Shown: piece by piece, positions 1 to 64,000 of the stretch
Position numbering within the stretch: position 1 is the first letter of the stretch
How the letters are laid out: each line of letters begins with the position of its first letter
Source: Apostichopus japonicus
Lineage: Eukaryota; Echinodermata; Holothuroidea; Aspidochirotida; Stichopodidae
Assembly (NCBI RefSeq): GCF_037975245.1
Contig: NC_092579.1
Span: 19,366,678 to 19,430,677 of the forward strand
DNA: 64,000 nt
Direction: 5' to 3'
Translations under genes and position numbers: made by a program
Notes under the pieces: generated by a model
The model's database searches: none
What the model saw: only the letters and a program-made list of their open reading frames with translations
Told to the model about the DNA's origin: nothing

Positions 1-1443
<1,443 letters not shown>

Positions 1444-4400
1444 ATGGAGCGACCACCTCACAGATTTCGGACATTTTTTATCATTTGCCTCTACTTCTAC
1501 AGGGGTGGATGCTCATCAGGTAAGTCGAATTTACATACATTCAACCCTCGATAATTGAACGCGAATCCAAAAGGAGGTGTGTGGTTTGTACCACCCCCCC
1601 CCCCTGCCCTCCCCTTCAACAGCACATGGAAGTTTATTGATGTTTCCACGTATTAGATTCAATGATTTTGTCATTTTGCAGCAAATTGATAACATATTAA
1701 CTGAACGATTAATCATTTCGTTGAACATTGCTACTATCTTTACATAAAGATCTTAACATGTTGACGGTACCTATAAACGTTCCCATACTATACACTTACA
1801 CATAATCTCACCTATGTACGAACTTAATGTACTCATGTATACTTATACTGGCGGAAGTATATAGGTAGATCTTTTGGTCAATATGTAGGCAGTTATCAGT
1901 GAATTAAGGATAAGTTATTATTATGGCTAGTACATACATCAGCATATTGAGGGTATGTTACGGTCATGTGACATCAACTTGCTTGCCTGCTGGGATTAAG
2001 ACTCATGCGTTAAAACAATTATTGTGAAAATAATATTTCCTTTTGTTCATTAAATTAAAACAAAATAAAACGGTATCATAGTTTTACACAGACTTGTATC
2101 AAAGTAAGGCCTTCTCGCACGACTTCACAACAATGAAATAACCCCTGGTCAATGGTACATGCAACTATACAACTAGGTCCCAATTTATACACATGGGTGA
2201 ATAGAGGGCAATGGGAATTAAGTATCCAACGATACAACGAATACTCTGATCATGGACTCGAACCTGCGATCTAAGGATCGCCACGGCCCTTGTACTCATT
2301 TTACGTTACATTTTGCATAAATATCAAAATATATATGATCGGACAAAAGCTGTTAAATTCTTGTTTACTGACAATGCACCTGTTTTATGTTTCGGTATAT
2401 ATTCTCAAAACAACTGCATGGGACGTGATATGCTGTTATACCCACCAATGACGTCATCTTTAGGTCAACGTTTCCCCTCCTGAAACATGAAGTGTACAGG
2501 TTATTTATGTACAATTTTACAGGGTATTTTGTAAGTATGTTAAATTACAATTCCATGAGTATCGACTATATATTACGCTTTATTTCAGAATGTATGATAG
2601 CAAACGAGAAATGTTTCATTGATGCCAAAGTATCTCTCACCAAGTCCGAAGCGGTGCAACATTGTATTGACCTAGGAGGGGCGCTCATCCAGATTACAGA
2701 TCAAGCCAACTTTACTACTAGAGCAAGGGTCTTCAACCAAAATGGTTTAACTTATCCGAATTGGATGGATTGTGACCGTGATGGGACCAATTGGTATAGT
2801 GGGGAATACACTTTCTATGGTACCGGAAACATTGCAAATACCGGATACTGGCGTAAGTAATAATATATTTATAACATACGCAAGACTTATGATAGTTTTT
2901 CATTTTTTTATTTCATATGTTGTCATCTGTTATTGAAATCTGAACTAAGAAGAATACAACGCAGAACATGACAATATTTGGTCATTGGTATTGCGCTAAT
3001 TGTGTAGCCGATAGGAAAGGTGTGTTATTGGATGGTCGAATTTTGGTCGTAATGGCGCCATGTCCAAACGGATATTGTTTTTTACAGCGACCAGGGAGTA
3101 CAAATGGCGACAACTTCCGGCAATAAGTAGAAAAACAGTCGTGTAATGCTATACTTGCACCCACGCGTATGATGGGGGTAGGGGTGAGCGGGGGGAGGGG
3201 AGGGTGAAGGGTCAATGGGTTTTTGAGCGTGGGTGTTCGTCGTAAACAGAGACCTGGAAAGACATTTCGAAAAAAAGTTATCTTACAATTACCCATCTGA
3301 ATCCATTCCTTGTGAATAGACACAGGAAACTGTGTGTAGTTGAAGATGCTTATATTTTATTGTAAATGCTTTATTATTTTTTTAATCTTAGTTATTAATA
3401 CAGGATCTCGAAGTAAATAAGAAACTTATTCTCTTACCTTTTTTTTCTTTACGTTCTTTGCTTTCTTTCTTGCTTTTTTTTTGAAAAGATTTTTCCTCAG
3501 ATGCGGTTCTTGGCGTCACCGATGCAGTACTGTGTGTTACACAAATTACACACACTATAATATCTACTGACTACTGCGTACATAGAAAAAATGCGATATG
3601 CGTTTTCGATTTACCTACAGGTAAGTATATGTATGTACTGTTTGGCATTAAATTCTTACATTCATTTAATCAGTAACAATAATCAGGGGGGTATGACCGG
3701 GTGACCAGGGGCAAGGTTTCCCTACCCCCACGTTTGTGAAGAAACTCAAAGGGTTCCCATTTTCATATCAAGAAGTGTACTTTTAGTAGGGGAAAAAAGG
3801 TTGGTATATGGATAATTCTTATTGACAATTCCTCGTGTATACGCGATGGTCCAATAAACGAAAAGAAAATAATAAATACAAGTAAAATTCTCAAATTATT
3901 TTGTAAGTGCTAACGCATTGTGAATGTTTTGTTAACATATCTAGCAGTTTTTGGTGTGCTTGAAATAGTCTCCATACATGTAGGTATGTAAGTAAAAAAT
4001 TTTTTTTTAAATATTCTTACCAGAAATTGAAGTAAAGAACAAAATATAACTAGCCAATAAAACATTTTTCTTATCTTTTTCTGGCACACATTATTGTACC
4101 CCCCCCCACCCCCCCCCCCCAAGTACGTTAGGTAGATTTTGTTCCGATTTGCCATCTCTTTGTTTGCTTTACTGAGAAATATTTCTTGATTTCTTTGTAT
4201 CTTTTAACTCGTTTTTGCAAGTAATTAAATAAGAAAAAATGGGAAATGGGAAAGAAAACAGGGAATACAGCGAAGCAGACTATATATGGCTTAGAAAATG
4301 AATTGCAATCCTATTATTAATGAGTGACACTTCGAATCATTCTTGTGGTTTATTATTTCAGTTTTCAATTGGCGCATTGATTTGATAAATATGATTTGTC

Positions 4401-6553
4401 TTATAAACCGGGCGAACATGAAACTAATCGACAATACTATATGTTTTCGATCTCTGATAGAATTTTTCCCGATAAAGTTTCCTGTCAAACCGCCAACTTT
4501 TGTGACAACGGTCGCTCTGACCCAATTCCTTATAACCTCGTTAAATGTTTACCGAAAATCACTCACTTACGACCATACCATACGACTGTTTCCTTGCATT
4601 TTTGTCTTTATTTTTTTCTTTTCGAAAAACAATCTCTGGGGTGAAGGTGGGGCCGATGGTGTTGCTACACTCTTCACATCTCCCTTGGTAACGTCCATGT
4701 AGACCCGAGGAACACATGCTAAGCACTAGGGCTACTACATTTAGTCGGTAATTGTTGATTGGCTTTAACATATTCACATCTCACTTGGGAGCGAATACCT
4801 TTTCTTTCAATCGCCAGATAGTATATTAAGTAAACTGAATGATCTATTTCTTGTACCATTTCTCAATGTTATTTCATCAGCAACAACTACGAACCCTACA
4901 ACAACATTTGAACATTCTACGCAGTCACCAACATCAACAACAACAACAAGAGCGACCACACTTGAGCCAACTTTAACCACTGACCCTTCTTCGGAGTCAC
5001 TAACATCAAGAAAACCGACAACAATTGAGTCAACTACAACCAATGAGCCTTCTACGGAGTCACCAACAACAAACGCGACCACAATTGAGCCAACTTTAAC
5101 CAATGGCCCTGCTACGCAGTCACCAACAACATCAAGAAAATCGACTACACTTGAGTCAACTACAACCAACGAGCCTTCTACGGAGTCACCAACAACAACA
5201 ACAAAAGCGACCACACTTGAGCCAACTTTAACCACCGACCCTTCTTCGGAGTCACCAACATCAAGAAAACCGACAACAATTGAGTCAACTACAACCAATG
5301 AGCCTTCTACGGAGTCACCAACAACAAAAGCGACCACACTTGGGCCAACTTTAACCAATGAACCTTCTACACAGTCACCAACATCAAGAAAACCGACTAC
5401 ACTTGAATCAACTATATCCGATGACCCTTCTACGAACTTACGAACTAGTAAAACGACTGCGCTTCAGACAACGAAATCAGTTTCAGCGACATCAACAGGT
5501 AACGTGAGACTCAATTCTCGTCAAAAACTTAAATTAATACATACAAGTTATAAAATAATGGTAAGTTCTCTCCCGAGTGTTACCAACTATGTGTTTTGTA
5601 CGGTGGTTCTGAAGGGACAAAAGAGTTTCAGACATCATAAAACTGTTTGAATATTTATGTCGAATTGGCAACTTACGATTGTAGCTTGAAATCTTGACGA
5701 ATATTATCAAATTGTCCAGTTGCTGCGGCGTTGCTACGTATTTTTATTTATTTATGTTTTGGACGTGTTGTTCATTTACGCTTAACTGGACAATTTTATA
5801 ATTCTCGACAAGAAACCATATTAATGAAACTTGTCAACTCGACAAATAACTTTATGTTGGAAGTTTTTTGTTGTTGTTTTACTAACACAGAATACTCTTC
5901 CGTCCCTTGAGGACCACGGTAGTTTTGGCAATGCAGTATCAAAATCCCGGTTAACTTCCGGTTTGCTTCAGTATGTGGTCTTTACTTACAGATATTTCAA
6001 TGTTGTCTACACGGTGTACACGGCATAATAATATGTTCATGACATCCTCGCTAATATCATGGTGTATACATAGAACATGCTACATTACCATTGCGTTTAT
6101 GAATTAATGTAAACGAAATCTCGTTCGAAAGTCGAAACTAATTTACTAAAAAAACTTTGCGTACCAACGAACAGTGGTATGTCTAAATATATACCAATAA
6201 CCTATAACAATGCAACTTTATCGATCTTTCATGGATTTTCTTGATTTTTTTCCCTTCTATTCACAGAATTCAACTTGAAGGAGAATTTGTACAGTATATA
6301 TTATATGAAATCCACGAAGAGTTGCCAAGACAACCCACAATTCCAACAAACTCCGGTCAAAAGTTTGGTACAGTGTGGATTACTTTGTCTTCAATACTAT
6401 CAAGATGGACACGATTGTTTATCTTTTGATTTGTATGAAAATACGACTAGTGACCTTTTCTGTCAATTTAATACCTCAAAAGTAATGCAAAATGATACAG
6501 CAGACATATCTGGTCTGAAGGTTGCATGTAACCACTACGAACTTGTTATTTAA
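1444..6553 (+). CDS. Secreted C-type-lectin-like / mucin-stalk / PAN-like protein (paralog A)
   Basis: Spliced gene model, exons 1444-1519, 2589-2852, 3501-3620, 4881-5498 and 6267-6553 (TAA), total 1365 nt, 454 aa. All junctions are GT/AG and every intron is phase 1. Exon 1 encodes a hydrophobic signal peptide starting MERPPHRF. Residues about 27-152 look like a C-type-lectin-like domain: paired N-terminal cysteines (ECMIANEKC), a KSEAVQHC helix and the C-terminal YCVHRKNAICVF. The Ca2+-binding EPN/QPD and WND motifs are absent, so sugar binding is uncertain. Residues 154-359 are a Thr/Ser/Pro-rich stalk suited to O-glycosylation. Residues 360-454 are a cysteine-rich PAN/apple-like module (QCGLLCLQYYQ...CLSF...FCQF) with several N-glycosylation sequons. 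No transmembrane segment is visible, so it is probably secreted. It is a tandem paralog of the gene at 9211-20745. Role in binding or immunity is inference. Transcript evidence is needed to exclude additional exons. Confidence 0.8.
2150..2295 (-). repeat. tRNA-related SINE fragment
   Basis: Inside intron 1 of the first lectin gene. On the - strand it contains a B-box/T-arm-like GCAGGTTCGAGTCC. On the + strand it reads 'ggtgaatagagggcaatggg' and '...gactcgaacctgcgatc'. This resembles the deuterostome repeat family with a low-GC body and a tRNA-like end. No intact A box was found, so it is probably a truncated copy. Confidence 0.45.
4951..5450 (+). repeat. Coding tandem repeat of the mucin stalk
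   Basis: Within one exon of the first lectin gene, a unit starting with a gcgacc core recurs at 4952, 5075, 5207 and 5330. The spacings are 123, 132 and 123 bp, all multiples of three, so the reading frame is kept. The encoded unit is about 41 aa and contains TTLEPTLTTDPSSES and TTTNEPSTESPTT motifs. Confidence 0.9.
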
Positions 6554-7123
6554 ATGTAAAAGTAACTGCAAATGTTTATCGATGAGACACTATACCAAAA
6601 TAACCGATTTTACTCAAATTTTTTGATTTCTAAAAGGAAACAAGTGGAGACAATAACTAGGATTAGCAGGTGTAATTCTATTTAGACTTTGTCATTGTTT
6701 TTTCAAATTTAAAAAGAAAAATGTTTTCACAAGGTGCAGCAATCATGTATACTGCATCAGAATGTATACTTTTGATATAAGAAATAGTTTCCTTGCAGAA
6801 CTGTTTTCTATATTTGCTCTCCGGAACTTAGGCTACAAGAAATTTGTCAAGAACATAGAATGATCTAGAAGTTTCTATATTTTTTTGGTAAACGATCGAT
6901 ACAAGACATATATTCAAATTCATGATATAAAACAGAAGTTGTTACTTAACATTAATGTCAAAGTAACAGTAAGTAATATTTACAAATTACGGTAAATCGT
7001 AAGAAATGTCGATATACGAGACATATTAAAATAACGATTGGGGTCCGGCTACAGTCGACGCCAGTTGATAAGATGTAATTCTATTTGTTAATGTTCAATA
7101 CTGAAGGAGCTAAGAAAAAAGAA

Positions 7124-7266
<143 letters not shown>

Positions 7267-9037
7267 ACTTTAATAACAATCGACAAACATGTTCATAATT
7301 GTCAACAATGCTAACATTAATTAATGTTAAATGTTCCGGATATAAATGACATAAAGGGTCCCTCATAAAAAAGGAAAAAGTTGAAAAAATATCGTCTGTT
7401 ATTTCGTTATAAAAATCGTTATTTTCGTTATTTTCAAGGAGCGGTCAAGGTAAATCACTGGCGCCTGAGTCAAACCATTTACCGTGAAAACGATTTTATT
7501 TTTACAATTTCACATGGTCACAAGTTGATGAATCTGACCTACCAATTAATATAAATGATTCTTTTAGTTAACATTAAGATATATATAGATTGACACTAAT
7601 TAAGTACAAGGTTAAAAATGAAGCTTGAAATTTATTAAAGGTTATGAATCACGACTCTCGTTTTTTCTTCATTTAAATAATTGGTTCCTCCAAGATACTT
7701 GATCTGTATATCGCCGTCTGTCTAGTTTCATGTTTGTCGGTCTTTCAGTTTCTTCAAATAAGTTTATTTGTTGTTGAACCATCGAGAGAGCGAGAGAGAG
7801 GGAGTTTTCAATCGGTGAGTGACCATATGTTATCCTTTCTTGTCTTATTTGGCCTGCATTCACTTTTTTGTGTGTGCTTAATAACAAGCTTTGACTAAGG
7901 CTTATGCATTTTCCAAGTTTGGAGTAAGTGTAAGAGTATATGACATTTTACAATTCATATTTATTTTATTTATGAAAAGTTATATATATACACTAATATT
8001 TAAACAAAAGACACAATTGCTTTTCTACTCATGCCAAATTTTAGTCTTGGTGACAGTTAATATGAACAAAACAAAGAACGAAAGTGAAAAAAAAACTGTA
8101 AGATTATTATTCGACTGTGATCTAAGGTTGGCCCTAAAGTATCGTACCGTGCAATAAGTATTTAAAGATTTGCTGCAAAATGATTTTATTAGAATGATAT
8201 GCATCTCATTTTACTCAGCATCTGCAAAATTGGGAGTTATTGTTATTTACTTTACCGAACGAATATCACTGCCCTTTAAATGTCAATAGTGTGACTCAGC
8301 AGAAGTTTATTTTTCAAGGCTCGGCTAATACTTCAACATTATGATACGTTGTAGATTTCGTCAACATTTATCAACAAATAATCGTACCTCTCAGTCATTA
8401 TATTATAGTCCTACCTTATCAATTTTTTTTTTGATAATTTCTAAGAGTTACGCTGAATAAACTATAAACCACTACAGCGTTTACAATTTAATAACGAGTT
8501 CGTAAGAACAAACCACTATTGTATCAAGTCACTGAATAATCCACCATTGACCTGACGCGCCATGATCACCGTCATGATCACGTGATCACAGTTCCTGTGT
8601 ACTTACGTCAACCGGAACGGGCCGGACAGCGATTCAGTATACACCCTGAACTCGCTTGATTTTCGTGCCCCAGGCCCTTTACCGGGGCTCTCTTGTGATT
8701 CTTAACTTAAATGTCTATAGACTTGCTTTAACTAATCACGTACGGTTCACGACAACCGGGAGCGTCGAGATCCAAGACAGGCCTTATGTCACAGTGTCTG
8801 AAAGTGTTTGGAATTCTACATATAGTTATGTACATATATGGGTGTATAAACAATTTTCCTGGTGCATATATATAGTGACGGACGCAATTGACTTGATTTA
8901 TCATTACCCATACCCAGGGCTCCCTAATTGATTCCAGACCCCGTGATGTCGTTTCCACCCTCTTAGCGACAATGGCCAATATATTGGCTCACGTGCAATT
9001 ATCGGATTAGTCCATCAGCGCTACACATTTGGACTTT

Positions 9038-9043
9038 TATAAA
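9038..9043 (+). promoter_or_regulatory. Possible TATA box of the second lectin gene
   Basis: TATAAA lies 168 bp upstream of the ATG at 9211, which would give a 5' UTR of about 140 nt. TATA-like words are common in AT-rich DNA, so this is weak. Confidence 0.25.
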
Positions 9044-9210
9044 GTTATTAAATAATGGAAGCATGTTCCGTTTTATATACCCACAGATTTATTAGGTCAA
9101 GCTTGAAAACACGTAGTCTGCTGGGCGTAAGGTAATTAAACAGTATCATACTTGAAACGCCTGTATTTACTCGAGGGACGATTTTAGAGAATCAACAGGC
9201 TCCGTCCAAG

Positions 9211-10170
9211 ATGTTGCCAAAGATTTCTCAGCTTTTTAAAACGGAGCGGATGACTCCCATGGGCCTAGTGATGATTGTGTTAGCTCTATGTAACTATCAA
9301 TGTCATTGTCTATCAGGTATGTGGTTTTCATAACCTTTGTCTTCTTTCTTGATATTTTTCGTAATTTATTTCCCTTTGTCCATGAACGCACTTGTTGTGA
9401 TGTTGACATGTTCTTCTAAGTCACAGGTATATGCAAAATACGTTACGCGCGCACATTTTATCTTACGAATACTTTATTTTGTGAATGTCTACGAAACCCC
9501 TTTTTTAATGCGTCCAGCACATAAACCTTACATCGGAGCAAAATTTCTGACCATAAATCAAATGAAACAATTAGCTTCACTGAATGACTGAAATGAGAAA
9601 TATTTAGTGGTTAAGGGTTTACCCGTGTTATGATTTACCCATGAAACATAGCATATAGACAGTGCGCAAGTAGAACTTATCTTTTCCATATAATGAAATA
9701 TTCCATTTTGGTCATGGCGGGAGTAATTGATCCTCAAGTGATGAGCCCCCGCGGATGACAGATAGAAAGTCTAAATGCACTATTGCCTACAAGGCTAATG
9801 AGTCTTTCCCAACCATGTTCTTCTAAGTTATACCTGCAGTACATAACCCTTCTTTGACATAGGAATTAGGATAAAGTGTTAATATGCATTCTCGATACGT
9901 ACCAACTAATATCATTTTTCTGGGGAGGAGAACTTAAAGAATTATTCAAGTTATGGAGCAATGCGCATAGGCGTACGAGGCGGGGGGGGGGGGGGGGCAG
10001 GGGGCAGACTGCCCCCCCCAAATTTCCAGAGGACAAGAAATTCGGGCAAAAGTCCTGAAAAATTCGGGCAGCCTAAGAGGAGAAAAAAAAAAATATATAT
10101 ACATATTCTTTTTTCTCCTCTTAGGCTGCCCGAATTTTCAGGACTTTTGCCCGAATTTCTTGTCCTCTGG

Positions 10171-10209
<39 letters not shown>

Positions 10210-10289
10210 ATGGAGGCCCGTGGTTCGAATCCCGGTGGAGGCTGAAAGTTTTTTCACTGTTCTTGATTTTCCAACTCATTACGATTTTC

Positions 10290-10348
<59 letters not shown>

Positions 10349-13300
10349 TGCAGTAGCTTGCCCGAATCTTTTTCACATTTTTGCCCGACAATTCCATGAT
10401 TTTCTTTATTTAGCATCATGATGCCCGAATATTTCCGTGTAACACCACCGTAAGCGCAGTTCATCTGGGCTACCACGCTTTTGCACGATCAATTTTTTCT
10501 TCTTTTAACTAGTCAATTGTATACCTGGACCAAGGGCGGCGGAACCGGGGGGGGGCACAGGGGGAACGTGCCCCCCCCCCACTTTACCTCAGGTTAAAAA
10601 TATGCCTTTTCACATACAAATTGAGGTGCCTCAAGTTAGCAAGAGGCCAGGGAACCAGAATGAACACTCGGGAAGGGCCGTTTCCGGCCATCTGAGGGGT
10701 TTGTAAAACCAAAAATTTTCTAGTACGCTCCGCGCCAACCGATGGTGGCGCTCCGCTCAGATAGTCGTGCATACAACTTTGCAAATCCTGACTAAGCCCG
10801 TGACTTTTAATGAATTTCTGTGGGTCAAACTCAAAGCTATTTCAAATGGAAAAAAATTGTTAAGATTTCACCTCATTTTGTCTCAAAAGAAAACGTGTTC
10901 ATTGTTTCCCAATTTGCGCATTGGATATTGCAGTGCTAGTATGCATATTTTCCGTTAGGGGGGGGGGGGGGGGGGCGTTGATGGAGTGATGTGTATACAC
11001 AAATAAGATAATACAATAAAAGTTATAAAGGGTACTAAATATAAGGCATGCATTAGTCCAATCGAATTTCTGCAAAGTGCCCTTTGATGTCGGTGCCCCC
11101 CCCCCCCCCCCAGATTAAAAGTGCTTCCGCCGCCCTTGACCTGGACATCCCCAACATGAGTGTATATAAGAAACATTTTCTTTTTCATGGATGGTGGGGG
11201 GGGGGGGGAGTGCCTACAAGCGTAAAAGTACAGGTTTATCATATCTTTTGTTATATTTTATACTTTTTTGTGAGACAAATTGCAGTCTCACCCGACACAG
11301 CGACATTATCCCGCCTGTATGTTTTTCTGGAGGTAGCTGAGTACCGGTACTGTGTTAAAATAATAAATAAGGTAACTAAATAGGAGCTTAAAAAATATAC
11401 TGTCCCATTTTCCCCCTTCAAAGTGATGTTACCATTTTTTCTTCTTCTAATTTACCAAATTTTTGGGGAAGTGTAAATTTGTAAAACGTGAGATTATAAA
11501 ATAAAGAATGTTTAGATGCAACTTGCAAGGCTTCAGAAGTGCCGTTTCCGGCAATCTGAGAGGCACTGTTTGCCAAAAATTTTCTTGTATACGCTACGCG
11601 CCAACCGATGGTGGCGCTCCGCTTAGATAGTGTCACGGGAACTTTCGGGCACAAAAAGTTCTGCCCCCCCAAACTGAAATGGTCCCGTACGCCTATAGCA
11701 CTGCGCCATACTGGAATTAATCAGGTATAGAAGTGGATATGCACTCATCTATGTAAATTTACTTTGTAAAATTTAAAACAGCAAAGATACTTACTAACAT
11801 GTGTAGGCCCACAAGTGTACAGTTTGAGTTAAAACACGAAACGGCAATCTTCGACTTATGTGACTGGTAATGCATGTGAATCGACAAGAGCCCCCCCCCC
11901 CCCAAAAAAAAAAAAAAAAAAAAACATACAAGGCGAAAGGACCAGCAATATGCCATTTGTTAAACCCAAACTCTGTTTGTGTATGGGATTACATCCAAGC
12001 ACATTCAACACAAACTTTATCACTTATACAGACCATAAACCTTCAAATCAAAATCTACTTTCATTGGAACTATATTAAAATTACTTATCTTCAGTGCGTA
12101 TGTATGTGACGTTATCTTGCAAATAATACCGTTAATTACCAAGCTTCTCTGTGAAGTTATACCGCAACTCATGATTACAAAATTAAGAAATACAAACTTA
12201 CGGGATTCTCTATGCGAAAGTCCGGTCTTTTCCGTCACGATTGCATAATTCCAAAAGCTAACTTTGATAACGATAACTTGTCTGTGTATGTCTCCACGGG
12301 AAAATAACAAATAAAGAGAATACTTACTTCACTGATGGGTAGGCTATGCTGATCCAAGACAATATAGCCAAATAAAAATAAAGAAATTACTACCAAATCG
12401 CTGTAAAATAAACATATCTGTAGCCTAATACATAAAATAATAATATAATAAACCTTAGGCATGATGACGATTACTACATATATACTAAATGAATGATACC
12501 GGACACACATTCCTTAGGGTACCTACCGTTGCTTTTATACGGGATAATACGGCGTTCCATATTAGCTATAAGCAACATTACAAACATTCAAATTTCCACT
12601 GACCAACCTATACTGTGAAATAGACTTCGTGCAACTGTTGTGTATCCTATTATAGGATACACAGCAATTGCACGAAGTCTATTTCATATTTTTATGATGA
12701 ACGTACTATTTCATCTATTATCGGCACCACACCCTACTTTTTTTTCAAATCCTTGATCCTTCCCTGAATAAGTTGACATTCTTTGATGGTTAACAGTCGT
12801 TTTGTGTTTCTGTTATAAAACGATTACATGTCCTGATTAGGCCCACTTACAACTTTTACATAAAACGATTGCCTGGCAGATTGGAAACGATAAGAATATC
12901 CTGGTCATTTTATTTCAATAGATTGTTACGAATTTGAAGGCCGCTGTTTACGAAATGCCGATGTAACGGTCTCGCAGCAAGAAGGGCTCGCTCTTTGTGC
13001 TGATTCAGGTGGACACCTCCTCCAGGTACTAGGTAACGGAATGTTCCATAAACCTAGGACAACATTGCTAAGTACCTCAGGCGTCATTTTCCCCCAATGG
13101 ATCGATGCATTTTATGACGTCACCGGATGGCGTAGTGGTAACTACGCGTTCTACGGGGATGGACATCCTGGTAATACTGGAGTCTGGCGTAAGTAGCATG
13201 ACGTCACGGATGATTGTATATCAGCCGATGTCAGTAACCATTGACAACGTTTAACTTACGCCAGCAGTGGCGCGCGCAGAAGGGGACACGTGGGTAGGAG

Positions 13301-14449
13301 GATTATTCAGACAGCTCCCCGAGTCTTCCTTTGATATACACATTGATTTCGTAAAATATAAACGAATTAGATTATATAAAAAATGTTCTAAATTTGACCA
13401 CATTTGGATTGCCCCACCTCCATTGGCGTGCGCAGGATTTATATAGTGTAAGTCTATTAAGTTTATCTATTGAAAGGAGAGTGTGTTAATAGATAATAGC
13501 GGACCGAGTGCACGGGGGAGTGAGATCACGAGGAAGTTAACGTTGTGCGAAAAAATAAACAATCATTAGAATAAAATTTAGGTAGAAATAGTCACTTGAA
13601 ACGGAATTTGAAAAAGAAACACTTTTCCATATTATTATTTGCATTTTCTTTCATTGTTTTTTAACACATTAACACGCCGGCTCATAAAATGATTATGTCA
13701 AGGTGTAAAATATAGGTGTAAAATATATATATATATATGCAGGCCAATTTTTGTATTTCTATAGGCAATTTTCATTACACTATATATTCCCGTATAACAA
13801 CTCTTTCCCTATAATATCATTAAAGTAGCATTTTCTTAAATTGTTTTCTAAAGTCTTTGGCTTACTGGCAGACGGGCAGCCATCGAACGAGAGTGTAGGC
13901 TCGATTTGTATTACCTTACACCGTGACAGCTATTACTACAAGGCCAGTTGTAGCTTACGAGTGAACGTTGTTTGTTCTTTTCCTCTACCCGATCCCCCAC
14001 GTAAGTAAAAAATAAAGTTCCCTATGCATAATATTCCTACCATCTTATACAAATAAAATCCTTCTATTCGATTCGATTCGATTCCAATTCCAGATTTGAT
14101 ATGTTCTCTTTAGTGCTACATTCTATTCCCGATTCTACTTGATTATATATGCACTTTCTGGACTTGATTTCAAACACGATTCCGCTCTAATTTCTAGATT
14201 CAACTCCAAGGTAAATTCTGCATTGTTTTTTATCCCATTTGCTTCTACCGACTAGGCCTACGTCAGTTGTACTAAAGGCTTTAAGAAACAAGTCACATAT
14301 GGCATAAAACCCATATAATAATTATTGTCCTTAATTCAAGATCACTTATACGTGATGTCCATCAATCATCTTTTATGGTTACTTCAACATGCATGATGGC
14401 AAAAATGGTTTGCTGTGAACATGAAAACTAAAATACATCCAATATATCC

Positions 14450-14524
<75 letters not shown>

Positions 14525-17500
14525 ATTTAAAGTTTAGGGAAATCATTTATCTGAGCTCACTGTGCGATAACTTTGTATATTGAGCTGAGTATTTCCCAAT
14601 ATATTATAACATACAAATCCAAAGAGGATGATAATATTAACACCACGCACCCTCCCCTCCCCCTCCCCTTCCTCCCTTCCCATCCCATCCCGTCGAAGGC
14701 TCAAAACGTATACCTTTTTGGTGAAGGCTTGAATTACGAGCATATATGTATTGGCGGTTATAGACGAATGGGAAACGGAAACTACAGATATAAGTTTGAA
14801 GATAATCATCGACAGACCATAAACAGTTTGATCTATTTTCTAAAGTATCCAGACTAGTATTATCTACCAAAAATAAATTATAAAGGCGTGCATTTGAAGA
14901 CAGCAACAACCAAGATAGGATTTTCGAGTAATACCGGTCGTGCGTAAAATTAATAAATCGATATTATGCAGTTTCAAATATGTCAATCAACAAATCAGAT
15001 CAACAATATAATTCGTTTGCTCTTTATTAACACCACTCCCCTTCTCCCAGTGGCGTAGGAAGGTACTTTTGAGTGGGGGGGGCTGAAGACTTATGGCCGG
15101 CCTGGGGGAGGGGTCTAAGGGGAGGGGGTGTCCCCCTCCCCTTTGGAATTTTTTGCATTTCCAGGTGGCCTCAGATGCAATTTGCCCCTCCACATTTTTC
15201 ACTGGGGGGCTGGCGCCCCCCAGCCCCCCCGGTTCCTACGCCCTTGCCTTCTCCTACCTCCTCCCCCTCCCGAAACGACGTAAAACTTTTAGTGATATCG
15301 ATCATGAAAAAGAATGGGTGAAATTATGATTTACAAGGTCGAAAGCCGTTCTCTAACCAATCGGTATATAACAATTCACTTTCACAGTTAACTCAGTTTT
15401 GATCGCAATATTCCTATAAATTTGTCTTTACCTTTTATTAATGTAAACTTTAGCAAAATGCCCGCCCAACATTTTAATTATTAAATCTGGTAAGGGTGAA
15501 ATGAAAAGAAATTGAGGGTCCATTGTTGAATGGTCTACAAGTTGCACCTCCACTTGCTCGTATGAAAATTATTGAAGAAGGGGAAAAGGTGCATTTATTT
15601 ATGCGTAAAGATTAACGACTTATATTGTCTTACAGAACGCACGACGACTCTAATACCAACTACTGTGTCGTTAACAACCAACTCTTCGGTCGTCCCAACA
15701 TCAACAGAAATAACTACAACAGGTATTAATCAATATTGCTCATTGCTGCGCTTTACAAGATACTACAAGATGTCCGTTCGAACCCCCACGCCCCTCATCC
15801 ACGCCCCGGTCATGCCACCCTGCCACCCTCACCTGTGATGAGATGGCCAGCAAACTGAGGAAAGTAAGAGGATTTCCAAAGAAGTGCTGCATTTTACCGA
15901 AGACGTGGATTTTTGTATTAAACAGTGTCTTGGGGGGGGGGGGTGGGGATCGTGTTTTGTATATAATTAAGGGTGCTTATAGATTGAAAAAAGGCGCCGT
16001 TTTTTCAAACATATCAATTTGCTTTGTAACATTTCATACATTAACGTCCCACATAGCACGAAAGACCAGTCGATATCCTTTGAAAATACGAGAGGGATTT
16101 ATATGCACCCGTCGCATCCTCCTATATCCCTTGCTTATGGAATCAGTGAGTAGTGAGATTAGGAATGAGGAATGAGGAATACATTTACTCACCACTAGTG
16201 CGTAGAAAAATGTCTAAACGCTTCCACACCTACTATTCTATACTATACTACCCTCGTTTATAGTCCGCAAACGCATCGGCTATGAATCGTGTGATTTACA
16301 CACACCAGGCTTAAATGAGCCCTTCAGCAAGGAGGAAAGTCTGGGCAGTATGGGAGGAAGGTGGGAGGGGGTACCTACTCCTATCTATTCCCCTCAACTA
16401 AATCTGGTTCTTAGTATGATAGGTTCTGTTGGAAGGTTTTGCAGGGTGTCACAGTGTCAAGGATAAAATATAAAATAAAACTACAATTAAACTTTTATGT
16501 TCTTTGAAGTTTCCCATGAACACCAGGTTCTATTATTTTATAGAACTATCTGTGACGTCATCTGCGTTGCCAACAACAACCATGCTTTCGACGTATGGGA
16601 TCACAAGTCCGGCGATGAAAAGCACTACAACAGCAAAGTCAAAAGGTAATAAAAGCTAAGTTTTTGTTTTTGATGGGGTTGTTTTGTTGAATTTCATCAG
16701 TCCATATCATCCGTATATATACTAAATATTAAAATTATATCACGGGATTCACTCGTGTACGTCTATTGTGACTTTTAGAAGAAACTGCGAAGCCATCTAA
16801 GCTACCAACAACAACCAAGATCTCAACCAAGGGTACCACTACTCCGATTATGAAGACTACAACAGTATCGTCAACAGGTAATAAACTAGATCTTGTTTGG
16901 TTTTGTGTCTTGTTATATTTCATCAGTCAGAAATCTGTTTATCGAATGTGGGAAGTTGCCATCCGATCACATGGGTGAGAAAGTGAAAGGGTGAGGGAAC
17001 GTTTGCCTAATAGTTCGGACTCTGAACCGGATTTGCCTTGCCTAGAGATGGCTTGTACACGCCCGATATTTTTTTTATAAAGTTCCTGCGTCAAGTTCTA
17101 GTTTTCAAGTTTTCATGAGCCCTATGACGTCATCTGTCAAATCTATCAAGTGTGGATGAATGCCACATTGCGAGATGGACCTTTAATACGTCATTCTGAA
17201 TTTTGCGAGGGTCGAATTTGCATGACAAGAGAATCTAACTAAACATATAGTAATACCATGGTAGGAGTAATATCATGGGATAGGAATGTTTCTGCTAAAG
17301 CAGTTTGGTAAGTAGAATGGGTGAAGAAGGGGATGGGTGGGAAGTGGATCGATTAATTGTTCAAGGAGACAACTTCAGGTTGTCCCATTAGATTCAAAAC
17401 TCTCATTTATACTAACCAGACATGTTGATGAAGCTGTTACAGGCGATGGGTGACCCCAAGTAAATAGGCTTTCAAAACACACAAAAACTGAATGGCCCCG

Positions 17501-20500
17501 AAACCTTCCTCGTCCCATTAGATCATCGCAGCCGAATGCAAATCTTCCCAAGTTTTCAATAGAAGATTATAGCGAGCTGGTACTTTCATATTTTCACAAA
17601 ATTCTAATTATTGCAGTGGACACCACAACTGTGACGTCACCTACGTTGCCATTAACAACCAAAACCTCAGCGACGGTCACCATGAGTCCTGGTTTAAAAA
17701 CGAGAGCAGTAGATTCCACAGGTAATCATTAAAGGGCTTTAAATTCACACGTTGTAAGTTGGGGCATCCACTTTACCATCTATTATACCAACACATGTAA
17801 AAATATTGCGAAGTATTTTTATTTTTCAAATCAATAAGTATTTTTTAATTGGAGTGTAGGTAGGGTAGGGGGGGGGGGTTAACTTTTAAGATGGGAACTT
17901 ACTTCTCGATCCGTCCATGTCTAATGCTAACAACATAAGTAGAGATTGTTGCATTACCGAAATTTATGACGGCCCCTTATAATGTGATAACCCGTGGCAT
18001 AAGGTGGATAAAGGCGGTGCCATTTGAAGCAATGGGGCTTAGTAATCGGGAGGTTCGGGGTTCGATCCTCGGCCAGGTCATAGTAAGGTGGGTTTTTCAT
18101 CCAAGAGCAATCTACAGTTTTCCCATCTGAAATGATTCCCTAACTTGATAAGATTCCAAATTTGAGATAAAATGTTGAATTAGAAGCCACCCGGCGTGAA
18201 AGTTGTAATCCCTTGCGGGTTTTCCCCACATTCGTAGTCGCTTAAGCGTCGTGAAAATAACTGCCTGATTATCTATTCTCTTGTAGCAGAAACGATCAGT
18301 CTAACGTCATCTACGTTGCCACCGACAACCAAAATCTCAAGAACTGCCATAAAAAGTCCGAATTTACGGACTAAAACAGCAGAGTCTAATGGTAAGAAAG
18401 ATGTGCGTTTTGAACGCCTGAGTGTCTCTCACATTTCTTTCTCTAATCCATATAAGAGAGGTTCGTCAATTCAGAATTTTGTCTCATGGATTTTTGTTTT
18501 GGTCACACAGCTGGTAATGTAATGTTTTACAAGAATCATGTCATGATAAGAAAGCATGGTCGTGTGGGTTATTAGGTCTAACATTCGACCTGGCCTGTGT
18601 ATGTTAAGTCACTGTGTTTTCTGATCATCACAAGTCCGGCTCTAAGCACAACAGCACAGTGAACAGGTTAGCCGGTGTATGCATTTTATTGTCAATTGAA
18701 CATTGCTTATTCAAATTTGTTAATGCACATATGTAAGCAAAACATTTTGCACACATACATATGTAAGCAACATAATCACATATGTAAGCAACAGGTATTA
18801 CATACATGATAGCAACACATATGTAAACAATACATAAGTACACAAATGTAAGTACACATATTGTACATATACATATGAAAGCAACACTTATACATGTAAG
18901 CAACACAAATTACACATACAAAAGCAGCACATGTTACACATAGTATGCAAGTAGTGTTGCTTGGCATACTTGTCCATGAATATTCATTTGGAATTGTTAC
19001 TACATGGTGCCACTGATACCCAAACAATATTTCAACAGCTAACATCTACATTTACCATTGGCTATACATTTTCCAAAGCAAACTTCTTCTTATTTAAATT
19101 ATAGAATCTGATAAAACCTGAGAACCTTTGTATGCAGTTAATGTTTTGTCTTATTCATCCCTTCCCCCACTATTTTCCATACCTTGATTTAGTCCCTTCA
19201 CTAGCCCTACTCCCCTCCCCACCACCTCACCCCTCATAATCTCACCTTTACAGCTTGTAATGTTCCCTAGTGATACTTGAAGACACAATTGAAACCTAAT
19301 TATAATAATTTTGGTTTTACATGATTGTTTCTCTCTTTAGCAACCTTATGTCTATTTCATATTTTATTTATATTTATATTGCTCACACCCTCTGTAAATG
19401 TCAAAATGAGTTCAATTATTACAAACATGGACTAATGACTAACACTCCTAATTGGCTATATCTTCCTTACGGCTCATAAGGGCTGAGAAGGGCACTTTGT
19501 TAACAGACATGGGTCTTTCTGTTTTAAATACTACTTTGAGCTATGATGAATCCCAGTGTATCTATATAAAGTCTGGACCATTGAAAGTTTAGACTTCATG
19601 TATAATTCTCTGTCTACAAAACTTTCAAAAAGTAATATGAAATCGAAATAAAAATCAATAATTAAAATTATTGAATTGATATGAAGTTTATTGTAAATTG
19701 TCTACTGTTACTGCACAACATACGTAATAGGTGTAAAAAGCTTAAAAGGATCTTTTGGTCAGTAAGGCTGATAACATTGCTTAAATTTTTTAATTTTTTT
19801 TTTAATGAAATTCTAACTAGTTACAAGGATACATCAACATAAAAATTGTAATAGGAAAGAAAAGATTTTGAAAAATGTTCTTGTGGTCACTTAAGCTGAT
19901 AGCTTAGTTAAATCACTGAAATTGTTCTACATCTTTGGGTCAAAATGACATCCTCATAGCATTTTGCATTAAAAAGATATAATTTTTTTTAATTTTATGA
20001 ATGCAACTGGCCACAGCTGAATTAATGATGACATCACAACAATTGAGCTGAAAATGTCATTGTTCATCTTGATAATATTTCAATGATTTTATCTAACGAG
20101 GAAAATAATATTGCTTACAAAGAGTGGCTCTTTTAAGGAATTCGAACAAATTTCAAGGATACATCAACAAGAAAAAAGTGATAGAAAATTAAAGCTTTTG
20201 AAAACAAAGTTGCCCTGATGACATTAAAAACCACTTTTTGAAATTTGGGAATGCTTAATCAGTCAGTATAGGCTAAAGTCAACCAGCTAGGAACAAGATT
20301 ATTGAGGAGTGGACTATATTTCTCTTCAATATTGAAAATATGTAAGTTTCACATGGTCTGCCACTGGAATATGGAATTTAATATTGAAAAGTGATAAATA
20401 AAAAGCATTAATGCAATATCACTATTGCATCACCTTCTAAATCTAATCTCCACAGATTCAGACCAGCCTATCCCAGATCAATCTGTAAACTTTCACATGA

Positions 20501-20745
20501 AGTACACACAAGATTGTATGGGCAATGCCGATAGCATGCAAACCACAGTCAAAAGTGTGACCCAATGTGGATTTCACTGCCTTCAGTACCGCATGAATGG
20601 AAAACAATGCACATCATTTATGACTTGCAGCATACAGCATACAGCAAATCTCTTCTGTCAAATTAATGTAGACTTTGTGCAAGCTTCCGCCGATAATACA
20701 ACATCTGTGGATAAAAACTGCAATTGTTACGGCCTAGCAATGTGA
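9211..20745 (+). CDS. Secreted C-type-lectin-like / mucin-stalk / PAN-like protein (paralog B)
   Basis: Spliced model of nine exons: 9211-9316, 12922-13188, 13872-14000, 15636-15722, 16544-16645, 16779-16877, 17617-17721, 18287-18391, 20456-20745 (TGA). Total is 1290 nt, 429 aa. All introns are GT/AG and phase 1. The start exon encodes a signal peptide (core MGLVMIVLALCNY; M1, M14 or M17 could start). Residues 36-167 form a C-type-lectin-like domain: DCYEFEGRC, EGLALCADSGGHLLQV, FPQWID, GQPSNES and a terminal SCSLRVNVVCSF. QPSN sits where many lectins carry QPD/EPN. Residues 168-333 are a Thr/Ser-rich stalk spread over five small exons, each near 30-35 aa with an LPTTTK-type core. Residues 334-429 are the PAN/apple-like module (TQCGFHCLQYRMNGKQC...FCQINVD). 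No membrane anchor is visible. It is the downstream tandem paralog of the gene at 1444-6553. Its introns contain several MITEs and a SINE. Confidence 0.82.
10021..10173. repeat. Long near-perfect hairpin
   Basis: Arm 10021-10087 is the reverse complement of about 10110-10173, with only a one-base bulge and an A/T-rich 20-odd-bp loop. Both arms include GCCCGAATT-type motifs and the sequence beside the left terminus of the surrounding element. It probably arose by inverted duplication of that element's end. Confidence 0.9.
10172..10346. repeat. Two (TA)n tracts
   Basis: TA runs at about 10172-10206 and 10293-10346. They are separated by about 85 bp that includes a tRNA T-arm-like GGTTCGAATCCCGG. 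Confidence 0.9.
10531..11138. mobile_element. hAT-like MITE, CAAGGGCGGCGGAA termini
   Basis: 14-bp perfect terminal inverted repeats, CAAGGGCGGCGGAA at 10531 and TTCCGCCGCCCTTG ending 11138. They are flanked by a perfect 8-bp target-site duplication ACCTGGAC (10523-10530 and 11139-11146). An 8-bp TSD is the hAT signature. It is non-coding, with poly-G/poly-C runs just inside both ends. A second copy in reverse orientation is at 56396-57561. Confidence 0.9.
12616..12686. repeat. 35-bp-arm perfect-type hairpin
   Basis: Arms 12616-12650 and 12652-12686 pair at 33 of 35 positions, plus a G-U wobble, with a one-base centre. It lies in intron 1 of the second lectin gene, about 240 bp before exon 2. 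It has almost no loop, unlike an animal pre-miRNA. Confidence 0.93.
14454..14520. repeat. (TA)n microsatellite
   Basis: About 65 bp of TA dinucleotide in intron 3 of the second lectin gene. Confidence 0.97.
15048..15246. mobile_element. Short hAT-like MITE, CAGTGGCGTAGGAA terminus
   Basis: Left terminus CAGTGGCGTAGGAA and right terminus TTCCTACGCCCTTG are inverted repeats with two mismatches. They are flanked by a perfect 8-bp duplication CCTTCTCC (15040-15047 and 15247-15254). It is 199 bp, non-coding and GC-rich, in intron 3 of the second lectin gene. Confidence 0.88.
17990..18265 (+). repeat. tRNA-derived SINE-like repeat
   Basis: Contains a Pol III B-box-like GGTTCGATCC in a T-arm context near 18059, followed by a tail region (ggtgggtttttcatccaaga) characteristic of SINE bodies. 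It lies in intron 7 of the second lectin gene, just upstream of exon 8. No clear A box or flanking duplication was identified. Confidence 0.5.
18627..18666 (+). pseudogene. Decayed stalk exon of the second lectin gene
   Basis: This stretch closely matches the 3' part of the functional stalk exon at 16544-16645. It shares ATCACAAGTCCGGC followed by an AGCAC...ACAGCA core, and ends at a GT (acag|gttagc). In the stalk frame it has an in-frame TGA after GCA CAG, and there is no convincing 3' splice site upstream. It looks like a sixth stalk exon that was duplicated and then lost. Confidence 0.75.
18715..18955. repeat. Imperfect minisatellite (acatatgtaagcaac)n
   Basis: Degenerate tandem copies of a unit of about 15-20 bp containing ACATATGTAAGCAAC, in intron 8 of the second lectin gene. 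The open frames seen here on the - strand are repeat artefacts. Confidence 0.85.
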
Positions 20746-21402
20746 CCGGAAAGAAGAAGAAAAAAATCTATGTTAATAAAACTGGGGTGATGGCTTTTAG
20801 AGAGCACTAGTGTTGTTTCCCATGTATGATCTAAGATGAGATCAGGCTTCCTTGCTGCTTTCATGTACAACAACATTTCATAAATCAACGGTGAAGCTTT
20901 TTTTCAAATCTTGACCACTGTTGGTTTCAAGAGTACATGTGGACATTCAAAACAAGTTCATCCATGCTTTCCTTTGGAGTTATGTCATGTTTTATACAAC
21001 CTTTACAACAACATATTCAATTGCTTTTGGAGTTGTATTTGGAAGGTTTTTCAGACTTGGACCTCTCTTGACCTCAAATCCTGTTTGACCTTTTTCGAGA
21101 GGAATAAGGTTCTTATGCTCAGTAAATTCTGGTACTCATTAAGAAGACAGCAGGCAATCATTCAATTTGTAAGGAGATGACTGGACCCCTCTATTCTGTG
21201 AAACAAGCCTTGGAGGATTTACCCCTTAAGAGACTTTTTCATCGATGAATTCTTGATCCAGTCCACAAACAAGACCTGCCTAACAGACATCCAAAGGCAT
21301 GGGGCCTTTCTATCTCAACGACTCTTGACCAAGATTTTATCCACTGAAGGACATTTCCTCAGCAATACGGTCATCAAAACGAGAAGGTGTATTCGTTGTT
21401 CC
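20746..21402. other. Convergent intergenic / 3' UTR region
   Basis: Lies between the stop of the second lectin gene (+) and the stop of the RPUSD1-like gene (-). It holds both 3' ends. Only the + strand polyadenylation signal at 20775 is recognisable. No canonical signal for the - strand gene was found. Confidence 0.5.
20775..20780 (+). terminator. Polyadenylation signal AATAAA
   Basis: Canonical AATAAA 30 bp downstream of the TGA of the second lectin gene, giving a very short 3' UTR if used. Confidence 0.55.
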
Positions 21403-24400
21403 TCAGGTATCCACGACCCACTTGGGATCATATTCGGAGGTGAAAGGATCGGGAGCGGTCGCATCGATGTCTTCGATGTTGGATGGGATGTGTAGTTTGT
21501 GAGAATGCAGCATCATTCTGTAGGGTTTAGTGTCCATCCTGTTGCTGTATGTGTAATCACCTACGATTGGATGACCGAGGCTCAGACAATGCAGTCTCAG
21601 CTGGTGACGTCTCCCTGTGGACAGAAAAAAAACGGAACGATTCTTGATGGTCGATGTAAGGAATATTCAGACAAATACAGTGCAAATAACTGATAATTAT
21701 TGATAATTACCAATTACATACAAATAGCCTGTGCCCTTCTACCCTAATTCTTATATTTGATATATTAGTCTTGGGCACCCACTTGGGACTGTTCTTATTT
21801 ATATGATCTGTACTTTCATGTCATGCTTCAAACCACTGGTACTGAGAGTAGGAGCAGTATGAATATCCCGTTTCTATGAATTAAGGGTTTGGACGTTCGC
21901 ATGTCATAAGAGGAGGGTGATACCTTCAGAGGAGGGTGATATGAGAGCAGTAGGTGTATCTTGTTTCTATGAAATAAGGGTCTGGACTTGTTCATGTCGT
22001 CAGAGGAGGGTGATATGAGAGCACTTATAGAGTGGTACAACTGTCTGGTTTGGGTGCTGTGCTGTTTGACTGCCATAACTACATATCTGTACACATTGGT
22101 ACTAACAGTGTGAATACCCTGCTTCTATGAAATAAGGGTCTGGACGTGTGCATGCCATCAGAGGAGAGTGATATGAGAGTACCATATAGAGTGGTAATGC
22201 CACAACTTGCAGGCTTGGGTGCTGTGCTGTTTAACTGTCATAATTACATATCTGTACACATTATTATCTTGGCAGAGACATAAAGTTATCATTCAATGGA
22301 ATCAAAGTACCTGGTAGCAGAGAATGTGATGCTTAGATGAAACAGAACACCCCACAATGTGAATTCCAAAACCTTATCTCAGTTTCTTTCTCCTAACTCT
22401 GCATTCAGTTATAAGTAATTTATGTTGCCAATTTAACACTTAGCACTTGCATGAAATGGACAAAATGGATGAAGTATGATGTCATCTTTGCATGTGCTCT
22501 TCAAATGCTTTCACTTTCTTTTCAGATTATTTTATTTCATAACGAATCAATGAGAAATGAAATATACTGGAAAGTAGCATAATGTACAAATAGTTCATGT
22601 AATAAATCATTTATGACTCATATTTTGTTTTATTTAAAAAGAAGTATACTTTCAATAACATCAGGTCCTTTTGTTGGTAGCACAACATAAAAACTACAAT
22701 TGTGCAATAAAATATACAGCCTAAACAACTGATTTTTGAGACTATAGTTTATGTTGGACTATTAATTCGATTATTCATGTGCCACAAATAATCTTCATCC
22801 ATTTCTCTTAAAATTTGGATATTTTGTTGGTATCCAGAGATAGCAATTTTGAAGAAAGTGAAGACATAATTCGATAATAAATGTAACAGTTGCTAATGGA
22901 CGTAGTAGCTAGTGGACGTCATTCAACTGATAAGAAGCCGCGAGTCAAACTCACCAGTAAACGGCAAAAGTCTTAGTTTGGTAGCAGGGTCACCGTCGTA
23001 ATATCCTCTCTGGAGAACAACTATTTCTGTCTTGGCTGATCTGGCTTTCACATCTTTGGTTTCTCCATCCTCACTGAGACACATCATATGAGTGAAGCCT
23101 TCCTCTGAGTTTGGACAGATTCCTCTCTCGACAACTACATGATCGACAGTCATATGACCTCTGACCTTAATACCAACACAAAAAAAGGGTTGTACATTAA
23201 ATATTTTTTTAATGACTTTCTGCTGGTATCATTATTTTTATTTTCAAGCTGCAACTTGTGCTAAAATTGTTAAAATCTAGGTGATACGTAAATGACATTT
23301 ACCAACTGTGAAACATACCCTCTTACTCAAGTACAACAAAACCACACCAGGGTACAATCAAACTTGGTCACCAGCACCGCATGGGACTTAACATGAAAGT
23401 AAAAACATCAAATTGTCCCACAAAAATATTTAAAAATTAAATTAAAAAATTTTGGGGAGGTTACTCAAAGCATCTCTCGAGAAATATCTACAGAATCTAC
23501 TACATGTTTGTATCTTTTAAGGTTCTAACACTAGAAATTATCACCATAAGTTTAAGAACTTCCTTAAATGATACTTTTACTCTGACTTTTGGAGTAACTT
23601 TTCCAAATGGTTATTTCCAATTATTGTATAGCAAGGTCACAATGCTAAAAGAGATATGGAATATTATTACAATTTAAGATCACTTCATGCTAGGAGACTG
23701 AGATAACTTACAAGAGCCAGATATTCTTTTTGAACTTCTCTTTTCTGAAACATCTTCTGAGCTGACGAACTGGCCTTCTTGTGCAAAGCAATGCAGAGTG
23801 CCCCGGATGTAGAATAATCTAACCGGTGGGTGAATCTATTATGGAAGCCAGGGATAAACAGGAAAACAGTGAAGGAAAAGCAAAAAGGAAACATATTCTA
23901 AATATTCTGGACTTGGTCACTTAAGTTTGCTTGCCATTTCTATGTATAGATAAGTAGACTTGAAGCAAACAAGTATGACATTATTGAAAGCACAATGACA
24001 TCTTCAAAATGTAGGCTTCATCCAGGTTCCTTTTCAAAATTGAGATTTCAATATAAATACACTGTAGTCATTAATATATTGTTTTGTTTTACACTTCCTG
24101 TTAGATCAATTTGCAACAGTATCTAATCATAGGTCAAACGGTTTCATGCAACAATCATAAATTGGATAAGGAAGGTAGAAAACATTTTGCTGTCAGTTTG
24201 CAACTATCAATATTTTATGAAATAGAAGCAATTGTAAATGCAAAATACCAAACACCAATTCCTCCTTCCAATTGGTTGCATTTTATTTACTAAAGTATCC
24301 TTTTATGGTACCAGCTGCACATTAGTGCAATTTTATGTACAAATAAATACAATGGTTCCATCTGCAACTACTTAAAGCTCTTGTGCCATTATGTGGCAAT

Positions 24401-24597
24401 TGTTAAAGTTACCTAAAATAATGTGCCAGACCATCCTCGACCAGATCAGGAAATTTCTTAGCCAACTGATTGGCTACAGTTAATTCATCTGTTTCATCGT
24501 CACTGTTGATCTTAATGTCATAGTGCTTATTAACCACAATGAAGTTGGAACTCTTGTGAATGACTACGAGGTCATCCAGTGATGCAGGTTTATACAT
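21403..24597 (-). CDS. RPUSD1: RNA pseudouridylate synthase, RPUSD1-like (RluA family)
   Basis: Spliced model in transcript order: 24597-24413, 23835-23712, 23165-22955, 21614-21403 (TGA). Total is 732 nt, 243 aa. Junction phases agree (2, 0, 1) and all are GT/AG. The start MYKPASLDDLVV aligns residue for residue with the N-terminus of vertebrate RPUSD1. The ATG lies 14 bp inside an exon with an acceptor at about 24610, so there is a 5' UTR exon upstream. RluA motifs are present: HRLDYSTSGALC, with the catalytic Asp at about residue 68, EYLALVRGH, and the C-terminal GRRHQLRLHCLSLGHP at about 174-189. The family isomerises uridine to pseudouridine in RNA. It lacks the extended proline-rich tail of the mammalian protein, ending soon after the catalytic domain. 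Substrate RNA and localisation cannot be read from the sequence. Confidence 0.9.
21840..22270. repeat. Diverged tandem repeat in RPUSD1-like intron
   Basis: A block containing 'tttctatgaaataagggtct', then 'gaggagggtgatatgagag', 'gtgctgtgctgttt' and 'acatatctgtacacatt' recurs. There are two long diverged copies plus a partial third, in the last intron of the RPUSD1-like gene. Confidence 0.8.
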
Positions 24598-27500
24598 TCC
24601 ATGCACAGTTCTGTAAAAACGTCGGCAAAAGCTCCACCCAAACTTCATTCAGCCGATAGCAAAGTAGCACTTGTAATGATATGGACAACTGCTGCAAGAG
24701 AGTGACAAGCATTAATAACATTGCAAATTTGTTCAACATTCTTGACAAGGTTTTCACATTGCATCATAAGACCAATATAGTCTGTTTACCATTCTTGTTG
24801 CTACAAAAGTGGGGTTACCATATTTCTTTGGTTCAGACTGGGACAATCCTGGGGAAGGGGGAGGGGGAGGGAATGCTACCTCTCCTTTGAAAAAAAACTG
24901 GATGTTAAAGAGGGCTAGCCTTCATACCAAATGGTGGCATATTTACTGTTTTGTACACCAGTTTAGTGCCACATGAACTTTCCTAATATCTTCCATATTT
25001 TCCAGTAGAAAAGATGATGATACTTGATAGCCTAGGCCTAATTTACAGAACTGTACAGTATGTTGAAGGACTTGTCGTGAATAGGATATGCTACGGTGTT
25101 GACGGTAGGCATAGTTCCTTGCGTTTAGCACACATGATAAAGTAAGTTTATGACAGCTTCCGTCTAATGAGTCAGGCAAAGATACAATTACCTTACTGTC
25201 GATGATGTACATTCTACTTCAACACTCAGTAACTGGGATGATGTCTTTGGGTTGATAAAACATTTGATGGATATTCACGTACAATACAACCAGAGGCTAC
25301 ATCATTGATACCTATTACGCTATTTGTACTCGAGACGACCAGTTTAGGTCTTAAATTCTGCTAGATTTAGCATGTTGCGTAATACCAACGAAATTACAAC
25401 CTGCTATCACAAGCCTAATCACTTTATTTGAATTTATTATTTAGTTGCTCAGAAAGTGCAATTTTATGTTTAAACTGCTTCTCAGAACTGATGTGCTTAC
25501 TTGTTGCAAAATGAATAAACATCAAGTGGTGTCCAAGCAGATGAAAGGGAGGGGAGGGGGGGAGGGGATACAGCCCAAAATCTGGGACTTAATCTTCTAA
25601 TTTTCTTAGACCCAAGGAAAGGTGTAACTGATAATTTATTCTCATTTTCATGATAACAAATTAAGACTTCAATAAGAAGGAAGGGTGACATATTTTACCT
25701 CAGGGTCTGACCAGGCTCTCAATGCCGCTAGTGGTAGGGATGGGGGAGTATGGAGTATTTACTTTTACTTCGTAGTACATTTGAGGGGGAAAATACAGTG
25801 TCTTCATTTCCCTAACAATTGAAATATTGGCAGGAAAGTTATAAGTTGGCAGTCTTGCTGATTAAATTATAAAGACCAGATTCATTTCTTGCATGATGAC
25901 TGGCATATGAAGAGGAATAAGAACATTATCATGTTTAATATCAATCCTAAATGACACAGGATGTGTGAGAACATGAAAAACAGAGAGAAGACATTAGGGA
26001 GTTAAAAAAAAAAACAGAAAAATCGATAACTTTTTCAAACTCATTTTCTTTCCTTATTTCAGCAAGGTCCATGAAATTGAGAGATCATACAGAGAACACA
26101 TTGAGCTTTAACATGAAGGTTTTGTGAAACAACTATACACATGTCACATACAACTTTAATGCATTTCTTAAACCCATCTTACCCCTCCCCCCTCCCTCCC
26201 TCCCTCCCTCTACCTTCCCCCTCTCCTGCTTCCACATCCTTTTAAGAATAAATAATGGTAATGACACTAATAGTAATAAATAATGTCAATGATAACAATA
26301 ATTCAATAGCAAACAGCCCTAGACAAGATTAGCTTGTACAAAAATTGGACCAGATTCAGGCAGATTTTTCAAAAAATAAGGCAAGTGAACACTTACCTCT
26401 TATGGGTGGAAACTCTTACAGTCTTACATCACCTTTTTCGTTTTGATTCCAAAGTATAAAACTTTACATCCTGATATTAAAGATTAAAAGTCTTAAAATT
26501 CTTCATAGTTAATCAAAAACTTTCGAATAAATCTACGAGGCTACTACAACTACTAGCACTAATAAAAGCAAACGTGCAAACAATGAATAGATGTAACACC
26601 TTGTAGCGGTGTGATGATTAGTATGCAAGAGTTTTCTGTGAAGGACGTTCTAGACTAGGCTCTAGCTTAGTGCGATAGCACTAAGGTTATTTTTACACAG
26701 TGGCCAGATTATTTTTAAAGAGATAAAACTACAGAACCTTTGAAACTGCTACACAAAACTTGAACACTAACATATATCCTGTGGTGTTCATTATTGCGAA
26801 GATTCATTTTATTATCAAAATGTTTGAGGGGGGCAGCTATTCCAAAATAATTAAAATATAACAAAGCTATGTTGCATTCACAACAGCTGAGATAGGAGAA
26901 TCCCAATCTACAAAAGTATGGGGGGCTGACAATTCTTAAACATCATTTATGAATGAACCAACATAACAAGTTTATACCAAGTTTTCTGTGTAATAGCCAA
27001 CAGATTTGAAGCTGCTGAGCAAAAAAAGAATATTAAATAAATGGAAGGGGAAAAACATCAATTGAAAAATAGTAATAATATTTCACAAAATTACTAAGAG
27101 ACAAATTCATAATTATCAATCAATGGCTACTGTTTTCAAAAAAACATGAAATAGAATATTGCACTTTATATATTTAAGTGGTTAAGCTCCACTACTAGGA
27201 GTCATACCTTTCACTAAAATTCCTTTTTACTGTAGATGAGACCTAATGTGCTATTTAACAGTCAGTACGGAACCAGAAAGCAGTCACTTGTGTTTAATAA
27301 CTCAAAGTTTGAAGCCATTTGCACAAAATGGTGCAATGAACTGGTAATTTGTATAATACAGGGTAAAAAAATCCTTACTGAATTCCAGCAAACATTTTTG
27401 CTACTACATGAAATTTTCATTTTCTTTAAAAAGCAGACAAACAGAACAGTCCTGATCAATAAGTCTTTTTTTCTGCTTAATTATATTTTTTCTTTCTGGA

Positions 27501-28662
27501 TTTACTTTTTTGTAATATCTACATGGTGAAGTTCTGCAGGGATTGAGAATTTCCTATGAAGCAGATTCGGACGGCTTGCAGCATTTTTCAACCCTGGTCT
27601 CCTACTTGACAACACTACCAACTTCCCTGCTGTTTCTTGGAAGCAACAAAAACTCTCGGCATGCTATGTATACTATGCTAAGTACCAAGGTTGCAAGCTT
27701 AGTGTTGGTTGGTGTGTTTGTTTGGAATAACAACTGACTTTCTGTGCAGAATTAAGTTAACCATCTGTTGTGAGATTGATGCAACACAATACAATACTTG
27801 TTGAAATATGATAAAGTAATGTCTTGCATCCAGCCACTTTGATAATCCTTATAATTTAGAGTTATGAGTCTTTGAAACAAGGAGACTTTTCAAACTATGG
27901 TCCCATTCTGTTATAATTTGGTAGCTAAATTGCTATTACCACACAGGTTTCAACCTGGCCTACAGAAAAACAGCAGCTGCCTGCCTATCTGCCTACAGTA
28001 TATGTTATCTGGTAATGATGTCAGTAATCTCAGACCCCTCTCTAACTTCTCTCTGTCAGGAAAATTTTAAACTGTTTTAACTCCTGCATACCATTGTTAA
28101 CCAGTACCAAGTTCTTGCACACTGTGGGATATCCACATATCAATTTCTCATCTTTGAAGTTACTTGGTTACAAGAGTATGATGGTACAGAAAACACATAC
28201 CCATGGACCTAGACAGTCAGGACACATGCTGTGACACACGGCGATTAAATTAATTAACTAATAGCATATCCTCTGTGCAAGTGCATACAACAGACCACAA
28301 TGCATACTCAAATAGTTGACCAAAAACGAGTTGACATATTTCTGTCAGAATCTTTGTACCTTCCTAAATTCTACAACAATAACAACTTCCATTCCACAGC
28401 CTCATCTCTGGAGAAAAAGCATTTTCTTGGAAAGGTGTTCATGCTCTTAAATTGTCAATTTTATCTGGTTGCTTCAAAATATCCACTAGTGAATGTAATA
28501 AGGGCTAATTGGCATCTGTTACACACTTTGTCACCACTTCACTCTCACTCGTACCTGGAGAAGTTTGATCCTTTTCTCTCTGTGTGTTGGACATGTGCGT
28601 GGAGGCCAAAGATAATCTCTGGCATTCACATTGGCAACTGTTATTGGGGTCTGCAGACAACA
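24598..28662. other. Region between RPUSD1-like and HAUS2-like genes
   Basis: Upstream of the RPUSD1-like start codon and downstream of the HAUS2-like stop, both - strand. It should hold a 5' UTR exon and promoter of the former and the 3' UTR of the latter. A (CCCT)n tract lies near 26185-26211. Short open frames here show no recognisable domain. Confidence 0.5.
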
Positions 28663-31600
28663 TCAGAAGTTCTGTAGTGTTGATCTTAGTTGAGCTATAT
28701 CTTGAAGTCCTGTCTGTATCTGTGCAAGTTTACCAGCGATGCCGTTTAAACTTTCCTCCTGTAGAGTAATAATAATACCAAAGAATTGTTGTTTGGCGTC
28801 TACAATCACTTGTAAAATTAAATTTGTGATGTATTTTACTTCTGATGTGAAGTGTGCAAACATGAAAGAAAAGACAAGCTAAGTACAAAATGCATGAGAT
28901 GTTCACAAATGATGGAAATCTTCTACAATATCCTGAACACCTTTGTGGTTACTTTTGCTGACAATTCTCTTAGTCAGGCAACATAAAAAGAGGCCATTGG
29001 ATAAAAATAAGGTATGTGCAACACTTTGTGTGTGTAACACGTCAAGGAAACTAAGTAGTATAAATTACAAAATTGTGATGTGTGAAAGAGATTGTCCAGA
29101 CTCGACCGAAATAGCCGGGTGGCATAACTGGATATTCTTGTGAATGTTGCATGTTTGGTGCAATCGTACAAATTACTTATTTAGTATACTGCTTGGTCTG
29201 CACATCATAAATTAGCAGAAAACAAAACTCAGTAACTTAAATTGAAAATGAAATATTTAATTTCATAAAAGCCAAGGTTGCATTTGGTCCAAACATCTGC
29301 ATTATATTTAAAGTCAAATTATCGAAAGGGTCAAGATTGACAAAATGCTAACAACCAGCTAACATGCGGTGTACGATTTCAAACACAGATTATCCAAAGA
29401 TGCAATCCCATCAATAGATTCTACAGAAAATTGACTCAACTGTTCCCGCACTAGTTATACACTGATATATATATATATAGTATGAGTGATGTAATAGTCC
29501 CACACTGAGTAGAACTGTATCAACTTTAGTCAGCAACTAGGCATGTCTTATAGTAGGCTTCCTTACTACTGTGCATACAAGACAGTTATAATCCACTGTA
29601 TAATCCCTCAGTATCTTTGTTTAAACACTGTCTGCATCAATGACAGATTGGACTGATGTATTCTTATTTGTTAAATTTCCAACTCATCCAAATCTCTCAG
29701 ACACTGCCAGTTTTTGACCCTGCTAAATGCTTTATGTTGCGACCAGGGTCACAACAGACAAGATGGTACAGTACAGTAATTATAAGGAAAAACAAATGGG
29801 GAAATAAGGGACTATTGTCTTACTCACCAACTGGTCATCTGTTTGTTTGAAATCATGTGACCATTGGATAGTTTCTAGATTTTGATTGAGTCGTGCTAGA
29901 TGAACTGTTATCATAGGGAAAAGTTCTCTGACGTGGTCGTGGTAGGCCGCCTCCACTCTGAGATTATCACCGATCACTGGTTGCTGCAACCTCGTGGTCA
30001 ATTCTTGCTTCTTTTCCAAGATGGTTTGAAGATGACCGTTGAGAGAACTGATGGTGGAGATCTTGGACTCTGAAATAGAAAGAGATGCGCACATCGATGA
30101 AATCTTGAAGATAAATATGTGTAAAATGGTTTTAAAAATGGACTAAAACATACAGAAATTCAATCTGCTGGTCCAATTCTCCTGACATGGGCTTTACCAT
30201 ATATATGGTTGAGTACATCTGGCAAATGACAGGTGCTTGCTTGGTGAAATCTTTTATGGCTATTTGTATTTATCAAATACCCTAAGTTGGGTTTCATGGA
30301 ATGATAGATATAACTAAGTGTGTTGTGGATGTCCCAATTGATAATATGGCTATATAACTGTAGTGAAGGCCACCCCTCATGCTGTCTGAATAGACTTAAA
30401 TTATTAACTCGTAGACCAGGGCAAATTTTTAATGGTGGTCACCAAATATCTGCTCGGACAACAGAAATCAGTTTCGAAGGTTGCTCGGCAGCTGATTAGT
30501 TGTTGACATCAAATTCAGATGGCATTGCACTAAAGGGGAGTCTCAGAGGCCCCCAGCTATTGTTCTATTCACCTTCACATTCCTTCCTACAGTGAACACA
30601 TTGGTCATCCTTTGCTATTTCGTTCCTTATTTTTGAACAACCAACTTTGCTGTTTGGACAACCGACAGGTAAGACCTGGTCGCCCCAGAGAGTATCAGAC
30701 AATAATCTTTAACCACGTAGACACATTGTTTCATTCAAATTTTAATGCAATCTTAAATTCTAAACCATCAATATAAGCAACAGCTGCTCACGTACCATAC
30801 AGTCGTACAGTAATAACGCACTAACCTAGAATGTCCAGGTGAGTTATATCTCTAGTTTCTTTGTCCATGAGTCGTTTCTGAATGGAGGACGATATCTGCA
30901 ATGGAACGATTAACATGTTAAATGTTGATGTCGTTTGTTTTTAAAAGCTGAAAGAATTCTGCTGTATATAAACATTGGCATGGGAATATTTTTTTCTGGT
31001 ATCGCATCTCAAAAAACTATCGACTGTAAAATGCAATATTTGGACACAGTATAACTACATTAACTTTTGTGAGACAAAAGTTTAGCGCCTTCATAAAGTT
31101 TTAACAATTCATTATTCCCTGATTGGGATACTCACTGAGAAAAAACTTTTTAACTACAGAGAAGCATTTTTAAATGTTTATTTTAGAATGGCACAGTCTA
31201 GGAATAACATATAGTGAAATGCTATACAAAATAGTAAAAAAAAGGTAAATAAACAGAATAATTTTTGTATGTAAACTAAAGAAAACTACTTTCATCATTT
31301 TTAAAAAAAATTTACTTCATTAACCCCGGAAAAAATTTCATTTTGAGATATCTCCTGTTCTCTCATGGCGATTCTCACACACAATTATAGATGTTTCAAA
31401 GAGGAATGACTCTGCAACTTCCCCCACCCCTCCACCACAAGTTTCTTGTTGGACAACCAACTTGAACACTGTAGTTTTTATACTCAAACAGAGGCATACT
31501 TACTGAATTAATTTCTTTCATTTGATCTGTTTTCTGCCTCAATCTGTCAATCATCTGCAGGGATGCTGCCTGTGAACCCAGCTGCTGCTGCTGTAAACCC

Positions 31601-32917
31601 TTGCTTTCTCCAACATCTGTCTATGGTTTGTAAGGAAAGTTAAAGAACAGTGTTACTTTAAGACCCGACTTAAATGAAGAGTTACCAAAGAAATTATAAT
31701 TGTTAGTTTTAATTTTAATTTTAAGATAAATTCCATTATGTGCTGATATTTTCTTTGTTGTACCTCAATTACAAGGCACAAAGGACAGAGAGTAACACAG
31801 ATATTAAGGTGATAATTGAAATGTTTTATTTTGATGCCCTGATAGTATGCAAAACTCCAAAGATGATATTATTAAAATACAGCTTGTGAAGTATGGGAAA
31901 CCCTGTCCTTGTTCACATCTTTAGCAATGCTTTTAGTTTTAGGATTATATACCCTGATACTCTTAAAATAAGAAAATAGATTCCATTTTTCAATTTTAAA
32001 TTGGATGATAAAAGTTTACCTGAAAACTATATATTGATAAGTGTCAGTTTCTCTGTTGTCAAACAAACTAGGCCTATTTGAGAGTTTGAATGGAAATGCC
32101 TGTGAAGGTTCATGAATCAAAAAATATATTTTTACTACTTATACTAGCCTAATGATCTGTTTGGGGTTAGAGTAGGTCATTCATATATGTGATGTATCAT
32201 TAGAAACAGATAACAATATTCATCCACATCTAGGCTACAGCAGATCTATCAACGTACTAGGCTAAGCTTAAGAAAGAGCTAAGCACAATTAAGCAATCCA
32301 TGTTGTTGTTATGATGATATCCCAATACTATAGTGGGAGTACAGCCTTCAAACTGCACTCTGGTTTTCTTTAATAGGAAACAATGCCCTTATGTAAGTAT
32401 TATTCAATATTCTGACATTCAAATACTTCCAGTGGCTTATAGTTTCTTAGGCCTGTCTACTAGGCCTAGAATATGCCTACCTAGTCTAAGCCTACTGCCA
32501 CTGGTGTTACTCCCCGTTAGGCGTTAGTACTACGGTTAGGCCTATGTAAATGACCTGAAGGATGCAATTCCCTGTGTTTCTGCTCGTCACTTTGTAAATG
32601 ACATGCATTTTCAATAATTTGCCAAGCTTTGTGATCCAATCTTTTAATTGGCAAAGCTTTCTCATTTTTTAATAATATCTCTAGTCTAGGTCAAATGTAT
32701 GTATGTTTAGCATAGGCCTAGGATCCAACTGTTATTGTTAACGTTACGGAACCGTTAGACGGTAACTGTAGTGTTAGTGTTACTGTTCGTGTTCGTTACA
32801 ACTTACATCACATTTATACCCATATCCTTTGGCAAATCGCAAAATGTTCGACAGGGCTTGTGTTTGGGGCTCTTCGGATGCCCATGGATTTGAAAATGCG
32901 GAAGAAGCCTCTTCCAT
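28663..32917 (-). CDS. HAUS2: HAUS augmin-like complex subunit 2
   Basis: Spliced model in transcript order: 32917-32807, 31620-31504, 30895-30826, 30069-29828, 28758-28663 (TGA). Total is 636 nt, 211 aa. Phases 0, 0, 1, 0 are consistent and all sites are GT/AG. The start MEEASSAFSNPW shares the NPW of vertebrate HAUS2. The best-conserved stretch (exon 4) reads SLNGHLQTILEKKQELTTRL, then NLRVEAAYHDHVRELFPM and LARLNQNLETI. It matches the human segment around MNNHLEAVLKEKRSLRQRL and LPIEAVYHRYMVHLL. The protein is mainly helical with coiled-coil-like heptads, as expected for augmin. Augmin recruits gamma-tubulin to existing spindle microtubules to nucleate branches in mitosis. Length is near the vertebrate protein (about 235 aa). 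A short Gln run in exon 2 (QQQQ) is encoded by CAG repeats. Confidence 0.9.
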
Positions 32918-35900
32918 TTTGACTAAATATGCATAAGAATATATTGTGATCATCAAAGACAGTCGCTGAGGTACTACAGGATGTCTATGTGAAGAACAAG
33001 ATAGTGAAATTTGTAAACAGCGCCTGAATTATTGAATTGAAGTTAGCAGATTAACATATCTTCATCACAGGAATCTGCAATTCAGCATGCAGGGTTCATA
33101 CCTAAGGCATAATGCTAGCGATCTTAACCAAGATTCAAATTCTAGTATCCAATTAAGTTTCGTAATTAAAAGTAGTGATGACATAGTCGTTAATCAATGT
33201 TGCCAACCTGAATGCATAGGCGAGTATCCCAGTATTTTATAACGAATGGGCTGTGCCCCTGGGATTGTTGAAGCCGACTCCCAGGTACGGTGATTCTCCC
33301 CAAGAGAAAAGAAAGAAATAAAACTTTAGACTTGAAATGGTGCATTCATTCTGAGGCATAATTAGGCTATTAATTCGGTCTACCCGTAAGTAAATGTTAA
33401 TAAATACCTTACTTAATATTTTCTTTTAGGAGGGGGGGGGGGGGTAACAGCCGCCTCCAGGCCTAGATAGCCCTGGAATCCGCGCCTGGAACACATGTTA
33501 CCAAGTTCGTGTTTCATCACGTACTGAATGTGCAACGTTCATTAGATCGAAAACGTAAGCCCTTTGACAATAATAAAAGAATGTTTGGTAAATATCTCCT
33601 ACATACCGGTAACTGCTAAGGCAGACATTCAAAATTAGTTGGATTCCATGTTTATGCTCACAATGTGACTATTAAGGTTTAATAAAAATCCTATATGATG
33701 AAAGATACGTTACTTATAATTCAATTGTATTTTCCATATCCTACAAGTACTTCACGGTGTTCACCTGTATACCTATCACCACACTACATTCGATTATGAT
33801 TTTGATATGCCGGTATCATTGGTAACTTTCTGTAAATTTGATGATTAAAGTATGCTAGCTCTCCACCTTACAAACTATCAACAGCTATAGCACAGTCCAA
33901 TAATAGGAGTATCCAACGGATCTGTTCTGGCGATCACGTTTCACTTTATATCGTTCCATATCACAAATTAAATCTCCCTTAGACACCCTCCCCCCCCCAA
34001 CCGTCCGACACCGTGACCCACACACATTTGGTACCTCGCCCCCCCCCCCCCGCCCCTCCCCGAAGAAAAGGACCAGCTAGATGATCTTGAAGAGGCTAGG
34101 AGTCGTATTTTTACCGAATAAGTTCTCCGATGTTAAAAATAATTGACTCTCGAACTATTTAGGGACGTCACAATTTCATGCCCCTTATAAGCAGAAAGCA
34201 GGTCAAATTAATTTGAATGAACCATTTCGGATTCATGTATCAACAAAACTATAAAAAAGCACCAACTATGTATCTAAAGGTATGCTATTTTGGCCTCAAA
34301 TATGCTAGATATTCAAATATGGTCACCTTTGGTCAAAATTCTTAAACTGTTTTTATTACAACCTTCGAGGAAATTTTCCTCACTAGGACATGCAGTCATC
34401 TCGTGTTCCTTAAAAATGTCTGAGAACAATTTGGAGAGTAAAGACCTCCAGGAAAGTACTTTATGAAAACTTCTAGCAATTATAGCGTGCTATAATTTGG
34501 GGCTTATAGTAATCGACTACCTTTAAAGTTAGATAGTTATCACTGGCCTTTAGACATTTCAATGCACCTTTAAGACTTTTAAGTATATTCTTCTCGCTTT
34601 CTTTTCCATTTGAGTGGTTGGGGTGGGAGGGGGGGGGGGGCTTCTCTCTGGTAAAATTAATTTCCTTGTTGGTTATGGGCAAAACAAGGCTAGTATGATA
34701 ACATGTTTTTAAAAACAAATCAGATATTCTAGGAATGCCGGATGTATAAAATAGGCAGGCTACAAGAGATTATATTCGCGCCAACCATAACAATACGTCC
34801 GCACACTAGTCTTTATTAAATGGCCTTCGAGATTGGCATAGCCTTTACCACAAACAGATCGTTTTAACTAGCACAACCTTGCGCCGTTTAGACCTAATTA
34901 TAGACATGATTCATTGTCTAAATGTGCCAGAGAAAATACACGATTGGATTGCTAAGCTTTGAATTTTTGTGTGGGATCAGCAACAGGCACAGGCTACCAT
35001 GGTAGTATAGCACTCTACAACCCCGCCCCACACTCCTCCTTCGCAACTTATCTGATCAGCCCGAAATTTTCATGCTCCTAACTATATTTAGAAATTCCCC
35101 TCCGGGCATACCGCCGCCCCTCCCCTCCCCTCCCCTCCCCCAACATTTAAAATCCTATGAACTTCACTGTTTTAGAATGAGAATCAGTCTTGTAACATGA
35201 ATATATCGCCTTTACACTTAGCAGTTTAGGCCTATTCATGATCGTGCAACATTTTGAACGTCATAGTGTACATGTACTCAACATAATCGAAGTAAAATTA
35301 TCAAAGATATTGTTCTAACATGGTGATGATGTACTGGTGAAATCTCATTCGTATCCCATACATTTATTATTTCTCACGTGTTTATACAATCATATCTGAA
35401 GTCATGGCCGCTAACTTCCACTCAAAATGTACTTTCAATAAATGGTTATTTCATCCTCAAAGTACATCCCGAATTGCTCACCTAGGTTACCAATGTCATC
35501 AATTGTTTTATTATGTTTGTGTTACATTATTCCTATATTTATTTTGTTTGTCTGTTCTTTGTATGACGTTACCGTCGTCAGCTAGACCAGCCTTCAGACA
35601 AGTGAAGAAGTTATCGGGTACACAAATCCTTTAATCCTATTAAGGATATTACTATACCAAATATCATGAAGGCAAACTGTATCGAAGGCGGATGCGCGTC
35701 TGGGAAATGAATCTCTAATAACACCGTGTGAAAACCTTTATTCAACAATTACACAAAGTGGTTTTACCTCCAGCCTATAGTCCAAACACTCGGCCTGTGA
35801 AGGCGAGGGGAGGGGTGGGGAGAGGTGTTTACTCCACACTGTCACACCGGAAGTGTGATGGCTGTTAAAAGTACGTCGGGGATTACTTTCCCAGTCAGTG

Positions 35901-35990
35901 TAGCCTATGGCTAAAAAAGAAAACTGCACAGTACTATTCGCTAGCTTCAACTCGATAGATTGTCAGTCAGTGAGCTGTCTGTCTATTAGA
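32918..35990. other. Upstream region of HAUS2-like gene
   Basis: No gene supported. It should include the HAUS2-like promoter just above 32917. It contains poly-G/poly-C tracts near 33430, 34000-34060, 34625 and 35115, and one copy of a dispersed repeat (34276-34550). Confidence 0.5.
34276..34550. repeat. Dispersed repeat, copy 1
   Basis: Shares AAAGGTATGCT, ATTCAAATATGGT, CCTCCAGGAAAGTACTTT and TATAATTTGGGGC in the same order with 47466-47612. The other copy lacks about 120 bp internally. Class unknown. Confidence 0.8.
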
Positions 35991-37035
35991 CCGGCAGCCC
36001 AGTGCACTTTGATCAAACGAACGAGGTACCAATATCTGAGTATTGGAACATTTGTGGAAAAATCCAGTATATCCAAAAGTGGATGTCTGCCGTGGTCGCT
36101 CTGCTGCATGTGGCCCCTGGGGCCGGTTAAAGGGGCCCCTAAAAAAATGCATCTGATCAAACGAACGAGGTACCACTTGAAACCAATGTCAACGTAATGC
36201 ATGAATGCCACATAGTACTGAATGGCCCATGCCAGACAAATTTTCTGCTGCAAAGGGCCCGCCAGACGCCCAAGAAGGGCCCCTAAAAAAATGCATCTGA
36301 TCAAACGAACGAGGTACCACTTGAAACCAATGTCAACTTAATGCATGAATGCCACAAAGTACAGACAAATTTTCTGCTGCTGAGGGCCCGCCAGACGCCC
36401 CCAAATATGGCCCAAATGCCCATTAGCGTAGCATTGACCCAGATTAAATATGCAAGGTACCACTCAAAACCGGTTTGGAATGTTCGGGTTGATCTTACAG
36501 ACTATGGAAATCATCATGCCAGACAAATTTTCTGCTACAAAGGGCCCGCCAGACGCCCCAAAAGGGCCCATAAAAATGCATTTGATCAAACGAACGAGGT
36601 ACCACTTGAAACCAATGTCAACTTAATGCATGAATGCCACAAAGTACTGAATGGCCCATGCCAGACAAATTTTCTGCTGCTGAGGGCCCGCCAGACGCCC
36701 CCAAATATGGCCCAAATGCCCGTTAGCGTAGCATTGACCCAGATTAAATATGCAAGGTACCACTCAAAATCGGTTTGGAATGTTCGGGTTGATCTTACAG
36801 ACTATGGAAATCATCATGCCAGACAAATTTTCTGCTACAAACAGGCTAACAGACACACTAAAAAGGGCCCCCAAATGGGCCATGATCAATCATAGTTGGT
36901 ACCACACAAAACCAATATTAAATGCAAAGGTACTTTCCACAGAGTAAAGAACTGCCAATGCAAGACAAATTTTCTTCTGCATAGGTCCCACCAGATAGAA
37001 AGTATAGGTGGCCCAATGCGGCCCTATATGGGCCT
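35991..37035 (+). repeat. Left inverted arm of foldback element
   Basis: Contains two tandem units of about 285 bp (GATCAAACGAACGAGGTACC at about 36299 and 36584) plus partial units. Long open frames here are translated repeat and recur in the opposite arm. Confidence 0.88.
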
Positions 37036-38819
37036 AATGAATTGTATACCGATGCAGACTATATGTGCCTTGTGACATGACATTTGTAGCATTCCACAGA
37101 GTAAAGAAATGCCAATACAATACAAATTTTCTTCTGCAAAGTGCCCACCACATGTAAACAAAATTATGCAGTTTAAATAGTTAAGATACCACAAGAAACC
37201 AATCTATAACAATCAAGAACATCCTGAATTATTCAAATTCCTTCCCGCTACATAGGCCAATGGAATAATGAGATTAGTATACTAGTAGGTGTATCAATTA
37301 CTGAACATTTCATTGAGCAAAACAAAAATGACGCGAACTCAGTCTTTGAGGGAGATCCTGACAGTTATAATGCATTCTCAAATCCATTCTTTTTCCTTTT
37401 ATCCATTCTTTTTCCTTTTATCCAGTCAGTACTTTGTATCGTGAGCAGTGTTTAACTTGGCAGTTACTTTGTTTCGCTGGAAACACTGGAGCAGATTAAA
37501 ATCAGTTTATGTATTGTAAATAAGAAACCCAAAATCATTTTGTATCTTAAAACACTGTGTTTACGTTAGCATTGTAAATCTACAAAGTTTAAAATCTTGA
37601 GAAAGAACGCTTAAGCGTCATCTTAAGACATACATGTAGTCGAACAAAAGAGATTGTTTTGTTTCTTAAGCTCAGACAAAGAAACAATTATCAAACAATG
37701 GTGAAAATGCTTTATAACGTGTACTTAACGATAAAGGTTTGGGTTGAAACTGTCCAATATGGTTTTTAAAAGATACATAATTGAAGCATAGAAATGTATA
37801 TGTACCTTTATGCTAGGTACACTCTTTAAAGGACTTAAAATGCTAAGATTGAACAAACAAATACTGATATCACCACGTATGACTCCATTCCTTGATACAA
37901 AATATAAAATGAGTAATTGGCCTATATTACTCCATCTTGGTCTTTTAGAACTTCCATCATTACACTAATTCAATTCGAATAGCTTGTAACAAGTCCAACA
38001 AATAGATGTGGCATCCATTTTTCAGAAATATGAATGCTAGATGAGGGTTTTTCTTTTCATCTATGAAGGAATCTTTTACCTTTCAAGAAAGTCATCTTGC
38101 TAGTTTAAAATGTACTAAAATCATAATTGGCAAAAATAGTAACAAAAGATCACTATGTGATTACTCTGAACATGACACATGTTAGGTTCGAAGTATAAGA
38201 ACTGAGAATTCATGTCTCTTGACAGTGATTAAACACTGGAGTGTGTGCATTGTAAAAAGACACTGCATTTGCCATTCAGACAGATCTCAAAAGAATCATT
38301 AGTAAGTTTATGAAAATTAAGTATTCCCATGAACTTGATTCTAAAAAGACAATGGAAGCTCAAACTTATGTTTCATTGTCGGAGTCATCACTCCAAGATG
38401 GTTCAGTACTTGAATCATCGGCATCAAACTCGGAAGCCACGTCTGGTCGGCTACTTTGAAAATCTTCGCTCAGTTCCCCCTCTTGGAATAGATGATCTGG
38501 GAGAGCCGGTCCCTCAAACCAGTCAGGGCTGTAGCACCCATTCTTGCTCTTCCAACCGTAGTTCTGTGGATCCAAGCCAGGCAAGACTCTTCCTCAGAGT
38601 GTTAGAATTATAATGTGGGGAACTGTAATTTTTGCCCAGGCCAGCAAATCCCAAAATATTTAGAGGCTTAGGTGAAAGTGTTATCTTTATTTTGCTTAGA
38701 GCAGCGAATAGCTAAATAAGATAAAACACTGGTCTTGTGTACAGTAACTCCAATTTATGCTGGAAACAATATAATCATGAGCTTGAAATGTCATGTTACA
38801 AGGCACATATATCCAATTC
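37036..38819. other. Central spacer of foldback element
   Basis: About 1.8 kb of AT-rich single-copy-looking sequence between the arms. It contains a direct duplication of about 20 bp (CCATTCTTTTTCCTTTTAT) near 37386-37424 and the short acidic frame at 38366-38563 (-). No transposase is visible. Confidence 0.6.
38366..38563 (-). CDS. Possible terminal exon, short acidic protein inside foldback element
   Basis: Not recognised with certainty. A 65-codon frame on the - strand starts after a possible 3' splice site (atccacag|AAC) and ends at TGA. It encodes NYGWKSKNGCYSPDWFEGP followed by a highly acidic Ser/Asp-rich tail ending DDSDNET. The amino-acid pattern looks protein-like, and a GW...P.WFxGPALPxxL arrangement faintly recalls C-terminal parts of some transposon-encoded proteins. 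No upstream exon was found. It may be a captured or decayed exon. Confidence 0.3.
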   Translation of the reverse strand, partial: NYGWKSKNGCYSPDWFEGPALPDHLFQEGELSEDFQSSRPDVASEFDADDSSTEPSWSDDSDNET

Positions 38820-40045
38820 TTTAGACCCATATATAGGGCCACATTGGGCCACCTATTCTTTCTATCTGGTGGGACCTATGCAGAAGAAAATTTGTCTTGC
38901 ATTGGCAGTTCTTTACTCTGTGGAAAGTACCTTTGCATTTAATATTGTTTTTGTGTGGTTCCAAACCGGTTTTGAGTGGTACCTTGCATATTTAACCTGG
39001 GTCAATGCTACGATAATGGGCATTTTGGGCCATATTTGGGGGCGTCTGGCGGGCCCTTAGCAGTAGAAAATTTGTCTGGCATAAGCCATTCAGTACTTTG
39101 TGGCATTCATGCATTAAGTTGACATTGGTTTCAAATGGTACCTCGATCGTTTGATCAAATGCATTTTTATGGGCCCTTTTGGGGCGTCTGGCGGGCCCTT
39201 TGTAGCAGAAAATTTGTCTGGCATGATGATTTCCATAGTCTGTAAGATCAACCCGAGCATTCCAAACCGGTTTTGAGTGGTACCTTGCATATTTAATCTG
39301 GGTCAATGCTACGCTAATGGGCATTTGGGCCATATTTGGGGGCGTCTGGCGGGCCCTTAGCAGCAGAAAATTTGTCTGGCATGGGCCATTCAGTACTTTG
39401 TGGCATTCATGCATTAAGTTGACATTGGTTTCAAGTGGTACCTCGTTCGTTTGATCAAATGAATTTTATGGGCCCTTTTGGGGCGTCTGGCGGGCCCTTT
39501 GTAGCAGAAAATTTGTCTGGCATGATGATTTCCATAGTCTGTAAGATCAACCCGAACATTCCAAACCGGTTTTGAGTGGTACCTTGCATATTTAATCTGG
39601 GTCAATGCTACGCTAATGGGCATTTGGGCCATATTTGGGGGCGTCTGGCGGGCCCTCAGCAGCAGAAAATTTGTCTGTACTTTGTGGCATTCATGCATTA
39701 AGTTGACATTGGTTTCAAGTGGTACCTCGTTCGTTTGATCAGATGCATTTTTTTAGGGGCCCTTCTTGGGCGTCTGGCGGGCCCTTTGCAGCAGAAAATT
39801 TGTCTGGCATGGGCCATTCAGTACTATGTGGCATTCATGCATTAAGTTGACATTGGTTTCAAGTGGTACCTCGTTCGTTTGATCAGATGCATTTTTGGGC
39901 CCCCTTTAACCGGCCCCAGGGGCCACATGCAGCAGAGCGACCACGGCAGACATCCACTTTTGGATATACTGGGTTTTTCCACAAATGTTCCAATACTCAG
40001 ATATTGGTACCTCGTTCGTTTGATCAAAGTGCACTGGGCTGCCGG
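38820..40045 (-). repeat. Right inverted arm of foldback element
   Basis: Reverse complement of the left arm with an extra partial unit. GGTACCTCGTTCGTTTGATC-type boxes start near 39137, 39437, 39721 and 39865, with a further one near 40005. Confidence 0.88.
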
Positions 40046-41539
40046 GCTATATGACGACCCAAGGGTATAACGTTTGCATTCTACGCGTTTTCTATCGGAC
40101 TGAATTTTTTGAGGAAGAAAAACTGGCCACATTGTAACAATTTCAAAGCTGTCATATTTTGTTTGAAGCACTATTATAGGAATAGTAATACTTTTTAAGA
40201 AAAGTCACCCAGGAAAGAACATGGGCACGAAAACCAAACAACCGAACGACTGATCCGCTCTCAACCCCAGTCCCCTTGCATCGAGACTGTGACTGTGTGA
40301 TCATTATTAGGAATAGTAATCAATAGCAAGTATACTTACCAGGCCACTGACCCACGATCTATAGAAAACATTGTTTTAATGTAGCCTATAGGATTGGTCG
40401 CCTCACATTCAAGACGAGCAAAAATCTTACCACAAGAGAGGTACATGGCATAAACAGATGCGCGGGTTTCCGATGATTATGCCATGCACAGATCTGTTTC
40501 CAGAAGCATTTATTTCTTGCAGACGTCGATAAATAAAGTACCGTTGTTCAAACTGTCTGTTAAACATTGTTGTTCATTGCTGAGTCCGTGTAGACCCTTG
40601 AGGAGGCAATAACCGGTCATACAGTATCTCTAAATGACGGGATGGTAACTCCTACCCCCCCCCCACCCACCTTCCCTAACTGTAAAGTTGTAGCCTATAC
40701 ATATATCCTGCCATGTGAATACAGTAAACAATGTACACGAAGACTTCTCCACTAGAACTCGCGGTAAAGCAACTATACGGATGTATGGTACACGACGGAT
40801 AACGCCCCTTCCCCGACCCCTCCCTCTTCACTCTTTAATAACCGGTCTTATCGCTTTTAGAAAGGGGATCTTTAAATTCTGCTTCATGTATCATATAAGC
40901 AACCTGATTTTCAATGCTGGATTAATATTGAAAACATTTCATTTGACGGATCCCGTTGACCACGAAAAGTGAAAAGACATCCGAAATCTCGATGTTTAGA
41001 ATATATATATATATATTCCCTCCGTTTACAGACTGGCTCATATTTAAAAGCCAGTCGGTTTATTCATCTTCGTTATTTTGACCTCGTCTTTACTTCCTGT
41101 TTACCTACAGGATTCCTGCATTTGCACTTTTTCAATTTCGTAGCACTGTGGTAGAACCTGAACAAGCAAAGTTATTTACTAACGTTAGTCAATTAGTTGG
41201 TTTACTTATGCATCATTTCTGGAGACCGCAAACTACAGGTTATGTTTATTTAAAACAAAAGTTGTCAGCTAATCCATATGGAAAAGTTGTGAGAGTGGAA
41301 GGAGAGAGTAATGTTTGTAGCCGGAAGTTCTGTGCAGGCCGCGAAATTATTTTTCCCACTTTGACGCGGCCATATTAGCATAATGGGGGTGGACTATCGG
41401 TCGTTGTTACGGCTTATTGGTCTACGTCACAGACTATGCAGTGATATCTCTCGGGTGTTTGTTTGGGTGCTGAAAGTTCTCAATTAAGTTACATGTCAGG
41501 GATTCTAGTACACGTACCAGTACAATAAATAGTATAGTA
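40046..41539. other. Region between foldback element and CACTA-like transposon
   Basis: No gene supported. It contains a short poly-C tract near 40655 and a promoter-like block at 41319-41436, which is repeated in inverted orientation at 53477-53590. Confidence 0.5.
41319..41436 (+). promoter_or_regulatory. Promoter-like block, left copy of an outer inverted pair
   Basis: Contains an Ets-type CCGGAAGT, GCGAAATTATTTTTCCCACT, GACGCGGCC and a CRE-like ACGTCA. The 33-bp core 41341-41373 matches the reverse complement of 53509-53541 at 31 positions. GGCTTAT...ACGTCACAG is also shared. It lies about 100 bp outside the left terminus of the transposon. Promoter activity is inference from the motifs. 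Confidence 0.5.
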
Positions 41540-41555
41540 CACTGTAAAACCCAAC
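41540..41555 (+). repeat. Left terminal inverted repeat
   Basis: CACTGTAAAACCCAAC, a perfect reverse complement of 52814-52829, preceded by TA. Similarity stops abruptly inside this 16-bp segment. Confidence 0.8.
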
Positions 41556-41628
41556 CGGTAGATGAGCTTTCTGAACAAGGGTAATGACAGTCAGGATGAC
41601 TCAATAATGTTAAAATAAGCGTTACAAC

Positions 41629-41772
41629 ATGGTTTACGTAAGTTTTATGCGGAAACGTAGATCAACGTATGAAGATATCGTTGTTTCAACTTGCCATGGT
41701 CGAGTATCAAGACATTTCTACATGAAAACGACTGGAAAGAGAAGACTATGCGTATTTGCAACAGAATTAACG
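41629..41772 (+). CDS. Possible leader exon of the PB1-domain gene
   Basis: Open from ATG for exactly 48 codons (MVYVSFMRKRRSTYED...) and ends at a consensus donor ACG|GTAAGT in phase 0. The acceptor before the PB1 reading frame (catag|GATTGC at 45565) is also phase 0. Joining them would keep one frame through seven extra codons into the PB1 ATG. The leader is basic and unrecognised. It sits just inside the left terminus of the transposon. Confidence 0.35.
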
Positions 41773-42569
41773 GTAAGTGATCGCTCGCGCGCGTATATGA
41801 AGAGTAAGTAGATAACATACGTCAGGGGCCAGCTTTTTCGAAGTCTTGGAGGATTTACGGTTCGTATTTAGACTTATTAATGCTCAATACAGTAATGATA
41901 TTCGCAGAGATTCGAATGAACCTGAAATATGTTGTTAAAATTAGCCCAAGTCAAAGTTTAAAACTTGCAGCATGAAATTATCCGCGTGATTGAATTGGAT
42001 TAGAAAAGTTACTATTTCAACAGCCTAGCGGACAAACTTGATAAGCTCCATTTCACGTTGAAAGTAGGCTGTGCATTAGGGTAGGCTATAGAGCTTTACA
42101 GCTAGGCCTAACCATTAACAGTTGCGCAGTGTAAGACAGGTTCGGTTCATCAGCATGAGCTCAGGTGGTTAATACTGTATACTGATTAGCAAATTTAAAT
42201 GAGTTATATTTAGCCTGCCTTTTTCACAGAATTGTTGCGGTGAGCTATCAACTACTGTAAGTTTAACTAGCTGAAAGTTAGGGCATCACAGTTGAATTTC
42301 ATTAGTTGGCCAAGTCCTCATTATTTGCAACTGTCGGTAAAAATAACAACAACGTGTGGTTGTTTCTACTTGAAATCTGATCTTCGTCGCGCGCTAGCTC
42401 AGTACACTGTGTATTCGCCAAACATTCCACAGATGGTACGGTATGTACGTATTACCAACTTACCGACCGGTACGTTGTCATACTGTAAAGTTAAGGATAA
42501 ACAAACATCAACACAATGAATTTAGTCATAGCTTGACGCATACAAGAGTCAAGAGCTCAAGACACAAAA

Positions 42570-45254
42570 ATGGAATGGAAGTGTAAAATTTGTAATTTCT
42601 CTTGTGACAGGCGAGTTCGCTTATTAAGACATTACAGATTTAGCCATCCTCATCAGGGAAGGCACCTTTCATTTCCATGCCTTTACAAGGATTGCCTTGT
42701 CATGTCAAAAAGTCTTGGTGGGTTAAAAGCTCACATGACAAAGAATCATAAGACTGTCACACTCACAGCTTCCCATAAGACTAGTGAAATAACGTATAAG
42801 TGCAGTGTCTGCCATCACAGAGTTGAAAATTTATTTAGTCACCTAAACAGACATCTGAAAGTGTTTGAAAAAATCCAGTGTCCATTTAAAGAGTGTTTCT
42901 TCGAAACTAATGTGCCTACATCATATTCTTCACATAAGAGCCGATTACATAGAAATGACTCAACTAATCAGCTGAAGGATGAATGTTTATTCAGAGACGA
43001 CACTTTAAGTATTGTTGGGAGTGATACGTTTAGCTCAGATCAAATAATAGAAGATACTGAAGACTTGAATGAGGATATGATAGTTGATCATGACTCTGAC
43101 ACAGATGAGGTATTCACAAAAAGAATTGCCTTGTTCATGTTAAAGCTGGAATCAGTTTTTCATGTACCAGTTTCCACTATTCAGCAGATAGTAGATGAAC
43201 TTGTTGAAATGCATTTCTTGTCAAGACCTATCATTCAGTCCCAGTTGAGTAAAGTTTTTATGCAGCAACAGAACATAATGCAAGATATTATGCAGGCAGT
43301 AACAGATGTTGTAATGACAGAAGCTCCCATGATTGCACGTCTTCAACGTGGAAACAAATATGGTGTTCTGTCTACTCATAAACTGAGAAGGAAATTTTTT
43401 CAGTTAAATTTCCCAGTTGTGAATGCCAAAGAGTTTATTTTAGGGAAAGTAAATGGCAAAACATGTACTATGGTTTATATTTCTGTGCCTACAATGATTC
43501 AGAAGCTTTTGCAGAGAACAGATGTGATGGATAAGGTTTTATTAAATGAAGAAACTTCACAAAAGTATTGCTCTTTTAAAGATGGCAGCGTTTATAAAAC
43601 TAATCCTTTCTTTGAAAATGGGGATTTCAGACTTGCTATTGGCCTGTATATGGATGAATTTGAGGTTTGTAACCCATTGGGTACGTCAAAAAAGAAACAC
43701 AAAATTTTGGCTGTCTACTGGGTGTTAGCCGATATACCAGCTAAGTTCCGGTCACAGCTTCATGTCATTCAACTAGCAGCATTAGTAAAGTCTATTCATG
43801 TAAAAGAATTTGGATTTGAAAAGTCTCTTCTACAGCTTTGGCAAGACTTATCATTTATTGAAAATGAAGGTGTGTTTATTGAGTCTTTAGGAGAGAATCT
43901 CAAAGGAACTGTGGTATATGTTTCTTCTGACAACCTTGGTGCTCATCAGTTTGGTGGGTTCATGGAAAGTTTTGGACCTAATGTTTTGAGGCCATGCAGA
44001 GCCTGTATGGCTACCAATTCAGATATCCAGGATGTACATTTTCAGTTGGATAAGTGTGTTAAGCGTAACAAGGAGAACTTCAGTTATCATATTCAGCAGG
44101 TTGAAGATGACGCATCAGTTTCTAAGGTTTATGGTGTAAAACGTGATTGTGTTCTTCATAAGTACTTGCAGGGTTTCCATGCCACCAACGGTCTTCCGTT
44201 TGATGTATCTCATGACTGCCTGGAGGGCATTGTACCATATGAAATGGCTCTGTGTCTTGCTTACTTCATAGGAAGAAAATACTTTACCTTAGATTGTCTG
44301 AATGCCAGGATCAGACATTTTCAGTACAAATTTACTGACAAGGTCAATCAACCTCAAATTATTGGTACAAACTTTAGGTCAAAAAATACTATTGGTGGAA
44401 ATCAGAGTGAAAATTGGACACTGATACGCCTGCTTCCATTGTTGGTAGGAGAACATGTACCACAGAATGATATGGTTTGGGATGTATTACTTTCTCTGAA
44501 AGATATTGTGGAGTTAGTGCACAGTCCAGTATTTACAGAAGAAATGATCACTAGCTTAGATGCCAAAATTCATGATCACAAACATCAATTCACTAAGGCG
44601 TTTCCAGGTAAAGCTCTAAAACCAAAACATCATTTCATTGAACATTACACGGAAGAAATTAAAATGTTTGGACCTCTTGTTAAAGTCTCTACAATAAGGT
44701 TTGAGGCTAAGCACAACTTTTTTAAAAGAATTGTTCGCAACGTGAACAACTTCAAAAATATACTTGTATCCCTGTCAACTCGACACCAGTTGATGGCAGC
44801 ATACTATCTGGCATCACCTTATTATTTTGGTCAATCTGTTGTGGTAGAAAACATGACAGGTTTAAATGTGTCACTTCTTTCAGAAAACATTGTCACAGCA
44901 ATACCAAGTGAAATTATGTCTTCATCAACGGTTTCAGTCACAGATACCATCAAGTTTGAGGGAACAGACTATGGTAAAGATATGTTTGTTGTGATTGGCA
45001 GTGATAGTGGTCATTCTGTACTAGCAAATATACAAACTATTATTGTTGATAAAAACAAAGGATGGCTTGTAGTAAAATTGCATAAATCTATTTATCAAAG
45101 CCATATTGGAGCATACAAAGTGACAGAGACTGAAAACTATCAAGTAGTTAGTCCAGGTAATCTTAAAGATTACTACCCTCTAACTTCCTACAGTATCAAA
45201 GAAGCTAAAGTGGTTGTGTTGAAACACTTTGTAGATATACATGAAGAACAATAG
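42570..45254 (+). CDS. C2H2 zinc-finger DDE transposase-like protein
   Basis: Single uninterrupted 894-aa frame, no introns. The N-terminus holds about four C2H2-type fingers: C5/C8/H21/H26 (KCKICNF...HYRFSH), then CLYKDC...HMTKNH, YKCSVCHHRV...HLNRH and CPFKEC...HKSRLH. An acidic linker follows, about residues 135-190. The central and C-terminal part resembles EnSpm-like transposases: SSDNLGAHQFGGF (D454), CRACMA, SHDCLEGIVPYEMALCL (D549, E552), PKHHFIEHY and RFEAKHNFFKR (E712). D454, D549 and E712 are candidate DDE residues of an RNase H-like fold. The fingers probably bind DNA. The start is supported by the first finger beginning at residue 3. It lies inside inverted repeats with the PB1 gene downstream. 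With no frameshift or stop it may be active, recently active, or domesticated. Confidence 0.8.
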   Translation: MEWKCKICNFSCDRRVRLLRHYRFSHPHQGRHLSFPCLYKDCLVMSKSLGGLKAHMTKNHKTVTLTASHKTSEITYKCSVCHHRVENLFSHLNRHLKVFEKIQCPFKECFFETNVPTSYSSHKSRLHRNDSTNQLKDECLFRDDTLSIVGSDTFSSDQIIEDTEDLNEDMIVDHDSDTDEVFTKRIALFMLKLESVFHVPVSTIQQIVDELVEMHFLSRPIIQSQLSKVFMQQQNIMQDIMQAVTDVVMTEAPMIARLQRGNKYGVLSTHKLRRKFFQLNFPVVNAKEFILGKVNGKTCTMVYISVPTMIQKLLQRTDVMDKVLLNEETSQKYCSFKDGSVYKTNPFFENGDFRLAIGLYMDEFEVCNPLGTSKKKHKILAVYWVLADIPAKFRSQLHVIQLAALVKSIHVKEFGFEKSLLQLWQDLSFIENEGVFIESLGENLKGTVVYVSSDNLGAHQFGGFMESFGPNVLRPCRACMATNSDIQDVHFQLDKCVKRNKENFSYHIQQVEDDASVSKVYGVKRDCVLHKYLQGFHATNGLPFDVSHDCLEGIVPYEMALCLAYFIGRKYFTLDCLNARIRHFQYKFTDKVNQPQIIGTNFRSKNTIGGNQSENWTLIRLLPLLVGEHVPQNDMVWDVLLSLKDIVELVHSPVFTEEMITSLDAKIHDHKHQFTKAFPGKALKPKHHFIEHYTEEIKMFGPLVKVSTIRFEAKHNFFKRIVRNVNNFKNILVSLSTRHQLMAAYYLASPYYFGQSVVVENMTGLNVSLLSENIVTAIPSEIMSSSTVSVTDTIKFEGTDYGKDMFVVIGSDSGHSVLANIQTIIVDKNKGWLVVKLHKSIYQSHIGAYKVTETENYQVVSPGNLKDYYPLTSYSIKEAKVVVLKHFVDIHEEQ

Positions 45255-45585
45255 GAGTTACCCTAAGTTGAGTTGTCTGTGATAAAGCATGAGCCTTACT
45301 TAACGTTGAAAGATGCAGTACTTGGATGACATTTACATGCAAAATATCTACCCATGCAAGTAGCCAAGAGTAGATGTACAGTAGATATGCTGCCATACTG
45401 CATATTTATGCAGTGCATTAGGTATACTGCAGCTGAATGGGTTGTTGCACTTACTGCTAAAATATTACTACAGTATTTGGTACAGTACTGTAATTCTAAG
45501 GGGAGTGTACGAAATGATATAGCCAGCCTCTCACTCACTTACATTTTTCTCTTTTCATGCATAGGATTGCTCAGAAATTGATACA

Positions 45586-48500
45586 ATGTACAAATTGAGG
45601 GTAGTTTTGTCACCAAAGGACATACAGAAGGTGTCCCTTGAGCAACGTCCAGATTCTGTTGAAAATCTTATGGAAACTTTGAAAGATAAGTTAAGCCTTG
45701 AAGGCAGTTTCACTTTGCAATATGCTGATCCAGACTTTGGAGGTGAGATGGTGAATCTGACTAATGCAAATGATTTACCAGAGACATGTGCATCTGTCCA
45801 CGTGATATACACTGAAATTGCTGAAGATCAGTGCTATCGGAGTAGTACACCCTCACTGTCATCTGTCGGTTCATTTGGAAGCTCACATGACACTATGAGT
45901 GTTAGTTCAAATGATGACATACAGTCGGTAGAAGCCAAACTGAGACAAGGGTGTTGGCCAGAGGTCTTTCAGGTACCTAAAGTGGGCCCAGAGCTGGAAC
46001 TGGTTTTTGAAGATGGTAATAGAAAGTATCTGTCAGAAGGAAAGAAGCTTGACTTAAGCAAAGATCACAAAAGTCAGTTCCTTGATGCGATTGCTAACCG
46101 CATTTGGGAGTACAAAGCTTATCCAACACACATGGAATACACTGAAGTAGCAAAAGCAATCATGAGGACCTATCCTTGTTTGGCTGAAAAGGGAAGTTCC
46201 TCTGGCTATGATGAAATGCTTAACAGCATCAAATTTAAGATGGGTAATCTTAGAGCAAAAATGAGAAAGTTGGACTGCATTGAACTAAATGTTAACTCAA
46301 GGAAGCGCTCCTACCCTGGAACGTCTTCATCAAAACACAAAAAGCCAAAGAGAGCAGAAATAAATTACTTACCAGACATTCCAATTGGAGAAGATGCAAC
46401 AAGTATGGAGTTTTATCGAGAAAACATTTGTGCAGAAGTTCAAAAGAGAAACAGGGACATGAACAAGATTAAAAATATGATGATGAGGACCTATGCATAC
46501 CGTAGACAGGACCTGGTCTTAAAGGCGCCAGCCGTCAACGAAATGGTAGAAAGATGGCCCGCCTTATTTCTTCCCAGTGAAGTAAGTTGAAAGTTCCTTA
46601 ATTGTTCATTAACTTAGTGAGGGTGCTGTCTCCCTCACTAAAATTGGACATTTCGTTTTGCATTTTTCATGATATAGTAGCTGCAGTGTATTATAATGAG
46701 TAGTAAAAGTAATGACAGTGGGTGATTGGTGTTGGAGATGTTTTATTTCTTATGTATAAAATTTTGTTAAATTACAGAAAAAAGAGAAGCTAAGTATGTG
46801 GTCTAATATGGTGCAACAGGGTGATCTGATCAGCAATTAGCCGGTAGATGTATTTTTTAACCCATGGATGTCAGTCACCATTACTAATTGTTTTTGTTAC
46901 TGATATATGCACTAAATACCTGTAAAATTAGTTTATAACTGTATATTATATGTGGTCTTAACCAGATTTCCAATTGGCAGTTTGACTACTACTGACAAAT
47001 GCATTTACAAGTTGCATTTATACTCTCACCTTGGAAATGGCTTTCTATAATATTGCTCTCTAAAGGGAGCTATCTTCTTTTCATGGGGCAAACTTAATTT
47101 AATATTGTTTTCTGCATTTCTCATTTTATTCTTTCAGTTGAAGGCTGAGTTTTCGAGGTTAAGCAACCTTGCTCTGGAGAGCACTTTCTTTTCTTCACTA
47201 GACCAACACCTTGACAGAATGGTGGAAATATTGTCAACCAGACAAAAGTTTCAGAACTTGTTTCACTTTGAGACAGGGGTAGGCTATATTACATATTTTG
47301 TATGGTATGATCATGTAATGCAAGAGCTCATTTGTCTATATTCTTGTTTTAGCAATCATTAAAATACAGTAAATAAGAGTACATACTTTTTATTAGAAAT
47401 TACCTTGTGACAGTTTAACAGGTACATTTTGCATTGTGTATACAATATGACATGCAAAACTAGCATAAAGGTATGCTGTATGCCAGAAATTCAAATATGG
47501 TTACCTCCAGGAAAGTACTTTTGAAAATTTTTTAGCAATTTATAGCATGCCTATAATTTGGGGCCTTTACATACTACCTTGAATTTTACAGTAACTAAGG
47601 CACTTAGTGCTCACTCAGATCTTTTCACAGAAAACTGGTTACTTATAATGAGTGTTATTTGCACAACTGGATTTACACCGAACTCAGTTTCATAATGTAG
47701 TACGTTTGTATTCCTACTAGAGTTGTGCGTTCGCGCTTAATTCATTAATCGATTAATCGATTTAAGCAAGGAACAATAATCAATTAATCGATTTCACATG
47801 TACCAGTTTCGTGATATCAGGCCATACTGTACCAACACAATGCTGCAAAAGGTGTGGTGCCCATTCCTCTATTTCGGATAATATTACGGATTTATCAGTG
47901 TATTTGCCAGCTATCAATTCCATACTGGTCGGCATTTACGAAGGGCCATGCTATCCGGGGGTAGAGAAAATACAAGGTGCAGGTAATCGACCTTCACCTG
48001 CCCATTTCCCAGGCCTCAGCTTCGTTATAGAGGTTATGCATATGACGTCACTTCATATAAACACTGACAGAAGTCACGATAAATTTTAATAACTCGACTA
48101 GTAGTTGTAAGGACAGATATACAATGAAACAAGACAGACACAGTGTGTGGGCCCAGGATTAATTTTTATCATATCATTCACATGTTGCATGCAGCTCAGA
48201 ACTGCATGTGCATGGCATTGATTTATCGATTCATACCATTCATTTAATATACTGCAGTGCAGAAGCTAAATAGCATCAGTTCAGTGACCTTGGAAATGAT
48301 CTTGTAGTAGTTTAACGTCAAGCGCAATGCATAATGACCAGCTACTGTAAGCTCAGTGAATCTTTTGGCTCGATTCCAAAGTTTTGCGTGCCGCGAAAAG
48401 TTGCACGTGCCAACTGTCAACGCCAGGCCTCCTGTCTCTTATATGAGTGACAGTTGGGGCGTGGCTTAGCTGATGTATCATAACCCTTGAATACTGGCCG

Positions 48501-50512
48501 AGTTGCCTCTGCCTTACTGTTAATTCAATGTGCGGTCTAGACACCTGTTGAAAGAAGTGGGGGCGTGGCCTAGCCGATGTATCACAACCCTTGAATACTG
48601 GCTGAGTTGCCTCTGCCTTACTATTAATTCAATGCACGGTCTAGACACCTGTTGAAAGAATTAAAAATGACGTGCAGATTGTTTATTTATTGCCCTCGAT
48701 TAATCAGAACTTGCTATCGTTAATCGACTGCTCATTGTGTAACGATTAATCGCGCACAGCCCTAATACCTACCTGCCATGTTAAGTAGAAGTTGATGGAA
48801 CCAGCTGTCATTCTACCTGTATACCAGCACTGTAGCTTTATGTGCCATATCACTCTGTTATCGTCACTCATCACATTTCAAATGCTGCATATATTGAATA
48901 TTTGCCTTACTGGTGGCCTCATACTTTTTAATGATAGTCCAGCTTTGTATGACACTGTTAATTTTGGTGAAGATCTTACTGTAGGTCATTTGAGGTTAGC
49001 AGAAACCAACATTTCGAAGGTATCATTCTGAAGAATAAGTGGATTATGCTAATTGGCTCAACAGATTGTTTTACAACTCATCTTCAGTACCTGCTGTAGC
49101 TGCCAAAATGCCTTAGTGCTCTTGTAGCTTGGTAGTTAAAATGCTTTGTCAAGGCATAGGAGTAATTGCTTATAAAAAAGCCTGTGCAATGGGAGTCATC
49201 GAAGCCTACATGCAGTTTGGTGTTCTGGTTTGCTCCTTGCATCATTCAATCAGTCATATTGAGTTTGTTAAATGTCAATTTTTTCCCTTTATTTTCAGGA
49301 TGTCACTGCAAAAAGAACTGCTGTCTTGCGATGCATACCAGACTATTTCACGGAACAACCATACTTCAAGGACTTTGAGGTAAAAATTTGCTTTCCATAT
49401 TCTTATTGCAAGGTTCCACGTAATCATTAGAGGTCATTCATTTGAAAAATCCCCACTATAGCAAGACTGATGTGCACAAGTTACAAGTGCCCATTTGAGC
49501 ACCATTCAAGGTTTTTTGGAATGTTAGCCTGAGCATTAGGTAATTAGTTCACCAAAGCTAAGAAAAGGATAGGAGCATTTAAAATTCACATCACAATCTT
49601 CAAATAGCAATAACTTGGCACAACCACAAGTCTGAATTGCTTCAGACTTGTTTTGGTGATATTGGTAGACCACATATACATGCAGATGTGTGTTGCATTT
49701 GATATCATGCATATTTATGAGGGGCATGGGCTAGCAATTATTTCTCTTGTTACTGTTAGGCTTTTTTGAAAGTTTCCCTGTTAATGGGATCAATGAACAG
49801 CAGCAAGGAACCATGAAATGTTGTCATTCTGGTTTTGGGTTTTGATGATAATCGCAACATTTGTAGTACTACTAGTGTGTGTGTATGTGAGACACCTTTT
49901 TTGTAAACACAATATCTCAAAAAAGGAAGCTTGGACAGATCTCATATTTGGTATGTAGGTGTACTGCATTGAGAACAAGAAGACTATAAGTGTCATGTGT
50001 CAAGTTTGATCATCAGCTGTCATTGTGAATATTGTTTGTTACATCTCAATGCTTTTTGCTGTATTTCTGAGATAAAATATGTTGTTCATTCTGGGTTTAG
50101 CCTACAGTATTTCACATTAATATAAGATCATTCATGTTACAACTACTTAACCACAATGCCGTTTTGCATTCTGGTTTGATATAAGTTTAAGGCAGTCATT
50201 TTCTTTTTCTTGAAGGACACAACTATGGCAGAAGACATCCAAACTGAAGTTACTCATGGCATCGCTGTGCTGGGTGATGTCAAGGACCCCCTGTCAATTT
50301 GCATTGTTGTTGATAACAAAATTGTTATTGATGACATAAAGTATTTTCCTAGTGCTGTTGCACTATTTTTTGCAATTCATTATTGCTTGCATCTTGAATA
50401 TGCAAAGGGACAAGAACGCACTATGGAACTTATTCAAAAAGTTTTCTTTGGTCTGAATGGGAGAAAGTTAACTGCTAAGTTGCAAAGCTTCAAAAACAAA
50501 CTGTTCTCATGA
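45586..50512 (+). CDS. PB1-domain protein, SAMD3-like family, transposon-borne
   Basis: Exons 45586-46581 (possibly from 45565), 47138-47278, 49299-49379 and 50216-50512 (TGA). All are phase 0 with GT/AG sites; 504 aa from the ATG. Residues 1-75 look like a PB1 (ubiquitin-like) protein-interaction domain: YKLRVVLSP...VSLEQRP...LQYADPDFGGEMVNLTN. Next come WPEVFQVPKVGPELELVF (from W124), a conserved YPTHMEYTEVAKAI helix, SGYDEMLNSIKFKMGNL, a basic stretch near KKPKRAEINYLPDIP, VTAKRTAVLRCIPDYF, and VVDNKIVIDDIKYFPSAVAL...FIQKVFFGLNG-type C-terminus. This is the architecture of multi-copy fish and invertebrate proteins often named SAMD3-like, here without the SAM domain. Its partnership with the transposase is inference from co-orientation within shared termini. 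Confidence 0.8.
47466..47612. repeat. Dispersed repeat, copy 2
   Basis: Matches 34276-34550 in order and orientation but lacks about 120 bp internally. It lies in the intron between exons 2 and 3 of the PB1-domain gene, just upstream of a hAT MITE. Confidence 0.8.
47718..48764. mobile_element. hAT-like non-autonomous element (TAGRGYTGTGCG termini)
   Basis: The left end TAGAGTTGTGCG and the complement of the right end TAGGGCTGTGCG match, followed on both sides by ATTAATCG-rich subterminal sequence. It is flanked by 8-bp duplications ATTCCTAC (47710-47717) and ATACCTAC (48765-48772), one mismatch. The TSD length and TGTGCG termini fit hAT. It is 1047 bp without a coding region, inserted in an intron of the PB1-domain gene. 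Confidence 0.82.
48455..48662. repeat. Tandem duplication of about 104 bp inside hAT MITE
   Basis: Two adjacent copies begin GGGGCGTGGCYTAGC and contain ACCCTTGAATACTGGC, GAGTTGCCTCTGCCTTACT and GGTCTAGACACCTGTTGAAA. They differ by scattered C/T changes. Confidence 0.92.
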
Positions 50513-52360
50513 AGATTTCAAGTTATCAGCTGAGTGTTTTCATAGTTACTTACATAAATGGGTTTTAGTCCAAATGTATTTTGGATATGTATATTCTTGT
50601 ATTAAGTTCCTCTTTAACACATACAAGATATTTTAGCTTAGGCCTTCTGTTATAAGAATGAGCGTTGCTTTTTGTGAGGAGTGAAGGTTGTCAGAGTTCT
50701 TCAAATGTTTCCTTTGTTTTAATGGGGAAACTTACCTCAATATATCCTTGAGAGAAAGGCACTTGTTTCGTGAGAAATAGCTTACTGTTCTGTGATGTTT
50801 TGTATTGTTTCATTTTTGCATTCTAATGAATATGTTAACAACACCATCGGTTTATTTGATCCATCGTAATTACAAATTTTGTCCTGGATAAAGATTCAAG
50901 AGAAAGGAATTGCTGAATATTTTTGCTAATGTCAGCTTAAACAATAATATTCTTTAGTTAAAGAAGTTAATATATTGCTGTTTAAGTGTAATTTATCAAC
51001 AAAAAATTAACAATCAGGCTACTTAAATAACCCTCTCAACAATTTGAAAACATGCCTGTGGCATTACATTCCATTATAAACATACATAGTTATCATGCAT
51101 CTGAAGTGTTTAAATAGTTCATGTGGTGTCCAGAGAGATATTGCAAAACTCCATTCGACTGGTAATTATCTGGTTTCTTGGTAAATCTTGAAAATGTGTT
51201 GAAACAAATTGTAATATGGAACAGGATGCCATTGGAAATTGTTTCTCTGCTTTTACATTTCAACTTATGAAGAATTGTTGATTGGGTGAATAGGCACTAA
51301 TAATAATCATAATTATAATCAAAGTGCGAAACAAAGTCAATTTTTATGATATGATGATGTTTTCTTCAGGCAGAGAAATGATCACATAATAGCCCACACC
51401 TCTAGTGAGTTTGAAGGGTCCAAAAGTGTCTGGAAAAAAATCTATCAGGCTTAAACTCTAGTTTTACATTTTCATTTTCATTTTCATTCAGAGCCATTGT
51501 TTGTCAAATAATCACTTTGTACTTGCTTAGTTATAGAGAATTCCTAACAGCTTGCTTGCATCAATGTGATTGGTATCCTAGTATATTAATTAAAAAAAAA
51601 TTGCAAAATGTGTTATCAGAGAAATTTGAAACTACAAGCATGTTCATCCTAAACATAGCCCAGTGAGGGATGTACTATAAAATCATCTACAGGAAGTCAG
51701 TATTAATATTATATATACTGATACAGGACAATGCATCAGATATCTGTGTTGTGATGAAACTATTCAAATCACAGTAGTACAAGTGTTTGAAGGATCCAAA
51801 AAATGGCAAAAGACAGGGATTGACAGTGGAATTCTTTCAAAGTATCTTGTGTTCCAAATGGGTCAAATTGAAGTGCTTTGCTGTAAAGATCTAAACAAAC
51901 ATTTTCCATTAAGACTTTACTTTGCATGCTGGTTTTCATGAGTAAAGACTCTTGTGCTTCCTCTCAGATTCTTAAAAGAGTTTTACAGAGTTGCTTTATC
52001 TTATTGTTAAAATGTAAGTTTTTGTGTACAAAGGACCAAACGGGCTATTTGCTTAACCCTGGCTTGATTTCACATACTCCTTTCTAGAAGGAAAGGTTGT
52101 ATGTGTTTCCCCAAACATATCCTTAGCTTTCATGGGAACTAGTTTTCATGGTAATTTTTAATATAATTTACTATATTAAATGAATCATGGAAATGAATGA
52201 TTGCAGCTGGCATGTACCCATGCTCCATGTTCTTCTGTATCTCTCTATTGATACATTTTGGTGTTGTTTCCACCGATAAAATTAGTATTAGGCACTTTTT
52301 ATGCGTTTTATTATTTCGTTGTTAAAGTACATTGTTACTGGCTTCAGAGGTTGAACTTGA

Positions 52361-52366
52361 AATAAA
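52361..52366 (+). terminator. Possible polyadenylation signal AATAAA
   Basis: AATAAA lies about 1.85 kb downstream of the PB1-domain stop and 460 bp inside the right terminus of the transposon. It is plausible as the shared transcript end, but AT-rich context lowers specificity. Confidence 0.35.
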
Positions 52367-52434
52367 GTTGTGTTAACTTAGAAATACATAGTTTTCTTTA
52401 CTAAAATTGTCTGTTGTCATAACTCAATTATATT

Positions 52435-52789
52435 GAGGTAACCCGCTGCCTAGAATATGCCAAGTAGTGTCAACTTAAATATTCAAAGTTAACTCTGGAG
52501 ATAATTGAAAGTGGGAAAAACTTGAATTGGTCTTGTCAGTTTAAAGAGGAAAGGCTATGCTGTATCAGCTCTGAAGTTTTAGTTACCATAACTTGCCCAG
52601 CTTTTTCTCAAAAAAAGATGAAATTTAAATTTGTTGGACTTTGCTGATATCTGTTGCCACAACTGATGAACATAAAGTGTAACAAAGTAAAACCAGTGAG
52701 TTGGTTGTAACCACTACTGTCAAGTCTTACTTATGGAGTGTCTGGGTTAGTAGAGTGAACTTAAAAAAGTTAAGGCAGCGGGTTACCTC
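52435..52789. repeat. Subterminal 17-bp inverted repeat
   Basis: GAGGTAACCCGCTGCCT at 52435-52451 is the exact reverse complement of AGGCAGCGGGTTACCTC at 52773-52789. It sits near the right terminus only; no copy was seen near the left terminus. Confidence 0.85.
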
Positions 52790-52813
52790 GACTTTTTCAA
52801 GTTGTCCTGACAT

Positions 52814-52829
52814 GTTGGGTTTTACAGTG
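52814..52829 (-). repeat. Right terminal inverted repeat
   Basis: GTTGGGTTTTACAGTG, a perfect complement of 41540-41555, followed by TA (52830-52831). Confidence 0.8.
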
Positions 52830-52864
52830 TACAGAGGGACATTGCTATTTAGTCATAGTTATAG

Positions 52865-52899
52865 CAGGGAGCTGCTACTCTAACAGTAACAGCTCCCTG
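52865..52899. repeat. Short palindrome CAGGGAGCTG...CAGCTCCCTG
   Basis: 10-bp perfect arms with a partly paired inner region, 36 bp outside the transposon terminus. The arm sequence resembles the palindrome at 58916-58949. Confidence 0.85.
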
Positions 52900-53381
52900 G
52901 TTATAGTTAATACAGACGCAAGTGACAACTGTTTAATCAAATGGGTAGAATATTTCAAGTCCGTAACAATACCCAGTAGCGTACGTAAACTAATGATGAA
53001 AGCACGTAGGCTCCTTACTGCCGTTTAAAAGGGGGTTCATTTATAAATGAACAAATAATTTAGAATGATGGATAAAACAATATGGGGCACAATACAATAC
53101 ATGTATCTTTGTAGGTTTCTAGCATTGAAAGGTCAGTGGGCCTACCTGGTGTAATATGAAGTGTAATAATCAATACCACGGGAGGTTCATTTATAACTTT
53201 TCCAGACCCTGCTGTCACGGGAGGTTCTTCTCCAAACTTTTCCAGACACGGGAGGTTCATAACACATCTAATAAACAAACACAGTTTGATTTTGTGATGG
53301 AATTTACCTCAAGAGCTCCATAAGACCCGATTGACTGGGAGGAGCAGTCGCACATCATCATGGATCTCATGAAGTCATGTC

Positions 53382-53429
53382 TTAGGCCTGAGTATATTAG
53401 GCCTGAGTATATTAGGCCTGAGTATATTA
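53382..53429. repeat. 15-bp tandem repeat, three copies
   Basis: TTAGGCCTGAGTATA occurs three times in direct succession. Confidence 0.97.
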
Positions 53430-53476
53430 TTAAAGAGCTATACGTAAGAGCTCGAAGTCGAAGTCACAAACTTGCC

Positions 53477-53590
53477 GGCCTGTGACGTATTTCATAAGCC
53501 ACGCCCATGTGGCCGCGTCGAAGTGGGAAAAATAATTTCGCGTGCAGGCCTGACATCTCCGTTGTGGCTCGAATATATATTTCACAGTTC
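53477..53590 (-). promoter_or_regulatory. Promoter-like block, right copy of outer inverted pair
   Basis: Reverse-complement relative of 41319-41436. It contains TGTGACGT, GGCCGCGTCGAAGTGGGAAA, AATAATTTCGCG and, after a short insertion, TTCCGG. A donor-like CGGTAAGTATATG follows about 85 bp downstream on the + strand. Confidence 0.45.
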
Positions 53591-56395
53591 CGGAAGGGCG
53601 CCACTGGCATTTCTGCCATAGCAGTTTCAGTTCTTAAATCTCCCGTACGTGTGAGAAAGTTACTGCCCCGTCGGTAAGTATATGGGTGTGGAGGAGGGGT
53701 GCGGGAATATTCTGCTAGCTTGTTTGTATATCAATACCACGGCAACTATTTAATGATTCAATACATGCCATCAATTTTCAAAACAGAGTATGGACATCTA
53801 ATACAGGACTTTATATACGAATTGATCGACTTTTTATTGGGTGGGGGGGGGGGGCATTAAGAAGAAACATTTTCTCTCTAACCGTGAGAGTCGATGATGG
53901 AAAGTTGACTGATCAAGTTTTCAGAACGTGCTAGAGAATCAATCAAGTTAAGATGTCACCGTTAAGAACCATAAGTTTATAATGTGACCCATGAACCGCA
54001 TCTGGCCCACTCGGGCAATTTCAATCCGGCTAGCGGACCCTTAATTTAAGCATTCTGAAGAAATTTGCCCCACTTTTCTTCACATGAACGCATAGAATTA
54101 CATAGCCCCATTTAGTGTAGACTTCTATACCAGCATATTTCACTAACGGAGAAAGGGCGTGGTTTTTTACTTATTTACTCTTCTTTAATTTTTGTTTTCA
54201 TTTCATGAACTTCTTTCTATCGACAAACCATTTTCCAAGTTATAAAGCAGCTGTATACTTAATGGCTGTATACTAATACGTCATTGTGTATACACAGGTG
54301 TCTCTGACATGCAATGAATACACTTAATCATTGAATACAAATAAAATATAAGTGCTAAATACGGCTATGCATTTGGTATGAACGAGGAACGCCATTATGC
54401 ATAAAATATGTGACATAAAGGATAGAAACTCAAATTTATTGAGCGCAGTATGACCGAATACCTTGTTTGCATTGGGATATAGAATCATAAACACAATGAT
54501 GCGAGTCTGTAGTATTGTCATATAAGGTTAAACGAAACGGCACTTACTTAGACACGTGACTTGAGGCAGAAGCAGTTTCATATATACATTGTAGGCGTGT
54601 TAGCCCATGGAGTTTTACCTCCATGGTTAGCCTAGCAGTACATGGGTTTAGCAGATTCGCAAGCAGTGACGTAGTATGACGGCAGCCGTGACGTAGCAGT
54701 GTCGTAAAGTGACGTAGCAGTGTTTTTAACAGTCTTGGTAGCACGGGCGGATCCATGCGGGGAAGAGAAAGGGGTGTACATCCGCCTCAACCTGACACAC
54801 ACACACCCACAAAATCCTTGCATCTGAGACTTAATTACATACATCATTTATAGTCTCTTTATTACTAGGCCTATGCCACAGTATGAACCACCCGACGCCA
54901 AACATTTCAATTTAATTTTTTTTCCCATGAGATCATGAGATATTCACACACTTTTTGGCTACCATTCAGTCAAACCTGAGAACTCTATGTTTGTATGTGG
55001 TTGATATCCATTCCGTCATTGGGCTGCTTCTATATATAACGACAAAGTTACAAACCGCTTGGTCCAATACAGGAAATGCTGTATTCTGTGTATTTATTAT
55101 GTTATGTTTTATTTTAGCATTTGCAATCCTTTGAATGTGATGCCTATCATTTCATTAGGAGCCATTTTGGGAAGTCAAACCAAATTCATTACGATTTGAG
55201 GCACCTTATCTTTCCTGTCGCGTTCACGGTATATGATGCCGCAATTACGGTATGATCGCGCAGTAAACCACAGCTTTTAAAGTGGAATTGAGGGGGCGGG
55301 TTGTAGTGGAAGCCCCCTCCCACCCCTCCCCTCCCCCAGGAATGCAGCATATACAGGGTAACGACAAGCATCATGAATCAAGCGAATTAAACATCTAGCT
55401 ATTTTCAGAATGTTAGCATGGGTCGCGTAATTGAGAAGATAGAAGCTAAACATGTAACTTTCTCTAAAACTTCTGTTTTTTTTCTGTCGATTGCTTCCCG
55501 TCGGATAACGTCTGAGTTTGTGTAGCACTAGTTAAACTTTAGCACTCCCCCGCGGGGTAATGTTATTATCCACACTACTTATCTACAAACAGTCATAAAT
55601 AGAAGACGAGTGTATGAAGTAACAGGTCTGTAAAATTTAAATGTTAAGTCAGTCCTGACAACAAAAAGGCTTACCCTTTTTTTCAAGCAGGAGACGTGTT
55701 GCTTACAAAATTTGAATGAGGCTAAATAAATCTTCATAATAATAGCACTTAGACAGAACAACAAACTAACCATTGCATGTTTACGCTACTTTTACGGAAT
55801 TTAGGTTCTTTCAAGAGATATACGGTACTATACCAAAAGGCTGTTTTCGAGTCTCAATAAAGATCTAGTGAATTCGATGAATTTATTTCAGTGTATAGGA
55901 CATCACCAGAGGGGTATGTTTTTCTCTCGATAGATTGTCACAGACATAAAAGGAGATTTGTACAGAACAGACAACGACGTAGAGTATACAGTGTTTACAG
56001 CACTTGTATATACGTCATTGGACCGGTCCTTTGATGTAAAAATCATGGAAATAGACGGCTAAGGTTAAACGATTTCTAGTGAATGTGAAACTAGGTTCGT
56101 TTTGAAATGTTTGCAATGTAAGCAAAGTAATAGAAAGTAGTAATAGGCCTACACTATCACATCGACGGGCTTATATCATATATGCATACAGTTACGCAAC
56201 TCGCAGGTAGTCAGTATAGGCCCCAAATATAGGAGGGGAGGAGAGAGGCTAACGGGTTTTCGAACTTTGTCCACCTCTGTGAATTCAAAAGCAAAAAGGT
56301 TCACCAAGGCAATTACAGCTGCACTGGCTGGCTATTATTAATTATTGGAGATTTTTTCTTGCAATCGTTACAATCAAGTTTTCAACGCTCTGTAG

Positions 56396-57561
56396 CAAGG
56401 GCGGCGGAAGCACTTTTAATCTGGGGGGGGGGGGCACCAACGTCGAAGGGCACTTTGCAGAAATTCGATTGGACTGATGCAGCCTGATATTTAGTACCCT
56501 TTATAACTCTTATTGTATTATCTTATTTGCGTATAAACATCACTCCATCAACGCCACCCCCCCCCCCCCTCAAGGAAACAATACATACTAGCACTGCAAT
56601 ATCTAATGTGCAAATTGGGAAACAAGGAAAAAGACAATTGAGGTGAAATCATTATAAAGTCCAAGTCCCTGCACTCGCGATCGATACATGCATGAAAGCA
56701 AATGAAATATGTCAAAATACTGAAAGAAAAATAATTTTCTATGTGTTTTTCAATGGTTAAACTCAGTGGCGGAGCTAGGGGTATTGGTCAGGAGGGGCGA
56801 GAATGGTCTGCAGAGGCGCTTTCGACACTATCTAAGCGGAGCGCCGCCACAGGTTGGCGCGTAGCGTACAGAAATTTTTTGAGTAAAGATACCCGCTAGA
56901 TCGCCGGAAATGACCCTTTCCGGGCCTGGCTAATTTGCAGATAAACGAAGAATAAATAGGTGTCATCGCCAAATTACACCCCAAAAAGGTGACAAACGTC
57001 AATAGGTAGACGAGAGCGCAATAAAAAAGTAAATAATCGCGAATAAGTAAAAAGTGGTAAAGAGCTGAAAGGGAGCCAGCAGTCCATTTGAGTCCGTCAG
57101 GGGGGGGGGGCATTCGCCCCCCCCCCACTGACTGTATGGACGCTCCGCCACTGGTTAAACTGATATTATTATGATCTTTATTATTGTAACGACTTTCCCA
57201 ATAATTATAACAACACGGCAAATGATTGTATGTTATTGGCATGCGATGTAATAACCAACGCATGCCTATATGATATGCACATTGAAACGTTAAACGCGCG
57301 CGTAGCGCGCGAAAAATGTTGGTAATATTTTTCGGGCAAGTCGTTACAGCCCCCCCCCCCCCCCCCAAATCAAATTGGGCTCCTGCGCCTGTGGTAGTAA
57401 ACATTTAAAACTTCCCGAAATATTTCATTCGACGTGGGTTTCGCTTTGTAAACTCTTTTTAATTTAGACATTTTTATGTAGAAAAAGGGCACATTTTTAA
57501 CCTGAGGAAAAGTGGGGGGGCACGTGCCCCCTGTGCCCCCCCCCCGGTTCCGCCGCCCTTG
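56396..57561. mobile_element. hAT-like MITE, second copy of the CAAGGGCGGCGGAA family, with nested insert
   Basis: Termini CAAGGGCGGCGGAA and TTCCGCCGCCCTTG, flanked by a perfect 8-bp duplication CTCTGTAG (56388-56395 and 57562-57569). Its first 250 bp match the reverse complement of the right half of 10531-11138. The last 70 bp match its left end in reverse. Another element (56764-57153) is inserted in the middle. Confidence 0.9.
56764..57153. mobile_element. Nested hAT-like MITE, CAGTGGCGGAGC termini
   Basis: 12-bp perfect inverted termini CAGTGGCGGAGC and GCTCCGCCACTG, flanked by a perfect 8-bp duplication GTTAAACT (56756-56763 and 57154-57161). It is 390 bp and non-coding. The open frame across it on the - strand is repeat-derived. 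Confidence 0.92.
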
Positions 57562-58510
57562 CTCTGTAGACCTGAAGAAGGTTGTAAGCTATAAGCCATT
57601 CGGTTTCCTCTACGTGCGACTAAAATAAGTGCATTGCAGGAAACAATGAATGAAATTACCCATGCTGTTTAAAGTATTAGGGTATATTTATCATATCTAG
57701 CATCTTTTTGAGGAATTATTCAACCCATTTATTAAACAGTTAACCTATACGTTTATACATATAAGGCTACTTATTCTCCTCTGCGTGAATATATTGGTCA
57801 TTCCCGCCAGAAAGAGTCACCAGTTGTTTGTTTGTTACTATTTGACAATACGCATGTCGCTATTTTGAAAACAATGCCCGAGGCCAGGTATGCCAAGGCC
57901 AGACTTATTTCTAGTCAACGTTATCAGATCCATGATCGATCATATGAAGATATGAAGTGATATGAAATTTCATATTTTTGGAATTGTAATCTGAAATCGT
58001 CAACGCCGCGGGCTAAGTTGTTCGCAACTTTACCATTCTACCAGTCTGTGCCAACGGTGTACGTAGGTGAAAGGTTGACAGGTATAATAATTACGTGAAC
58101 GTAACTTTGCAATTGACAGATTTGTATATGCATATGCTGAACAGATCACAACTTGTCCACAAGTGAACTACATAAAGGTAGTAACCATGAACTGGAAATA
58201 TACCAGCGCAAACGGTTTAAGTTTTTAGAGAGAAATGCAGGGATACTGTATCATAATTTGTACTGTGTGCAAGATTGTAGAAATTGACTGCGTTAGCATG
58301 TGGGGTGGGGGGGGGGGGTGGGGGGGACGGACAAAGAAATATCCGGAATGAGAGGACCAATGAATCAATCTTGTTGAAAATTGTGGGCCATTCTCCCTTT
58401 ATTAACATGCATGTTTCTACGATACACTTTAACACAGTGGTAATTGGGTAAACCATTTTCAAGAGTGAAACTATACGCCCCCCCCCCATCCCACCCGCTT
58501 GTCCTTCCCC

Positions 58511-58639
58511 GTGTATCGTAGCTTACACTCCCCTATATATGTATCGTAGCTTAACCCTCCTATGTATCGTTGCTTACTGTCCCCTATGTATCGTAAATAT
58601 ATAATCCTCTAAATATCGTAGCTAGTCCCTCCCCCTATG
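58511..58639. repeat. Minisatellite, TATGTATCGTAGCTTA-type unit
   Basis: About five degenerate tandem copies of a unit of about 26-28 bp containing GTATCGTAGCTTA and CTCCCCTAT. Confidence 0.9.
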
Positions 58640-58915
58640 TCTTTGATGGAAGGAGAGATACCTCACAAAATAATTTCCCCCCTCCTTCCTGCACCCAGGG
58701 ATTGAATGACCGAATCCATTGCAATAGCTGATGTTTGTGCAAAGGATTCAGTGTAAGAACACAGATTCCGGGCTCAATGCACTTGACAAGACCGTCCACC
58801 CCACCCCACCCCATCCAACCCCACCAAACCCAACCCCATCACTTCCCTTTCCAAGCCTCTTTCCAAACAGTGGGGATTACGGGTTCATTATTTATCAGTT
58901 TAACCAGGGGTGTTC

Positions 58916-58949
58916 AACCAGGGAGTTGTTCCATAACAACTCCCTGGTT
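58916..58949. repeat. Perfect 15-bp-arm palindrome
   Basis: AACCAGGGAGTTGTT (58916-58930) and AACAACTCCCTGGTT (58935-58949) pair perfectly around a 4-bp loop. Confidence 0.95.
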
Positions 58950-60349
58950 CAACTCCCTGATCAACTTGAAACTATCAACTGTTGTCACCTCTAAGTCACC
59001 TCTCACATGATATTCCATATGACGTGGCACCGTAGGTCAAACTAATTCAATAACCATTGGTGTTGACTTAATATTTCGTTAAATATAACATAATGCTTAA
59101 TTAGACATCAATTAAATCTAATCAAAGACTAATCATCATGTGATGTACTGGAGGTAACGTTGGGAAATTCAGTTATAAAATTTGACTGCCGTATAGTTAG
59201 TGTCATTACACCGAGGGTGAGGGTTTTGGATATAATGCACATATACTGAGTTATAAGTTGGTCATAAGTCCAGCCCAATCAGAGAGCTGCTAATGCTTAA
59301 CAGTTACCTGACCTAATTAGCAGTATACCGTGGTCCAATGTAGTAAGTCCCTGGTCCACACAAACATGCAAAAAGATTATTATTGACTAAGATAACAAGT
59401 TTACAGTATATGTACATATTCGTCTTTAACAAGTGGTTTTCGATGCAATTTGTAATTCTGCTCTATTGGTTTACATGAAGCGAAAATAACATTTTGGTTT
59501 AATTATTAGAATTTATAAAATAACGGATAAACATAAACAGGTGGTGTTCTCAGATTAATCAACTTATAAAAATCTTTTTCAACAATAATTGGATGGATAA
59601 GTTCCATACGGTGGAATAACCATACATATATCCTTCAATATTGCCATATTGAATATTTTAACGAACTTCAAATGCACACTCGTAGCCTGCGCGTATCTTA
59701 TAATCGGTCCAATATGTTTAACAACAACGTGCACTTTCACAATAAAGTTTTATGTGAACTTGGAAAGAAAGAAAAGAGAGAGAAAAAAAGAAAATCAATT
59801 TTACGGTGGTCGTGGAGATCCTTAAACCTTGACCCCCCTCCTGTCAGGCTTAATCCTCATGAGCTTATACCCCTGTATAATACAAGTATATTGGCGAGTC
59901 ACATAATCCATTATAGAATTGATATGATTTGCAATTTTATGTTGCAGGTGCTTTAAAGTTTAAGTCTCTATAGACAAAGAAGGTCGTCATATAAGGAAGG
60001 TAGAAAAAGTAAAATCAAGAATATTGTATTGCATAAAGAGATTGCCACAGGGCAACGTCGACATAGTCTAAAATACTCAGAGCAGGTATTATAATATTCT
60101 ATAATACTGATTTTAAGGAGTATTAGTGACGGCGCTTTGATTTAGTTACCCCCATAGCCGTATATAGATATATACGGCTCTGGTCATTCCAGTACAATGA
60201 TTACATTGGTGTCTCTGCAAGTAGAGCGCAAAAACCCTTTATTTTTCTGTGGTCTATGGGGCGCCAAAATTTTCATTCACTGTGGTACATCACAACGGGG
60301 AGTCAAAAGTTTCACCCAACAGAGTAACGGAGAGGCATGATGACCGGGA

Positions 60350-60455
60350 ACAAAGGAGAGTGGAGAGGACGGGGAGGGGGAGGGAGAGGGGAGAAGGAGG
60401 AGGAAGAGGAATGGAAAGGGAGAGAGAGGGAGAGAGAAGGGAGGGGGAAGGAGGA
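60350..60455. repeat. GA-rich low-complexity tract
   Basis: Purine-only GGGAGAGG-type sequence. Open frames on both strands here are compositional artefacts. Confidence 0.9.
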
Positions 60456-62740
60456 TGCACTAGACACAACATAATTCTTAAAATATTGAAATGTATAGTG
60501 CCGTTTGTAGAGGCGATACGTAAAAGGTCTTGTTCACTCAATGGGGGTGGGGGAGGGTTATCGAGGCCAACGGAACGGGGAATTTTTAACATCCCAGTGA
60601 ACGTTTGCTTAGATACAGCAACGTAAATAGTCACTGCAGTTTAGCCCAATTTCAAGTCATTTGTTAAATATTATACGTGAATGGGAGGAGTAGCGGCGGA
60701 GGGCATGGGAAGGGGGAACGTTCGGGATTTACATTCGATAATAAATTGCTCAGGAAATTAATATAGTGAGTATAGTGAACGCTGCTAAGTTGTTTCAATT
60801 CCATTCCTTTGTGAAGCCTATCCTTTTAATAAACAACCTGCTTCGATGCATGTTCGATTTACCGTATATAGATATTGCGAAGAAATAACTGTTACCATGG
60901 TTACAGAAGTTGACCTATGCCGCACACCTTACTCAGCACAATAACTGCAACGTTGTTCGACAAACTTAATTTTTTCCCGCCCATTTCGATCATAGAAGTT
61001 CTCCGTACAGTTCGGATGATTGATGGCGGGACTGTTCGACCTGCTGGACAAACACAATGGAGTTTGTTTTGACATCCCTCTCTCAGTCAGTATATTGTCG
61101 ATTCTGAAACCATTACAACTGCGTGCTAAATATCTGGCGAGTGAGTAACCTTTAGACCTCAAGCCGAGGAACTTGGCCGCTGGACGACAGTCAGAGAGTT
61201 TAAAGACCCTCACTGTATGACGTGGCAAAAGTTATAACATATCGTGCAGGAATACACTTAGCTCTTCTTCTTCCTTGGACGGAATGAGGGAAAACTGTAA
61301 GATTTTGTGAATAACGACTACAGCTTAAAAACTATGAGGCAAAAGAAGTTTATTGATGACGTAAGACAATTGTAATGGACATCGCTATGAAAAGACAAAT
61401 TGTCCATGACCACTTGTGTCCTTGGGCTTATATTTATACATTATACCTACCGGTACTTCAGGAATATCAACATATATGGACATCGTGTGAAAGGAATAAG
61501 ACCCATCCACGCTAAACTAAAATAAAATGAGGGGACTCCCCCACCCAGGACAAACCCCATTTTGTTTCCCCTTCCTTTACTGCTCCTTTGATCTGTTTGC
61601 TGATATCTTTGTTTTATCCACGTCATAATCAGATGAGAGATGTCTAATCATACTTCTGTGCCAAACTGTTGACAAACAGATACTATTGAAGAACGATATT
61701 AGAGGATGAAGCTAGTCAGAATTTAAGACTTAAGAAAAAGAAGTGCTGGTTTAAGTTTCTATAGCATTTTAAGGTATTCACCTTTTTAAAAATATGCTAA
61801 ATCTATGTAATATCCGTTAATGATATAATGTTACATCCGATCGAAAGGCCGGATCTAAATGTTCATATTATTCGAGATGTTATTTCTAATATCGAATACC
61901 CTAAGCCGAAGCATGTTACTTTTAAACTTCATATTAACAGCAGATCACCTTTGGATGGACATCAAACATATAGTCCTAGAGAACTTTGTAATGTATTGTA
62001 AACAAGGCACCTGACATATTCTGCTTTTCTAATAGTATATTTGTGTTAAACTAAACAGTCCAGTCACTTCAGCTGGTGAATCTCCAAGGGCCATTTCTCA
62101 AAGAGATAAAGGGGATTCGAAATACAGTCTAATGTGAAGTAGAACAATGTTTTTGGGCGGTCTACATCATATTTGAATTAAGTTTTAAACTGCCATAAGA
62201 CATAAAACATACTTCCACAATGATCCAATCAAGACAGGCAGTTCAGTTTAAGTCTACCAAACCACTGATAATCCATTGCTAGTACCACTGACATTTGCCT
62301 CTCTTTAATCACTGTTCTACAACCTGTCAGGCCTCTGTTAAAAGATGTACCAACGATGATTGAATTTGACAAACCAGGTTAGGCGAGGGTACTGTTCAAC
62401 ACAAGCGATAGGTAATTGTGAAACCATTAGCGGTTATCGTCACACCAGGGGCTTTGATCCGGAGGAGTGGTGAGTCAATCGACGCTTATTTAATGGCCGT
62501 GGTAAAAGACTGATGTTTATCCTAAATCTCTGGAAGGGCAGTTCTATAGTCCTCAGTCAACAGCTGTTCAATCTACGGGGCAAAGATTCCGAGTGAGTTC
62601 GTTCATGGGTGCGTTTGGATTATTATGTATTATTGGTGTTTTTCGCCTCTCGGGTTTGGTCTGACTCCATACATGGAAGTATTATCCCGTGGAGATGATA
62701 CTGCTTCCTTGGTCCACATACGTACAGCATTCTGAACGTG

Positions 62741-62762
62741 TATATATATATATATATATATA
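62741..62762. repeat. (TA)n microsatellite
   Basis: Eleven TA units. Confidence 0.95.
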
Positions 62763-64000
62763 TAGTTATTCTTCTTCAAATCCAAAGGAATCATCAAGGA
62801 TAACACACGTTCCGTATGCGTCCGGTAATCGTCTTCCCTGCTGTAAAAGTGACTAACTAGTCAGGTGCGAACCAGTTTGAAGGGATATACTTTTCGATAA
62901 AAACATAATAAATCGGAAACGAGGAAAACTCATTACTTCTGATGAGAATTTGCTTTTAATCCTTAAACCGAAGCTAAATTCATATTTGCGAGTGGTAAAT
63001 CGTTCTTGCTTTACTATCAGAGAACTAATTTTGCCTACACAAAACCTCACAAATATAACACGACCTTGTACTTGTATAGACATGCATACATCCTTCTATT
63101 TGCAAGATTTTTTTCATTATCACTATACAGGTATTAGGACATATGGTTATAGCATACACATGTATACAGGTGTTAATGTATAATGTGTTTTACTTATGTT
63201 ATATTCGATATTGTGGTTATATATACAGTTCCCAGCAGAAAAAGGGTTTAGTCCTTCATGTATATTGCACCAAAATGATAGTGACTTATATCTTTTCCCA
63301 ATTCTTCTTATGGGGTGGGGTGGAGGTGAGGGATAGGAGGGGACTGGTTTTTCTTCTCAAACAGAAACGGCAGCGTCTTCAAAAAGTGATATACAAGTAA
63401 CATATTATAAAGTAACCCTAAAATGCCCATGGTGTTTGTATTTATTTCTCTCATAACATATGAATTTCGATCTCCTCATGAATAATACATCTAACGGACA
63501 TTCCCATTGGAAATCAATCCATTCTTTTTTTTTCTTTCATTTTATTTGATGACGTAAGTGGCATCTCGTAAAATCAGAGATTATTGTAACTATGCTGATT
63601 TTTTTTTTTTTGGAAAATAATATGGCATGAGCAATTAGGCATAAACATTACATGACGCCAGTCATCAAAATTGGTCTTAAAGGAGCATTCCGGACGTTTG
63701 AATAAGTCTTGATAGTTTTGACCGGACACCTTCTTGTGTTCTTCACTTTCAATGAGAATCAACTTTCCTTGGCCTCCTAATTAATCCAGGGCCAGGAACT
63801 GTGACCCCAATCCACCCCCGGACCCCCCCCCCCCCCACCCTCTCGTCATGCCTGATTATTAGTCGTATACACATAACCGAGGCTCGAATGATTTATAAAC
63901 ACTTTCTGACTTATTTAAGTGAAACCTATCAGTGAATGTGATTTGTGTCGCGAATTCAAAAACAACAACAACAACAACAAAAACAAGGAAGAAGGGGTAA

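Follow-up and report, generated by a model that had tools for sequence, protein, structure and literature searches.

The segment from 41540 to 52829 of the sequence analyzed here, a 64-kb window of Apostichopus japonicus DNA, is best read as a copy of an animal CACTA/EnSpm-like cut-and-paste transposon of the CMCT clade. ORF1 would encode its DDE transposase, and a second gene, gene 2, would encode an accessory subunit. We give this reading a probability of about 0.72. The CACTA/EnSpm-like assignment, already proposed in the initial annotation and upheld here, is supported by CAC..GTG ends, a D, D, C(2)C, H(3)H, E residue layout, and a 2-bp TA flank of the size of the target-site duplications (TSDs) of animal CACTA relatives.

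The terminal inverted repeats enclose a span of 11,290 bp. The left repeat, CACTGTAAAACCCAAC, lies at 41540-41555 on the + strand, and its inverted copy lies at 52814-52829 on the - strand. As first described, these 16-bp repeats start with CACTG, are perfect (16/16 identical), and have TA on both outer sides, at 41538-41539 and 52830-52831. The two TA dinucleotides are the presumed copies of a 2-bp TSD. The flanks read GTA..TAC, making the perfect inverted repeat formally 19 bp, and the outer triplets have only TA in common. Given TA on the first side, TA on the second is expected by chance in ~1 of 16 cases. Two sites in the window match the 18-bp sequence TACACTGTAAAACCCAAC at up to 3 mismatches, both exactly, where 0.18 are expected, and 1 of 100 shuffles had two such sites. 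Finding an exact 16-bp inverted repeat inside 20 kb is in itself not unusual: 9 of 30 Markov-simulated windows contained at least one. Other inverted repeats of the window, among those listed, are at 41340-41361/53521-53542 (22 bp), 36913-37002/38858-38947 (90 bp), and 52435-52451/52773-52789 (17 bp). It is the joint occurrence of CAC..GTG ends, TA flanks, and enclosed genes that is telling, not the repeat alone. Past the 16 bp, the similarity of the two ends falls below the shuffle median (score 23 vs 25). No further copy of the ends or genes was seen elsewhere within the 64-kb window, where the sole match to the element outside its limits is a 60-bp intron piece, and the window gave no matches in Rfam or tRNA scans. 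The exact 16-bp end was found once in each of 6 viral contigs and never as a pair; these hits are tentatively taken as chance.

ORF1 (42570-45254, + strand) is presumed to be the transposase from its open frame and residue layout. The frame is intronless and uninterrupted over 894 aa, in agreement with the initial annotation, and its longest stop-free run is 905 codons, whereas the longest in any of 100 Markov sequences had 171. C2H2-like spacings occur at aa 5-26, 37-60, and 104-127. They are followed by D362, D454, a CxxC at 476/479, an HxxxH at 688/692, and E712. By frame translation, the presumed catalytic codons are 43653-43655 (D362, in YMDEFEVCNPLG), 43929-43931 (D454, in SSDNLGAH), and 44703-44705 (E712, in RFEAKH), all on the + strand. 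The window defining this layout, set after the protein had been seen, was satisfied by 4 of 2000 shuffles of the ORF1 protein. Pfam PF13960 (DUF4218) aligned to aa 652-730 at E=0.032, below its cut-off, and the Pfam zinc-finger models also stayed below theirs. Transposase_21 (PF02992) gave no Pfam match at E<=1, NCBIfam gave no match, and a PDB sequence search returned zinc-finger matches only (best E=0.021). The single-sequence structure model of the 894 aa has a mean pLDDT of 31, too poor for a fold search.

CACTA transposons have mostly been studied in plants, where CACTA/EnSpm elements generate 3-bp TSDs; the GTA and TAC triplets here are alike in TA only. Plant-type elements have CACTA ends (PMC1636069), and those of this element read CACTG. 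With neither of these features and no Transposase_21 match, the element falls outside the plant-type definition. The hallmarks that PMC12730594 gives for the CMCT clade include two motifs placed between the second D and the E, C(2)C and H(3-4)H, both found in ORF1. A figure legend there gives three conserved H, two of which are assigned in ORF1, with the third unassigned. Members of the clade have CA..TG ends in most cases and TSDs of 2-5 bp (PMC12730594), consistent with CAC..GTG and the presumed TA duplication. ESTA, EnSpm, and Plavaka of fungi share this arrangement of C(2)C and H(3-4)H, and ESTA also has TA TSDs (PMC12730594). Their hosts are fungal, whereas this one is an animal, and they are likened to this element by description, not by protein sequence. 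Some fungal CMCT families carry an extra gene, for a TET/JBP dioxygenase (PMC12730594); the extra gene here is for a PB1-like protein. ENS1_Cis of Ciona savignyi and the CMC-NA MITEs, animal CACTA/EnSpm elements, have CAC..GTG ends and a 2-bp TSD as presumed here; they too are likened by description and not by sequence, and the available part of their source describes no PB1-bearing second gene (PMC6004678).

Among animal CACTA relatives, SmTRC1 has 2-bp repeats in 7/14 copies (PMC1636069), and Spongebob also has 2-bp repeats (PMC4298943). In common with this element, SmTRC1 and other TRC elements have direct repeats of 2 bp and a CXXC motif, but their ends begin with CCC instead of CAC, and they possess Transposase_21 with a D-G..W-P motif I (PMC1636069), where ORF1, by eye, reads LAIGLYMDE without DG or WP. 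By its CAC ends the element falls outside the TRC definition. RAG1/Transib and ORF1 have D, D, CxxC, H..H, and E in identical order with similar spacings (PMC4914335). The distance from the first to the second D is 92 residues in ORF1 vs 108 in RAG1, from the second D to CxxC 22 vs 19, and from the second D to E 258 vs 254. The last H and the E are 20 residues apart in both (H692/E712 in ORF1, H942/E962 in RAG1). This likeness is one of layout only, with no sequence or fold match. Pattern searches for relatives of ORF1 and gene 2 exon 1 matched 0, 7, 1, and 27 stretches, 0 of them confirmed, in collections of viral and prokaryotic contigs that say little about animals.

Gene 2 is read as four coding exons on the + strand. 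The first (45565-46581, coding 45586-46581 from the ATG at 45586) is preceded by a pyrimidine-rich 3' splice site with AG at 45563-45564. The others are at 47138-47278 (weak donor GGG/GTAGGC), 49299-49379, and 50216-50512, the last including the stop. The exon junctions were chosen by eye. All 3 introns (556, 2020, and 836 bp) are bounded by GT..AG, and 0/3 donors have at least 8/9 consensus letters. Spliced in this way, the frame runs for 504 aa without a stop. The initial annotation had called it a spliced intact PB1 frame in the orientation of ORF1. The frame and its orientation hold up, and the PB1 label is better given as PB1-like. The first 78 aa alone match Pfam PB1 (PF00564) at E=3e-4 with 21.1 bits, under the curated 23.6, and the 334- and 504-aa queries gave no PB1 match in Pfam. 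The first 83 aa are modeled as a beta-grasp structure (mean pLDDT 77.7). Among 50 of its 1337 fold-search matches are the PB1 domains of p40/p67phox, PKC iota/Par6, and NBR1, and FERM and ubiquitin-like folds rank alongside them. A PDB sequence search with the PB1 stretch gave two matches at E=1.8, neither of them PB1. The N-terminus of the gene 2 protein is a predicted PB1-like beta-grasp domain.

Gene 2 has the orientation of ORF1 and begins 331 bp past its stop, both genes lie between the ends, and gene 2 fills 4.9 of the 7.6 kb remaining up to the right end. ORF1 and gene 2 likely travel together, and the single autonomous unit that they would form, as the initial annotation proposed, fits this anatomy. 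The same placement, along with a frame open across four exons, speaks against the reading in which this copy of a real transposon contains a host or captured gene, gene 2, that does not normally belong to the mobile unit. We regard that reading as unlikely. In its favor, gene 2 has three introns where ORF1 needs none, and PB1 is usually not associated with transposable elements; it was probably transduplicated into plant MUGB genes, according to a review (PMC8616336). A common transcript of the two genes with alternative splicing would be a guess. A possible untranslated leader exon (41540-41772, + strand) ends in the donor ACG/GTAAGT, a weak indication. The + strand of the window holds 23 donors as good, which makes a single one within the 1-kb leader unsurprising. 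AATAAA at 52361-52366 (+ strand) is a possible poly(A) signal that does not exceed background; ATTAAA occurs also at 51589 and 52175. Neither hexamer occurs in the 331 bp between the genes, and two are inside gene 2 exon 1. Since the 110 in 64 kb predict ~0.6 per 331 bp, the missing intergenic hexamer means little. A shared leader (donor 41772, acceptor 45565) with a shared poly(A) signal was considered and set aside as not above background, and these control results weaken the argument for a shared unit.

It is quite improbable that the right-hand repeat is part of an independent, short non-autonomous element (~52390-52829) and does not bound the 11.3-kb unit. The idea arises from the subterminal repeat GAGGTAACCCGCTGCCT, confined to the right end, where its inner copy (52435-52451, +) and inverted outer copy (52773-52789, -) form a perfect 17-bp inverted repeat that makes the last ~400 bp look palindromic and MITE-like. 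However, beyond the 17-bp motif the inner copy matches the terminus no better than random (37% of 5000 40-bp stretches of the element do equally well), so no inner terminal repeat was found. This comparison lends the MITE reading no support, and the right end is identical to the left at 16/16 positions with TA outside. Equally improbable is a domesticated pair of transposon-derived host genes that have lost mobility. Both frames have stayed open despite a hAT-like insertion in intron 2, and the window holds no second copy, as that explanation would have it; perfect terminal repeats and TA flanks, on the other hand, would not be expected to persist after domestication.

For the transposon that we favor, the N-terminal C2H2-like fingers of ORF1 may bind the element ends, and a catalytic part of RAG1/CMC type, into which a zinc-binding segment (CxxC..HxxxH) is inserted, would cut at CAC..GTG. 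The transposase would then join the element into TA, duplicating the dinucleotide. Gene 2 would supply an accessory subunit whose PB1-like domain most likely oligomerizes the gene 2 protein or docks it on a partner, and binding to subterminal DNA or to the transposase may fall to the remainder of the protein. We infer the chemistry of cleavage, an RNase H fold, the use of TA targets, the joint travel of both genes, and the accessory role of gene 2. That role may resemble the one that TnpA has next to TnpD in maize En/Spm. Like this element, maize En/Spm has two proteins per element, subterminal repeats, and CACT ends; it differs in its full CACTA ends and 3-bp TSD, and TnpA is not known to have a PB1 domain.

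A PB1 accessory protein as the second subunit of a CACTA-type transposon is possibly new. A limited search of open-licence PMC papers found, among those listed, no description of a CACTA element with a PB1 gene. Fish and invertebrates have multi-copy PB1 proteins whose genes are annotated as host genes ('SAMD3-like'). We suggest tentatively, and at less than even odds, that this lineage of animal EnSpm-like transposons has two components, a C2H2-finger DDE transposase and a PB1 accessory protein carried between the same ends, and that some of those 'host' proteins are such subunits. Passages on EnSpm in zebrafish and Hydra contain nothing bearing on a second gene (PMC3485254, PMC12220107, PMC9341512). 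A coding-intact animal CACTA copy with both ends would offer a testable element. A PB1 subunit, if real, would suggest scaffold- or filament-type assembly in transposition by a RAG1-like enzyme, and would caution annotators that PB1 genes of this kind may belong to transposons.

The element was initially described as apparently intact. This is correct for both ends and the coding frames, and intron 2 of gene 2 is interrupted by a nested insertion of 1,047 bp (47718-48764) that the initial annotation did not mention. We presume it to be hAT-like from its type of ends and flanks. The ends, TAGAGTTGTGCG and TAGGGCTGTGCG, are alike at 10/12 positions, and the flanks, ATTCCTAC and ATACCTAC, at 7/8.

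Judged on its layout and ends, the element at 41540-52829 (11,290 bp) fits the CACTA/EnSpm-Mirage-Chapaev-Transib group, and its unusual feature is a PB1-like second gene. The 16-bp perfect inverted repeats described in the initial annotation are present: CACTGTAAAACCCAAC at 41540-41555 recurs inverted at 52814-52829 with 0 mismatches. TA directly adjoins each terminal repeat, as also described, and with the flanking bases (GTA..TAC) the perfect inverted repeat extends to 19 bp. The 18-bp end TACACTGTAAAACCCAAC has 2 matches in the 64-kb window at up to 3 mismatches, and these are the two element ends. An exact 16-bp inverted repeat arose by chance in 9 of 30 simulated windows of comparable size, and longer inverted repeats of other origin are among the matches listed for the real window. 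The case is built on the CAC..GTG ends, the TA flanks, and the enclosed genes together. Past 16 bp, the similarity of the two ends scores below the shuffle median. At the right end, two copies of GAGGTAACCCGCTGCCT (52435-52451 and 52773-52789) form a perfect inverted repeat of 17 bp; at up to 5 mismatches, this motif has a single further match in the element (48794) and none at the left end. A second terminus concealed within this right-end region was tested, with a negative result.

The terminal repeats enclose both ORF1 and gene 2. ORF1, the presumed DDE transposase gene (42570-45254), is the uninterrupted, intronless 894-aa frame first reported; the longest stretch without a stop spans 905 codons, compared to a maximum of 171 in 100 simulated sequences. 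No Pfam family matches ORF1 above its cut-off. DUF4218, a domain of plant CACTA transposases, matches aa 652-730 of the catalytic part below its cut-off (E=0.032). The presumed catalytic residues are D362 (YMDEFEVCNPLG), D454 (SSDNLGAH), and E712 (RFEAKH), and the presumed zinc-binding pairs are C476/C479 (CRAC) and H688/H692 (HFIEH). These residues match the layout of the CMCT transposon clade, where C(2)C and H(3-4)H lie between the second D and E (excerpt of PMC12730594), though the figure legend there has a third H and two are assigned in ORF1. The search window for this layout, fixed only after the protein had been inspected, is satisfied by 4/2000 shuffled ORF1 proteins, and D352 and H687 of ORF1 likewise satisfy it. 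The corresponding RAG1 residues are D600, D708, C727, C730, H937, H942, and E962 (excerpt of PMC4914335). The last H is 20 residues from E in both proteins, and the second D is 258 residues from E in ORF1 versus 254 in RAG1. The second D to CxxC distance is 22 versus 19, and the two D residues are 92 versus 108 apart. The ORF1 N-terminus has three C2H2-like spacings (counted without a control), and Pfam zinc-finger models reach at best E=7.2e-4, under their cut-offs. The single-sequence structure model of ORF1 has a mean pLDDT of 31, too low to read a fold from.

Gene 2 lies 331 bp downstream on the same strand. Its coding exons (45586-46581, 47138-47278, 49299-49379, and 50216-50512, plus strand) join into 504 aa with no stop, in agreement with the spliced intact frame proposed earlier. 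The splice junctions were chosen by eye. All three introns are GT..AG, and none of the three donors has at least 8/9 consensus letters. Donor 2 (GGG|GTAGGC) is weak, and acceptor 3, ending in GAAG, is outside the strong set. The N-terminus is well supported as a beta-grasp domain. A single-sequence model of 83 aa has this arrangement (mean pLDDT 77.7). A fold search gave 1337 structural matches, 2 of them with E<=0.001. FERM, PB1, and ubiquitin-like folds are intermixed among the best 50 (E up to 5.5e-3), with PB1 represented by p40phox/p67phox, PKC iota/Par6, and NBR1. The more specific PB1 assignment of the initial annotation rests mainly on a Pfam match to the first 78 aa (E=3e-4), slightly below the curated cut-off, and remains putative. 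PB1 is not matched by Pfam with 334-aa and 504-aa queries, and the full 504-aa protein matches no Pfam family.

In En/Spm, one transcript is alternatively spliced. ORF1 and gene 2 might share a transcript in this way: a good donor lies in the leader (41772), a good acceptor immediately precedes gene 2 (45565), and the 331-bp gap has no AATAAA/ATTAAA. These hexamers occur downstream of the gene 2 coding exons (51589, 52175, and 52361), and also within exon 1 (46359 and 46468) and the introns (47358 and 48660). The shared transcript is only a guess because such signals are frequent, with 23 donors of this quality on the same strand of the window and 110 hexamers per 64 kb (~0.6 expected in the gap).

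Plant-type CACTA transposons differ from this element in having Transposase_21, CACTA ends, and a 3-bp target-site duplication (TSD). TRC elements differ in their CCC ends, which define them (excerpt of PMC1636069). ENS1_Cis of Ciona has CAC ends and a 2-bp TSD (excerpt of PMC6004678), and 2-bp repeats are described at 7/14 copies of SmTRC1 (excerpt of PMC1636069) and for Spongebob (excerpt of PMC4298943). Among the open-licence PMC papers listed, no description of a PB1-like second gene in such an element was found.

The element had been called apparently intact. This holds for both ends and the two open frames and not for intron 2 of gene 2, which is interrupted by a 1,047-bp hAT-like insertion (47718-48764), so the element has been resident long enough to be struck. 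The insertion has the ends TAGAGTTGTGCG and TAGGGCTGTGCG and imperfect 8-bp flanks (ATTCCTAC and ATACCTAC, 7/8 alike), and within it 104 bp are duplicated in tandem (92%). Intron 2 also shares 60 bp (47503-47564) with a site outside the element, 34444-34503 (89%); this is a dispersed repeat fragment.

Outside the element, a 36-bp inverted repeat (94%) lies ~165 bp to the left (41340-41375) and ~680 bp to the right (53507-53542), perhaps as pieces of a dispersed repeat. Tandem arrays of 142-300 bp form two blocks inverted to each other (about 36129-36995 and 38959-39811), accompanied by two perfect inverted copies of a 90-bp stretch (36913-37002 and 38858-38947). Another array, with 63/123/255-bp periods, is at 4934-5434. 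Lectin-like stretches were noted by eye at 2429-2857 and 12894-13193, with no Pfam match at E<=0.01. When ten stretches from outside the element were compared with Pfam, the one match, in keeping with an animal genome, was to augmin complex subunit 2 (HAUS2) at 29783-30142 on the minus strand (E=1.4e-18).
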